DNA of 64,000 bases, taken from Pohlia nutans (lineage: Eukaryota > Streptophyta > Bryopsida > Bryales > Mniaceae). Numbering within the stretch: the first letter of the stretch is position 1; each line of letters starts with the position of its first letter. The position numbers and the translations under genes were made by a program. The notes beneath the pieces are model-generated. The model was not told where the DNA came from, ran no database searches, and saw nothing but the letters and a program-made list of their open reading frames with translations. Location: contig CM040085.1 of the NCBI GenBank assembly GCA_022496805.1, positions 10,445,811 through 10,509,810 of the forward strand, in the 5' to 3' direction. Below are positions 1-64,000 of this stretch, piece after piece.

Positions 1-694
1 ACGGCAAACTTTCAACTCAATTCCTTGTGCGCCTCTTTCAATAATTCACATCAAAATGAAACCAACAATTTAATTTTTTTCCTCACAATTTGAGCACATT
101 ATTAATTTCAAATAGGCCATACATAAGTGATGTTTAAATTTTTTTTTTGGTTTTCTCACGATTTAAAGTTGAGTTAAAATTTAATTGAAGCTTCTTATTT
201 AAATTCATGTAGATTTCAGTTTAGTACAAAAGCATCTGAAATAAATATCTTTGCAAAAACTTATTGTATTTACCCTCAGATGGTCCCCCTGGTTACTTGT
301 AAAGACAGCTTTCCATGTAGAGCGTGAACCCACAACCTGATGTCATGCAGAGCATCTTTGCCCAAAATTCAAGGTCCTTCACTAATACTTCTGCCATGTG
401 GCATTACATATTTCGTGTAGCATGCCCTTCTGGATGGAATTTAAGCTATTGCCGGTCTTGTGAACCAGAAATGCAAGACCATAACACTTGCATGTCAACC
501 TGAATGACTATTAATGCATCGACCTTCCTGTTGATATGACGTCACACATGTAAGTTGAGGCTCTACATGGAAAGCTGTCCTAAATTTAACATGAAAGGGG
601 AAGGGATGCGTGATCTTTGAAATTCCAATTTCTTGCTTCCTGCACGACCTAATTTTATCTGACTTTGTGGAGATCTTTGCATTCTGTGATGTAG
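1..694 (+). other. Intron 3 (3' part) of the first P450
   Basis: AT-rich intron sequence ending at the acceptor at 693-694. It aligns with 23848-24417, the same intron of the second P450, except for an extra MITE at 303-580. The donor and exon 3 are outside the window. Confidence 0.8.
303..580. mobile_element. MITE with TAA target duplication in P450 intron 3
   Basis: Terminal inverted repeats: left AGACAGCTTTCCATGTAGAG, right end the reverse complement starting GGACAGC. TAA flanks both ends (300-302 and 581-583). The paralogous intron at about 24297-24310 has a single TAA and no insert, giving an empty site. A 3-bp TAA duplication fits PIF/Harbinger (Tourist-like) elements. No coding capacity. 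Confidence 0.8.
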
Positions 695-923
695 GATTTG
701 CCCTGGACGGGCAATGGCCATGAGAGTACTTTCTGTGACTCTAGCCACTTTCGTTCATGCGTTTGATATGTCAGGCCTGCCAGGAGTTGAGCTCAATGCC
801 AACGAAGGAGTAACTGGCCTCAACATTCGACCCGAAACTCCATTGCTTCTTCAAATGAGCTTGCGCCCCGCAGCCTCACTTTACGTGACCCTAAAGACTT
901 CTACATCAAATGGACATGCGTGA
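695..923 (+). CDS. Cytochrome P450 (A-type), last exon only; gene runs off the left edge
   Basis: Terminal exon of a P450 whose exons 1-3 lie left of the window. It follows an AG acceptor at 693-694 and enters in phase 2, so the split Arg of the haem motif is completed by the first base. It then reads I-C-P-G-R-A-M-A-M-R, the end of the FxxGRRxCPG haem-thiolate loop, with the Cys that ligates haem iron. About 75 codons follow, including the conserved Leu-Asn-Ile-Arg-Pro-Glu-Thr-Pro-Leu region near the C-terminus, then TGA at 921-923. The exon is nearly identical to the last exon of the P450 at 16783-24607 and clearly related to that at 40508-43179. The family is the membrane-anchored plant monooxygenases. 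The substrate is not predictable. Confidence 0.9.
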
Positions 924-1065
924 TGACGAGTGAACACGTTGTCTTCAGTGCCTTTACTCATGTCCTTGACAAACAACCTCCGATGGACACTTTGTTCACA
1001 ATGGTCTTTGAGCCATTGTTATGTTTAATAGCACTTATCGCACAAGTTGAAAAAACACTCGCTTG

Positions 1066-1071
1066 AATAAA
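1066..1071 (+). promoter_or_regulatory. Candidate polyadenylation signal of the first P450
   Basis: AATAAA lies about 143 bases after the stop codon. The equivalent AATAAA is found after the third P450 (43254-43259). Assigned by position only. Confidence 0.4.
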
Positions 1072-1098
1072 GATAAGATTGCTCCAACATTCAGTTAA

Positions 1099-1680
1099 CC
1101 CCTAAACATTCAACGGTCTAGAAAGTGGACGATGTACAAAATCAAATATAGTTTTCTCATCTGTCATTGACTTTTTGCAGTGTGGACTTTTTACTATATA
1201 TTTTATGGGAAGTTAGCTTCATGCATCTGTGATCCAATTAGAAAGGGAATGATATGTGAAACTTTTATGCCTCATTTCCTGTTGTAGTGATTCACCCAAA
1301 GTTTCAAAGATTTCACTGTAAATGTGCTCTTAAAAAAGTCAACTCATAGAATCAAGCAACTAAATAATTTCCAAAAATCACTACACTTAAGAATATTGTA
1401 TTTCAACTTAAGAATATTGTATTTCAACCATATTTTATGTACAAATTATTAATATCTTATTGGTAATCAAATTACAAAAGTATTTTCAATTTCAAGTTTC
1501 AAATTTTATACAAAAATATTGATGATAGCAATCGCAGATCTAACCGTATGGATAGAATCTAAAATTTATAATGTACAAATTTTATACATACATGAAGTTC
1601 TAAATACCCCTCTAGGTTGCATTTTATGATGCATCTTTGCAAAACTGTCAAATTTGGAGAGGGGTGAGGACGTTTAGGGG
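1099..1680. mobile_element. TTAA-flanked MITE, 582 bp (class B)
   Basis: Begins CCCCTAAAC and ends GTTTAGGGG, flanked by TTAA at 1095-1098 and 1681-1684. It is non-coding and AT-rich. Copies are at 25242-25815, 32839-35007 (interrupted by Tc1), 35209-35697 and 36512-37089. The 25242 copy occupies the same place in the segmental duplication, so this insertion is older than the duplication. Confidence 0.8.
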
Positions 1681-1684
1681 TTAA

Positions 1685-3089
1685 TAGTCTGCCAAGTGCA
1701 AAACGGAAATTCTTTCTTCCCCGGGACATTGGAATACCAGAATTGCATAAGTTCCGATTTGAGAAGGGAAAACAAATGAATGCTTCAAACATGTACAAGT
1801 AAATTATTAGACGAGGTCAAAGAAGGTAGAGGGTGTTAAATTGATCAAATTGCCCTCTCAATAGTGTTGAAGAATTTACTATGGATTTGATAACCTCAAG
1901 AGTTGGGAGGCTAGAGAATGTGGTCACTCTTTAATGTTACATCTTTGGTAATCAATGTACATGAGTTCAAAACTTAGCATAGCGTGTGGAAAGTGTCCAA
2001 GCACATGTATATATAATAGCAAATTTTTTTGGAGATACTAGAATGTGACATTGGAGACTGTGTTAACAACAAGTTCAAATTGTATTGGATATAATGCCAA
2101 ATCATCCTATTGAATTTAGATTGTTCAAATAATGGTTGATCAAAGGACTCACATTCAATAGCAGGATTAAGGGTTATAATCTTCTCATGATCAACCAATG
2201 AGAAAGTGATAATGTTGTCCAAAAATTAGATTTAGTGGCAAGAAAGAGATACTTAATTCCATTCCTCTATCCATTTTCGTTCCACATAAATTACCTCATT
2301 CCAAGTCCTCGACATATCATGCAAAGAATGATTTTGAGTAAAGGACAAATACATGGTATGGTTCACTGACTCTTGTACAAAGATTCTGCTAAGATTTAGT
2401 GCACCTTGGTGCATTTTGTGCACATGAGTGCATTTCATTATAAACACTAGTTTTAAACCTATTTTAAAAATGTATAGCATTGGCACAATGAAAAATAAAA
2501 TGAACTATGAATGCATATCAACTATATATCAACCATGTAATCAAATTTTAATTTTTCAAAACTAATCTATCTTTAAATTTTTAAATTTTTAAACTTTCAT
2601 TTCAATAACAGTTTGACCAATTTCTATTCAAACTTTGATTGTAAAAAATTAAAATAGACACTTCTAGTGCACTGTGACTAATCTAGTTGGGTGACTTTGC
2701 GTTTGATTTGTAGTAGTGCATTCATCCTACGGTTGGATTTAGGTCTCATAAATGTCAATTTTGGTTCTAATTTAACGGTGGTCATTAAGCACAACTCTTT
2801 TTAATAAAAAAATACAATTCATTTTCTAAATCAAAAACCATACATAATAAATTACTCGACTGATTCTTCGAGTTTTTTTTATATGTATATATTTTTATTT
2901 CTTTTTCTTTTTCTTTTCCTTTTTTATTTTTATTTTTATTTTTTTGATATCCAATTTTGATATCCAATGGTCATTAATACGGTCAAAATAAGGCCTTTCT
3001 ATTTTAACTGGAGTCAGAATGGTGCTTTTATTAAATGAAGGCATAATGGAGTACATACATGGGCAATTTCAGATGAACAACTAGTGTGG
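1685..3089. other. AT-rich spacer, no gene seen
   Basis: Non-coding. It is duplicated, with losses and gains, at 27690-28680. It includes a copy-specific insertion of about 461 bp (1967-2416) between direct repeats reading TGTACATGAGT and TGTGCACATGAGT. The other copy has only one such site (27846-27860). Part of that insertion resembles 49433-49600 in intron 6 of the PPR-SMR gene. Confidence 0.6.
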
Positions 3090-5290
3090 CCTTGTGCCGT
3101 TAGTTAAGATGTTCTTTGTGTTCCACATGTCTCGTGCTCCCCATGTTCCCATGTGTTCCATGTGCTTTCGTAAGTTCCTTGTGTTCCCTGTGCTTCCGTA
3201 AGTTCCTCGTGTTCCAAATGTCTTTGTGCTCCCCATGTCCCCATATGTTTTCTAATGGCAATATTTTTCCTCAATTCCTATTACATAAAGGTATTGTATC
3301 CAAAAAATATTCCAAATTTTTTCAATGAGCGAGGTGGATATTAGAGGTTTATGCCAGCAATTATTGTTCCTCAGCAATAATGGCTCTAATAATGGTTTAA
3401 TAATTGCTATAATTTTTTTTGTGAGCTTAGTTTGCTAATAAAAACGGAGCGCGTGGTGTGGTTGAAACATACATTCAACGTGGTTTGCAAACGGATAAAA
3501 AGGCATCAACAAGAATATTCAAGAATAATATAAAATATACTAAAAAGATTCCAAAAAATCATTTTTAACTATTTTAAGATATTTTTGGTATTTTATTTAT
3601 TTATTATATTACAACTTTAAATCAACTGCTTTACACTATTAGAAACATTTTTTGCTCACAACCTAAACACCCGTAATGCGAAATCACCTATGTGCATTCT
3701 CTATGTTCCTTGTGCTTTTTCTTTCTTACTTTGAGAATAATTTATCCGTGATTTAATTCAATTTATGGTGACAAAATTCAAACATTAAAAATCTATAATT
3801 TTCACACTGTAGGTCCAAAAACTATGAATTAACTTTGGTGCACCTTTAGTCATTGAGAGCTTTTCGACGATGCCAAGAATGACATAAAAGAAATTCCAAA
3901 TTCCAAATTTCGTTTTGTATAATTTAATTCAATTTATAGTGACAAAATTCAATCAAGAATCCATAACTTTCACATCGTAGGTCCAAACGCAAAACAAACT
4001 TTATGCACCTTTAGTCATTGAGAGTTTTCCAACGATACCAAGAACACGGCCAAGAGGTGCACAATTGAAGAGATCACAATGTAACATACAAAACAAACAA
4101 ACCTCCTTTAATGTATACTAATGTGGCCTTGTGCCATTGGCTCAGATGTTCTATTCCACATGTCCTTTGTGTTCCCTGTGTTCCACATGTCCTCTATGTT
4201 CCCCTTGTACGTACCTATGCGTTCCCTGTGTTTCCCTTGTTCTTTGTGTTCCCCGTGCTTTTGTTTTGATTTTTTTTTAACAATTTATCTATAATTTAAT
4301 TCAATTTATAGTGACAAAATTCAATTGAAAATCCACTACTTTCACACCGTATGTTCAAGAACTATGAAACAACTTTAGTGCACCCCTCTTTGTTGAGAGC
4401 TTTCTAACAACACCAATATTGACATCAAAAACTCCCATGTTCCATTTTTCATAATTTAATTTAATTTATGATGAAAAAATTCTATTAAAATCCACAACTC
4501 TTACACCATAGGTCCAAACATGACGAAACGAACTCCGTGCACCCCTCAATCATGTTTAAGAGCTTTCCCACGGTACCAAGAACGCGGCCAACAAGTGCCC
4601 GGTTCAGGAGATCTCATAGCAACAAAACAAAACAAACAACCTTCCTTGATGTATAGACTAGTGTAGCCTTGTGCCGTTGGCCTAGATGTTTCTCGTATCC
4701 CCTCCTTATATTCCTTATCTCCCCTGCGTTTCCCATTTTCCCTGTACGTTTCCGTGTTCCTGGTCGTTTTGTATTTTCTTTTTAGAATAATTTATTCATA
4801 ATTTAATTCAATTTATGGTGACAAAATTTTATTAGAAATTCATAACTTCCACATTGTAGGTCCAAAAGCTACAAAACAACTTTGGTGCATTCCTACTTGT
4901 TGAGAGCTTTCCAACGATGCTAAGAATGACATCCAAAATTCCCATAATTCAATTTTCACAATTTAATTCAATTTGGAGTGACGAAATTCGATTTAAAATC
5001 CATAACTTTCACACCATATGTCCAATTGCGATGAGACAAACTCCATGCACCCCTCATGGTCGAGAGCTTTTCGACGGTACCAAGAAAACGAATGGTGGGC
5101 GGATAGTTGGGGAGATCTCAATGTAACAAAACAAACATAACAAACAAAAAGAACAAACAAATAAAATAAAAAGAACAAACAAACAAACAAACTGTTGTAA
5201 TGCATAGATATTAGGGCCACAATGTGCATCCAACCACATCTATTCACAAAAGTGAAGTTCTAGCGCATGAAGTTTTGAGCATGTAAAGTT
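3090..5290. repeat. Degenerate higher-order tandem repeat array, copy 1
   Basis: A motif of about 160-168 bp recurs at about 3751, 3919, 4288, 4447, 4798 and 4955. It begins TAATTTAATTCAATTTATGG and continues through a 'cataactttcacac.gtaggtcc' block to a 'ttgagagctttcc' block. The motifs come in pairs inside larger units of about 510-540 bp. Each larger unit also has a T/C-rich GTGTTCC-rich block beginning GTGGCCTTGTGCC (3090, 4123, 4663). Non-coding. A second version lies at 28690-31750. Confidence 0.7.
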
Positions 5291-5325
5291 TTGAATGCGT
5301 GAAGTTTTAAGCACGTAAGTGAGCA

Positions 5326-5535
5326 CACAATGAAAGATGAACTCAAGTCTCATTTAAAAAAATTCTTGGTGAAGGATCAACATGAGTCTCATTCAAGAGT
5401 TTTTTTTGGTGAAAGATCAACTCTCAACTCCAGTCTCTTTCTAAGAGTTTTTTGGTGAAAGATCAACTACAGTCTCATTCAAGAGTTTTTATGGTGAAAA
5501 ATCAAATTCAATTTAGGTCAAGAGTTTTGTTGGTT
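5326..5535. repeat. Minisatellite, about 40-bp unit, 5 copies
   Basis: Units begin GTGAAAGATCAACT and run through AGTCTC to AAGAGTTTT, starting near 5330, 5371, 5411, 5456 and 5495. The duplicated locus at 31850-32130 has about 7 units, so copy number changed after duplication. Confidence 0.75.
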
Positions 5536-6089
5536 CCAAATCCCAGTATGCAATACAATTTTGAATAATCTTCCGGATAATCCTTAGACCTTCATACACG
5601 CTCTTGCAAATTGTCATGGCAAATGATAGTACAATAATTAATAATAGAGTTTATTTTGAAAGCTTGTTCTTGTAATCAAATCATTGAATATAAACAATTT
5701 ATAATTGACGATTTTAAAATAAAGAAATCGGCCATAGTGTGAACCAACCCTTAACCCATGAAGGACCAAGTATTGACGATTTTAAAATAAAGAATTCAAT
5801 CGATCATATCGTGAAAGTTATAATTGAAATTGAACCAATTTTATATCACTGGAATTAATAATAGAGTTTATTAATGATAGAATGCTCACTAATTAATGAC
5901 ACTAATTAATAATAGAGTTTATTTTGAAAGCTTGTTCTTGTAATCAAATCATTGAATATAAACAATTTAGTTATTTGACCCAAATTTATCGTGAAAGTAA
6001 TAATTGAAATTGAACCAATTTTATATCTATGGAATTAATAATAGAATGCTCACTAATTAATGACACTAATTAATAATAGAGTTTATTAA
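5536..6089. repeat. Junction zone with duplicated host DNA beside the element nest
   Basis: The block reading GAAAGCTTGTTCTTGTAATC through ATATAAACAATTTA occurs at 5656-5702 and again at 5917-5968. An inverted copy is at 9856-9960. A fragment shared with 22250-22380 (end of a Tourist-like element plus the start of a TTAA MITE) sits at about 5730-5855. The uninterrupted version of the host site is at 32230-32340. The arrangement indicates repeated insertion and rearrangement. Confidence 0.6.
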
Positions 6090-7496
6090 TGACACTATGA
6101 CCCCAAAATATTTTTTAGATTCTGGCCCGGAAAACCCGGGGACCCCGAAATGCGGAAATTGAGAAATATGGGGGGTACACGTAGGCGCAGGGGGGGTCCA
6201 CGTAGGCTGATACTAAAAAGAGGGAAGAAAAAAGTTGAGGGGTCCACGTAGCATGAGGGTGACGTAGTGAGTCTCAGTCTGTGTCTGAGCAGTCTGTCTC
6301 TGCTCATTGTTTGGTGAGCGATGGTGAGAGAGGACGAGTTCTGTCTTCGAGTGGGCGCCTCTGGCGATAGGGGTGAGGGGATCGAGTGCGCGAGGGCGAG
6401 TACGCGTGAGTGTGTGCGATCTGTCTTCTGGCGATGGCTTCGATCGCGTGGTGATTGCTCTGGCGATGGCTTCGGCGAGTGATCTTCGACGGTTCTCCCG
6501 GTTCTCCCGTGAGTGGCGATCGGAGTGATGAGGGGATTGGAGCGATCGGAGTGATGAGGGTGATGAGTGGCGATTGTCTTAGTGGATGGGAGCCTCTCAT
6601 GCTTGTCGCTGAAATTGAGCGCGGTAAACCCTAAAGCTTAGGGGATCGAGTGTGGCAGTGTATGTGTATCTCTCGCAATTCGAATTGGGGCTGGTCTATA
6701 CAGACACTACTGGCGATTTGCGCATCTTGTCAATCACGCAGCAATGATCTCCATCAATGGCACTGCCAGCGCTGCAATTGAACCCCGGGTCGAAGAGGAT
6801 GCTGGCGGGGTGATTGTGACTAAGCAGTATTGAGCGATTTTGGTGTTGATGGCGGTGTGTGATGGCAAGGCCTCCTTGTTGATGGCGGTGTGTCAACGGA
6901 AAGGTTGGTCTCGAGTGTTGAGCGGAGAAGGCGACGATGTGTCTAAGTGTTTGTTGTTTTTGATAGCATTCGAGGGTTTGTTATTTTTATAACATTTTTG
7001 TGCTTTTTGTCCGGAATTGCGGTCTTTACATAATGTTGATCCGATTGAGAAGCCAGAATGGATTGGAGCGGGTGATGGTGGGTAATGATGCGACCGTTGT
7101 GGATTTGCAGGCCGATTTGTGGATTTTCAAGTACTCTGATTGTTGTGTTACTGAATTCTTGAGGATTTTTTCACTTCCTCATTTGATCTGCCTGGGCATG
7201 AGCATCGTCAGGGTCAGGGTAACGATCGAAGGATTTTGAGTTTAGGGTTTCAGGAAAGTTTATGAAAGTTTGTGCCGCTGAGTTTGTACGACTGAATTTG
7301 ACGATTTTCAACTTGGCGCCAATATTTTGGGTCATTTTTTCAGTTTTGGCACAAAAATTATTTTTGACACGTGGCACCCCCTCAAGGGGGTCCATGTGGC
7401 ACATTAAAAATAAAAATAAAACAAATCTCATTTTTTTTCTCTGAGCCACCCCCCTGAGCATTTTTGACACTATGTACCCTGAGCATTCGTGACACT
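6090..7496. repeat. Left arm of the long inverted repeat
   Basis: GC-rich. Contains the recurring motif GGTCCACGTAGG (6195 and 6240 region) and ends with the double GACACTATG motif near 7468 and 7490. Short open frames here are identical to those in the other arm and match no recognisable protein. Confidence 0.85.
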
Positions 7497-9960
7497 ATGA
7501 CACTTCAGGGGTGGCCCGGAAAACACGGGGCCCGGATAACGTGGAATTAATTTTTTTGAATTTTTTTGGGGGGGGTCCACGTATGACAAGAGGGGGTCGT
7601 GAGCTGGAAAACACGGAATTCAATTTTTTTGGGGTCCACGTAGGCTGGATGAGCTGGATTGAGTTGACGTCCCTTGTCATCGGCGCCTGTCTCGTCTCTG
7701 CCTCGCTTGTCTCGTGTCTTCATTCTGTGGGGGAGAGCGAGATGTCTGAGTTCTGCATTCGGTGTGAGTTCTGGCGGAGTGCGGAGAGTGCGTGAGTGGC
7801 GGAGTGCGGAGTACGGAGAGTGGCGGAGTGGCTGTGGCGATGGCGATGGCTTCGTGAGTTCTTCGTGTGATTGGCGATGGGCGGAGTGCGGGTATGCATG
7901 AGTTTTCAGAGGGTTTGCATGAGTTCCAGGGGGGGGGGGTTAACAGACAGACCGTAGGCAGGAGACGGTTCAGACGTTGCAGGCGCAAACCGTAAGCAGG
8001 AGACGGTGCAGGCGCATTCCCATCCCCATTCCCAGTCACCATCCCCATCACCTGGTTCGCGGCATCTTCTGTACGACTTCCTCTCCTCTCCGCCTGTTCT
8101 CCTTCAATTCCATTTCCATTTCCGGGCCGGTTTTTTTTCAGGGCGGCGAGTGTCTGAGTGTTCTCCCGTGAGTGGATCAGAGTGAGCACGCTAGTAACGA
8201 GGGCCTGAGAGAGACGAGAGAAAAGAAAGCGTGCAGGCGTGCTCTGAAATTCTGCCGAGGAACGCCTGGGGTTTGGTGAGGACGGTGATTGCGGAAGGAC
8301 GGTGACTGTGCGTTAGGAAGGGTGTGGCCGTTTTAAGTGCGGCTTGCCCTTCGCCCTCGCCCTTCTTAAGGTCCGATCATTCCCCTTCATTTTTTATTGT
8401 AATAACCCTAATTTTAATTTGGTGTCCCTGAGCTCTTTCTTCATGGAGATGGATTTCTGGTATGAATGTGGTTCCTATTTAGGTTTAGTGTTAATCTTTA
8501 CCTGTGCCAAATTGGTAGCTCTTTGTTCTCCTCATTCGTATCTGCTCCTTCGTGGATCCATAGTTTGAATCTCTTGTAACTGGCGTTAAGGAGAATTACA
8601 GTAGGAACTATTGATTACGCCGACCATGCAATACTGTTACATAACCCTAATTTGATGGGAGGTTTGTCCATAGCTTTCTTCATGGATGTATATTTCTGGT
8701 ATATCGCTGAGCTCGTGGCCTTCATTAGGGTTAGATGTCCATACTATAGGCTATCTTTCTCCAGGGCCGAGCTTTGAAAAAAGGCGGGGCAGAACAACAG
8801 TCCTCCTCTGAAGTTTGGCCTGAGGAACGCCTGAAGTTCATAACCATATTTTCAGGTCTTGCAAGTGAGTGAAAAGAACCCAAGGGATGAGATGAAACTG
8901 AACTGCGATCCTCGCCTGGGTTTTGGTGGACATTCTTTGATCTGAATAAAAATATTGTCGGGCCCTGCACACACGGACACGTGGCATCCTGGCATCCTGC
9001 ACAAATTAATTAATTGAAAACTCAGTCTGTGGCACTTTCTTCTCTTTAATGACACTATGACCCCAAAATTAGGGTTTCCAGTGGCGTTTTGTAGAAAATT
9101 AATACCCGTAGTTTGCCAATGACTGAAAATTGAGAATTTTGTGACTGAATTTTTTTTTGTGATTGCAAATTGACGTGAAGGAGGATGCATGGAAAGCGGC
9201 GATGGCGTTGCTGAAGAAGACACCGGAAGTGGAAAGCCCGCCCCGAACGCGCTCCAGATGATCCTTGGCGCTGCCGTTGCTGGTGTCATTGCCCCCATGG
9301 AAAGCGGAAATGGTGTCACTGAACAAGAGAAAGACAACATCAGGCTTTCGCGAGGGCGCAATGTTGGAGGCGAGTTTCTTATTGGAGAATTCAATGCAAC
9401 GGGTGGGATTAGGGTTAGTTTGTTTTGTACTGGGAAGCCATAAACAATGTGGTTAGAAGTACTTTGATTTTCAGAACATTGGGTTGAAGATTGAAGAGCA
9501 TTGCCTGCAAATTGAAGATTGTTAGTTACGGCTTCAACAAGGCTTTTGTATATTGGACCTTTTGAGCAGATACAAGGATGCAAGATGGGTTGGTGGTATT
9601 GTGCATTTTGGTGAATTTTGGTGAATTTTCTGAATTTTCTGTTTTTTGTCACCCACATGTACAAGGTGTTTGGAATTTTATAATTTTTTTGAATTTTTTT
9701 TGAATTTTGCCTTAATTTTTCTTTGTGCCATGTGGCATCCCCACAAGGGGGTCCATGTGGCACGAAATGAATCAAAAAAATTCATTTCTCTCAATTTTTC
9801 TCTCATTTTTTTTGCTCAAGCAATTCGTGACACTATGACTATGAGGCAAAACATAAATTTGGGTCAAATAACTAAATTGTTTATATTCAATGATTTGATT
9901 ACAAGAACAAGCTTTCAAAATAAACTCAATTATTAATTAGTGTCATTAATTAGTGTCATT
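7497..9960. mobile_element. Interior of the palindromic nest: further related elements
   Basis: 7490-8300 opens with TGACACTATGAC followed by TGGCCCGGAAAACACGGGG, a diverged version of the arm terminus, and is GC-rich with CACGTAGG and CACGTATG motifs. 9049 and 9832 carry further TGACACTATGAC termini. 9650-9842 is repeated inverted at 11437-11625. 9856-9960 is an inverted piece of flanking host DNA. No conserved protein is seen. Confidence 0.55.
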
Positions 9961-11441
9961 AGTGTCACGAATGCTCAGGGTACATAGTGTCAAAAATGCT
10001 CAGGGGGGTGGCTCAGAGAAAAAAAATGAGATTTGTTTTATTTTTATTTTTAATGTGCCACATGGACCCCCTTGAGGGGGTGCCACGTGTCAAAAATAAT
10101 TTTTGTGCCAAAACTGAAAAAATGACCCAAAATATTGGCGCCAAGTTGAAAATCGTCAAATTCAGTCGTACAAACTCAGCGGCACAAACTTTCATAAACT
10201 TTCCTGAAACCCTAAACTCAAAATCCTTCGATCGTTACCCTGACCCTGACGATGCTCATGCCCAGGCAGATCAAATGAGGAAGTGAAAAAATCCTCAAGA
10301 ATTCAGTAACACAACAATCAGAGTACTTGAAAATCCACAAATCGGCCTGCAAATCCACAACGGTCGCATCATTACCCACCATCACCCGCTCCAATCCATT
10401 CTGGCTTCTCAATCGGATCAACATTATGTAAAGACCGCAATTCCGGACAAAAAGCACAAAAATGTTATAAAAATAACAAACCCTCGAATGCTATCAAAAA
10501 CAACAAACACTTAGACACATCGTCGCCTTCTCCGCTCAACACTCGAGACCAACCTTTCCGTTGACACACCGCCATCAACAAGGAGGCCTTGCCATCACAC
10601 ACCGCCATCAACACCAAAATCGCTCAATACTGCTTAGTCACAATCACCCCGCCAGCATCCTCTTCGACCCGGGGTTCAATTGCAGCGCTGGCAGTGCCAT
10701 TGATGGAGATCATTGCTGCGTGATTGACAAGATGCGCAAATCGCCAGTAGTGTCTGTATAGACCAGCCCCAATTCGAATTGCGAGAGATACACATACACT
10801 GCCACACTCGATCCCCTAAGCTTTAGGGTTTACCGCGCTCAATTTCAGCGACAAGCATGAGAGGCTCCCATCCACTAAGACAATCGCCACTCATCACCCT
10901 CATCACTCCGATCGCTCCAATCCCCTCATCACTCCGATCGCCACTCACGGGAGAACCGGGAGAACCGTCGAAGATCACTCGCCGAAGCCATCGCCAGAGC
11001 AATCACCACGCGATCGAAGCCATCGCCAGAAGACAGATCGCACACACTCACGCGTACTCGCCCTCGCGCACTCGATCCCCTCACCCCTATCGCCAGAGGC
11101 GCCCACTCGAAGACAGAACTCGTCCTCTCTCACCATCGCTCACCAAACAATGAGCAGAGACAGACTGCTCAGACACAGACTGAGACTCACTACGTCACCC
11201 TCATGCTACGTGGACCCCTCAACTTTTTTCTTCCCTCTTTGCTCAGACACAGACTGAGACTCACCACGTCACCCTCATGCTACGTGGACCCCTCAACTTT
11301 TTTCTTCCCTCTTTTTAGTATCAGCCTACGTGGACCCCCCCTGCGCCTACGTGTACCCCCCATATTTCTCAATTTCCGCATTTCGGGGTCCCCGGGTTTT
11401 CCGGGCCAGAATCTGAAAAATATTTTGGGGTCATAGTGTCA
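9961..11441. repeat. Right arm of the long inverted repeat, with a 74-bp tandem duplication
   Basis: Reverse complement of 6090-7496. A 74-bp unit starting GCTCAGACACAGACTGAGAC occurs at 11167 and again at 11241, while the left arm has it once. Otherwise near-identical to the left arm. Confidence 0.85.
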
Positions 11442-12955
11442 CGAATTGCTCGAGGGGAAAAATTGAGAGAAAAATTGAGAGAAATGAATTTTTTTAATTC
11501 ATTTCGTGCCACATGGACCCCCTTGTGGGGGTGCCACATGGCACATACAAAAATTAAGGGAAAATTCAAAAAAAAATCAAAAAAAGAAAACATTTCCAAA
11601 CACCAAATAGTTACACTCAAATAGTTACCTCAAATAATTTTCAGAAAAATATGTATTTTCCAAAACAAATGAAACATTAAAAAATCTACAAGTGAAACAA
11701 TTTAATTGAAGAAACGAGTGTTTCATCCTAGGGATTTGAACCCTTCCAACCACATCAAATGGTCGGTGCTGCCTTTCAACATGGATGATACTGCAAATTA
11801 ACAAACCTCCAACAGAGCGTCAAATTTGTGTCATACTGTGAGCCCAAAATTCTCTGAAACCATGACCGACTTCTGTAGTTATGTTTCAAAATCACCATCA
11901 AAATCAGCATTTCAACATCGTCGCCTTCTCCGCTCAACAAAAATTCTAGATCAACACTCAAGCCTTGCCATCAACACACCGCCATCGACACCGAGACCTT
12001 GTTCAACACTGCTCACTTCGCAACACAAAACCTAACACAAAAAGCATCGTCCCCCTCTTCAAACAACGCCATGGAATGTCTGCTCAATCCTTAGTTTTGT
12101 ATTCTTACATTCTATGCTTACATTCTTGCATCCTAACATCAAACAGTAAAAGGGCAATTGCTACATAACTAAGCAAATGTTGAAGTTATGAATTCAATTG
12201 TAAAGTAATTCTTCCAAAAAGGATTTGTGCAACTAGAGAGCTCCATACAAAAAGAGAGAGGACGCATCAACAAATGAATTCAATGCAAGAAGAGAGGATA
12301 TTGGTTACCTTTGTGAACTGGTGGCCGTCACCATCACGGAGCACCAGGTTCTTGCTCCACAGTTGTTTCCGCTTCTTCTTAAAATGCCACATGATTCTGT
12401 ACAGATGATCAAGCCAGACAGTCAAAGTCATCGTGAAAACGAACCCCACTTTCCGTAACCCTAACCCTGCAGCAACAACAACGCAACGATCCTTGCTCAA
12501 AAGCAACGCCTGGTCGCGCCCCGAAGTCGAAGCACAATTGCCACCATTGATTCATTGCACTGAAGATAGGGAACCCAATCTACACAAATCTACAATTTCA
12601 TTGCACAATCCCATTCATTGCACAAATCTACACAATTTCTAAAGCATCATCTCTTTCAGAGTGCATTGACACAACATCTCGCGTGCATTCTTCCAATCCG
12701 TAATGCTTCTGTCTAAACCCTAGCACAGGAAGTACGAACACAAACCCTCACAGAAGAACTCAGATCTGTTAAGAACTCAACGAACCTTCGATCTTCAGCC
12801 GTCCTCCTTCAGACTTGATTTGTGTACGCGGTCTCGATTTGCGACACTTGATTCTCCGACGGCGCAGACTGGAGCAGCGGCTGCTGAGGCGCACTGACAC
12901 CCCCTAATGTTCAAGTCTTTGGATTGGACTTCCGAATTCTGCACCACTGCAGTAC
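11442..12955. other. Flank of the element nest; no intact gene
   Basis: 11442-11625 is an inverted copy of 9650-9842. 11750-12050 resembles parts of the nest (for example the CATCGTCGCCTTCTCCGCTC block also in the right arm). 12250-12900 is moderately GC-rich, gene-like sequence without a convincing reading frame. It may belong to the captured gene whose exon is at 12956-13185. Confidence 0.45.
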
Positions 12956-13185
12956 CTGAAAGACTGCATAAGCAGTTTGCTTTGCACGTTCAAGAGGGGA
13001 ACTGTAGACCGCATCAAAATCCATCCCCAGAGACCGCAAATGGACACCCAAAGCGCGCGCTTGGCGTTTGCCCAACCCGGTGAGCGTGGCAGATGGGCTT
13101 CGTCCGCATATCAACTCAGGCTTTACATTCGTGGAGCTCTCCGCATGCCTTATGAAGTGAATCTCCGTGCACACGTTCAGCTCCC
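12956..13185 (-). pseudogene. Captured exon of a histidine phosphatase (phosphoglycerate mutase-like)
   Basis: Reads on the minus strand between a good acceptor (CAG at 13188-13186) and donor (GTACTG at 12955-12950). It has 76 codons with 2 leading bases. It shows the phosphatase signature Phe-Ile-Arg-His-Ala-Glu-Ser, where the His is the phospho-acceptor. Then come LTGLGKRQARALGVHL and YSSPLERAKQTA, the conserved N-terminal half of the histidine phosphatase superfamily. The rest of the catalytic domain is absent here, so this is a fragment. It sits amid GC-rich element relatives, which suggests capture by a transposon (Pack-type), though the boundaries of a carrier are not resolved. It could instead be the remnant of a real gene broken by insertions. 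Confidence 0.7.
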
Positions 13186-13815
13186 CTGCAAGAAAAAAAC
13201 AGAGTTACATGAATATGACTCCACAAACCTGACCAGCAGCAAAAAATTGGGCTTCTCAGTCATGGAGAATTGTGCAATTAAGGAGGTCAGACATCCCATT
13301 CACTTCATTCACATTGTAGAAACCTGTGAGCTAGATAGATAGTGGCGTAAGTAGGGAGACATATAGAATAGCAGACCTTAGTGGATTTATAAAATGCAAA
13401 GGTCAATGTGATCAACCCCGACAAAACCCTAAACCCTAATTCTTTTTTTTTTCAGCAGGTCCTGTCCTCACGGTCGCTCCGAACCCCTTGGACGACGCAT
13501 CGGTCACAGCAGACTTGCCGTTCTCCGTTTCCTCTTTCTCCGCCCCTTCAGCTCGGATTCTCACCACTCTAGCCACGCGTTCCCTGAAACTCGATTACTC
13601 TTGGCTCTCGATTACTCTTGGTTTTGAAAGAAGAAGAATGCGCTTGGAAATCGGTGTGGGATTCAATGAGTCGATGCCAGACGCGACAGAGTGCAAATCG
13701 ATCGTCTCTTGGCAGTGAATTGACGAGGCAGAGCGCAGGCAAGTCCTCAATAAGATGTGCCTCCAGTTTCTTTGATTTCACTCGCCATTCTGAGTTGGAT
13801 TGCAACGAGCTTCTG
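13186..13815. other. GC-rich segment upstream of the captured phosphatase exon
   Basis: Contains a telo-box-like AAACCCTAAACCCTAA at about 13423-13440, a motif common near plant gene starts, and short open frames without recognised homology. It may be the 5' region of the gene that supplied the phosphatase exon. Confidence 0.35.
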
Positions 13816-13991
13816 ATAACTATGACCCCAGAACCTCACCTCAGTCGATTCAGCCTACGTGGACGTGCCCCGTCAGAACCCCCCTGCTTACGTGGAGCGG
13901 CTGAAAATTCTTCAAAATTTTCTTGAAATCCAGGGACCCCCCCCCCGCATTTCCCGGGCCACCAAACTATGACTTTTGGGGTCATAGTTAT
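13816..13991. mobile_element. 176-bp relative of the palindromic element family
   Basis: Ends are ATAACTATGACCCC (13816-13829) and GGGGTCATAGTTAT (13978-13991), a near-perfect inverted repeat sharing CTATGACCCC with the 6090-11441 element. The interior has CCTACGTGGAC and CTTACGTGGAG plus a run of cytosines. Its right end abuts host DNA (TTTGACCCAAATTATATG) that continues uninterrupted at 32300. Confidence 0.65.
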
Positions 13992-14596
13992 TTGACCCAA
14001 ATTATATGTTTATTTTTAAATATTTTTAAAAACCCTCACAAATTTAAAAGACATTTTAAAGTGATGTTCTTTAAGTAAAAGTTGGTTTAGTCTTTGACAA
14101 ATATAGAGTTCATTTGTCAATCATTATACAAACTTTGTTTTCTCATCTGTCATGCACTTTTTGGAAGGTGAATTTTTTACTATAGATTTTATAGGAAGTT
14201 AGCTTCATCCATGTGTGATCCGATTAGAAAGGGGATGATTTGTGAAATTCTTATGCCTCATTTCATGTTGCACTGATTCATCAAAAAAGCTTAAGATCTT
14301 AGTTCAAAAATGCTCTTGAAAAAACCAACTCATAGAATTAAGCAACAAAAAAATCTCCAAAAATTCCCACACGTAGACTATTACATTTCAACCAATTAAA
14401 ATAAATTTCATCAACGGATTGTCAATATCTTATTTGTAATCAAATTACAAAAGAATTTTGAATTTTAAGTTTAAAAATTTTATACAAGAATATTGGTGAT
14501 AGCAATTGTAGATCTAACCATATGGGCAGAATCTAAAATTCATAATGTAAAACTTTTATTCATACATCAAATTCGGTAGCAAGTTCAAAATATTTA
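13992..14596. repeat. Segmental-duplication copy 1, distal part, with a truncated class B MITE
   Basis: Aligns with 32300-32430 and then 32885-33356. The left end of the class B MITE and about 450 bp are deleted here compared with the other copy. Non-coding. Confidence 0.65.
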
Positions 14597-14935
14597 ACAA
14601 TGGCTAGCAGAAATAGTTCTACAAACAAGGCTGATTTATAAAATTAGCTACCAATTCTATAATAGAAACTATCATAATATTGCAAGGAAAAGACCATAAG
14701 AGCATATAATTTCAATAAACATACAACACAACCTTTATAGTTAAATTATAAAAAATTAATTAATTAATTAATTCAAATATGCAACAAAGATGTACGATTC
14801 AAAGGTATGCCTCAAAGAGTTGATGATGTGTATAGCTACCTTTTGCTTTGTAAACATCATCAACTCTTTGAGGCATACAACATATCAACTTCCTAACAAC
14901 ATCAACTTCAGTACTATACCAAATTTTTTGGTTGA
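14597..14935 (-). mobile_element. Tc1/mariner remnant, internally deleted
   Basis: Starts with the same terminal repeat as the fuller element (CAATGGCTAGCAGAAATAGTT here, CAGTGGCTAGCAG at 33357) and at the same place in the duplicated DNA. Most of the transposase region is missing. It includes a perfect 24-bp inverted repeat at 14806-14829 and 14854-14877. Confidence 0.7.
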
Positions 14936-15383
14936 TGGCTTGAAGGACGTTTTCACACTAGGGCGTCAGATTTGTCAACAAAAATAGTGTACAGTATGTA
15001 AAACATGTGCCATTACTGCATCATTGACACTATATAATAATTATACAATATACAATTAAATATATTTACAATAGAATCTTTTCAAAATATTTGGAATATT
15101 TTTACATGTTTTATATTATTTTGGAATATTCCAAAAATAAATTTGAAATCTTTACACATTTTATGCAATATAACAATTAATAATGATTACAAACACTAGC
15201 TCAATGAGTCACCAACAAGTCACTTCACCCAAACAAAGGGACTCTTTATTCATGTCGGTTGTACTACCGGAGTTGTATATATATATATATTCATTAGGCT
15301 TCATGCCCTTTGGCTTTCCTTCATGCACTATATTCATCATCTTGGAACTCCACCTGTTCGATTAGGCATTGATTAGATATTAA
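14936..15383. other. AT-rich spacer, no gene seen
   Basis: Contains a short TA microsatellite near 15277. The block around 15295-15365 weakly resembles 20605-20690 in intron 1 of the second P450. Nothing coding recognised. Confidence 0.5.
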
Positions 15384-15950
15384 CCCCTAAACGTACAATT
15401 TGACAATTTGAGAAAAATCATCATAAACTACTATTTAGAAGAATATTTTGGAATTAATATACAAATGAAAGTTCTAGATTTTGAATTTTAGATTCCATCC
15501 GTACGGTTTGATTCACTAATACTATCACCAATATTTAATTATAAAATTTGAAAGTTAAAATTAAACATTCCTTCTAAATTCGATTACAAACAAAATTTTA
15601 ATACTTCTTGAGAAAAATTTGTTGGAATGAATTTGAAATGAGATACTCTTAAACGTGGTGATTCTTTGAAATTTTTGTGTTTTTTAAATCTATGACCTGA
15701 TTTTTGCAAGTCCACTTTTGAAGTACAGTCAATGCAATTTTGGCTTAGTCAACGACTTGACATACTTCTACATTTGTATTTTAGAAAAATATGTAATCAA
15801 GTATGACTAAATCCAACCGTTAAATAAGACGACAACTTGGTGAAGAATCTCCAAAAAAAGTGGATGACTTTCATCCAAGCATTGATGAGAACGTGAGAAG
15901 GGTTTGAATATGTTAGTCGTTCACTTTCTGGACGCTCTGACGTTTAGGGA
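15384..15950. mobile_element. TTAA-flanked MITE, 567 bp (class C)
   Basis: CCCCTAAACGTAC at the left, CGTTTAGGGA at the right, TTAA at 15380-15383 and 15951-15954. Same family as 62818-63397 and, in the other orientation, 29411-29989. Non-coding. Confidence 0.75.
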
Positions 15951-16205
15951 TTAATGAAAGTCATATATGTTGAGTGTGGGAATACATTCTCACGTGGGGC
16001 GGAGCAATTCGCAATACGGCGACAATGCACAGACTCTTGTAGCCTATCAGCCTCCCGTGCGACCAACAGTTAGAAAACTGTATAAAAATTTACGTGCGTA
16101 CCGTTATTCCACCGACCGCACAATCGCTTTTCACTCACTGAAATCAAGGAAACCCTTGTCTTGTGGGATCCAAGCACTCACGAACTTTGGAATAGCTCAA
16201 AATAC

Positions 16206-16646
16206 TTAGCAATAAGGTGGTTACCCCATTCCCAACTGGCGCCTTAAACCAACAACTAGGGGCATTTTCCACAATCAATGCTGCAATGATGTTGGTTGTA
16301 GCATGAGTTACAGTTGGTAATGGGTTCTCTCTTGTTGGTTTTAGTATATGTAAGTGTGGTCATGGATTCGTTGTTGTTGGTTTAAGCATCTTTAGTGTGT
16401 GCAATACAAATCTTCTTTAGACAGAAAGAGCTCTACCTACAGTATATGACGTGAATGGGATGTGTCATACTTCAACTTTGAAAATTTATAAGTAATTCAT
16501 TCTTCATCCAAAAATTATGTTTCAACTTGTGTTGAAATCTATTTCTTCTTTCCTAACTCTAAAAAATAATAATACTAAATAATATCAATGCCTCATATCC
16601 GTATTTCTTATTCAGTTGGGGAATGGGGTAACCACCTTAGTGCTAA
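16206..16646. mobile_element. 441-bp MITE in the proximal promoter of the second P450
   Basis: Terminal inverted repeats of about 28 bp: left begins TTAGCAATAAGGTGGTTACC, the right reverse complement begins TTAGCACTAAGGTGGTTACC. The target duplication is not clear. The element ends only about 136 bp before the start codon at 16783, so it probably lies in or next to the promoter. Confidence 0.7.
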
Positions 16647-16782
16647 TAAAACCGTGTCAGTCCCTTTCATTTGTATTTGCAATTCTCTATCAGTGTCTCC
16701 TCGCTTCCCTTGATACTCACGCTCTTCGCACCGATTGAACAGTACAAACTAGGACCGCTGATTGAATGGCAGGGTGATTGCA

Positions 16783-19700
16783 ATGGAGAGTCTCTTTGAT
16801 AAGATAATGGCCAAGGATGAGCTTGTGTTCTATGGAATTCCTGTCTTCTTCGGACTAGTACTAGTGCTCCTGTTTCTGTTTGTGGACCGAGTTGGAAAGA
16901 AGCAGAAGAAGTTGCCGCCAGGTCCGTTTCCATGGCCGGTGTTCGGCAACTTGTTTCTAGGCGGACCGCATCCGCACCAAGTCTTCACGCAGCTGGCAAA
17001 ACAATACGGCAACATCATGAGCCTCTTCTTCGGCAACGTGCGAGTGGTGATACTCTCGGATCCTACCATAGCCAAGGAGTTTTTCACGGTGCGAGACGCC
17101 AGTTTCGCATCGCGCCCAATTCACGACCTCATGTACACGCAGGCCAAGTACATGAACTACGGGAAGGAGAATGTGTCGATGACGATTAGCACCTACGCGC
17201 CGCAAGTGCGTGAGATGCGGCAGCTTTGCATCAGCGAGTTGTTCACGCCGCACAGGCTGGAGACCAAGAGGACCACCAGAATGGAGGAGTTGCAACGGAT
17301 GATACAGGGGACTGCGCAGTCTGGTCCCGTGGAGATACGGCCCCTTCTGAGCGAATTCAGCCTGCGCCTGAATTGCAGGGCCACATTCAACAAAGCCTTC
17401 TTGCATTCCGAGGGCATTCCGTCCAGTGGGTTGGATCCTCAAGCGTTCCGGAGATTGGAGACGGAAAACACGAAACTTTTGGCAACACACAACATTGCGG
17501 ACATCGTTCCTGCGATTAAATTTTTGCTGGGCCGTCTTGATCTGGAAGGCATTCACGCAAGATGGAAGGATGTGACCGAGCGCAAAGTGAGCTGCACGGA
17601 GGCCATCTTAGATTGGTATCGGAAACATGGCGATGGAGAGGCTCAATCGGAAACGGACTTCGTGGAGACTCTGCTGCATCTTACTGAGGACGGCAAGTAC
17701 ACGACGACCACCGCTCAGGCTGTAATCTTTGTAAGCTTCCTCCCTGATCATTATTTTCACGTGAAGCCAACACAAAATTTATTCTCACTTTGGAGTAAGG
17801 GCCGCTTCACACTATGGCCGTCCAAGTCGAGAGGGCGTGGGATTGAGAGTCCAAACTTTGTTGAGAGTCCAAAGAAATCTACTGAAAATAGCCAATAAAA
17901 TATAGTTTCATTTTTTATGAAAAGAAATCGATGGCCTCTCGACCATAGTGACGGGTCTTGCAAAATGTAGGACCCAAACTTCCTCTCGAGAGGCCGTCAC
18001 CTTGGTCAAAAAGTGTTGCCATGTAAACATTTTGAAGGTCCACGGCCTTTGGACTTTGGCCTCTAGTGTGAAGGGTCGAGAGGCCGAAACCATGGTTTCT
18101 TGCAATTTGATTGGTGGAAACCGACGGCCTCTCGACCTTTGGCCATAGTGTGAAGCGGCCCTAAATATGATTTACATGTAGATTTTGTAACTACACTGCT
18201 CATTGTATTTAGTGTACAGTAAAATAAACAAACTGCACTGGATTTCAGCTGCAGTTCTTTAGACCACCGTTGGAAAACAATTGTATAATTTTTTGTCAAT
18301 AGTCACTTGTAATGTTTGGAATTAAGAGACGTACAATATAGGGAATGGCCACATATGGGTACCACTTTTGCACGTCTCACATAGTGTGACTTATGTCTTA
18401 CTCATTTTATGTGTGCTAAAAATTCCGTTTTTAACACCATGTATATAGTTGCAGCCATAGTGCCTATAACACCCTCTAGTGTTTGTAATTTTCCAATGTT
18501 TTCTTCTTACCAAAAAGACACTTCTCGAAAATCACACTATTTTTGGAGGGGGTACCCATATCAGGCCATCACCCTATACTGTTGGGAAGGTCTTGGAAAT
18601 GCGCTTACAACGGTATATTACATGACTCCAAATTCCAAAAATTGCAGTTGCTATGAGAAAGAAAGAGCTTGCGCTTGGGAATCAAGAGCAGTTCAGGGTG
18701 GTCTAAAGAACTGGTCCAGTTCAAGGTCCAGTGCGGGTATTTTTCCACATACTGTATGGTCCACGTTAAATTTGACACTTTTCTTAGTGGGATTAGCAAT
18801 TATCACGGTCCTTCCGAAAGTTATGGACTTATGGTCCCCAAATTCTATGGTTTAAGTTGGTTTCATAATTGATTTATAGACAACATTATTTAAAAAGCAA
18901 CACTAAATATGATGAAATAAAGGGTGTTACAATAGGAGCAAAGAATAACTTGGACATCACAATGCTATTAAAATAGTTTCCCACTCTTGTGACTTTCTGA
19001 CGTTGGGCATATTTACTATTATTAAAAAAAATTAAAATCGGAGATCTTTTTTTTGCTTTTAAGACCATTAAAATGTACGAAATGGAATAAGTTATGGTTT
19101 TTTTCTGAAAGTTCACTTATTACCCGCTTTCCAAAAGCGTTTCAAGTACTGTAGAGTACTACATTTGTTCAACTGCCATTGAGTATGTTGTGACTATTCA
19201 AACCAGTGTTCGGGATACTTTTTGAGCCAACCAGTCAATTTTCTTTATTTGACCAAATTAATTGGTTTTTTAAGAATATATTCCGTATATTTCTTTTGTA
19301 AATATTATTCATAATTAATTTTTAGTCATTTAATCTAGTTTTTTGTCTCTATTCTTGAGATTAAACTCGTTATTTCAGAAAATCAACTAGTTGACTTGTA
19401 ATTAACCACCTGTTCTTTCCAAATAGTAATTCAGACAGAAAGACTCTAAATCCCCCCCCGGACGTTAATGCAAGAGGACAAAAATTGACCCCTATTTTGA
19501 ACGTGTAGGGGCCCACCTTAAATTATAACCCCCTCTTCCAAGGGTTTAAAATTCCCAAGGGGGTCGCCCTAGACCAAGTTTGGACCGTAGGCCCCAAATT
19601 TGCAAAAACAATTGCCAAAAAAATACCCTAGAGCGTCCAAAATGGAAATTTCAGAAAATGGGCCCCATGGGTGAACAATGCTTGCATTAATACCTAAGCG

Positions 19701-22700
19701 TCCCTAGCTTTTTTGGGCTTAAAATCATCATTGCTTTTGATGTGTTATAGGTCTAAATGTAAGTGAGGTATAGGAATCTCAACAGTACAATCTTGTAATA
19801 TACATGTTGTAGATCATGTGGATCAAATTTGGGGTCATTTGGCCATATAGATTCCAAGATCATAGTGTTTTAGTGTTAAAAAAGGATGCTGACATTTTCC
19901 TAGCAGAACAGTTAGAGGTGAAATTTGTTTTCAAAATTACTCAAATGAAAAGACTCTGAACTATAAAGTAGTTCAAAATCATCATATAAACAGATTGGTA
20001 CCAAAAAAACTCATGAAAAAGTTTAATGTGCCCTAAAATGGCCTTGCAATGTCAAAAAGTAGCCCGAAAAGCGACCGATTTGACCCAAAAAGCAAAAAGT
20101 GTCCAAACTATACCCGTGCATTAAATTGACTCCCAAACATTCAAAACAACATGGATTGACATGAAAATTTTACCATGATAGCTAGACTTCAAGGGGAATC
20201 CAACCCAACAATTTATATTGAAAAAGGACATGGGATGAAGGAGATACAAGCGCCGGAAGTTGCAGCCATCAAAATCCAGAAAAACTGTCCAAAAAAAGAC
20301 CCCTACTTTCAAATGATCATCAAAAATTCAATACATCCTGGATTGATCTGAAATTTTTACCACTCATTCCATATGTCATGCAGTTTTTTTTCCAAAATTT
20401 TATTAAAATCGGACACTTTTTGCAAAAGTTACAGCTCTTTAAAGGTGAATGTACCCCCAAAACCGTCCAAAATATGGACGTCCGGACGGTTAGGGGTTAA
20501 CGTCCGGGGGGAGATTTAGAGTTGGGGATTCAGACACTGTGCTACATTTATGATTTATTCAACTTTTCAAATCAATTTTTTTCAATGGAAACTCCCTTGC
20601 ATAACGTTCAGTAGCCTTCATGCCCATTGCCTTTCCATTCTGCACTCTGCTCATCACCTTGAGCCTCCACCTGTCCACTTAGCTACTGATGAAGTACTAT
20701 TGGACGCATGTGGATATTCCAGACCATCTGCTGCAGAGCCAAAGCAGGGACAGTGCATGCTATTGAATGTTAGGTGAGTTGATTTTCAAGTAAGGATTTT
20801 CATGGCATGATGTGCAGGAACTGTTGACAGCAGGAACGGACACGGTGGCTGCCAGCATGGAATGGGCGCTTCTGGAGATGGCTCTTCACCGGCAGTGCCA
20901 GGCAAAGTTGCACACCGAGATTGATGCCCAGTTTGGCATGCTTGGCCCAGTGCAAGAGGAGGAAGCTGCTCAATTACCATATCTCCAGGTAATTCTTCAA
21001 TCGGTCAGCTATAATTTCTTTCAGTTTTGTGGATACCGCCTGTCTCCTTTGAGTTCAAAGAAGTCCCTAACATCCATCAGATAGATAGAAACTCTGGTCC
21101 TCTTTTAAAGCCGGTGTGAATAAAGTGTATGTTTGTAATGACAATGACCAAGTGCCCACCAGACAAAGGACCATTGGAACAATGACATCAATCACTTCAT
21201 TATTAATTCTTTAACAACTTTTGAAATAGTTGTTGTTGTCGACCATTCTTAGTCAAATTGAATGAATCAAATTGTCTCTTGTTTTTGTATGAAAAGTAAG
21301 ATGCGTGCACTCATAGAACAACTTAGGGCATGTTTACATCATGGACCAAGAGCGTGACCAAGGAAAATGGATTTTTTTCCATTATCACAGCTCTTGGTCC
21401 CACTTCAAAAAATTGCAATTATTTAATGCCCTTGGGCCCCTGACTAGGAGTAATCCGAACCTGGACCAGGAAGAGTGACCATGCATCAAAAAGAGAGTGG
21501 GCTGATTTTTTTTTAAGAACTTTTTTATTGAAATTTTAAAAGCATACCGTTTCATATTTTTGGGCGCTTATATCTCCCAAACTACACCTTTGAATGCAAA
21601 ATTTTCAATAGATTTGAGTTTATGATGGCCACATTATGCTACCCTAAATTTTTCACATCATTCCGACACTTTTGATTTTTTGGCTTTTTTATAATAAAAA
21701 AATCTAATAAAGTCCCCAAGTTTTGCGGCGAGAGAACCTCTCTTTCCTCTCTTGTCACTAAACCCGGGGACCTTGAAAGTGAATGATGTTGTTGCCACTT
21801 AGGTGCCAGAGGGGCCTTTTGGGGATCTTGAGCCCCATGGTCATTTTCCTTTTTTTGGAATGATGTAAATCGAAGTCATCTCAAGACAAGTTCAAGGGCC
21901 AATCACAGATCTTCAGGGATGGTTCACACTATGAGCATCCAAGTCTAGAGGCCATGGGAGTTTATGGTCAATTTATGCTGAGAGTCCAAAGGCTTGGGGT
22001 TGAAATATATAATAAAATATAGAAATTCGAGCCTTTGGCTGGCTATAGTGGAAAGCCCCATTTTGGAAGCTCCAAAGGCCAAGCTTTGGCCGGCCATAGT
22101 GTGAAGCTCCAAAGGCCAAATCCGAAAGCTAAATTCAAAGTCCAAACCTTTGATACAATTTTAAAAAATCTCAATAAAGAATTTAGTGTGAAGGGTTGAG
22201 AGGCCAATTTATGACTTTCTTGCAAGATGATTGGTGAAATTCCTTCGGCGATAGTGTGAACCAACCCTTAACCCATGAAGGACCAAGTATTGATGATTTT
22301 AAAATAAAGAATTCAATCAATCATATAGTGAAGGTTATAATTGAAATTGAACCATCTTTATGTCACTTGAATCAATGAACGTTGCATGTGTGTTGGTCAT
22401 AAAGTAAAAAAAAGGTAGTTCTCATAGGACCAATTCAAAACCGCTAAAAATAAACATGAGGCCCACTTTGGAGTTCTGGGTCCTTTTAAGGGTTAATTAG
22501 TGGAGCCGATGGAGTGTCTGGGTGATGTTTGATGTTGGAAACCTGGCATTGCAATTCTTGCAGGCTGTGGTGAAGGAAGTTCTGCGTCTCCACGCTCCCA
22601 CGGCCATGGGCATCCCTCACAGCAACATGGAAGATGCCACCCTGGGAGGATACCACATTCCGGCCGGAACAACAGTGATGCCCAACTTATGGGCTCTGCA

Positions 22701-24607
22701 TCGCGATCCCATGACCTGGGGCGATGATGCATTGGCCTTCAATCCAGACAGGTTCCTTGCCTCCGATTTGAGTGTGAATGGGACCAATTACCAGTATCTT
22801 CCCTTTGGAGCTGGAAGGAGGTCAGATGGATCATCAACCCTTTACTCATGCATAATTTTCTCTCCTTTTTGACTGAGGGTCATTGCGATTTCACTCTTTT
22901 TGGACTTTACAGGGGTCTGGGTTAGATTGAATTGAGTTTTGGTTGAGTGTTTTCAATGAAACTCAACCTAACCCCTTACGGACCAAGGATTCATGGTTTA
23001 AAATGACAAATTCAATTGATCATATTGTGAAAAATACAATTCAAATGAGACTAAATTTTATATTATTAGAATCAGTGAAGAACAATGCATATGTTCATCA
23101 AAAACAAATAAATTCGAACAAAAGAAGGTTCACATAGATTCAACTCAAAATTGCTAAAAAAAAAACATGAGGCTCAATTTGGACTTCTTGGTCTTTTAGG
23201 GGTTAATCAAGGGCCACATAAGGGGTTGAGTTGCATGGTGAGCAGAGGCATAGTCGAACGCAATAGTCCAAATTCTCAACCTAGGTAAGGGGGATGACAA
23301 TTAAAATTTTACTCTCAACTCACTATAGTTGACATGCCAATGACCACACAGTTCCAATGACTGCATAGTTTCAATCATAGTAGACATGCCAATGATTGCA
23401 CAGTTTCACCGCACAATTCCAATAAAAATGTAAAGTACCGCCCAATCACCGCATGTCGTGTGGTGAAGAACTCCAAGTAAATTTCCATTAAAAATCATAC
23501 CCAATGTGTTTGACGTGCAATAAAAGTTATTGTACAAAACATTTTTGAGTGTAATTTTTTCAAGGTGAATCCCAACTTGACATACCACAATCTTTCAAAA
23601 TTTGAGATGGTGTAAGTTTCTACATTGTTATGAGGAAGGATTTGAGTATTGCCTACGCGGTCATTGGCATGTCTAACTTACTAGAGCACCGCCCGCGTAA
23701 ACTGAAGAAACATTCCCAAAAAGACTCACAACTAGTCTTGTTCGTCATGTGTGGTTTTCTCATGAGTCTTTTCACTAGTCTACTCATGACAATTGAAATT
23801 ACTCTTTGTGCGGCTGTTGGTTGAAACTATTTTCAACCCAAAAGCACTTCAAACTTTCAACCCAATCCCTTGTGCGCCTCTTTCAATAATTCACATGAAA
23901 ATGAAACCAACAACTTAATTGTTTTCCGCATAATTTGAGAAAATTATCGTTTCCAAATAGGCCACACGAAACTGATGTTAAATTTATTTTTAGTTATTTC
24001 ACGTTTTGGAATGTCCAAAATTAAATTTCAACATTTGAATTGAGAAACAATTAAAATTGAAAATCAATCTATAGATTGTTGGACAGCCAAAGTTTTGTTG
24101 ACATTAGTAAAAGTTCAAATTTGAAACAATCATATCTCACTTGATAATGGCCATCTTTACACAATTTAAAGTGTGAGTTAAAACTTAATTGAAGATTTTT
24201 ATTTAAATTCATGTAGATTTCAGTTTAGTTCAAAAGCATCTGAAATCAATATCTTTGCAAAAACTTCCTCTATGACCCTCAGATGGTCCCCCTGGTTACT
24301 TGTAAGTTAAACATGAAGGGGGAAGGGATGCATGATCTTTGAAATTCCAATTTCTTGCTTCCCACACGACCTAATTTTGATCTGACTTTGTGGAGATCTT
24401 TGCATTCTGTGATGTAGGATTTGTCCTGGACGGGCAATGGCCATGAGAGTACTTTCTGTGACTCTCGCCTTTTTCGTTCATGCGTTTGATATGTCAGGCC
24501 TGCCAGGAGTTGAGCTCAATGCCAACGAAGAAGTAACTGGCCTCAACATTCGACCCGAAACTCCATTGCTTCTTCAAATGAGTTTGCGCCCTGCAGCCTC
24601 TACATGA
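16783..24607 (+). CDS. Cytochrome P450 (A-type, CYP71-clan-like), four exons
   Basis: Exons 16783-17730, 20818-20988, 22564-22820 and 24418-24607, about 521 aa, the normal size for a plant microsomal P450. Phases 0, 0 and 2 are consistent. An N-terminal hydrophobic anchor (about residues 18-35) and a basic stretch precede the hinge PPGP (45-48), which indicates ER anchoring. The I-helix AGTDT is at 321-325, the K-helix ExxR at 378-381 (E-V-L-R), and FNPDRF follows. The haem loop FGAGRRICPG is split by intron 3, with the ligand Cys near 461. ATG 16783 is preferred; no other ATG precedes it in frame. Compared with the first P450, a 4-bp deletion in the last exon shifts the frame and ends the protein about 13 residues early. 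Intron 1 (3.1 kb) and intron 3 (1.6 kb) are full of MITEs. Substrate unknown. Confidence 0.92.
17799..18161. mobile_element. Tourist-like MITE in P450 intron 1, TAA duplication
   Basis: Terminal repeats GGGCCGCTTCACACTATGG and its reverse complement, with TAA at 17796-17798 and 18162-18164. The GGGCC terminus and the TAA target are typical of PIF/Harbinger. The interior repeats the words GGCCTCTCGACC and GTGTGAAG. Confidence 0.8.
18162..19437. other. P450 intron 1, AT-rich middle part
   Basis: Intronic. A possible inverted pair AGTTCTTTAGACCACC (18253) and GGTGGTCTAAAGAACT (18696) suggests another MITE of about 460 bp. Open frames here are not conserved. Confidence 0.5.
19438..20527. mobile_element. 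1.09-kb TIR element in P450 intron 1, 9-bp direct repeats
   Basis: ATTCAGACA flanks both sides (19429-19437 and 20528-20536), a 9-bp duplication as made by Mutator-like elements. Inverted ends contain ACTCTAAATC followed by a C run and GGACGTTAA. The first few terminal bases do not match each other. Internally non-coding. It also contains TTAA next to GGGG near its right end, so a TTAA element nested inside is possible. Confidence 0.55.
21916..22267. mobile_element. Tourist-like MITE in P450 intron 2
   Basis: Terminal repeats GGGATGGTTCACACTATG and ATAGTGTGAACCAACCC in inverse. The flanks fit TNA (TCA at the left, TTA at the right). Related to 17799-18161 by the TTCACACTAT core. A truncated right end recurs at about 5730. 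Confidence 0.6.
22272..22492. mobile_element. TTAA-flanked MITE, 221 bp (class A)
   Basis: CCCATGAAGGACCAAG at the left and CTTTTAAGGG at the right, TTAA at 22268-22271 and 22493-22496. Contains the class A interior (GATTTTAAAATAAAGAATTC, AACATGAGGCCCA). Confidence 0.75.
22972..23202. mobile_element. TTAA-flanked MITE, 231 bp (class A), in P450 intron 3
   Basis: CCCCTTACGGACCAAGG to GGTCTTTTAGGGG, flanked by CTAA (22968-22971) and TTAA (23203-23206). The third P450 has the empty site with one TTAA at 42781-42784, in matching context (CTCAAC before, TCAAGGGCCAC after). Confidence 0.85.
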
Positions 24608-24720
24608 CCCCAAAAACTCCTACATCAAATGGACATGCGTGATGATGAGCGACCCAGAGTTGGGCGTGTATCTAACAAAGATAACTAAAAATAAACGAAT
24701 CTTGATTTGGAGCTACAGTA

Positions 24721-25014
24721 CACCGTTAGGGGAAATGTGGGGTCCCCAAAGGGCCCTCTAAGGCAGCCCGGGTTAGGTGAACAAGCTGCCCAAACACCCC
24801 TCCGTTTGTAAAACCATTGGTGAAGGTCGCTGCCCACTGACAGTGTCGGAAGCCGCAGTGCTGGCAGCGTCGATTGGCTCGACCCACGGAACTGCAGTGC
24901 TGGCAGCGTCGTGGCACCATTGGTGCCAACGTCAAAAACGTGCGGGCATACCTCAATTTTTTTTGCACGTGCCAACACCAAGGGCCTTTTGGAGACCCCA
25001 CCTTTCTCCTAATG
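24721..25014. mobile_element. GC-rich MITE 3' of the second P450
   Basis: Inverted ends with TTAGGGGAAATGTGGGGTCC at the left; the right-end reverse complement reads TTAGGAGAAAGGTGGGGTCT. Possible TA flanks. The interior has a partly repeated GCAGTGCTGGCAGCGTCG block (24859 and 24893). Absent from copy 1 of the segmental duplication. It lies within a slightly larger copy-specific segment (about 24650-25085). Confidence 0.65.
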
Positions 25015-25241
25015 TATAAAACACTGTTTAGGGTGTGTTCATTTCATGCAAAAGATGCCATACATGTCCACCACTAGGGTAAACATGTTGTCTTCATGTC
25101 CATGGCAAACAACCTCCAATGGACACTTTATCACAATGGTCTTTGAGCCATTGTTATGATTATATCATGTTTAGCACTTATTGCACAAGTTGAAAAAACA
25201 CTCACTTGCATAAAGATAAGATTGCTCCAGTATTCTGTTAA

Positions 25242-25815
25242 CCCTTAAACGTCCAACTGTCCAGAAAGTGGATGATGTACAAAATCAAACTTAGTTTTCT
25301 CATCTGTTATTGACTTTTTGTACTGTGGGTTCTTTTACTATATATTTTATGGGAAGTACGCTTCATGCATGTGTGATCTGATTAAAAAGGGGATGATTTT
25401 GTGAAATTTTTATGCCTCGTTTCATGTTGTAGTGATTCACCTAAAATTTCGAAGATTTCGGTGTAAAAGTGCTCTTTAAAAAGTCAACTCATAAAATTAA
25501 GCAAAGTTTCCCAAAAATCTCCAAAATCACTACACTTAGAGTATTACATTTCAACCCATCACAACAAATTTTATGTACAAATTGTCAACATCTCATTCGT
25601 AATCAAATTACAAAAGACTTTTGAATTTTAAGTTTCAAATTTAATACAAAAACATTGGTGATGGCAATCGTAGATCTAACCGTATGGATAGAATCTAATA
25701 ATTTATAGTGTACAATTTTTATTCAAACATCAAGTTCAAAATATCCCTTTGGATTGCATTTTATGATCCATCTTTGCAAAACTGCCGAATTTGGAGAGGG
25801 GTGAGGACGTCTGGG
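25242..25815. mobile_element. TTAA-flanked MITE, 574 bp (class B)
   Basis: TTAA at 25238-25241 and 25816-25819. Same position in the duplication as 1099-1680. Confidence 0.8.
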
Positions 25816-26269
25816 TTAATAGTCTGCCAAATGCAAACCGGAAATTCTTTCTTCCCCGGGACATTGGAATACCAGAATTGCACAAGTTCCAATTCAAGAA
25901 GGGAAAACAATGCTTCAAACATGCATCAGGAATTTCGGACCCCACTGATTCTGCACTGATTCAGTGCGATTTCCGATATTTCAAGGGTTCGTACGATTTT
26001 CGCACTGATTCCGCATCGTTGCGTCATTCATCGCAACTACACTGATATGACACGATGTTCGTACAAGCGGATATAGTACTGATTCGACACGATTGATACA
26101 TCCATTGAAAACGTATGAATTCAGCACTCTTTACAGTCGTCAAATGTCGTGTTTTAATCGTCTTTAAAACTACATTGATTCAGTGCGTTTTTCGTGCGAC
26201 ATCATCTTTTCTATATCTAGATTTTCTTTTCTTTTTATATCTAAATTTGATCAAAATAGTATTATTAAA

Positions 26270-26460
26270 AAATAAAAAATAAAATAAAATAAAAAATAAA
26301 ATAAATACTTTCCTCGCTACCCACTTCAACTACACGAAAATTGCCCGCACATGCGATGGGGCCCACCATAGCTTCCCAAGCTCTATCGCCACCGGTGGGA
26401 TTTGAACTCTCAACCTCCCGGTTGCTACTCAAGTTCCTAACCACCAAACCACTTCAAACT
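26270..26460 (-). mobile_element. tRNA-derived SINE
   Basis: On the minus strand it begins near GTGGTTTGGTGGTTAGGAAC (A-box-like). About 35 bases later comes a B box (GAGAGTTCAAATCCCACC), then a tRNA-unrelated part, then an A/T-rich tail of repeated TTTTA units (26270-26310). The order and spacing are those of RNA polymerase III promoter-bearing plant SINEs such as the Au family. It lies inside the 25924-27681 element. Confidence 0.75.
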
Positions 26461-26509
26461 CTTCATGCATAGAATAGAACTCCATTGGTAATTATCAAAC
26501 TTTTATTTT

Positions 26510-27040
26510 CAGCGGACTTTGAATGTTTTTAACTATGTGAAAAAAACTTTTTTTCCAAATTTTTCTTTTGCACTAGATTATGTAGGACGTTTTCTATATC
26601 TAGGATTTTTTTCATAATTTTTTGAATTTTTTAAATTTTTGCCAAAATCGTGACGGCAGAACAGGCTGTGAGCTGTTTATTATTTTTCAGCGGACTTTGA
26701 ATGTTTTTAACTATGTGAAAAAAACTTTTTTTCCAAATTTTTTTTTGCACTAGATTATGCAGGATTTTTTCTATATCTAGGATTTTTTTCATAATTTTTT
26801 AAATTTTTTAATTTTTTGCCAAAATCGTGATGGCAGATCAGGGATTCAGGGCTGTGAGCTGTTTTTTTTTTTTCAGCGGACTTTGAATGTTTTTAACTAT
26901 GTGAAAAAAACTTTTTTTCCAAAGTTTTTTTTGCACTAGATTATGCAGGACGTTTTCTATATCTAGGATTTTTTTCATAATATTTTGAATTTATTTATTT
27001 TTTGCCAAAATCGTGGTGGTTGTGAGCTATTTTTTTTTGC
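26510..27040. repeat. Three tandem copies of a 178-186-bp block
   Basis: Blocks start CAGCGGACTTTGAATGTTTT at 26510, 26688 and 26874 and end near GTGAGCT. AT-rich with long T runs. Located in the middle of the 1.76-kb TIR element. Confidence 0.85.
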
Positions 27041-27685
27041 TCCTATGATGAAAAGTACAATGATAACCAATAATACCAAATTTGAATTTTAAAAATATAA
27101 AATGTTATTTCTTTGAAATTTTAATGTGTATTGCTTCTAAACTCTATAAATGTAGATCTAAAAATGTTTTGGGAAATTAAACCGGAAGTATAATTTAAAG
27201 AAGATTCTTAGAATATTCCAAAATATTCCAAAATATTCCAAAATAATATAAAATATTTTGAAAGATTCCAAAAGATTCCAAAAGATTCCAAAAAATATAT
27301 TAAAATATTGTACACGGATGTCGTACGAAAATAATTTGCATTATAATAGATACTGAAATCGCACGAATATAATAAATGGCATTAATATGATACGTATACG
27401 ATACTCAATTCGCATTAACTAAAACCGCACGTTATCCGTGTCTTATCAGCCAAGTGATGTAAATACACGATTAACGCACGGATTCCGTCAAGCACGACTT
27501 TCGTGCGGAAACAATACTTTTTTGATAATCATTGAAAAGACACTGCATCGACACTCTAGTAATGCATGTCACTTCCGTACCGTGACGACACTTCTAAATG
27601 CACGTATGACGTGCGGAATCAGTGTTTAACGATAAACGCACTGAATCAGTGCAGAATCAGTGGGGTCGGAAATTCCTGATGTGTA

Positions 27686-28690
27686 CAAGTAAACTATTAG
27701 ACGAGGTCAAAGAAGGTAGAGGGTGTTAAATTGATCAAATTGCCCTCTCAATAGTGTTGAAGAATTTACTATGAATTTGATAACCTCGAGAGTTGGGAGG
27801 CTAGAGAAGGTGGTCACTCCTTCATGTCACACCTTTGGTAATCATGTGCACATGAGTGCATTTCAATAAAACATTAGTTTTAAATTTATTTTTAAAATGT
27901 ATAGCATTGGCACAATGAAAGAATGAACTATGAGTACATATCAGCTATATACCAACCATGCAATCTAATTTTAGTTTGTCAAAACTAATCTCAAAACTTC
28001 CATTTCAATAACAGTTTAACCAATTTCTATTCAAACTTTGATTGTAAAAATGGTCCATGCTTAATTCTAAATTTTAAAATTCATTAAAACCTTCATTTGA
28101 AAAATGTTATTTGAAAGAACAACCAAAAATATAAAAATTAAATAAATTTAAAAAATGGACCAAAAATTATTCAATAATTAAGCTTAAATATTTTTATTAT
28201 TTTTAAGTCCAATTTTTTTGAGGATGTTGATTTACATGTTTGAATATATGAAAAAAATTCTTTATATTCAAAAATTAAAATATAAATTAAAATAGACACT
28301 TCTAGTGCACCGTGACTAATCAAGTTGGGTGACATTGCGTTTGATTTGTGGCGGTGCAGTCACCCTAAAGTTGGATTTAGGTTGGATAAGGTTGGATTTA
28401 GATTTGAAAAATGTCAATTTTTCCAATTTAAGGGTGGGCATTAAGCACAACTCAATTTTTTTATTAAAAAATACAATTCACTATCTAAAACGACTTTCAC
28501 AAAAACCATACATTATAAACTCCTCAACTAATTCTTTGAGGTTTTCTTTTCTTTTCCATCAATTTTTATATCCAATGGTCATTAATACGGTCAAAATAAG
28601 GCCTTCCTATTTTAAGTGGTGTCAAAATGGTGCTTTTATTAAATGAAGGCATTATGGAGTACATACATGGGCAATTTTAGATGAACAACT
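27686..28690. other. AT-rich spacer in duplication copy 2, no gene seen
   Basis: Matches 1797-3089 with gaps. A segment of about 240 bp at 28047-28285 is extra here. No coding sequence recognised. Confidence 0.55.
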
Positions 28691-31600
28691 AGTGTGGCCT
28701 GCCGTTAGTCAAGATGTTCTCCGTGTTTCACATGTTTCCATGCTCCCCATGTTCCCATGTGTTCATTGTGCTTCCGTATGTTCCTCGTGTTCCTCGTGCT
28801 TTTCTTTTTGCTTTTGTTTTTTAGAATAATTTATCCATAATTTAATTCAATCTATCGTGACAAAATTAAATTAAAAATCCATAACTTCCATACCGTCGGT
28901 CCAAAAGCCACAAAACCACTTTGTTGCACCCCTACTCACCAAGGGCTTTCCCACGATGCCAAGAATGACAATGAAAACTCCCATATTCCATGTTTCATAA
29001 TTCAATTCAATTTATGTTGACAAAAATCATTCAAAAATCTATAATTCTCACACCGTACGTTCCGATGCAACGAAATCACTTTGGTATATCTTTCTTGTGA
29101 TTGTATGTATACTAAAAAATTCAAAAATAATATACAATAGTGTTTGGACCAAAATGTAATACATTGCGTCTAGTGACGTTGCATAATAGGTACGTTAATA
29201 CCTTAAGTGATACGTTTCATCAATTGAAGAATAGTAATGGCAATATTTTTTGTCAATTCCTATTACATAAAGGTATCGTATCCAAAAAGATTCCAAAAAA
29301 ATTCAATGATCAAGGTGGATATTAGAGGTTTACGGCAGCAATTCTTTTTCCTTTACAATAATGGCCCTAATAATTCCTACAAAAAAATTCTTGTGAGCTT
29401 AGTTCTTTAACCCCTAAACGTCAGAGCGGCCAGAAAGTGGACGACTAACAAATTCAAACCCTTCTCACGTTCTTATCAATGCTTGGATGAAAGTCATCTA
29501 ATTTGTTGGAGATTCTTCACCAAGTTGTTGTCCTATCTAACGGTTGGATTTAGTCATACTTGATTACATATTTTTCTAAAATTACAAATGTAGAAGTATG
29601 TCAAGTTGTTGACCAAGCCAAATTTGCATTGACTGTAGTTCAAAAGTGGCCTTGCAAAATTGTGGTCATAGATTTAAGAAACACAAAAATTTCAAAGAAT
29701 CACCATGTTTAAGAGTATCTCATTTCAAATTCATTCCAACAAATTTTACTCAAAAAAAATTAAAATTTTGTTTGTAATCGTATTTAGAAGGAATTTTTAA
29801 TTTTAACTTTCAAATTTTATAGTTAAATATTGGTGATAGTATTAGTGAATCGAACTGTACGGATGGAATCTAAATTCAAAATCTAGAACTTTCATTTGTA
29901 TATCAATTCCAAAATATTCTTCTAAATAGTAGTTTATGATGATTTTTCTCAAATCGTCAATTCTAGGGACATCCTGGTACGTTTAGGGGTTAATAAAAAC
30001 GGAGCATGTGGTGTAGTTGAAATATGCATTCAACGTGGTTTGCAAGCGGATAGAAAGGCATCAGCAAGAATATTAAAAAATAATATAAGATATGCTAAAA
30101 ATATTCTAAAAGATTCTATTTTCTATTTTAAATTTTTTTGGTATTTTCCTTATTTATAATATTATATCTTTAATCAACTACTTTACACTATTAGAAACAT
30201 TTTTTGCTCACGGCCTAAACACCCATAGTGCAAAAACACCCCCGTGCATTCTCTATGTTCCTCGTGCTTTGGCTTTCTTACTTTTAGAATAATTTATCTG
30301 TAATTTTATTCAATCTATGGTGACAAATTTGGACATTAAAAATCTATAATTTTCACACTGTAGGTCCAAAAAGCTACGAATTAACTTTGGTGCACCTTTA
30401 GTCATTGAGAGCTCTTTGGCCATGCCAAGAATGACATTATTTTTTTTCCAAATCCCAAATTCCATTTTGCATAATTCAATTCAATTTATAGTGGCAAAAT
30501 TCAATTAATAATCCATAACTTTCACATCGTAGGTCCAAACACAAAACAAATTTCGTGCACCCCTCCTCATTGAGAGCTTCCAGCGGTACCAAAAACGCGG
30601 CCGACAAGTGCACGGTCAAAGAGATGTCAACGTAACAAACAAAATAAACAAACCTCCTTTAATGTATACTAATGTGGCCTTGTGCCATTGGCCCAGATGT
30701 TCTGTTCCACTTGTCCTTTGTGTTCCTTGTGTTCGACATGTCCTCCATGTTCCCCTTGTACTTGTGCGTTCCCCGTGTTTGCCTCGTTCCTTGTGTTCCC
30801 CGTGCTTTTGTTTTATTTTTTTTAGAATAATTTATCTATAACTTAATTCAATTTATAGTGACAAAATTCAATTGAAAATCCATAACTTTCACACCGTATG
30901 TTCAAAAACTACGAAACAACTTTAGTGCATCCCTCTTCGTTGAGAGCTTTCCAATAGCACCAATAATGACATCAAAAACTCCCATATTCCATTTTTCATA
31001 ATTTAGTTTAATTTATGGTGATTTTTTATATTAAAATCCAAAACTCTTATATCGTAGATCCAAATACGACAAAACAAACTTTGTGCACCCCTCAATCATG
31101 TTTGAGAGCTTTCCAACATTACCAAGAACACGGCGAACGAGTGCCCAGTTCGAAAGATCTCAACGTAACAAAACAAAACACACAACCTTTCTTGATGTAT
31201 AAACTAGTGTAGCCTTGTGCTGTTGGCCTAGATGTTTGTCGTATCCCTTGTCTTCCTCATATTCCCTATGTCCCATGTGTTCCCGATATTCCATGTACGT
31301 TTCCGTGTTCCCCGTGGTTTTGTATTTTTTTATAGAATAATTCATTCATAATTTAATTCAATTTATGGTGACAAAAATTGATTAAAATTTCATAACTTCC
31401 ACATCGTAGGTTCAAAAGCTACAAAACAACTTTGGTGCAGCCCTACTTGTTGAGAGCTTGACAACGATGCTAAGAATGACATCAAAAACCCTCATATTTC
31501 ATTTTCCATAATTTAATTCAATTTAGAGTGACAAAATTCGATTTAAAATCCATAACTTTCACACGATATGTCTGATTGCAACAAAAAAAAACTCCATGCA

Positions 31601-31770
31601 CCCCTCCTCGTCGAGAGCTTTTTGATGATACCAAGAAAAAGAATGGTGGGCACATGGTTGAGGAGATCTCAATGTAACAAAACAAACAAATAAACAACGT
31701 GTCGTAATGTATAGATACTAGGGCCATGGTGTGCATCCAACCACATCTATTCACAAAAGTGAAGTTTTGA
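28690..31770. repeat. Degenerate higher-order tandem repeat array, copy 2
   Basis: Same paired repeats of about 160 bp as at 3090-5290, seen near 28829, 28997, 30297, 30474, 30834, 30997, 31346 and 31510, with the GTGGCCTTGTGCC block at 30672 and a variant at 31210. A class C MITE (29411-29989) has inserted into it. Confidence 0.7.
29411..29989. mobile_element. TTAA-flanked MITE, 579 bp (class C), with empty site in copy 1
   Basis: CCCCTAAACGTCAG to GTACGTTTAGGGG, TTAA at 29407-29410 and 29990-29993. Copy 1 of the duplication has no insert at 3425-3445 (GCTTAGTTTGCTAATAAAA), so this insertion followed the duplication. Confidence 0.85.
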
Positions 31771-31849
31771 GTGCGTGAGGTTTTGAGCATGTAAAGTTTT
31801 GAGCACATAAATGAGCATGTAAAGTTTTAAGCACATAAATGAGCACGCA

Positions 31850-32130
31850 GTGAAAGATCAACTCAAGTCTCTTTTAAGAATTTTCTTGGTGAAAGATCAT
31901 TCAATAAGAGTCTCATTCAAGAGTTTTTTTTTGGTGAAAGATCAATTCTAGTCTCTTTCTAAGAGTTTTCTAGTGAAAGATCAACTCCGGTCTTTTTCTA
32001 AGAGTTTTCTAGTGAAAGATCACCTCTAGTCTCTTTCTAATAGTTTTATAGTGAAAGATCAACTCCAATCTCATTCAAGAGTTTTCATGGTGAAAGATCA
32101 AATCCAGTTTAGGTCAAGAGTTTTGTTGGT
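31850..32130. repeat. Minisatellite, about 40-bp unit, about 7 copies
   Basis: Same unit as 5326-5535 (GTGAAAGATCAACTC through AAGAGTTTT). Units start near 31850, 31890, 31936, 31975, 32013, 32052 and 32091. Confidence 0.75.
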
Positions 32131-33356
32131 TCCAAATCCCAGTACGCAATACAATTTTGGATAATCCTTCAAATAATCTTTAGACCTTCATACACCCTCT
32201 TGCAAATTGTCATGGCAAATGGTAGTACAAAATTAATAATATAGTTCATTTTGCAAGCTTTCTCTTGTAATTAAATCATTGAATATAAACAATTTAGTTA
32301 TCTGACCCAAATTATATGTTTATTTTAAAATATTTTAAAAATACCTCAAAAATTTAAATTTTATTTTGAAGTGATGCTCCTTAATTCAAAGTTGGTTTAT
32401 TCTTTGACAAATATAGAGTTCATTTGTCAATTATATATTTCATCTTGATACAACAAATGGATAAGTTAAAAAAATGAGACAAAATACAAAATAAGACAAT
32501 TAAAACAATGAAAAATGAAAAAACTATTATTTTCTTTCAAATTAAAAAATTGGACTTGACAAATGAACTTTTCAAAAATGAGAATTCAAAGTATATTAAA
32601 AAAAATACCATAAGTACCAAAGCTAATAGTGTAAATCCTACTTCAATCCTGATACAATACAAGACCTTTGTGTCGCTAAGAATAATAAATGAAATTTTTG
32701 AATACTAAAATTTTGAGAAATTAGATATTCACAACATTTTCTTGTTAAGTGCATCTTTAATAGAAGTGGTATTTTGATATAAAGCTTTTTGGACCAAATT
32801 TTAATAATAATAATAATAAATAAATAAAAACGAGTTAACTCCTAAATGTCCAACCATCCATTTTCAAAACGATGTACAGAATCAAACTTTGTTTTCTCAT
32901 CCGTCATGCATTTTTTGCAAGGTGAATTTTTTACTATAGATTTTATGGGAAGTTAGCTTCATGCGTGTGTGATTGGATAAGAAAGGGGATGATTTGTGAT
33001 ATTCTTATGCCTCATTTCATATTGCAATGATTCACCAAAAAAACTTAAGATCTTAGTTCAAAAATGCTCTTGAAAAAATCAATTCATAGAATTAAGCAAC
33101 CAAAAATTGTCCAAAAATCCCTACATTTAGAGTATTACATTTCAACCGATCACAATAAATTTTATCAACGGATTGTCAATATCTGGTTCGTAATCAAATT
33201 ACAAAAGAATTTTTGAATTCTAAGTTTAAAAGATTTATACAAGAATATTGGTGATAGCAATTGTAGATCTAACTGTATGGATAGAATCTAAAATTCATAA
33301 TGTACAACTCTTATTCATACATCAAGTCCCGCAGCAAGTTCAGAATATTCCTCTTA

Positions 33357-34941
33357 CAGTGGCTAGCAGAAATAGTTGTACAAGCCATGCTGATTTACAA
33401 AATTAGCTACCAATTCTACAAAAACTATCATAATATTGCAAGGAAAAGACCATAAGAGCATATAATTTCAAAAAACATATAGCACAACCTTTAGACTTTA
33501 AAATATAAACAAAAAATATATATGCAACAAAGATGTAAGATTCTTTTTGCAAAAACTGATATCATTGTACATTAATTGTAGAAAACAAAATTCATAATGA
33601 CTACTACCGTATGTAACTACCTTTTGCTTCGTAAACATCACCAACTCTTTGAGGCATAGAACATATCAACTTCCTAACAGTCAACATCAACCTCAATACT
33701 ATACCAGATTTCTTGTATCTTCTCCTATAAATCACTTTTGCTAGTGGATTTCCTCTCAGACCTTTTCATACAACGATCTACTTCATTCGAGAGGTATTCT
33801 ATATGATTGAGGTTAGGCATTTGCAGTGGATGCCAAATAACTTGAATTTTTTGTGCTAGCAACTAATCTACAACGTAATGTGTAGTGTGCTCGGGGTCAT
33901 TGTCATGTTGGAAAATATCATTCTCTTCTAAATCTTGCATGTGTATAGTGTCTATAAGTTTTGTTTCCAAAATGTCTTCATACACATATCTATCTATCTT
34001 CCCTTCAATCAAATGAAGTTTGCCAACTCCTTCCCAGCTCATGCAATCCAAAACCATTATGCTTCTTCCCGCGTGTTTAACTGTACATTGCATATGTTGG
34101 TCTAAGAGACGTTCTCCACTCTTTCTTGAACAATTTTGCCGCCTATCTGAGCCAAAAAGGTTAAATTTTGATTCATCAGAAAAAATGACAAAACATCAAT
34201 CTACCCCAAGTTACGTGGCTGCACTTCTTCGCCCATTTAAAACGACGCGCTCAATGCTTCTTTGTCAAAAGTGGCTTTTTGGTCTTGACACATGCTTGCA
34301 GCCGTTGCATCTGAAGGCTCCTTCTAATAGTGTCATCACTCAATTGCATGCCTTCATATTGTAATCCTCTTCCTATTGCTGCAAATGTACTAGTACATCG
34401 ATCATTTAACCTCCTTACAATTTCACGGTTGCCACGTTCATCAAGAATTCGAGGTCTACCAGGTAAAGTTCTATCTCTTAAACACCCTCTCTCATGAAAT
34501 CTTTGCACTATGTCACTACAAGTGCTTCAGAGAATCCCAAAAATTGCTGAAATTTTGCCATATGAGTTGCCTCATTTATGCATCTCAAGAATTGCCCTTC
34601 GTTGATTTTCAAATCTCCTAGGAGCCATAGCAAATCACTTGTAACCTTTCCAAAACACAAAAAAGTGTAGGACAAGAAAGCCTCAAATCAACACTTGCAT
34701 TGAAAAGATTGTGGTGTGCACAACTTCTATGCATATTTAATTGTACACACCACTTCCAGATCTTTCAATCTGTAGGTCCTCCAAGTGGCTAATTTTGAGA
34801 ACATTTTCATTCATTGCATGCCTTGTGTTATTCTTTCTAAATTTGGTCGGAAAAATCATCTCACAACTACATTGTTCAATCACCGCCTCAGCCATTTTGA
34901 AATTCACTATGTCACTGTCCGAACGCTTCTGCTAACCACTG
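33357..34941 (-). mobile_element. Tc1/mariner transposon, 1585 bp
   Basis: Inverted ends CAGTGGCTAGCAGAA and TTCTGCTAACCACTG, with TA duplicated at 33355-33356 and 34942-34943. The undisturbed target (CTCTTAGTTGCATTTTAT) is visible in a sister MITE at 37018-37035. It encodes a decayed transposase on the minus strand. Confidence 0.9.
33740..34630 (-). pseudogene. Tc1-type transposase, decayed
   Basis: Minus strand. The N-terminal paired-like helix-turn-helix part includes GCLRDRTLPGRPRILDERG (34430-34490) and RRLNDRC. Next comes the first catalytic Asp in FSDESKFNLFG (about 34150-34190). After WEGVGKLHLIEGKIDRYVY comes the second Asp region FQHDNDPEHT (about 33880-33910). The third acidic site survives as NLNHIE near 33790. 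The reading frame is broken by at least one in-frame stop (after VVD, 33863) and by interruptions between 34094 and 34250, so the protein should not be functional. The full family length is about 340 aa. The DDE chemistry and TA target are those of Tc1. Confidence 0.85.
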
Positions 34942-35208
34942 TAGTTGCATTTTATATTGCATCTTTGGAATTCTCCAAATTTGAAGAGGGGTGTGGGCAG
35001 TTAGGGATTAATGTTATGATTTGAATACTAAGAGTTATCAATGTATGAAATTAAATCACATAAAAAATTTCCTATTCATTTTCAAATATATATTTTGTAG
35101 GAGGTATGCGACTAAAAAGAAAAACTAGGTTGTTAATAACTATGGTATGGAATTGAGAAATGTCAATCCCAACAACAAGAATGTTCTAGTATACAATATA
35201 TATGTTAA

Positions 35209-35697
35209 CCCCTAAACATCCTTACCCCTGTCCAAATTGGGTAGTTTTGCAAAGATGCATTATAAAATGCAACTAAGAGGGATGTTTTGAACTTGATGTG
35301 TTATAATGAAAGTTGTACATCATGAATTTTAGATTCTATATGTACAGTTAGAACTGCAATTGCTATCACCAATATTTTTCTATAAAATTTGAAATTTAAA
35401 ATTTAAAATTATTTTGTAATTTGATTACAAATAAGATATTGATAATCTGTGGATGAAAAGTTGAATTTTTCAAGAGCACTTTTATACTAAAATCTTCAAT
35501 TTTTTTTGGTGAAACACTACAACATGAAATGAGGCATAAAAGTTTCACAAATCATCCTTTTTCTAATCGAATCACATATGCATGAAGCTAACTTCCCATA
35601 AAAGATTTAGTGAAAAATTCACATTACGGAAAAGTGCATGATGGATGAAAAAACAAAATTTGCTTATGCAAAATGTACATGGTTGGGTAGTTAGGGA
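35209..35697. mobile_element. TTAA-flanked MITE, 489 bp (class B, reverse orientation)
   Basis: CCCCTAAACATCC at the left and TTAGGGA at the right, TTAA at 35205-35208 and 35698-35701. About 90 bp shorter than full class B. Confidence 0.75.
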
Positions 35698-35701
35698 TTA
35701 A

Positions 35702-36507
35702 CCCTAAACAACCATCCCCTTCTCAATGTAGCCAAACTTTGATCTATAGTTCAATTTCTTGTTTTGAATTTGAGACGAATATTTTTTAAATATTTTTCAT
35801 AGATGAACCTATATGTTTACTATACATCTTGAATTTTTCATAATTTTCTCTTGGAAATTGAATTTATTGTGATTTTCTTAAGTTTTATGTCTTCAAAAGA
35901 TCATATTAATTACATTAAGTATCCAAAATTTATGAATTTCTATCTTGGGTGTAAATCACAATTAGGATCACTTTGGTAATTTATAAAGTTTTCAATTTGA
36001 AAAATTTGATAGAAAAACTATGTTCAAGAACAAATTGGCTTTTGACCCATTAAATTAGTAATTGCTATAAAAGATTCAACAATTGAAATTTTGATGAATC
36101 GTAAAGTGAACTAGAAACTAGACTTGATTACCTTTACTTTGCTAGTTCAATTCGAATAAAAAAATAATTTCAAAGTGAAAACTAAGTTTGACCATAGAAA
36201 GGACACAATATGTTCTCTCTGTCTTTTAGTGGTTAAGTACTCCATTGATCCTAGTATACTACTTGACGCTTTTAAGTTGAATCAAAATTTTAGAGTTTAC
36301 AAGTATACACTTATGAAAAGTTTCTATATCCAATTTTCTCTATGTGCACACAATTTTGCACCAAGTTGATGTTCTCCATGACCTGAACGGGAAAAGGATA
36401 AAAGACTTTCACATGCTTGAATGTTGAATCATTCAATTTGCACTATGCTTGTAATGCACAAATTTCTTGGAACTGAAAAAAACGAGCTTAGGCTTTTCCA
36501 AATTCTC
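35702..36507. other. AT-rich spacer, nothing recognised
   Basis: No conserved reading frame, repeat or RNA gene seen. Confidence 0.5.
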
Positions 36508-36511
36508 TTAA

Positions 36512-37089
36512 CCCCTAACTGCCCAGGCGTCCATTTTTTGGACGATGTACAAATTTCATCCAATTTTTCTCATCTGTCATGCACTTATTGTAGTGTGGAT
36601 TTATTTGCTACAGATTTTATGGGAAGTTAGCTTCATGCATGTTTGATTTGATTAAAAAGGAGATGATTTTGAAATTTTTATGCTTCATTTCATGTTGTAG
36701 AGATTCACCAAAAATTTCTAGAATCTTAGTCCAAAAGTGCTCAAAAGTGCTCTTGAAAAAGTCAACTCATAGAATCAAGCAACTAAAAAATCTCCAAAAA
36801 TCCCTACAATGAGAGTATTACATTCTAACCCATCATAACAAATTTCATCTACAAATTGTCAATATCTTGTTTGTAATCAAATTACAAAATAATTTTGAAT
36901 TTTAAGTTTCAAAATTTATACAAAATATCGGTGATAGCAATCATAGACCTAACCGCATGGATAGAATCTAAAATTCATAATGTACAACTTTTATTCATAC
37001 ATCAAGTTCAAAATATCCCTCTTAGTTGCATTTTATAATGCATCTTTGTAAAAGTACCCAATTTGGAGAGGGCTTTGGGCATTTATGAG
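36512..37089. mobile_element. TTAA-flanked MITE, 578 bp (class B)
   Basis: TTAA at 36508-36511 and 37090-37093. It contains the uninterrupted site corresponding to the Tc1 insertion point in 32839-35007. Confidence 0.75.
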
Positions 37090-37093
37090 TTAA

Positions 37094-38896
37094 AATGCTC
37101 TATAAAATAGAATGTTTGTACATTTTAGTTAATTAAAAAATGCATATAATATTGAGGGCCAAAATCTGAATATGTTTCATTATTTTATCTTTATAGAAGG
37201 AGGTTTTGACCTTCAACATCTTGCACATTTTCCATCAAATGAAATATACAAACACTTTATCTTGTAGAGTACGTTAAAAGGATTTTATAGAATCTAGTTA
37301 ACCTTTTAACGCCTAAGTGCTTGGGTGATTGTATTTTGTCGCAAGAAATTTTCAGGGTTAAAAGTAATTGTCTAAATTTTTTTTTTGGATTTTGGATTTT
37401 GGATTTTAAAAAGGTTATCTATAAAAAAATCTTGTTTCAATTCATTGGATAATATAAACCTTGGAATAGTGTTTTGTGGAGGGAGTTGGCATGACATTGC
37501 GTTGATGTGGAGGTGGCTTGACGCGTACTGTGGGGTTGGGCGCAACTAACATCAGATGCATATGTTGCAGTTGACTTGATTGCCGATTCTAGAAGCCACG
37601 TGGCGGTCTCAAACCCCTGCCTGATACGCATGGGAGGACAATGAATAATGAAATGGCCTGATGGAATTTTTTGGCTCATATTCTTTTGGCCTGCTCCCCC
37701 TTATACTCCTATGTCCTTTGAAGGTTTAAAGGTTCTCATATGACTTTTGTAACAGAGCAAAAACTAGCAATTTGGAAAGAGGGGTGGGGGCAGAGTTTAG
37801 GGGGCCATTTATTATAGTTCAACAATCACTATATGGGAGAAGCTCTAAAGTAGGGGCCGCTACAAAATGGCCATGGCCCTCCAAATATAGAACGTCATTT
37901 TTTGTTTTTGTAGTTCATTGTATACTAAAAACAAGGAAGATTTTTATTCATTAGAGAAAATCTGAACCCTCTACAAGGCCCTTACCACTTGTTACCAGCA
38001 AAACTAAATATTGATTCTGGGGAGCATAGGCTTCTTGATAGACTTTGGAACTCAACTTGTGTGAATCTCGTGAAGGATGGTAGCAAATTACTTATAATTA
38101 AAGATATTCTATTCAATCAAATGTTCCTACAATCTGAAATTATAATGATTCTTTACATGACATGCACGTATTGTTTATTTTATTTAATTGCATAGTCAGA
38201 CAATCACAGGGAATGCCACACATGAATGTGCAATGAAATAAAACAAGCAACTACGTTACGAGGAGCTCTGACCGAAATTGAACAGGTGAAAAACGAGAAT
38301 GCATTTCAATGGAATCATGGACGGAATATATTTGCTACAGTGATATTTAGCCCAAAAATGAGGATCCTCGCAATGCCTCTTTCCTATGGTCAGAGCCAAT
38401 GAAGCTATCGTTTCCATTTGCGGATAGTCACATGGAGGGCCATGAGTGCCATGATTGTGCAAAGGTAGTGCCATACATGCTCGTAATAATAAATAGATTA
38501 CAACAACTAAAAAAGCAAGTACTCCTGTACATCGTCAGTCAATATGCTCCAAATATATATATTTTTCCTATACGGATAATACTAAAAGGGTTGTACTTCT
38601 CTCTAACAGAGCTCCAGGAGCTTGCCACCAATTCCAAGTACATCCAACTATGAATGGATGGTCCTTTAGAATGAGACTCTTTCATAAAAGAGAAAGCTTT
38701 TTCACCTGGGCAGAGAAAGGGAAAAAGCCATAAAGCACAAAAAAGCAAATACCGGTATGTGAGACCCCTCCTTTGGGAGCTTACTTGAGGGTTCAAACTT
38801 TCTCCAATGTGCGGTGACATGCAGCGCTTCTGCCCTTTACTTCTGCCCTTTACTTGAGGGTTCAAACTTTCTCTAATGTGGGGTGGGTGGAAGACA
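37094..38896. other. Spacer without a recognised gene
   Basis: Short open frames (for example minus strand 37437-37679) match nothing I recognise. Around 38780-38880 the phrase TTACTTGAGGGTTCAAACTTTCTC occurs twice as a short direct repeat. Confidence 0.45.
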
Positions 38897-39067
38897 CACT
38901 ACTAGCAAAGGCATCACTTTATCACTCAGAACAATGTCAGATTTCACTCTACACACTTGTCCTATGTGACAAATCGCACTCACCAAGTTTTGAGCGCCTG
39001 TGCAGTGAGTGTGAAGTGGCGTTTGACTCACCTACCGAGTGAAAAGCGACGCCTTCTCCTTGTAGTG
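38897..39067. mobile_element. CACTA-type MITE, 171 bp
   Basis: Begins CACTACTAGCAAAGGC and ends CTCCTTGTAGTG, with the 3-bp duplication ACA at 38894-38896 and 39068-39070. A sister copy is at 45396-45567. CACTA termini with a 3-bp duplication define the CACTA (En/Spm) superfamily. Confidence 0.85.
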
Positions 39068-39940
39068 ACAGTGCTTTTGCACGAGTGTGACTGGGGTGGC
39101 GCAGCCACTGTGGAAGAAGGCAGCAGCAGCAACCAGGACCTCCCGAGCCTTTGCCGGTACAGTGCCTGTTTCAGGTGGGGACAACCGTAGGAGATGCTCT
39201 CGGGACGAGTCAGCACTCAACAGATGGCCTTGGGGTCCCCGCCACTGAGAAATTCGAAACTGTCCCGACTCCCGGAGGACCCGTAATGGCGCGGCTCACC
39301 TCGCGTCATCATTGACAAGAGTTTGAACATCCCGTGCCCGCAACCCCGTCACTACGGTATATCATCTACTCCGCGGCATTGCCAGCTTCTCGTGAGTTGG
39401 CGGCGAGAGTGGACTCGCCGACTCCTGAAGGAATGTTCCCAAATTTTCATTTGATCTTGCGATATGCAGTTTTGTAACTCTTTATTAGGTTGAATAGACT
39501 AAAATATTAACATTTCTTTTAAGAGTAAAAGGAAACTGGCCTTTTTGGTCCGGCCCCTTCTTATAGAAGCGTATGTGACAATTGTCCGTCATACGGCTCT
39601 GCCTATCTAAAAAGTATCTTGTTAGCCGAAATAGTACTGGAACAGGTTGTAGGCGTAATTACGTTAAACTAAAATATATATATATTTTTTATGTCTTTAT
39701 GGCCGCTCACGCCCTTTTTTTTCCCTGTGAGAAACCTTTGGCCTCTAATCTAAGCTCAGATAGTGAAAAATGCAAAGAGAGAAGTTACAAGAAGATTTCG
39801 AGCTTAGATTGGGCGAAGAGAACTGGCAGCCCAAATAGTAGGATGCGGCTCTGAAAAGCGTTGGTACTCCGCATCTTCACGGAGAGTTCAATTTCACTGA
39901 GTCCATGTTGGAGACAGCAGGGCAGTCGTTACACCATTCG
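39068..39940. other. GC-rich then mixed spacer 5' of the third P450
   Basis: 39080-39430 is GC-rich (CCCGACTCCCGGAGGACCCG and similar) and could be a gene or element fragment, but no product is recognised. Confidence 0.35.
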
Positions 39941-39949
39941 TGCAGGTCG

Positions 39950-40480
39950 CTACTTATGGCTCCACGCGAAACTCCTGATGATTTCCCTGCCAGCCCATCT
40001 CTTTCCATTGCCTCGAGATTGCTTCCTCTGTTTTTTCCTTTGTGGTGTACGGGAGATTGGAGGTCCTGTATGCTGAAGATTGCAGGAGCCAGCAAGGAAT
40101 GTTTGACAAGATTTTGAACATTGTCGTCATCATTGACAAGATTTTGAACATTATGTCAATATATCTATGCTTCACTTGAAATTCTTGATAAACTCCCTGC
40201 CAACCCATCTCTTTCCATTGCTCTGTTATTTCCTGTTAAAGCTCTGGTGTACGGGAGATTGGAGGTCCTGTATGCTGAAGATTGCAGGAGCCAGCAAGGA
40301 ATGTTTGACAAGATTTTGAACATTCCGTCAGTATATCTGTGCTCCACTTGAAATTCTTGATGAACTCCCTGCCAACACATCTCTTTCCATTGCTCTGTTT
40401 TTTCCTCTGTTAAAGCTCCGGTGTACGGGAGATTGGAGGTCCAGACCGTCCTGTATGCTGAAGATTGCAGGAGCCAATAA
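39950..40480 (+). repeat. Three tandem repeats forming the leader of the third P450
   Basis: The phrase GTGTACGGGAGATTGGAGG followed by GCTGAAGATTGCAGGAGCC occurs at about 40046, 40249 and 40421, so units are about 204 and 173 bp. The last unit ends about 30 bp before the ATG at 40508. If transcription starts within or before these units, the promoter or 5' leader is present three times. Confidence 0.75.
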
Positions 40481-40507
40481 GAGAGGTTCAATCTCTTTGA
40501 GAACAGA

Positions 40508-43179
40508 ATGGTGGCCAAGGATGAGTTTCTGGCCTATGGAATTACTGTCTGCTTCGGAGTTCCCCTGCTAATCCTCCTGGTGTATCTTTCTTTTGGAAAG
40601 AAGCAGAAGAAGCTGCCGCCAGGTCCGTTTCCATGGCCGGTGATCGGAAACCTGTTTCTCGGCGGCCCGCATCCTCACCAAGCGTTCACGCAGCTTGCGC
40701 GCCGCTACGGCAACATCATGACTCTCTACTTCGGAAGCGTGCGAGTGCTCGTCGTGTCCGATGCCAGCATGAGCAAGGAGCTTTTCTCCGTCAGCGATGC
40801 GAATTTCGCATCTCGTCCCATTCACGACCTCATGTCCACGACCTCCAAGTACATGAACTACGGCGAAGAGAATGTGTCGATAATGAGTAGTTTGTACACT
40901 CCGAAAGTGCGTGAGATGCGTCAATTGATTATTAGCGAGCTATTCACGACGCAGAAACTGGAGATGAAGAAGAGTACACGAATAGAGGAGATTCGGCGGA
41001 TGGTGGCGGCTATGACCGAGGGAATTACTAATAGTCCTGTTGATGTAAGAGATACTGTTAGTGAGTTGAGCCTGCGGATCAACTGTCGGATGACGTTTAA
41101 TAAAGCGTTTCTGAATTCGGGGGGAGTTCCGGGGAGTTCGAGTGGGAGTGGATTAGATCCACAGGCGTACAGGAATTTGGAGGCGGAGAATATTAAGCTC
41201 TTGGCCACTCACAACAATCAAGACATGATTCCTTGCCTCAGGATCCTCTTCGGCCGCTTTGATGTCGATGGCATCCATGCAAAATGGAAGGATGTGACCG
41301 CGCGCAAAGTCAGTTGCGCGGAGAATGTTTTGGAGTGGTATCGGCAACGTGGAAGTGCTCCAGTTTCTGAGGAGTCGGAAATCGACTTCGTGGAGACTTT
41401 GCTGCGTCTTACCAATAGCGGCAAGTACACGGCGACCATCGCTAGATCAATGGTTTTGGTGAGCTTCTTAATTACAAGAGTTCTGGATGCGAAGTAAACT
41501 AGCTTGATCATTGATCTCTGAAGTTTTTGTTAGTAGTACTATGGAGTTCTTGGGAAATTTTGAAGTCCTCACGTTGTTGCTATTTATTATGTGGTGAAGG
41601 AACTGTTGACAGCGGGATCGGACACGATAGCTGCGACGTTGGAATGGGCGCTTCTGGAGCTTGTGCTTCACCCGCAGTGCATGGAAAGGTTACATGCGGA
41701 GATTGATGCAAAGTTTGGCATGCTTGGGCCAGTGGAAGAGGAGGAGGCAGCTCAATTACCGTACCTCCAGGTACTCAGGCACATGATGTCAAATGTATTT
41801 TGATGAATACCGCCCAGTGAATTTTTTTTCATTTTTTCAAGGGAGTTCCATTGGCGATTGAAAATTGAAACTTGAAAAATAGATAGCAGTTTTTGGCGAT
41901 TTACAATTTCTTTTACTACAGATACATAGCTTTCTATAGAATTGTTGGCTATATGTACCAATGATAAGGAAAGATTATGGCGATATACTCAATTTTTTAC
42001 CCAATTTTTTACCCAATTTTTCTTATAGCAACACAGCAAGACCACAGCAAGTTGGTGATATATAGCCACAAAAAAATTTGCTGACTTCATCCAGGAATTG
42101 GTACCTCTGAATCTGTGTTTCGGAGTTTCTCGTTGTCATCAGTGGCTGGATTTTGATGTTTCATTTGAATTCTCCCAGGCCGTTCTGAAGGAAGTTCTGC
42201 GTCTCCACGCTCCCACGGCCATGGGCATCCCTCACAGCAACGTGGAAGATGCCACCCTGGGAGGATACCACATTCCGGCGGGAACAACAGTGATGGCCAA
42301 CTTATGGGCCCTGCATCGCGATCCCATGACCTGGGGCGATGATGCACTGGCCTTCAATCCTGACAGGTTCCTTGCCTCCGATTTGAGTGTGAATGGGACC
42401 AATTACCAGTATCTTCCGTTTGGAGCTGGAAGGAGGTCAGATGAATCATCAACCCTTAACTCCTAAAATGACAAATTCAATTGATCATATTCTGAAAAAT
42501 ATTATTCAAATTTTATATCAACGGATCTCAATGAAGAATATTTCAAATGTTGACTAAGAAACAAATAAATTTGAATAAAGAAACTCCATATAAGACCTCC
42601 AAATTGTTAAAGAAGCCAGGAGACCCGATTTAAAGCTCTTGGTCCTTTAGGAGTTAACGTCATGCATTTTCTCTCAATTTTGAGAGGGTCATTTTGATTT
42701 CATTATTTTTGGACATTATAGGGTCACATAGGGGTTAGGTTGAGTTTAATTTAGGTTGAGTGTTTTCAACAAATCTCAACTTAATCAAGGGCCACTTAGG
42801 GGGTTGGGTTGGAATTGGGTTGGGTTCAAAATTTCTAATAAAAAAAGAAAAAGAAAAAGAGGTGAACGAAATGAAGTTTTACTGGGTGATGAAACCCTAA
42901 TTTCTTATGACTTCGCTGAAATTTTTGCATTCTGAGCTCGAGTGTGTGTGATGTAGGATTTGTCCTGGACGAGGTTTGGCTATGAGAGTACTGTCTGCAG
43001 CTCTGGGCTCTTTCGTTCATGCGTTTGATTGGTCAGCCCCGCCAGGAGTTGAGCTCTCCGCCAACGAAGGCACACATGGCCTCAACATTCGACCCGAAAA
43101 TCCATCGCTTCTTCAAGTGAGCTTGCGCCCTGCAGCCTCAGTTTACCTAACCCTGAGCACTTCTACATCCAATTCATGA
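40508..43179 (+). CDS. Cytochrome P450 (A-type, CYP71-clan-like), four exons
   Basis: Exons 40508-41458, 41600-41770, 42179-42435 and 42957-43179, about 533 aa. Exon lengths and phases mirror the second P450 (exons 2 and 3 are both 171 and 257 bp). An N-terminal hydrophobic anchor precedes a KKQKK basic stretch and the PPGP hinge. The I-helix AGSDT is at 322-326, ExxR at 379-382 (E-V-L-R), then FNPDRF. The haem loop FGAGRRICPG, with Cys near 462, is split by intron 3 after the AG of an Arg codon. It has the full C-terminal tail that the second P450 has lost. Introns are short (141, 408 and 521 bp) compared with its paralogue. Probably an ER monooxygenase; substrate unknown. This is the most intact gene of the cluster. 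Confidence 0.95.
42460..42653. mobile_element. TTAA-flanked MITE, 194 bp (class A), in P450 intron 3
   Basis: CTCCTAAAATG to CCTTTAGGAG, TTAA at 42456-42459 and 42654-42657. The second P450 has no insert at the equivalent point (CAACCCTTTACTCATGC at about 22835-22850). Confidence 0.85.
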
Positions 43180-43253
43180 TTTATGACATGGTTTAAAATA
43201 TGTATATAGTCTTGATATTGATATTAGCTTGCATATTGATACGATCGCTCCTG

Positions 43254-43259
43254 AATAAA
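43254..43259 (+). promoter_or_regulatory. Candidate polyadenylation signal of the third P450
   Basis: AATAAA 75 bases after the stop codon. Confidence 0.45.
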
Positions 43260-44712
43260 TCCCGCTTGGCGGTCATTTCTATTAGCATATCTTGTTTTGT
43301 TTTGATTTCAAGACTAATGTGTGATATTCTACTTACAAATGACGTTTTGGTGTTCGCGGAATGATCAATTTATATTAGAGTTTCCTGGTTATCATATTAT
43401 CATTAGTTTCCTGGTTGTATTGCATTGATTATGCCGTTCTGGAAGAATAAAAGGTTACTGTAAATCGACTCTTTTGGATGTGTCGTGCATGTATTCATCA
43501 AGTTTTAGAGGGAAATGAGAAATAATCTGATAGGAACTGGAGGTTCAGGTCAAAGGTTTTAGTAAGTGAGCTAACATTTAGTAAAGCATATCAAGAAACT
43601 ATCTGGATCCGAGTCTCTAACAGACAGGTCCATGGTCCTTTAGTTATCGTTGTGCCTGCAGCGTCCTTGGCGAGGAGCCCAATTGTGTTGGGGAAAGGTT
43701 CTTTGTGTTCTTTCAAGTTTTGGCTCGGAGTAGCATGAAGTAGCATGAAGTAGAGATTAAATTCTGCTTGACATTTCTCTGTAGTAAGTCAAGTAGTTTT
43801 GTTGTATTTCTTTGTCTCTCGATCTCAGAATTTCAATTGCAGTATTGAGATAAGGCTCCATGCTCCAGTTATTTCAAATGGAATTCTGTCTTCCTGCATG
43901 GAGTTACACTGATGACACTAGGTTTGTTAACACTCATGTTGATTGAAGTTTGGAGAGATACTATAGGTTCGTCTTGAAATTTTAGGGTTTCATCACAATA
44001 TTTGGGGTGTTGAAGATTTTCAATAGTGAGGCACACAACCGATAAGTGTTGGAGAGGACAAACAAGAAGCTATTGGCAAATGTGTGTTGGTATGCTCAAC
44101 AATAATAATATTATGATAGGGTTTTTGTATTTTGATGAGGGTTTTTGGTGGTGTCTCTTGACCTTTAAACCCTTGTCACACCTGGCATCTCTTCATCAAC
44201 GAAGCTCATACCCCTCCCTGCCTCTGGGCATGTGGTTGAGATATGGTCTTTGTATTTCTGCATTGATCAGATTCTTTGAGAGAGACAAATTGTTACCATG
44301 AATGTACACTCAAAACTTAGGGCTAGGCATTCAAACCCTATACCATATTAGGAGATTCAATATCTCATGTAGTAGTTTTTAATCATGTCTTAAACAATCA
44401 TATTGTTTCTCTACTGTCACTAGATAAAATGGCCGGGAGTAAAGAATCATGTTAGCAACATTGGGATCACTCTTTTTTGGTGATTTGGTAGAGAATGTTC
44501 ATAAGAACATTGAAACCATTCCAATCTGGAATGTTCAATGCAGTGTATTGGGATAGTGGAGAATCACATGAGAAGCTCCAATCGAAGGGGGGTTTGCACA
44601 ACTATTTGTGCTAACCCTTGACGTCACCAATATTGATTGTTGCATAGCAGAATTTTTTGAGAGAGAACGAAACAACAGCCCGTTTGCAACTTGAGGGCGC
44701 GAGGAGTGCACC
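43260..44712. other. Intergenic region between the third P450 and pyruvate kinase
   Basis: Both genes point the same way, so this holds the P450 3' end and the pyruvate kinase promoter. Only unconserved short frames are seen, and no clear TATA box or MITE was identified. Confidence 0.5.
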
Positions 44713-47700
44713 ATGAATGACAAATTCGACATCAAGGGCATACTCGGGAAAGGAGATTCACGTGTCAATGGCATTTCAAAAACCAAGATCATTTGCACAT
44801 TGGGGCCGAAATCAAGGGACGTTCCCATGCTGGAGAAGCTGCTTCGTGCCGGCATGAATGTAGCACGATTCAATTTCTCCCACGGAACCTACGAGTATCA
44901 TTCGGGGACGCTTGATGCTTTGAAGCAAGCCATGTACAACACTCAAATCATGTGCGGTGTCCTCCTCGACACCAAGGTAATTACAAAACCACAAAGTGTC
45001 CTAGAATAGAAGTTGCCGTATGCAGTGGGTGGTAAATTGAACTAAAATGATGGTCTCAATCAGATGCATCATGGAAATCATATTAAAAAGATATGGTGGT
45101 GATTACAACGACTAATTAACCTCTAAAGGACCAAGAAGCCCAAATTGGGTTTCATGTGTTTTTTAGCATTTTTGAGTAGGTCCTATGCATGGTTCCTTTT
45201 GTTCAATTTTTTTTTGTTTTTTAATCAACACAAACAATGTTCTTCAACGATATAAAATTTAGTCCCATCTTAATTATATTTTTCACAATAAGATCAATTA
45301 AATTAATCATTTTAAAACCATGAGGTCCTTTAGGGGTTGAACATATTGGTTTTGATCCAAATTGCATAGAGGCAAAAGAGCAAAAACAGAGGGAACACTA
45401 CAAGCAAAGGCGTCGTTTCTCACTCTGGAGGATCCTGTTCATTGTCGCTTTTCACTGTACACGCTAGTCCTACGTGACAAACCGCACTCACCAAAAAATT
45501 GGTGAGTGCGAAGTGGCGCCGTTTGACTCACAGAAGGAGTGAAAAGCGACGCGTTCTCCTTGCAGTGGAAGGAAAGTAGAACATTTATGGAAGAAGAGAG
45601 TTGATTCGTCATACGTTCTATTGCTTTTACTATTTCCTTTGTCAGAGTTTTTAGAATGAAATCCCTGTTGTTTCTGATGCAAGAATTGTGCTCATGAGAT
45701 GGGGAGTATATATATAGGGTCCAGAGATTCGGACGGGGACGCTGAAGGGAGGACAAGGAATTAAGCTGGTTCGAGGCCAAGAGATTATGATCACAACAGA
45801 CTACACACATGACGGTGATAATTCAATGATCGCCATGAGCTACCCTAAGCTTGCCCAGGATGTGAAACCAGGGAATATGATTTTGTGCTCGGACGGGACG
45901 ATCAGTCTCATGGTGCTGGAGTGCGACACAGCGGGTGGGAAGGTGAAATGCAGGTGTGAGAATACCGCCAGTTTGGGTGAACGCAAGAATGTGAATTTGC
46001 CCGGTATCATTGTTGACCTTCCCACATTTACACCGCGAGATGTGGAGGATATCACCATTTGGGGCATACCGAACCGAATTGATTTCATTGCTGCTTCTTT
46101 TGTGCGCAAAGGCTCCGATGTTGTCAAAGTCAAGGAGTTGCTTGGGAAAGCATCTAATTCCATCCACATTATCTCCAAGGTGCCCTTCCAGCTTTGTGCT
46201 CTTCTTTAACCCTTGAAACGTTTTGCATTTTTTCTCATTTTCGAGGATCATTTTCACAACTTTCTTTTCGTTTTTTTTGAGAAATTTCTATTGTACATTA
46301 TAGTGTACACCAAAATGAAGCAAAAATTATTACCTTAATTGATCAAATTAGCAATTTTTTTCCTTGCTCCAAAGGAGGTCAGCAAAAAGTGCTCCTGAGA
46401 CCATTTGGATGATGGGATGAACTTAAAATTAGAAATTAAAAAAAAACCAAACCAAAAAAAGATTCATTTGACACACTTTGAAAAAAAAAAATTAACATGA
46501 TTGGACAAAATCTCATGAAATTATGCATGGTCAAAGTTTAATTGACTTAAGGATATAAAGAGTTAAAAGATGTGTATATCTCACTTATTAAGAAATAAAA
46601 AATTCCAATAGATGAGTTGGGAAATTTTGGAGGGGCATATTTTTTTTTTTTTCAATTGCTAAAAATATCATTTTGGAGCTCATTTTGGTACCCACCGGCC
46701 CTGGGTTAAAATGAAATTATCCCCCATTGCTAATCAATTTCAATTGATGGTGTGATTACAGGTGGAAAACCAAGAGGGGCTCCAAAACTTTGATGACATA
46801 TTGCGCGAGACAGATGCAATCATGGTTGCAAGAGGAGACTTGGGAATGGAAATACCGACAGAGAAGATTTTCTTGGCACAGAAAATGATGATATACAAGT
46901 GCAACGCGAAGGGGAAACCTGTGGTAACCGCAACCCAAATGCTAGAGTCGATGATAAAATCCCCACGACCGACCCGAGCAGAAGCAACTGACGTTGCCAA
47001 CGCCGTTCTGGACGGCACAGATGCTGTGATGCTGAGCGGTGAGACGGCAAATGGAATCAACCCTGAAGTTGCTGTTGGAATAATGGCCAGTATCTGTCGA
47101 GAGGCAGAACAAGCCATCGACTATGCCACATTGTTCCGAGATTTAGTACGAAATGTCCCCATGCCAATGAGCCCCCTGGAGAGTTTGGCATCTTCAGCGG
47201 TCCGGACGGCAAATAAAATTCGTGCAGCCTTGATCGTCGTTCTAACTCGTGGGGGAAGCACCGCCAGATTGGTAGCCAAATACCGGCCCTCCGTCCCTAT
47301 TCTATCTGTGGCAGTCCCCGTCATGACCACTGATAGTATCGAATGGCAAATTAGCGAGGAGTCACCAGCCCACCACAGCTTGATTTGCAGGTTACCAATA
47401 TTACTCTTCTCACCTACCGTTGGATAATCATATACATAGACCATGTAATTTCAGGTCATATGTGGTCTATTACATGGTCTATGTATATGTATATGAAAAG
47501 GACCACAGCCTTTTGGTCACCAACATTACTTCTCACCTACTGTTGGATAATCATATACATAGACCATGTAATTTTCGGAGTAACTTTCCCTAAAAACAAA
47601 GCGCTGCATGGATGCCAGTAATATTCTATATAGCCGACTCCAAGAAATCAGGACCAGTTTTGGCAGCTTCATATTGGTTCTAAGTAGTACAGTTACAACC

Positions 47701-48282
47701 CGTAATGTATTTTCCTATGCACACAATCTTCGTAGTGTATACCAAATCTTTGTAGAGAACTCGTCCTCATTTCTTTCTATTTTCAACTCTCCGTAGTGTA
47801 CTCAAAATAAGACTAATAATGTGTGACATGTGTCATAGGCTATGCTAGATAGAGTACTCCCATGGGCTCGCCACATCGTATAGTGGGTGCATCGCTTCGC
47901 GACTCGAAGATAGCATGCACCCGCTACATGCAATAGTAGAGCCCATGGAGTACTCTATCTAGTACATTACACTCGTCATTATATTCCTATAATTCAATTA
48001 GTGAGTCCTCCTCAACCCTGTCGTTTTGTCATTGTTTGTACACACTCTTGTGAAGAGACCTTGAAAGAGTTGGAAATGGAATTGTGCAGGGGATTGGTTC
48101 CACTATTAGCTGAAGGCTCAGTGAAGGCCACAGACTCTGACTCAACTGATAACACCTTGAATGCTGCTCTCGAATATGCTATCAGCAGAAATCTGTGTAA
48201 ACCTGGGCAAGCTGTTGTAGCTCTGCATCGCATAGGAAATGCCTCTGTCATCAAAATTATGGAGGTCCGAGACATCTATTGA
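44713..48282 (+). CDS. Pyruvate kinase, cytosolic type, four exons
   Basis: Converts phosphoenolpyruvate and ADP to pyruvate and ATP, the last step of glycolysis, in the cytosol (no transit peptide). Exons 44713-44976, 45718-46179, 46762-47390 and 48090-48282 give about 515 aa, the usual plant cytosolic length, with phases 0, 0 and 2. ICTLGP (27-32) and the K+ and phosphate site NFSHG (54-58) are in exon 1. DTKGPEIRTG spans intron 1. The B domain is in exon 2. Exon 3 has KVENQEG (starting at the junction), MVARGDLGME (263-272) with the Mg2+/catalytic loop, and RPTRAEATDVANAVLDGTD. The C-terminal regulatory domain ends in VVALHRIGNASVIKI. ATG 44713 fits the family start. The introns contain several MITEs. 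Confidence 0.96.
45120..45336. mobile_element. TTAA-flanked MITE, 217 bp (class A), in pyruvate kinase intron 1
   Basis: CCTCTAAAGGACCAAG to GGTCCTTTAGGGG, TTAA at 45116-45119 and TTGA at 45337-45340. Confidence 0.75.
45396..45567. mobile_element. CACTA-type MITE, 172 bp, in pyruvate kinase intron 1
   Basis: CACTACAAGCAAAGGCG to CTCCTTGCAGTG with GAA duplicated at 45393-45395 and 45568-45570. Same family as 38897-39067. Confidence 0.88.
46180..46761. other. Pyruvate kinase intron 2
   Basis: AT-rich. TTAACCCTTGAAACG at 46206 and GGGTTAA at 46703 may mark another TTAA-flanked element, but no inverted repeat beyond CCC/GGG is convincing. Confidence 0.5.
47391..48089. repeat. Pyruvate kinase intron 3 with direct and inverted repeats
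   Basis: The block CCTACCGTTGGATAATCATATACATAG at 47412 recurs at 47538 (written CTACTGTTGG there), with an inverted piece (CATGGTCTATGTATATG) between them. A hairpin of 116 bp follows at 47846-47961. Confidence 0.65.
47846..47961. repeat. 116-bp hairpin in pyruvate kinase intron 3
   Basis: TAGATAGAGTACTCCCATGG pairs with CCATGGAGTACTCTATCTA, and inner GTGGGTGCAT pairs with ATGCACCCGC. Could be a small foldback MITE or the stem of an intronic small-RNA precursor. Confidence 0.7.
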
Positions 48283-48646
48283 TGACTGCCTACACGACTC
48301 TTTGCAGGCCTAAATACAGTCATACATTACTATGATAAGTCAGCTGCAATTAATAACTTCACCGTCTCTCCCTTGTTTGCTGCTTCGTAGGCTGAACTGT
48401 CGGTAGTTTTAATGATAGCCTGGAGCACAGAGTCACTAGTGTTTTCCAGCTACTATAGATTCATAAAATTTGGCACTCTCAGTTTTCAGTACAAAATGTA
48501 GCGATTTTCAGAATATGAAACTTGCACGGGTCTGGATTCTGATCTTCCTTTCAGTCATCAAACTGTATTGTACAAAAGAATTGGATAATGTACAAATTCT
48601 TAGTGTACATATAATGAGACGGAATTAACATATAATGTACAAATTC
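48283..48646. other. Convergent intergenic region
   Basis: Only 364 bp separate the stop codons of pyruvate kinase (+) and the PPR-SMR gene (-), so both 3' UTRs must share or overlap it. The phrase AATGTACAAATTCTTAGTG with ACATATAATGAG is tandemly duplicated at 48588-48665, across the PPR-SMR stop codon. Confidence 0.65.
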
Positions 48647-51600
48647 TTAGTGTACATATAATGAGGTGGAATCCACCAATCCCAGGCGCTGTGCAATGCC
48701 AGGTGACAGAAGCCAGTTTTGCACGGAATCTCCAGAGGCAGTCACGCGACCACAATTGCCGGCCACGTCTGTGAAGGGTGCACAAAGCTGATGGAGTTGC
48801 AAATCTACAGGGACCTTCAACGCTGAGCTTTTCGACTTGGAGTGCATACCCTTTCCCGTGACGATGACTACCGCCTCCGGAGCCTCTTCTCCCCAAACCC
48901 AAGCAAGGCGAAGCTCTTCCAGCCACACTAGTAACATGGTGATGGCTGCTCCAACTGACAATCTGCACAGCCAGCATCACCCCCTTAGTGCCTAAATTCA
49001 CAATAGAAACTCAGCTCATAGCAACGTCCAAAACAAATTTTTACTGTTAAGAAAATGAGGCGTGGTTCCTACTTTCTATTGGAATGTTTTGCTACCTTCC
49101 TCAATGGTTCATTTCAACTCCTACAGATATGGAATCAGCCACTGTAGGCTATGAGAGGTTAACCCTTAAAAGAACCAAGGATTCATACTTTTAAGATGAC
49201 AAATTCAAATGATCATATTGTGAAAAATATAATTCAAATAGAACCGGATTTTATATCACTGGAATCAGTGAAGAACATTGCATGTGTTGATCAAAAGAAA
49301 AATAAGTTTGAATAAAGGGAAGTCTACATAAGACCTATTCAAAACTGCTATAAAAACATGAGGCCCAATTTGGGCTTCTTGGTCCTTTAAGGGTTAAGCT
49401 GCAAGTTTCAGTGTACACTCAGAACTCTTTTATATCACCAACGTACATGAGTTCAGATGTGTCCAATCACATGTGTGCACAGTAGCAAACATTCTTCGCA
49501 AGTGATATTGGAGAGTGTGATGATAACGAGTTCAGAGTGTAGATCACTTTCTCAACAGTGTTTAAATTAGCTAATCAAATGGTGGTGACACGTAACACTA
49601 GTAAGGTTTATTTTTCCAAGTGCATGGGAACTCACCTATGAAGGTCAAGGCACCATTCCGATTTTGTGAAAACGTAAAACGTGCCGTCATACAGTCCTTT
49701 CTCTTTTGTAAGGTGGAGGACACGGGAAGCTCGTTCACCAAGGCCCCAGTTCCACAGGATATCTAAAAGAGAGTTGCAGAATGACACTTGGTTGGCCTTC
49801 GGCTGCTTTTTTAGATCGTCAAACATTTTGGACACGTCTTCCCAAAGATGATCACTGACCGAGCATCCTGCCACCAGCTTGTATAGTGTGCTTTCCATTT
49901 CAGACTTTGACACCTGCAAAACCCTCTCAATCATCAGTTTCCAACAGAAAAACAAAATTTAAAAATCTGTAAAAAGCATATTGCAACAAACAAAAGGAAG
50001 GAAATAAAACTACTTCAATAGATTAGACATTATGCAAGATTTTTTTCTCAATGCGAATACTCTAGCCATATACTCCCTCCGTCCCATACTAGATGATGCT
50101 TTTGAGAAAAAAAAAATTGACCCAAATTACTTGGTGCAAATCATTTAGAAGCTGTTGTTTTACAGATTCTAACAAAGCAAAATCACAAAACAAGTGCACA
50201 TGAAGTGTTTTTTGTATGTGAAGCTTGTCTTTGCTCATGTGTGGATCACAAACAACATATGAGCTAGCTAAAATCAATGCTAGCATATGTTCGTTGCATC
50301 AGAGAACACACTGCAACGAACATCACCATGCTGCCACATGCCATGTGCAGTATGATACTCCGAAATAGAAACTTACTGTAATTAGAGATTTGATGAAATC
50401 ATTCTAGTTTGCTTAATTTGGTGATTTTTTCAAAAGCATCATCTATTATGGGACAGAGGGAGTAGAACATAAGTGGAAGGGGTAAGTGGACAAGAAAGCA
50501 AAATACTTGCAAGCTTTGGATCAGTACTTGAGCTTCGTCCCAAGATTTGGATCTGCCGCAGGAAGACAAAATGGCAGCATACGTAATGAGGTTGGGCTGA
50601 CAACCGGCTCGTCTCATCACATTGACCATTTGAGCAGCTTCTACGAAATTCCCAGCCTTGCCATATGCGTCAACTAGAGAGCTGTAGATCAAAACGTTGG
50701 CATCATAACCTGCCACCTGCATTTGGTTGAAGGCATTCTTGGCCTCTTCTGGCAAGCCAGCTTTGCCATAAGCATCAATCAGCGACAAAAATGTAACCTG
50801 GTTTGGCCGTATCCCCGATTGCTGCATGGCCTTGAACAACTCCTCAGCTTTTTGGAACAGGCCCTCTTTGGCATAGGCATCAATCATAGCTGTATATGCC
50901 ATCACGTCAATGGTCACCTTCGCTCCTTTCATTCCTTTGAACGTATTCTCTGCACTTTCCCAAAGACCCGCCTTCCCATAGGAGTGAATCAGGGCAGTGT
51001 AGGTAATGTGATCAGGCTGGACGCCATGCTCAACCATATTCTCCACCAAGTCCTCGGCTTTCTCATAAAGCCCACCTTTGCCACACGCATCAATCACAGT
51101 GTTGTAGGTAGCTGAGTTTGGTTCCACCCTCTGGTCCGGCTCCCCTGATTTTCATTTTATATCCTATTAGTAATAAAAATCAGGAAGAAAACGAGCATAA
51201 AGAAAGCTTACTGGATTTTACAATAATTCAAAATTTAATACTCCCTCCGTTTCAAAATAAGAGCCCTAGTTTTTGTCCTATGTTTTTTACTTCAAACGTG
51301 AGCCCTATCCACTTCAAACAGGGTGGACAATGAGAGACACAAAAACTACATGTTACTATTAAAGATGATGAGACCATTTTTCAAACTACATATTACTATT
51401 AAAGACAGTGAGACCATTTTTCAAGTAATGAGACGACTTTTTTGGCAGCAAAAAAGTTAAGAAAAATACATACGTTTGAAGTGGACTCTTACTTTGAAAG
51501 GGAGGGAGTATATTTAGTTTATTAGTTAAGGAATTGTATCTATGTCAAATAAAATATCTGAATCGAATGCGAAACAGGTAATTATCACACTTTTTGTCAT

Positions 51601-54114
51601 ACCTTCTCTCATGGACTGCAGCACTCGTATTCCGATGTCAACTTTTCCTTCTCTGCAGAGTGCATCAATTAAAATGTTGTACGTGATCACGTTGGGTTTA
51701 CATCCGTGCTCAAGACCATTTGTACCATCTCGCATGTCCATGAAAGTTTCTATTGCTTGATCGTAGAGACCCCCTTTCACCAGAGCATCAATGAGCGCAT
51801 TGCATGTCACTGTATTCGGTTGGCAATTCGGTTCCGGGCATTCCTTCATGTGGTTGAATACTGCCAGGGCTTCGTCAAACATCCTCGCTTTTCCATACGC
51901 ATTCACCATGGCCGTGTATGTGTACTGATCTACTTGGCATTTTCTCCAGTAACATCTCTTGGAATAATAATGTGGCACGGTGGACCTGGAACGTATTGAA
52001 CCACCTTCGGTCAGATATGCGAGTGTATGTGACTAACCTTTAAAGGACCAAGAAGGCCAAATTGGGCCTCATGTAATTCTTAATAGTTTTGAGCAGGTCT
52101 TCTTTTTATTCAAATTCATTTGTTTTTTTATCAATATTCTTCACTGATTCAAGTGATATAAAATTTGGTCCCATCTGAGTTATATTTTTCACAATATGAT
52201 CAATTGAATTTGTCATTTAAAATCATGAATCCTTGGTCTTTTAGGGGTTAAGAATCTCGCTATCAAGGAAGACAAATGTTACTTTAGAAACGAGAAGAAA
52301 GGGCACCGACCTGACCCTCCCTCCCCAGAAAGCCAATGAGACGCGTGTACAAGCGAGAGTTGGGACGATACCATCGTTGCTTCTTCGACCACGAAAACAG
52401 CTGCAAACGAAGACCAGAATTCAGAACACAGTTTTAACGTCATGTAATCTAGTGTTAGCATTTGAAAATTAAAGAAAACAACAATCTTCAGGTAAAATTT
52501 AACGCCCAATATGGCCATCTGCATCACTGAACTTTGCAACGGTGGCATTTTCTCATTTTACCTCGGTTTTCTGATTGCAATACATCATTTTCGAGCTCTT
52601 GTTCTATACTACAAGATCAACAGTGTCCATCGTAACAAACTGAAGTCATTTTCATAAAAACAGATGATTTGCAGCAGGGGGTCCAATTTTCCTACACTAC
52701 AGAGAATACACAGTGGACGCTTAGGGTTAAGAAAGAAAACGGGTCCCAAAAAGAAAGAGAGCCAAAAGAGACCTCTAGTGTGCATTGCCAATCATGCTGT
52801 CGTTGAAGCTCGGTGAGCACACAGGTGATACCGAACGGTGACAAGGCTCGTGGGTGTTTCACTATCACACCTTCTATGCTGCGAGACTGTTTCCATGACC
52901 TCCGCAATGAAGCCACCAGTGATTGGATTTCAGGACTGCAAGCAACTGCAGTTGAAAATCTAGGACGTTCCTCCTTGTGCGCAGTTAGCAATCTTGGGAC
53001 CTTTGATCTCGAGTTCGTGTTGTGGCCCGAAATCCTCTTAGGTCTCACCTGCAGTATTAGTATTCAGAACCATTAGAATGGGAGCGACTAGTAACAAAAC
53101 CACTGTTTCAACACTGTTTGCAAGGCTCTAGGTTGCCTTTGCCATGATTCTCCAATTAGAAACTATTGGGTTGACTGACGTTCCAAGGAATGACATGACT
53201 GGCATTTCAAAGAGAGGCAAAAAAAGGCGTTTGAAAATCAGCTTGATACTTTAACCCCTAAGCGTTAACTGTGTATTTTCTGTAGTGTAGGAAAATTGGA
53301 CCCCCTGATGCAAATCATCTGTTTGTGTGAAAATGACTTCAGTTTGACACGATCGTATTTTCTTGTAGTATAGAGCAAAAGCTTTAAAATGATGTATTGC
53401 AATCAGAAAACCGAGGTAAAATGAGAAAATGCCACCGTTGCAAAGTTCAGTGATGCAGATGGCCATATTGGGCGTTTTAGACGCTTAGGGGTTAACCTGT
53501 GCAATCTAAAGTGGCCTTGAATGGCAGTTTGAAAACTCAAGACAATTTTTAGAATTCAAGTGCAAACTTTTGACATTTACCGAATTTTACAGAAATGGTC
53601 CTACAGTTAATTTTCCACCCTTGTTGGTGGCCCTGCCTCCAAAGTAGAATACACATGAAGTCAGATGATCTGTTACCTGCACTTTTGGTCGCACGTTCAA
53701 CCGGATGGCAGGCAACTCCACCTGAATTACTTCTTTGACGTGTGACTTGACAACATGGCCCGGTTTCCTCAACTCCAGGTGTGGCGTCTCAGGCAACTTT
53801 ACCTCCTGGCCGTTTAAAGCTCCACTTTCCTCAGTGTTGTCAACTGCTCCTCGCAGTATTTTGGCAAAAGGAGGGGTCATAACGCTCGTCACAACGACTC
53901 TGCATCTCTTGCTCGTTCTCCTGCATGACTTGTTCACTTTGAACAGCGCTGTTCCCTCGAAGAAAGATGAGCCCCGGAGGATTGCAGGAGCCAGGGACGG
54001 TAATAAATCGATGCTGTTGATAGGAAATGATCGCAAGTGTGCCTCCGAGAATGCTGAAGACGTCGTAAATTGACTTGTACACCTGAACAACAACTTGAGT
54101 TGTAAGGTACTCAT
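48647..54114 (-). CDS. PPR-SMR protein, predicted plastid-targeted, seven exons, one apparent frameshift
   Basis: Minus-strand exons 54114-53677, 53048-52773, 52400-52311, 51985-51603, 51144-50507, 49913-49636 and 48962-48647, about 805 aa. The N-terminus is rich in Ser, Thr and Arg with few acidic residues, like a chloroplast transit peptide, and an in-frame stop lies upstream of the ATG. About ten PPR repeats follow in exons 4-5 (for example VTYNTLIDACGKGG-like units ending YGKAG). The C-terminus is an SMR domain with CLDLHRLSVGAA and VTGKGMHSK. PPR-SMR proteins bind organelle RNA or nucleoids in the pTAC2, SVR7 and GUN1 group; which member this is cannot be settled. Exon 4 needs 382 bases for its phases but has 383: there are four T at 51940-51943 (plus strand) where three are expected. 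All other joints are in phase. Each intron carries one MITE. Confidence 0.9.
49163..49393. mobile_element. TTAA-flanked MITE, 231 bp (class A), in PPR-SMR intron 6
   Basis: CCCTTAAAAGAACCAAGG to GGTCCTTTAAGGG, TTAA at 49159-49162 and 49394-49397. Confidence 0.85.
50073..50462. mobile_element. Stowaway-like MITE, 390 bp, in PPR-SMR intron 5
   Basis: CTCCCTCCGTCCCATACTAG at the left and its inverse (TATGGGACAGAGGGAG) at the right, with TA duplicated at 50071-50072 and 50463-50464. CTCCCTCCGTCCCA is the classic plant Stowaway (Tc1/mariner-related) terminus. Confidence 0.92.
51241..51508. mobile_element. Stowaway-like MITE, 268 bp, in PPR-SMR intron 4
   Basis: CTCCCTCCGTTTCAAAATAA and the inverse TTTGAAAGGGAGGGAG, TA at 51239-51240 and 51509-51510. 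Confidence 0.9.
52037..52247. mobile_element. TTAA-flanked MITE, 211 bp (class A), in PPR-SMR intron 3
   Basis: CCTTTAAAGGACCAAG to GGTCTTTTAGGGG, flanks CTAA (52033-52036) and TTAA (52248-52251). Confidence 0.8.
52503..52726. mobile_element. TTAA-flanked MITE, 224 bp (class E), in PPR-SMR intron 2
   Basis: CGCCCAATATGGCCATCTGC to GTGGACGCTTAGGG, TTAA at 52499-52502 and 52727-52730. Same family as 53255-53491 (opposite orientation) and 55282-55511. Confidence 0.8.
53255..53491. mobile_element. TTAA-flanked MITE, 237 bp (class E), in PPR-SMR intron 1
   Basis: CCCCTAAGCGTTAACTGTG to TTTTAGACGCTTAGGGG, TTAA at 53251-53254 and 53492-53495. Confidence 0.85.
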
Positions 54115-55281
54115 ATGCGTAGCTGACTAAACCACTTACTTTGCCAATTGCTTAAACTCATTCCCCTACTAGATTAAATCTAAAATCTAAAATCTGTAGG
54201 ATACACATAACATTCTTGAGCAGCTGCCTCTGAACCTTTGCAAAAAGAATTTAGATTCTTTTTGCACAGCATCTTGAGCTCAACCAGTGAAAGCTTTGCC
54301 AGCATCCACAGTTTTTGCTCTGTACACTCCACTCTAAAGAGATTGCCAGGCTTTCTCAGTAAAACGACTTGCTACTCTGAGTGCAATCTCCCCATTGCTC
54401 CAGAATGTTATGCGAACACTAAAAGAATCAATCAAAATTAGCGTGTCATTAAGTCACGCCTATATGACCTTAACCCCTTTGACATTAGTGGCTCCACCTC
54501 AAGCAGCAATTGAATGACCATGAAGAGTATTAGAAGAGCTACGGCATAGAGTCAAGGTATAATGGGGGGCAATGTGTGTCAGAATCTCCTTGAAAGCATG
54601 GCACAGTGACAAAGGCAAAAGATGGCCATTTTGATACCGTTGTCCCTCTCTATTCTGACATGTTTGGGAAGCCCTAACTTCAAGGTGGCAGACATGGATT
54701 AGTCACAGAAATGACTTGTCACGTGTGTATTGCTTGAAACAATAATATCGAAATATTATGGAGTGTCATATTATGGAGGGTAGACTGTAAAGGTCGGCTG
54801 GTCGCTTCTGAAAAGCCCTATTCAAAATTGCGACATTGAAATAGATTTGAAGACATCTCGATCTCCATGGCCGCCATGCTTGACAAAGCTCAGAATACAC
54901 AACCCTAGAATACATACACGGAGGAAAATGAATATATCCCAACATGCGGTGCGTGGCAAACCTGTTGAGCGCCAGATGGAATGCAGCTCGGGAAGGCCGG
55001 TGAGATGAGCCTTTGGAGGTTCCAAACGTGTGACATGAAGTTGTTGCAGAGGGCCATCGCCCCCGCACCCAACACATCTTCCCGCACTCCTCTCCCACTC
55101 AAAACATACCGAAGCTTCTCAGTTCGTCAATTATGTACTCGTCAACTCAGCCTGTACCAATTCCCAAGCATGAGTCCCCCAATCCAATTCAAACTCTCCC
55201 TTCTATCACCCTCTCTAGTAACATACTCTAGTATCTGTACACAATGCCATGTTCTGGACTCAGTCACGTTGGTGACATTAA
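54115..55281. other. Upstream region of the PPR-SMR gene
   Basis: Includes its promoter. Overlapping open frames on both strands at 54766-55400 are not conserved in a way I recognise. Confidence 0.4.
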
Positions 55282-55511
55282 CCTCTAAGCGTCTAAAACG
55301 TCCAATATGGCCATCTGCATCACACGGTGGCATTTTCTCATTTTACATCGGTTTTCTGATTGCAATACAAATCATTTTAAAGCTCTTGAATGTTCTATAA
55401 TACAAGATCAACAGTGTCGATCGTGTCAAACTGAAGTCATTTTCACACAAACAGATGCTTTCCAGCAGGGGGTTCAATTTTCCTACACTACGTAAAATAC
55501 ACAGTGGACGC
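55282..55511. mobile_element. TTAA-flanked MITE, 230 bp (class E)
   Basis: CCTCTAAGCGTCTAAAACG to GTGGACGC, TTAA at 55278-55281 and 55512-55515. Confidence 0.8.
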
Positions 55512-56189
55512 TTAATACCAGAAACCCAAAACACCAATTCAATGAGGGAGATGAAGAAGCACAAGTACCATTCTCTGTCGCCCCACCTCCAAATTCAGCA
55601 AGAACGGATTCGATTCAAACAGTGGCCTATCATTGCAAGCTACAATGATGAGCTCGAGTTCGCAATGACGATCAAAACAGGGGAGATTTGGGAGTAGGGT
55701 TTTAGAGGAGGTGCGCGTGGGTGGCGATGAAATTGGCTGAGTGAGTGAGTGGCTGTGAGATTGGAAAGAGGTGAGTGGCATTGATGGAATAAAGCGCAAA
55801 TAAACAAGAACGGTACAACCGTGAGGCTCTGACCTACATGTACGCATAGGCATATAGTATCTAATCAGGGAAATAATCATCAATTACCATTTTTCCATAG
55901 ATTCATTTTTAGAAATAATTAAATATTAGATAGATGATTGTCAAAATCTGCTAGTAAACTACGGTATATTAAATACAAATATATTATAAAATTATATACT
56001 CATTATATATTTAACCCTTTAATATCCGAGTTCAACATTGTTTTCAAAAACTTGTTATAAATTGTTTAATGAAAACCAAAAATGGAATTGATGTACAGAA
56101 CAAAGTTGTAAATGTCAATGTAAAGATCACGCTTGTAAGGTTGGATATCATATATTTCTTTAAAAGAATGTGGATGATTAAACATTGAA

Positions 56190-56530
56190 TGGTAAATGAC
56201 TACGGATGATAAATCACTGTGAATGATAAAAATTGCGGATGATAAAATTCTGTGAATGATAAAAATCGAGGATGATAAAAACAGAGGATGATACAACTGA
56301 GGATGATACAAACTGAGGATGATACAAACCGAGGTTGATACAAACTGAGGTTGATACAAACTGAGGATGATAAATAACGGATGATAAAGAATCAAGGATG
56401 ATAAATGATTTTGGATGATAAAAGACCGCGAATGATAAATGATTGGTTTGATGGATTGATGAATAAATGATTTGTAGATTGATAATTGATATTGGATGAT
56501 AAAAGATCGAGAATGATAAATGATTTTGGA
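56190..56530. repeat. GATGATA-rich minisatellite
   Basis: Irregular units of 13-20 bp around GGATGATAAA, GGATGATACAAAC and GGTTGATACAAACTGA over about 340 bp. Confidence 0.85.
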
Positions 56531-56881
56531 CTGATCGCAAGAATCAGCTAGTGTCCCCTTTCCGAACCTGCCATCATTACCAGAGCAATAAGATTCAGAA
56601 AAATGCCATTAGACAACGGCAGAAAACTTTGATTACAAACGTCTTTAGCCTGCACTTATATCCCGGCTTTAAAAAAACTTCAAATATGCAGTTCCTATAA
56701 AACTCATTTTGACACGAAAAACAAACATGAAATGAAACCAATAAGAGGAACAGACAATCGACGGGCATAATCTAAGGCATGCTGAATCTTGTCTATTGAC
56801 ATTATCATGTATTCAATTGAACTTACTTCAATGGAGCGGTTGAAAAAACTTCTTCCAAATCGGTTGGTCGCAATGCCAATG

Positions 56882-56938
56882 GTGGAGTCCATGAAGATGC
56901 TGGAGTCCATCAAGATGCTGGAGTCCATGAAGATCTTC
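56882..56938. repeat. 18-bp tandem repeat, three units
   Basis: TGGAGTCCATGAAGATGC repeated three times with single changes. On the minus strand it would read a 6-residue repeat in an open frame (56704-57000) of unknown meaning. Confidence 0.7.
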
Positions 56939-57368
56939 AGCTCGTTGCCTAGGGTTGTGTTAATTGTGACCCTTAATGCTATGTAGGGACACCGCATCAC
57001 TTATTTCCGCGGGAGTCATGGCATCTTTCAGATCCTCTATTTATTGGCAAAAATGAAGCGTTATTAACAGAAAAAATGAGACGAAGAAGAAGAACCAACC
57101 GACATCGATCAAGCCAAAAATCTCCAACAAAATGGGACGAATCCCAACAATAGCGGCACTGGATTCCAACAGTCAGGGTGAAGACCCAATGCAGGAAAAG
57201 TTTGCTCTGTTTTCTTCCTGCACCGCAATGAACAACAAGCACAATTTGAACACTACAAAGGAACTCAGAACCTGAAAACAAGAAGTGAAATTAGTGTGAA
57301 GTTGCAATTTCAAGGGTACAAGGTGAATACATGGCTAATAGGTACCGCCGCAGGCTTGTGTCACTAAC

Positions 57369-58370
57369 CTTTGTTGTGACGTCAAACGCTGATGATGTAC
57401 CACCGGCAGCATTGATCCAATTCACTATTCTTTGCCTATGATCATCTGCATCCATACAATAATTGACGTTGAGTGACACCCCAGTAACTGACAATTTGAA
57501 ATCGCTGAATTAATGCTGGCGGAGAGTTCACCGAAACTAACCAAAAACTGTCTAGTATCAAATTTCAACGCATAGGCTTGTGTCGTCTTTAATCAGCTTC
57601 AAAGGGTTAGAATTCAGAACCTTGGTTGTAGCTCACTTGTCCACCCTCATACGCCAGACTATCCCAGTATTCTCCTATTGCAAATGCAGGTTTAGTCCCT
57701 TCGATGTACTCCTTTACGTATCCACCCCAGAAACCCCTATTACAGTCACATACAAGTGCTCGTCTTCGTTAGGGGATAAGGAGGGGATCAGATATTGGTC
57801 CATACTACATGTGTTTCTTTTGCAGAGAAATTCCAGAAAACCTAATTTAAAAGGCCTGCGGAACACTGACATTAGGCTGCTTCATAAAGGATAACCAGAA
57901 ATACGAAAGGGTTCTTATTTCATAGCAAATGCAACGGGACGACTTAGTCCTCACTAAAGAAAATGTCAGTACCTCACAAAGTCGAGCCGCCATCCGTCGA
58001 AACCAAAATCAGCGCGTAGCCACTTCATCCACTCAATGATATCCTTACGAACGAACTTTTGGGAATGATCGATATTTGGAGCAGCATAGAAAAAGTCTCC
58101 TGTGAATTACATATGTGATTTCACGAGGTCAAAATATATAAAACTTTCAATTCTACTAACAATCCCATCACATACCTGCGGTGATTAGCGAACAGATATA
58201 CTATCAATGAGATGCGATGGTTGCAATCTTGCAAACTAAGTAAGGCAAGGTTCATCGACATTAGCACTTTTAGGGTTTCCCTGCCCTTGGAAGTTGGGGT
58301 CATCACTTACAATAGCCTCGGGTCCCCAAGCCAGCTTGCTTCCGAATCTGTTCCAGGTTCCATTAGAACT
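57369..58370 (-). pseudogene. Alpha-amylase (GH13) core exons, truncated at both ends
   Basis: Four minus-strand exons splice in phase: 58370-58268, 58099-57973, 57736-57621 and 57445-57369, about 141 aa. They read the centre of a plant alpha-amylase barrel: NGTWNRFGSKLAW, SDDPNFQGQGNP, YAAPNIDHSQKFVRKDI, FDGWRLDFVRGFWGGYV with the nucleophile Asp, then AIGEYWDSLAYEGG with the acid/base Glu, and HRQRIVNWI to FDVTTK. It most resembles plastid AMY3-type enzymes, which degrade starch. The N-terminal QGFNWES region and the third catalytic Asp (NHD motif) were not found, so the gene looks broken. A 5' exon with an Arg/Ala/Ser-rich, transit-like sequence may be at 58825-58520, but a joint is not shown. 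The first donor (58267) is the least certain. Confidence 0.8.
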
Positions 58371-58519
58371 CTGATTTTCGTACCAGCACTTACGTTCAAG
58401 TTCTCGGGGTTTCTTCTTCTCTCAGCACTCCTCTCTGAAGCGAAATTTCCATTGTGTGCGAAGGAAAAAACAAAACTAATACCATCCTCGCCTCGAGCAA
58501 TCGGATTTCAGTTAATAAA

Positions 58520-58825
58520 TCACTGGAACGCGTATAGCACACGCGGCAACGAAAAGACACTCATACAGAAAACGAGAGACTTATTACCCGGAATTGAGCC
58601 ACAGAGTGCACCAGCTAATTGTGGTGATGGAGCTCCGCCTCGTTGACGAATTTTTTGACTTCCGGGGCACGCAAATGATCCTGCAGACGCGCAGAAGCGT
58701 GGGGGGTTGACGATCCTCGCTATAGCCCGAAACCCTAATGCGGTAATTGCTGCTAACGATGCAGCCTGACGACGACGACGCTGACGCCTGCAAACAATTG
58801 ATCGTGCCCGTAGCAACACCACCAT
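58520..58825 (-). other. Open frame with transit-peptide-like start, upstream of the amylase exons
   Basis: Begins with an ATG and is rich in Arg, Ala and Ser (for example CRRQRRRRQAASLAAI). Same strand as the amylase exons and 150 bp upstream. It may be an old first exon. Not conserved enough to be sure. Confidence 0.3.
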
Positions 58826-58989
58826 CCTAGAAAACCAGAGATCGCAGAACGAATGAAGGAGTCAGTTCGCATCGTACCAACGTTTCATCCATTAAATTTC
58901 ACCACATTCATCTAACGCGCTAGTGTGAAGAGGGTTGTAGATAGCACATTGGACTTTTAGGGCCAGCGTTGATGGGATGTCATTGGATA

Positions 58990-59395
58990 GTCTCTGCCCT
59001 AAAGGTCAGAGCCAATAAAGCGTTCAGTTGCGTGCAAAGCTTTGAGTTTGGGGAGGGGAGATGTGGAGGAGATTGAAGTTCTCCACGTTGGGGAGGGGGA
59101 CTTTTGGGTGTGTGGAGGAAAGTCTGTTGGTGGTTGGAGAGTTTTGGGCTTTGGGCTTTTGGGTGCCGTGATCCGGGCTGCAGGGCTGCCATTGGCGTGG
59201 GCGATGCGGCCAGCTCCTCTCGTTTGGCTGCTGACTGGACCACGCAGTTCCTGGCCACTCAGCTCTGGGCTTCTCAAGCACTCCACTCATGGCATCAGAC
59301 ATAAGGTTCTTTAGCGGATTCTCCAGTGGCTTTTTTATTCTGGCTTCCAAAAGTTGCTGGCAGCCAGCAACTTTTTGAAGCCAAAAAAACACTCA
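58990..59395. other. GC-rich segment with overlapping open frames and a short hairpin
   Basis: Open frames on both strands cover 59000-59390; none is recognised. TGGCTTCCAAAAGTTGCTGG pairs with CCAGCAACTTTTTGAAGCCA at 59339-59386, a near-perfect hairpin. Confidence 0.4.
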
Positions 59396-59427
59396 ATATT
59401 AAACATGCCACGTAATTCTTTAGTTAA

Positions 59428-59810
59428 CCCTTAAACGTCAAGAGGGTCCTTGGAGGGCAGCTTGATGAGCATCTCCAAAAGTCTACAGCAGCTTCAAAGA
59501 AAAAAAAAAAAAAAACGGTCAGCCTGCCTCAGCGCTGGCCAATGTCTTTTGTTGTTTTTTAAATTAAAAAATTGTTTTGACTCTCTCCACAAGTGCTGCC
59601 CAATTATAGCTCCCCCTGCCCTTGATTCCTTCATTTGATTGTGGATTGTTCCACAATTGTTTAATTTAGGCGTATGTGCTAAATTTAGCCTCGTTTTTTC
59701 ATCACCTTTCAAAATCACCAATCCATTTCAAATTTGGTTGAGAAAATTCACTTTTTTCTCCATTATTCTCTCATAAATAAGCCCATGGGGTTTGCTTTGA
59801 CGTTTAAGGG
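59428..59810. mobile_element. TTAA-flanked MITE, 383 bp (class F)
   Basis: CCCTTAAACGTCAAG to TTTGACGTTTAAGGG, TTAA at 59424-59427 and 59811-59814. Only member of its class here. Confidence 0.8.
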
Positions 59811-59814
59811 TTAA

Positions 59815-60840
59815 AGAATGATGGTGGAGAGTTGCAAGTCCACAACAACCTTGCCTCAAGAATCACATGTTTTGAATTTTTTTATCTTCATACAGTGAGA
59901 GCAAAAGGGTAAACCCTGGCAAGGACTATAGAACCTTCTGGAGGCTTTGAAAATTTAAAAGGAAAGTATAAACTAGTAGTGGGGCAAGTGAAAGCACTCA
60001 ATGTGTGATTTTGTAGTTGTCCACATTTCCTCACTCTTGATTGGTATGGAATACAATTTATTACATTTACTACGCTAAATAGTGCATTTAGGTTGCCTGA
60101 AAAATTAGGTTGCCTTATCCAAAAAGGTAACCTCACGAGTCACCTTTTGTATAAGTGAAGGCGCATGGGTCTCTCTAAGTTTATTCTTGAGATTAAGGCT
60201 ATTAAGTTTACTCTTGAGATAGTACGAGTAGTTTAGATTATTAATGAAAACTACTCCATCCTTGTACAGTAACAGTAAATACTTATATAGTATAAACTGT
60301 TGAGGAAGGTTTAACTGAATCTTGTTTTCAGTTTTTTCAAAAAGAGTGACTCTGTTTTACGGCTTTGCAAAATGAGTCGATTCGACAACCGACATGACGA
60401 TCCTAGGTCCTTTTGTGATTGGAGGTACGTTTCTGGAGCTCTAATTTTTGTTGTTTGTGAAATTGCAGCGAAGACTTCGACTCGCACAGGATCAGGCATT
60501 CAAGTTCTTTCCCAACATTACCTTTATTTGTATTATACGTTACCTTTACCAAGTCTAGATCCCGGGGGTGCACGATGCTAAATTTGTGAATGTATACATG
60601 AGTGCATAAAAGGGGTATTAATTTGAGCATTGTCATACAAAGTATACATACAATATACATATTTAGAGCTATACTGACATTTAACATATATTTAAGACAG
60701 AATAGATATGTATACAAAGATTTTTAGACATAAACCCTTGTATATTAGGGGTTTTAGAGGGGGTCATGAAACGCAGGTGATCCTCAAACACAACGTAGAG
60801 TGCATCCCCTAGGGTCTAGATTCAAGTTTTGTACAGGCTG
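59815..60840. other. Region 5' of the kinase reading frame
   Basis: AT-rich, no clear upstream exon. The open frame at 60372-60581 is not recognised. Confidence 0.4.
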
Positions 60841-61929
60841 ATGCTGCACAAATCTTTGCCATTTTCATGGAAATTTTCTCAGGTGGGTGGCGCGTCCAGT
60901 GAGGAAGAACGTCTCCGAGTTGCCAACCGTCAACACTTCCAGTGCCTGGAGGAAAAATACAGGAGCTCCCGTCCCCTGCACTTCAGACCTCTTAGACCCC
61001 AGTCCAAGTTCTTCCGGGACTGGGGCGACGCATTGGTGGTGGGCAAGAAGATTGCAGAGGGAGGTCAAGCTGAAATTTTCGAAGCAACACTTCAATGGAA
61101 ATATGGGAAGGAGAAGTGTGTGTTGAAGGTGTTCAAAAGTGGGTATTCTCTTGCAGATCTGGAACGCCAATGGTCCTCCACTCCAGGCAACAACTCTCTG
61201 GCTGTACATGAATGAAAATTTTGTTTCATGAGGCATGGTACATTGTTGAAAGATGGGAGATTTGCATTTGTCATGGACAGATATTGGGGCGATTTGCGGA
61301 AACTCATTGATCTTCACATGAAAAACAATCACCGCCAAGGCCCGCCATTTCAGTTTCCCATTCGCATCATGCTACAAATTGCACAGGGGATGAAGCAGTT
61401 GCACCAAGAGGGCATTTTACACCGCGATTTAAAAGCCTCCAATGTGCTTCTTGGATGTGCCAAGAAAAGCGCTTGTGATTGGAAAATGGTGAAAGGAATC
61501 CGCACTTTTTGCAATGAGGATTTTCAATGTTGCATAGCTGATTTTGAAAGCTCGGTAGGTGTTCAAGGGACTGCGTTTTGGAGAGCACCAGAGGTTTTAC
61601 GTGCTTTGAGGAATGGTGATTCAAATCCAGACATATGGACAAAGAAAGTGGACGTTTATAGTTATGCAATGACTTGTTATGAAGTCCTTACAGGTTGTCT
61701 TCCCCTTGGACACCTTGCCAAGCATGATTATGACGCTGTGATTAGAGGTGACAGGCCTCTGTTGCCTGATTTTGTTGATCACATACAAGACTTGTTGAGG
61801 CGGTGTTGGCATCCTGAGCCAAGCTTGAGGCCCACTTTTGAGCATATAGTGAAGAAATTGGAGTGGCGCCCTGGCTTTTGGAGACCCCAGCCCAAACGCA
61901 AGCCATACGAGGGGCGACCAAGAACTTGA
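60841..61929 (+). CDS. Protein kinase-like gene (TKL type) with one in-frame TGA; possible pseudogene
   Basis: A single open frame apart from TGA at 61213-61215. It starts at ATG 60841, or as a 3' exon at 60883 after the acceptor TTTTCTCAG. The glycine-loop region reads KKIAEGGQAEIFEA and the ATP-site Lys is in VLKVFK. After the stop come GRFAFVMDRYWGDLRKL, the catalytic loop HRDLKASN (His at 61420), DFE (61540-61548) in place of DFG, WRAPEVL, DVYSYAMTCYEVLTG and the RCWHPEPSLRPTF end of the fold. TGA at 61929 follows a basic Pro-rich tail. HRD and APE are intact, but the Mg-binding DFG Gly is changed and the usual glycine-loop pattern is altered. The premature stop separates the N-lobe from the rest, so this is either a pseudogene, a rare allele, or a sequence error. 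Substrate unknown. Confidence 0.75.
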
Positions 61930-62817
61930 TAGTCGCAGCAAGCATGGATAGCAGGGCATTTTTTTGGGCAAAACAATGCCAGATTGCACTAGAAAAAAAT
62001 AATCTGGCTAAAAAATAGCCAAAAACCATGAAGTTTTTTGCCAAAATTGAATGCACTGATTCCAAGCACTCCAAAAGCAGTGCATTTGATTGATTACTGC
62101 ATCCCTTTTTTTTGTTCTGAACTTGAAGTCCTTCCACTACATTCAGCAAATTGGCAATGTTTCCATGTAGACAGCTCAAGTGTGGAGCCAAGATTCTCTT
62201 TGCACAAATTGCAAGATGGAACTCTTTGTTATGAATATCTTGGTCACCTTCATGGCATCATGGCCATATTTGTTAAATGGCTTGTTTCATAGCACCAAAA
62301 TTGTAACTTCAAGTCTAAAAACTACGACTGGTATTGATCTGAGGTTCTAGACGGGCGTTTGGAAGAGTGTCTAATTTTTTTTGAAATTTTGCCATTTTAA
62401 TGAATGACAGTCGTGATGCAAACTCTTGCATTTAGTGTAGGGTAAGCTAGCCATAAATGCCATTGAGTGGCTTCACCAATATAAAACATCTTTGCACAGC
62501 GGTGTAAATCAAGGGCTCAATTGCCTCACATTGGTGAAATTGCACCACTTGGTGGTCAAGACTTGGTTTGCACTATACCATGACTTATGCTCCAACTTAT
62601 GTTCTGTCACTCTCATGTGCAAACTGATGCAAGGTAAGTGTCACCTTGAAATAATGCCAATTTTGTTGTTGTGACAGATGTTTCAAGACATAAGCATTGT
62701 TCAAGATGGGCACCTTGAAACCTAAATCTATACTAGTCATAGTTTTCAGAGCTTTGGCAGTTGAGTGTAACAATATTGGTGCTCTGAATTGTTCCAATAA
62801 AATGAAACTGACATTAA
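61930..62817. other. 3' flank of the kinase
   Basis: No gene recognised. May contain the kinase 3' UTR. Confidence 0.4.
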
Positions 62818-63397
62818 CCCCTAAACGTACCAGGGTGTCCCTGGAATTGACAATTTGAGAAAAAACATCATAAAGTACTATTTAGAAGAATATTTTGGAA
62901 TTGATATACGAATGAAAGTTCTAGATTTTGAATTTTAGATTCCATCCGTACAGTTCGATTGACTAATAATATCACCAATATTTAATTATAAAATTTGAAA
63001 GTTAAAATTAAAAATTCCTTCTAAATTCGATTACAAACAAAATTTTAATATTTTTTGAGTAAAATTTGTTGGAATGAATTTGAAATGAGATACTCTTAGA
63101 CGTGGTGATTCTTTGAAATTTTTGTGTTTCTTAAATCTATGACCTCATTTTTGCAATGCCACTTTTGAACTACAGTCAATGCAATTTTGGCTTGGTCAAC
63201 GACTTGACATACTTCTACATTTGTAATTTTTTTTTTAAATGTAATCAAGTATGACTAAATCCAACCATTAGATAAGACAACAACTTGGTGAAGGATCTCC
63301 AAAAAATTGGATGACTTTCATCCAAGAATTGATGAGAACATGAGAAGGGTGTGAATCTGTTAGTCGTCCAGTTTCTGGACACTGTGACGTTTAGGGG
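62818..63397. mobile_element. TTAA-flanked MITE, 580 bp (class C)
   Basis: CCCCTAAACGTACCAGGG to GTGACGTTTAGGGG, TTAA at 62814-62817 and 63398-63401. Close to 15384-15950. Confidence 0.82.
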
Positions 63398-63401
63398 TTA
63401 A

Positions 63402-64000
63402 ATACGCTAGAGCAGTTTAAGGATTTCCATCGATGACAACTCAGAACTAATCTACACAGGATACTGCCAAGACCTGACGAGTTTACAAGCTCTCCATCCC
63501 AATAACCATTACTATACACAGGAACTTAGAGTCACCTTACGTTGCTCAAATTCAAGAAGATGAGGAATGTTTGTAATGATATGATCATATATGCACTAGG
63601 GCCACATCACTGTGAAGCCAGCAGTAGATACTGCTGAAATTACCAAGCAAGAAGTTGGCTCTGAAAGAATCCTGTGGTGCTCTTCAACAGGCATAATGTT
63701 CTTTCTTAAGCAAAAGACTGGGGTGTCTTAGGGATTTTGAGCAACTGGTAAAAGGAAAAATGATCTGGAAACCCGTCAGTTGATTTTTTTTTGTAACCAC
63801 ATGCATAAATTGCATTCCATACATTGCATTTCATACGTTGCAAATCCAGGTTTGGTAACTAAAAAAATTCTTTGCTTAATATTAAGCTCCTATAACATGC
63901 AGAATATTTTTCTCCCTTTCTTTTGCTGATTAGACTTTTGGCCTCCTAAAACAATGTTATAGGTTGTCCATCAAAACCCACCAGAACGCACATGGATTCA
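63402..64000. other. Right edge of the window, nothing recognised
   Basis: No conserved reading frame, repeat or RNA gene seen. Confidence 0.45.

What the first reader, a model, noticed from the sequence alone, without database searches (positions are those of the whole stretch)
22972..42653. Reciprocal empty sites show TTAA target duplication for class A MITEs, a piggyBac-like signature in a plant
In intron 3 of two P450 paralogues each gene has a class A MITE where the other has none. The 22972-23202 insert sits between CTAA and TTAA, and the other gene has a single TTAA at 42781. The 42460-42653 insert sits between TTAA copies, and the other gene has CCCTTTACTC. Ends are CYCCTWA...TTTAGGRG. 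A TTAA target with CCC-type ends is the known signature of piggyBac, whose presence in land plants is poorly documented. The link to piggyBac is inference because no transposase is in the window.
Basis: partly seen in the sequence, partly recalled or inferred. Interest (0 to 1): 0.8.

Follow-up and report, generated by a model that had tools for sequence, protein, structure and literature searches.

The report
piggyBac miniature transposons in a moss
Small mobile DNA elements in this moss window carry the target-site and end signature of piggyBac transposons, and the same moss genome encodes many piggyBac transposases, some inside elements with the same kind of ends, so a transposon group known mainly from animals is abundant in a land plant.

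Summary
Observation confirmed, inference supported. The window is from the moss Pohlia nutans. Both reciprocal empty sites exist, one a single TTAA, one TTTA. Class A is one of at least seven miniature families with TTAA|CCCYTWA-type ends; 20 such elements or fragments lie in the window. Of 93 ends found by profile, 89 were kept: T, T, A, A at 79, 80, 84 and 82 of 89, no preference one base further out. Duplications of 2 or 3 bp are rejected: genome counts give 1744 class A copies with TTAA..TTAA, 40 with one outer base changed, 31 with that change on both sides. The genome holds piggyBac transposases: 116 scored of 1305 candidates, best E 1.6e-81. Three traced transposase families sit in 5.5-9.1 kb elements with TTAA|CCC ends; one has three copies, 99.4-99.5% alike over the terminal 0.8-1.0 kb compared, and its ends match class b miniatures; another interrupts a class B copy at TTAA. 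Not found: the source element of class A. Activity was not tested.

The parts
22972..23202 (+). class A MITE in the third intron of P450 gene 1; flanks CTAA / TTAA
   Evidence: empty site TTAA at 42781 in gene 2
42460..42653 (+). class A MITE in the third intron of P450 gene 2; flanks TTAA / TTAA; 5' inverted repeat partly deleted
   Evidence: empty site TTTA at 22841 in gene 1
22841..22844 (+). empty site (TTTA) matching the 42460-42653 insertion
42781..42784 (+). empty site (TTAA) matching the 22972-23202 insertion
5755..5857 (+). class A, 5' half only, TTAA at the 5' side
22272..22492 (+). class A MITE, TTAA / TTAA
45120..45336 (-). class A MITE, TCAA / TTAA in element orientation
49163..49393 (+). 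class A MITE, TTAA / TTAA
52037..52247 (-). class A MITE, TTAA / TTAG in element orientation
62818..63397 (+). class B MITE, TTAA|CCCCTAAACGT..ACGTTTAGGGG|TTAA
29411..29989 (-). class B MITE, TTAA / TTAA; a related unoccupied stretch at 3279-3590 has a single CTAA
15384..15950 (+). class B MITE, TTAA / TTAA
1099..1680 (+). class b MITE, TTAA / TTAA; both ends match the 9.1-kb piggyBac element on C2
25242..25815 (+). class b MITE; same insertion as 1099-1680 by shared flanks (duplicated segment)
36512..37089 (+). class b MITE, TTAA / TTAA
35209..35697 (-). class b MITE with internal deletion (two profile matches), TTAA / TTAA
32839..33331 (+). class b MITE, one TTAA end recognised
14129..14575 (+). 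class b fragment without recognised ends
53255..53491 (+). class C MITE, TTAA|CCCCTAAGCGT..ACGCTTAGGGG|TTAA
52501..52726 (-). class C copy, partial
55283..55514 (-). class C copy
59428..59810 (+). class D MITE, TTAA|CCCTTAAACGTCA..TGACGTTTAAGGG|TTAA

Best explanation
Class A and the sister families are non-autonomous (MITE) members of the piggyBac superfamily. A piggyBac-type DDD transposase cuts at the CCC..GGG ends and inserts the element into TTAA, duplicating these four bases. The moss genome encodes many such transposases; three families that were traced lie in 5.5-9.1 kb elements with TTAA|CCC ends, and the class b miniatures share both ends of one of these. Shown: the 4-bp TTAA duplication, the CCC ends, transposase genes inside TTAA|CCC-bounded elements, three copies of one such element, and nesting of another in a MITE at TTAA. 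Inferred: that these or related transposases move class A, and that any of them is active today.
For: Empty sites for 6 of 31 insertions tested: c3 TTAA, c4 TTTA, B2 CTAA, D_L019 TTAA, E_L010 TAAA in 3 of 3 relatives, E_L015 TTAA in 10 of 12 class B/b relatives and TTGA in 2. End statistics. Mirrored-target test. TTAA-bounded inverted repeats start CYC in 31 of 49 pairs, against 4 of 121 for seven other AT-rich tetramers (some pairs join ends of different elements). Transposase. Elements with both ends: C2/C17 copies, C15, C17 nested in class B. Class A 5' ends in the genome within 2 mismatches: 9074, reversed control 0.
Against: No transposase-bearing element with class A ends (CCCCTAAAGGACCAAG) was found among the five transposase loci read. 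Both ends were found for three of the five; the C14 element lacks a recognised left end, the C18 element has none clear, and the C18 protein has Asn at the second catalytic Asp position. The C15 element's ends are CCCCTCA, not CCCYTWA. 21 of the 89 kept ends are not exactly TTAA. In 4 of the 6 empty sites some or all relatives differ from TTAA by one base. The count of TTAA..CTAA copies was not obtained (genome search did not complete), so the mirrored test uses a bound.
Confidence: 0.94

Rival explanations
1. PIF/Harbinger (Tourist-like) MITEs with a 3-bp TAA/TTA duplication and one extra terminal base.
For: TAA and TTA are contained in TTAA; Tourist MITEs are a known plant type with a 3-bp TAA/TTA duplication (PMC10004981 passage).
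Against: The outermost base is about as fixed as the others: T at -4 in 79 of 89 ends, base at -5 unbiased. 31 copies carry CTAA on both sides (read on either strand), against about 0.5 expected if the outer base were not duplicated and the uncounted class equalled the counted one, and under 5 if it were ten times larger.
Confidence: 0.02
2. Tc1/mariner elements with a TA duplication and A..T-ended inverted repeats, with a taste for TTAA.
For: The site can be parsed T-TA-A on both sides. A Tc1-like element with an open frame is in the genome sample (L012).
Against: Same mirrored-base test. That Tc1-like element has CAGT..ACTG ends and TA flanks, as published for moss Tc1-like elements (PMC4054914 passages).
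Confidence: 0.01
3. Kolobok (or Sola3) elements, other TTAA-duplicating superfamilies.
For: Kolobok duplicates TTAA (PMC9587614 passage); Sola3 too (recalled; the paper was not held).
Against: Kolobok termini are 5'-RR and YY-3'; here they are CCC..GGG. The transposases found inside TTAA|CCC elements are piggyBac. Kolobok and Sola transposases were not searched for in this genome.
Confidence: 0.02
4. Class A belongs to piggyBac but is moved by a different, unfound family, or moved only in the past; the transposases read here move other families.
For: Class A copies are about 70-81% alike in the window, against 99.4-99.5% for the 9.1-kb element's terminal stretches; class A ends differ from those of the three full elements read.
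Against: Class A shares TTAA|CCCYTWA with the other miniature families, and 116 transposase copies were scored of which only five were read. This rival changes the partner, not the superfamily.
Confidence: 0.4

Closest known systems
piggyBac (IFP2) of Trichoplusia ni and the piggyBac superfamily
   Same: TTAA 4-bp duplication (PMC8086355 passage), CC..GG ends (PMC10045372 passage), DDE_Tnp_1_7 transposase with the three Asp motifs and a Cys-rich tail
   Different: 24-28% protein identity over five comparisons; traced elements 5.5-9.1 kb, against 2472 bp for the original element (PMC10813416 passage); one carries arrays of a 40-bp repeat on both sides of the gene
piggyBat (Myotis), structure 9c0f
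   Same: phmmer E 1.7e-22 to the moss 565-aa protein
   Different: host; ends not compared
piggyBac-related MITEs of animals (e.g. the coral MITEs of PMC2872659; search listing only)
   Same: short non-coding elements; the paper's full text holds the terms piggyBac and TTAA
   Different: host; sequence relation not tested
Angiosperm MITEs classed as PiggyBac in surveys (PMC10004981, passage)
   Same: same superfamily label
   Different: the passage that I saw gives no transposase; here transposase and ends are linked in one genome

Membership tests
piggyBac superfamily | 4-bp TTAA target duplication | tested here: met
piggyBac superfamily | termini 5'-CC..GG-3' (PMC10045372 passage) | tested here: met
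piggyBac superfamily | DDE_Tnp_1_7 transposase encoded in an element with these ends and this duplication | tested here: met
   for 3 element families (C2/C17, C15, C17 nested); not for class A itself
piggyBac superfamily | three catalytic Asp residues | tested here: met
   4 of 5 proteins read; the fifth has Asn at the second
piggyBac superfamily | footprint-free excision restoring TTAA | not testable with these tools
   needs an excision assay
piggyBac superfamily | class A ends shared with an identified autonomous element | tested here: inconclusive
   five transposase loci read; none shows class A ends
PIF/Harbinger | 3-bp TAA/TTA duplication | tested here: not met
PIF/Harbinger | DDE_Tnp_4 transposase partner | not tested
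   unanswered
Kolobok | TTAA duplication | tested here: met
Kolobok | 5'-RR..YY-3' termini | tested here: not met
Tc1/mariner | TA duplication only | tested here: not met
   the Tc1-like element seen has other ends

The most novel reading that the evidence does not exclude
Mosses keep a diverse piggyBac lineage of their own, not recently acquired from insects, that is still moving and has filled roughly 7% or more of the Pohlia nutans genome with MITEs, including introns of P450 genes.
Probability: 0.45. Interest if true: 0.75.

Novelty: new member of a known kind. Interest (0 to 1): 0.66.

Why it matters
piggyBac is studied mainly in animals and used there as a genetic tool (general knowledge). 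A plant genome with many open-frame transposases, near-identical element copies and thousands of miniatures (9074 class A 5' ends alone) would give a native plant piggyBac to test, would fill in the host range of the group, and could explain part of the large DNA-transposon share of this moss genome (23.68%, PMC9247546, passages seen). The main text of that paper does not use the word piggyBac; its supplement was not seen.

Tried and rejected
Harbinger, Tc1/mariner and Kolobok readings (see rivals). Searching the window and the 220-kb genome sample for a transposase with T. ni piggyBac and with a profile of insect transposases: nothing significant. Class A in plasmids: none. A P450 relative in viral contigs: none. 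The 565-aa moss transposase in phages: none. Finding moss proteins with the insect query: 979 hits, the 120 listed were insect where a species was named. Literature searches with piggyBac and plant, land plants, fern, moss genome, moss, bryophyte, Physcomitrella/Selaginella, and DDE_Tnp_1_7 with plant: by title and start of abstract, and for some by passages, I saw no paper that describes piggyBac elements of a moss; only open-licence papers are held and most listed papers were not opened. The C. richardii genome paper has a table line of 1230 PiggyBac repeats (PMC6890710 passage). Cautions on my own counts: 4 of 93 ends were dropped for matching fewer than 5 of 7 positions of CCCYTWA, and two kept CTTA flanks look like one-base register slips; the seed copies of families A2, C, D, E and F were found by their TTAA flanks, so counts for A, B and b alone are also given. 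In one search one further row was an insertion's own flank and was not counted. In one search my join kept one base too many, which shows as a one-base gap against most relatives.

Full report
What the window is. The first exon of P450 gene 1 is nearly the same, by eye, as a Pohlia nutans flavonoid 3'-hydroxylase entry (P0003). The window is G000:C1:10445811-10509810 of a 697,796,988-bp assembly. So the organism is a moss.

The observation. Both reciprocal insertions are real and at the stated places. Joining the flanks of 22972-23202 gives a sequence that aligns through a single TTAA in gene 2; joining those of 42460-42653 aligns through a single TTTA in gene 1. Seven class A copies lie in the window, one a 5' half. 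Their flanks are TTAA with single changes (CTAA, TCAA, TTAG).

More families. Comparison of inverted repeats within the window brought out families B and b (about 580 bp), C (237 bp) and D (383 bp); a sample of 22 stretches of 10 kb, spaced along one scaffold (L001-L022, 217.5 kb without N), added A2 (573 bp), E (about 800 bp) and F (225 bp). Their consensus start is CCCYTWA. Of 49 inverted-repeat pairs bounded by TTAA in window plus sample, 31 start CYC; of 121 bounded by seven other AT-rich tetramers (AATT, TATA, ATAT, TAAT, ATTA, TTTA, TAAA), 4 do. Some pairs join ends of different elements, so 31 is not a count of elements. The families cover 7,341 of 64,000 bases of the window and 16,119 of 217,500 in the sample, 7.4%. 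The sample is one scaffold and the family list is incomplete, so this is a rough figure. In the window there are 21 profile matches, which make 20 elements or fragments.

Length of the duplication. Profiles of the elements, flanks not included, gave 93 ends, of which 89 matched at least 5 of 7 positions of CCCYTWA and were kept. Outside them the bases at -4 to -1 are T 79, T 80, A 84, A 82 of 89, and -5 is even (25 C, 23 G, 21 A, 20 T); 68 of 89 are exactly TTAA, the rest being TGAA, TCAA and TTAG (3 each), ATAA, CTAA and CTTA (2 each) and six single others. For A, B and b alone, whose seeds were not chosen by TTAA, 38 of 55 kept ends are TTAA, with T 48, T 48, A 53, A 50. Of 31 insertions tested, six have relatives without the insert that span the junction, each with one four-base site: TTAA, TTTA, CTAA, TTAA, TAAA (3 of 3 relatives), and, for a family E copy inside a class b-type copy, TTAA in 10 of 12 relatives and TTGA in 2.

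TTAA flanks alone cannot tell a 4-bp duplication from 3 or 2 bp with fixed end bases. Rare insertions at other targets can: a true 4-bp duplication of CTAA leaves CTAA on both sides. Whole-genome exact counts of class A-type copies (two 13-position ends, 180-210 bp apart) are: TTAA..TTAA 1744; CTAA..TTAA, both strands together, 40; CTAA..CTAA, both strands together, 31; the same patterns read backwards 0. If the outer base were not duplicated, mirrored copies would number about 0.5 if the uncounted TTAA..CTAA class were 40, or 4.6 if it were 400 (Poisson P for the latter about 5e-16). Some mirrored copies could be segmental duplicates of one insertion; the printed beginnings differ among most of them by eye. 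So the duplication is 4 bp, with CTAA/TTAG as a minor target, 31 against 1744.

The transposase. PF13843 (DDE_Tnp_1_7) has 1305 first-look candidates in the genome; 116 were scored, all over the family's cut-off and over nearly the whole profile, best E 1.6e-81. By my count of the table 78 of the 116 have no stop inside; open frames run from 435 to 1274 residues. The 14 control genomes give none. Five loci were read. All five proteins match PF13843 at E 1.1e-82 to 2e-81. Identity to T. ni piggyBac is 26.0% (C14), 27.2% (C2), 23.9% (C18), 26.7% (C17) and 28.0% (C15), E 4e-28 to 2e-41; the three Asp motifs are present in four of five, and C18 has Asn at the second. Five Cys and one His of the tail are invariant among the five. 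The 565-aa protein matches solved piggyBac (6x67, 9.4e-36) and piggyBat (9c0f, 1.7e-22).

Elements around the genes. (1) A 9.13-kb element at C2:32771505-32780638, TTAA|CCCCTAAACGTCCTCACCC..GGACGTTTAGGGG|TTAA, with the 565-aa frame. The same element stands at two places on C17 with different flanks and TTAA on both sides; the four terminal stretches compared (0.8-1.0 kb each) are 99.4-99.5% identical, and the search table gives all three a 565-residue frame without stops. Its left end equals the class b 3' end in 25 of the first 26 bases, and the b profile matches the terminal 103 bp of its right end (E 5e-7), in the matching orientation. So class b looks like an internally deleted relative. 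(2) A 5.5-kb element on C15, TTAA|CCCCTCAAGGCCC..|TTAA, inverted repeats 13 of 14, with a 579-aa frame; one copy read. (3) An 8.5-kb element on C17 with a 530-aa frame, CCCTTTAACATCCC..GCGTTAAAGGG, that splits a class B copy: the B profile matches 1-284 on the left and 279-580 on the right; of 8 relatives that span the place uninterrupted, 6 have TTAA, one TTAG, one TCAT. (4) C14, 1004-aa frame: a right end next to a class A copy, left end not recognised. (5) C18, 605-aa frame: ends not resolved, inside a pair of 1016-bp inverted repeats 99.9% alike.

Origin. A profile search with the five moss proteins returned 212 relatives, the best 120 listed; the two listed with a species name are animal (Leptopilina boulardi 34%, Patella vulgata 30%), the rest unnamed or 'hypothetical protein' from environmental or assembled sources. 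In a quick tree (FastTree, 93 sequences, root set on six insect proteins) the moss proteins fall in two places among the unnamed sequences, apart from those insect proteins. That argues against a recent gift from insects; it does not show vertical descent, and the hosts of the nearest sequences are unknown.

What is known. Passages say that piggyBac-like elements occur in plants (PMC8086355, PMC10813416) and list PiggyBac among angiosperm MITE types (PMC10004981); a fern genome table has a PiggyBac line (PMC6890710). I saw passages only. I saw no moss case in the search listings named in Tried and rejected. So this is a new member of a known superfamily, in a host group where I found it hardly described, and abundant there.

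What remains open. The source element of class A, present activity, and the meaning of the RG-rich upstream frames and of the 40-bp repeat arrays.

Noticed in passing
window 6217-7497 and 9960-11240: Inverted repeat of 1281 bp, 100% complementary, 2462 bp apart, with shorter inverted arms around it (5887-11604): a very young palindrome-like structure or an assembly effect.
   Followed up: no
window 5338-5543 and 31903-32139: Arrays of a 39-bp repeat, near larger repeated segments (3919-5634 and 28757-32230).
   Followed up: no
window 1099-1680 and 25242-25815: Two class b copies share flanks, so they look like one insertion duplicated with the P450 segment; class A copies at 5755 and 22272 also share about 25 bp of 5' flank.
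   Followed up: partly
L024 1010-1575 and 4264-5149: Arrays of a 40-bp unit in opposite orientation on both sides of the piggyBac gene in the 9.1-kb element.
   Followed up: partly
L023 474-3485, L036 2465-3439, L025 2-802, L035 8161-9360: Frames upstream of, or fused to, the piggyBac domain; the first three hold RG-rich stretches by eye. They may be 5' exons or a second protein; no Pfam match for the L036 and L035 frames.
   Followed up: partly
L012 8374-9987: Tc1-like element with CAGT..ACTG ends, TA flanks and an open 342-aa frame.
   Followed up: partly
L029/L025/L030, G000:C18:2301874-2311478: piggyBac gene inside a pair of 1016-bp inverted repeats 99.9% alike, with GTGCCAG ends rather than CCC.
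   Followed up: no
L015 1407-2208: Family E copy nested in a class b-type copy at TTAA: layering of these elements.
   Followed up: yes
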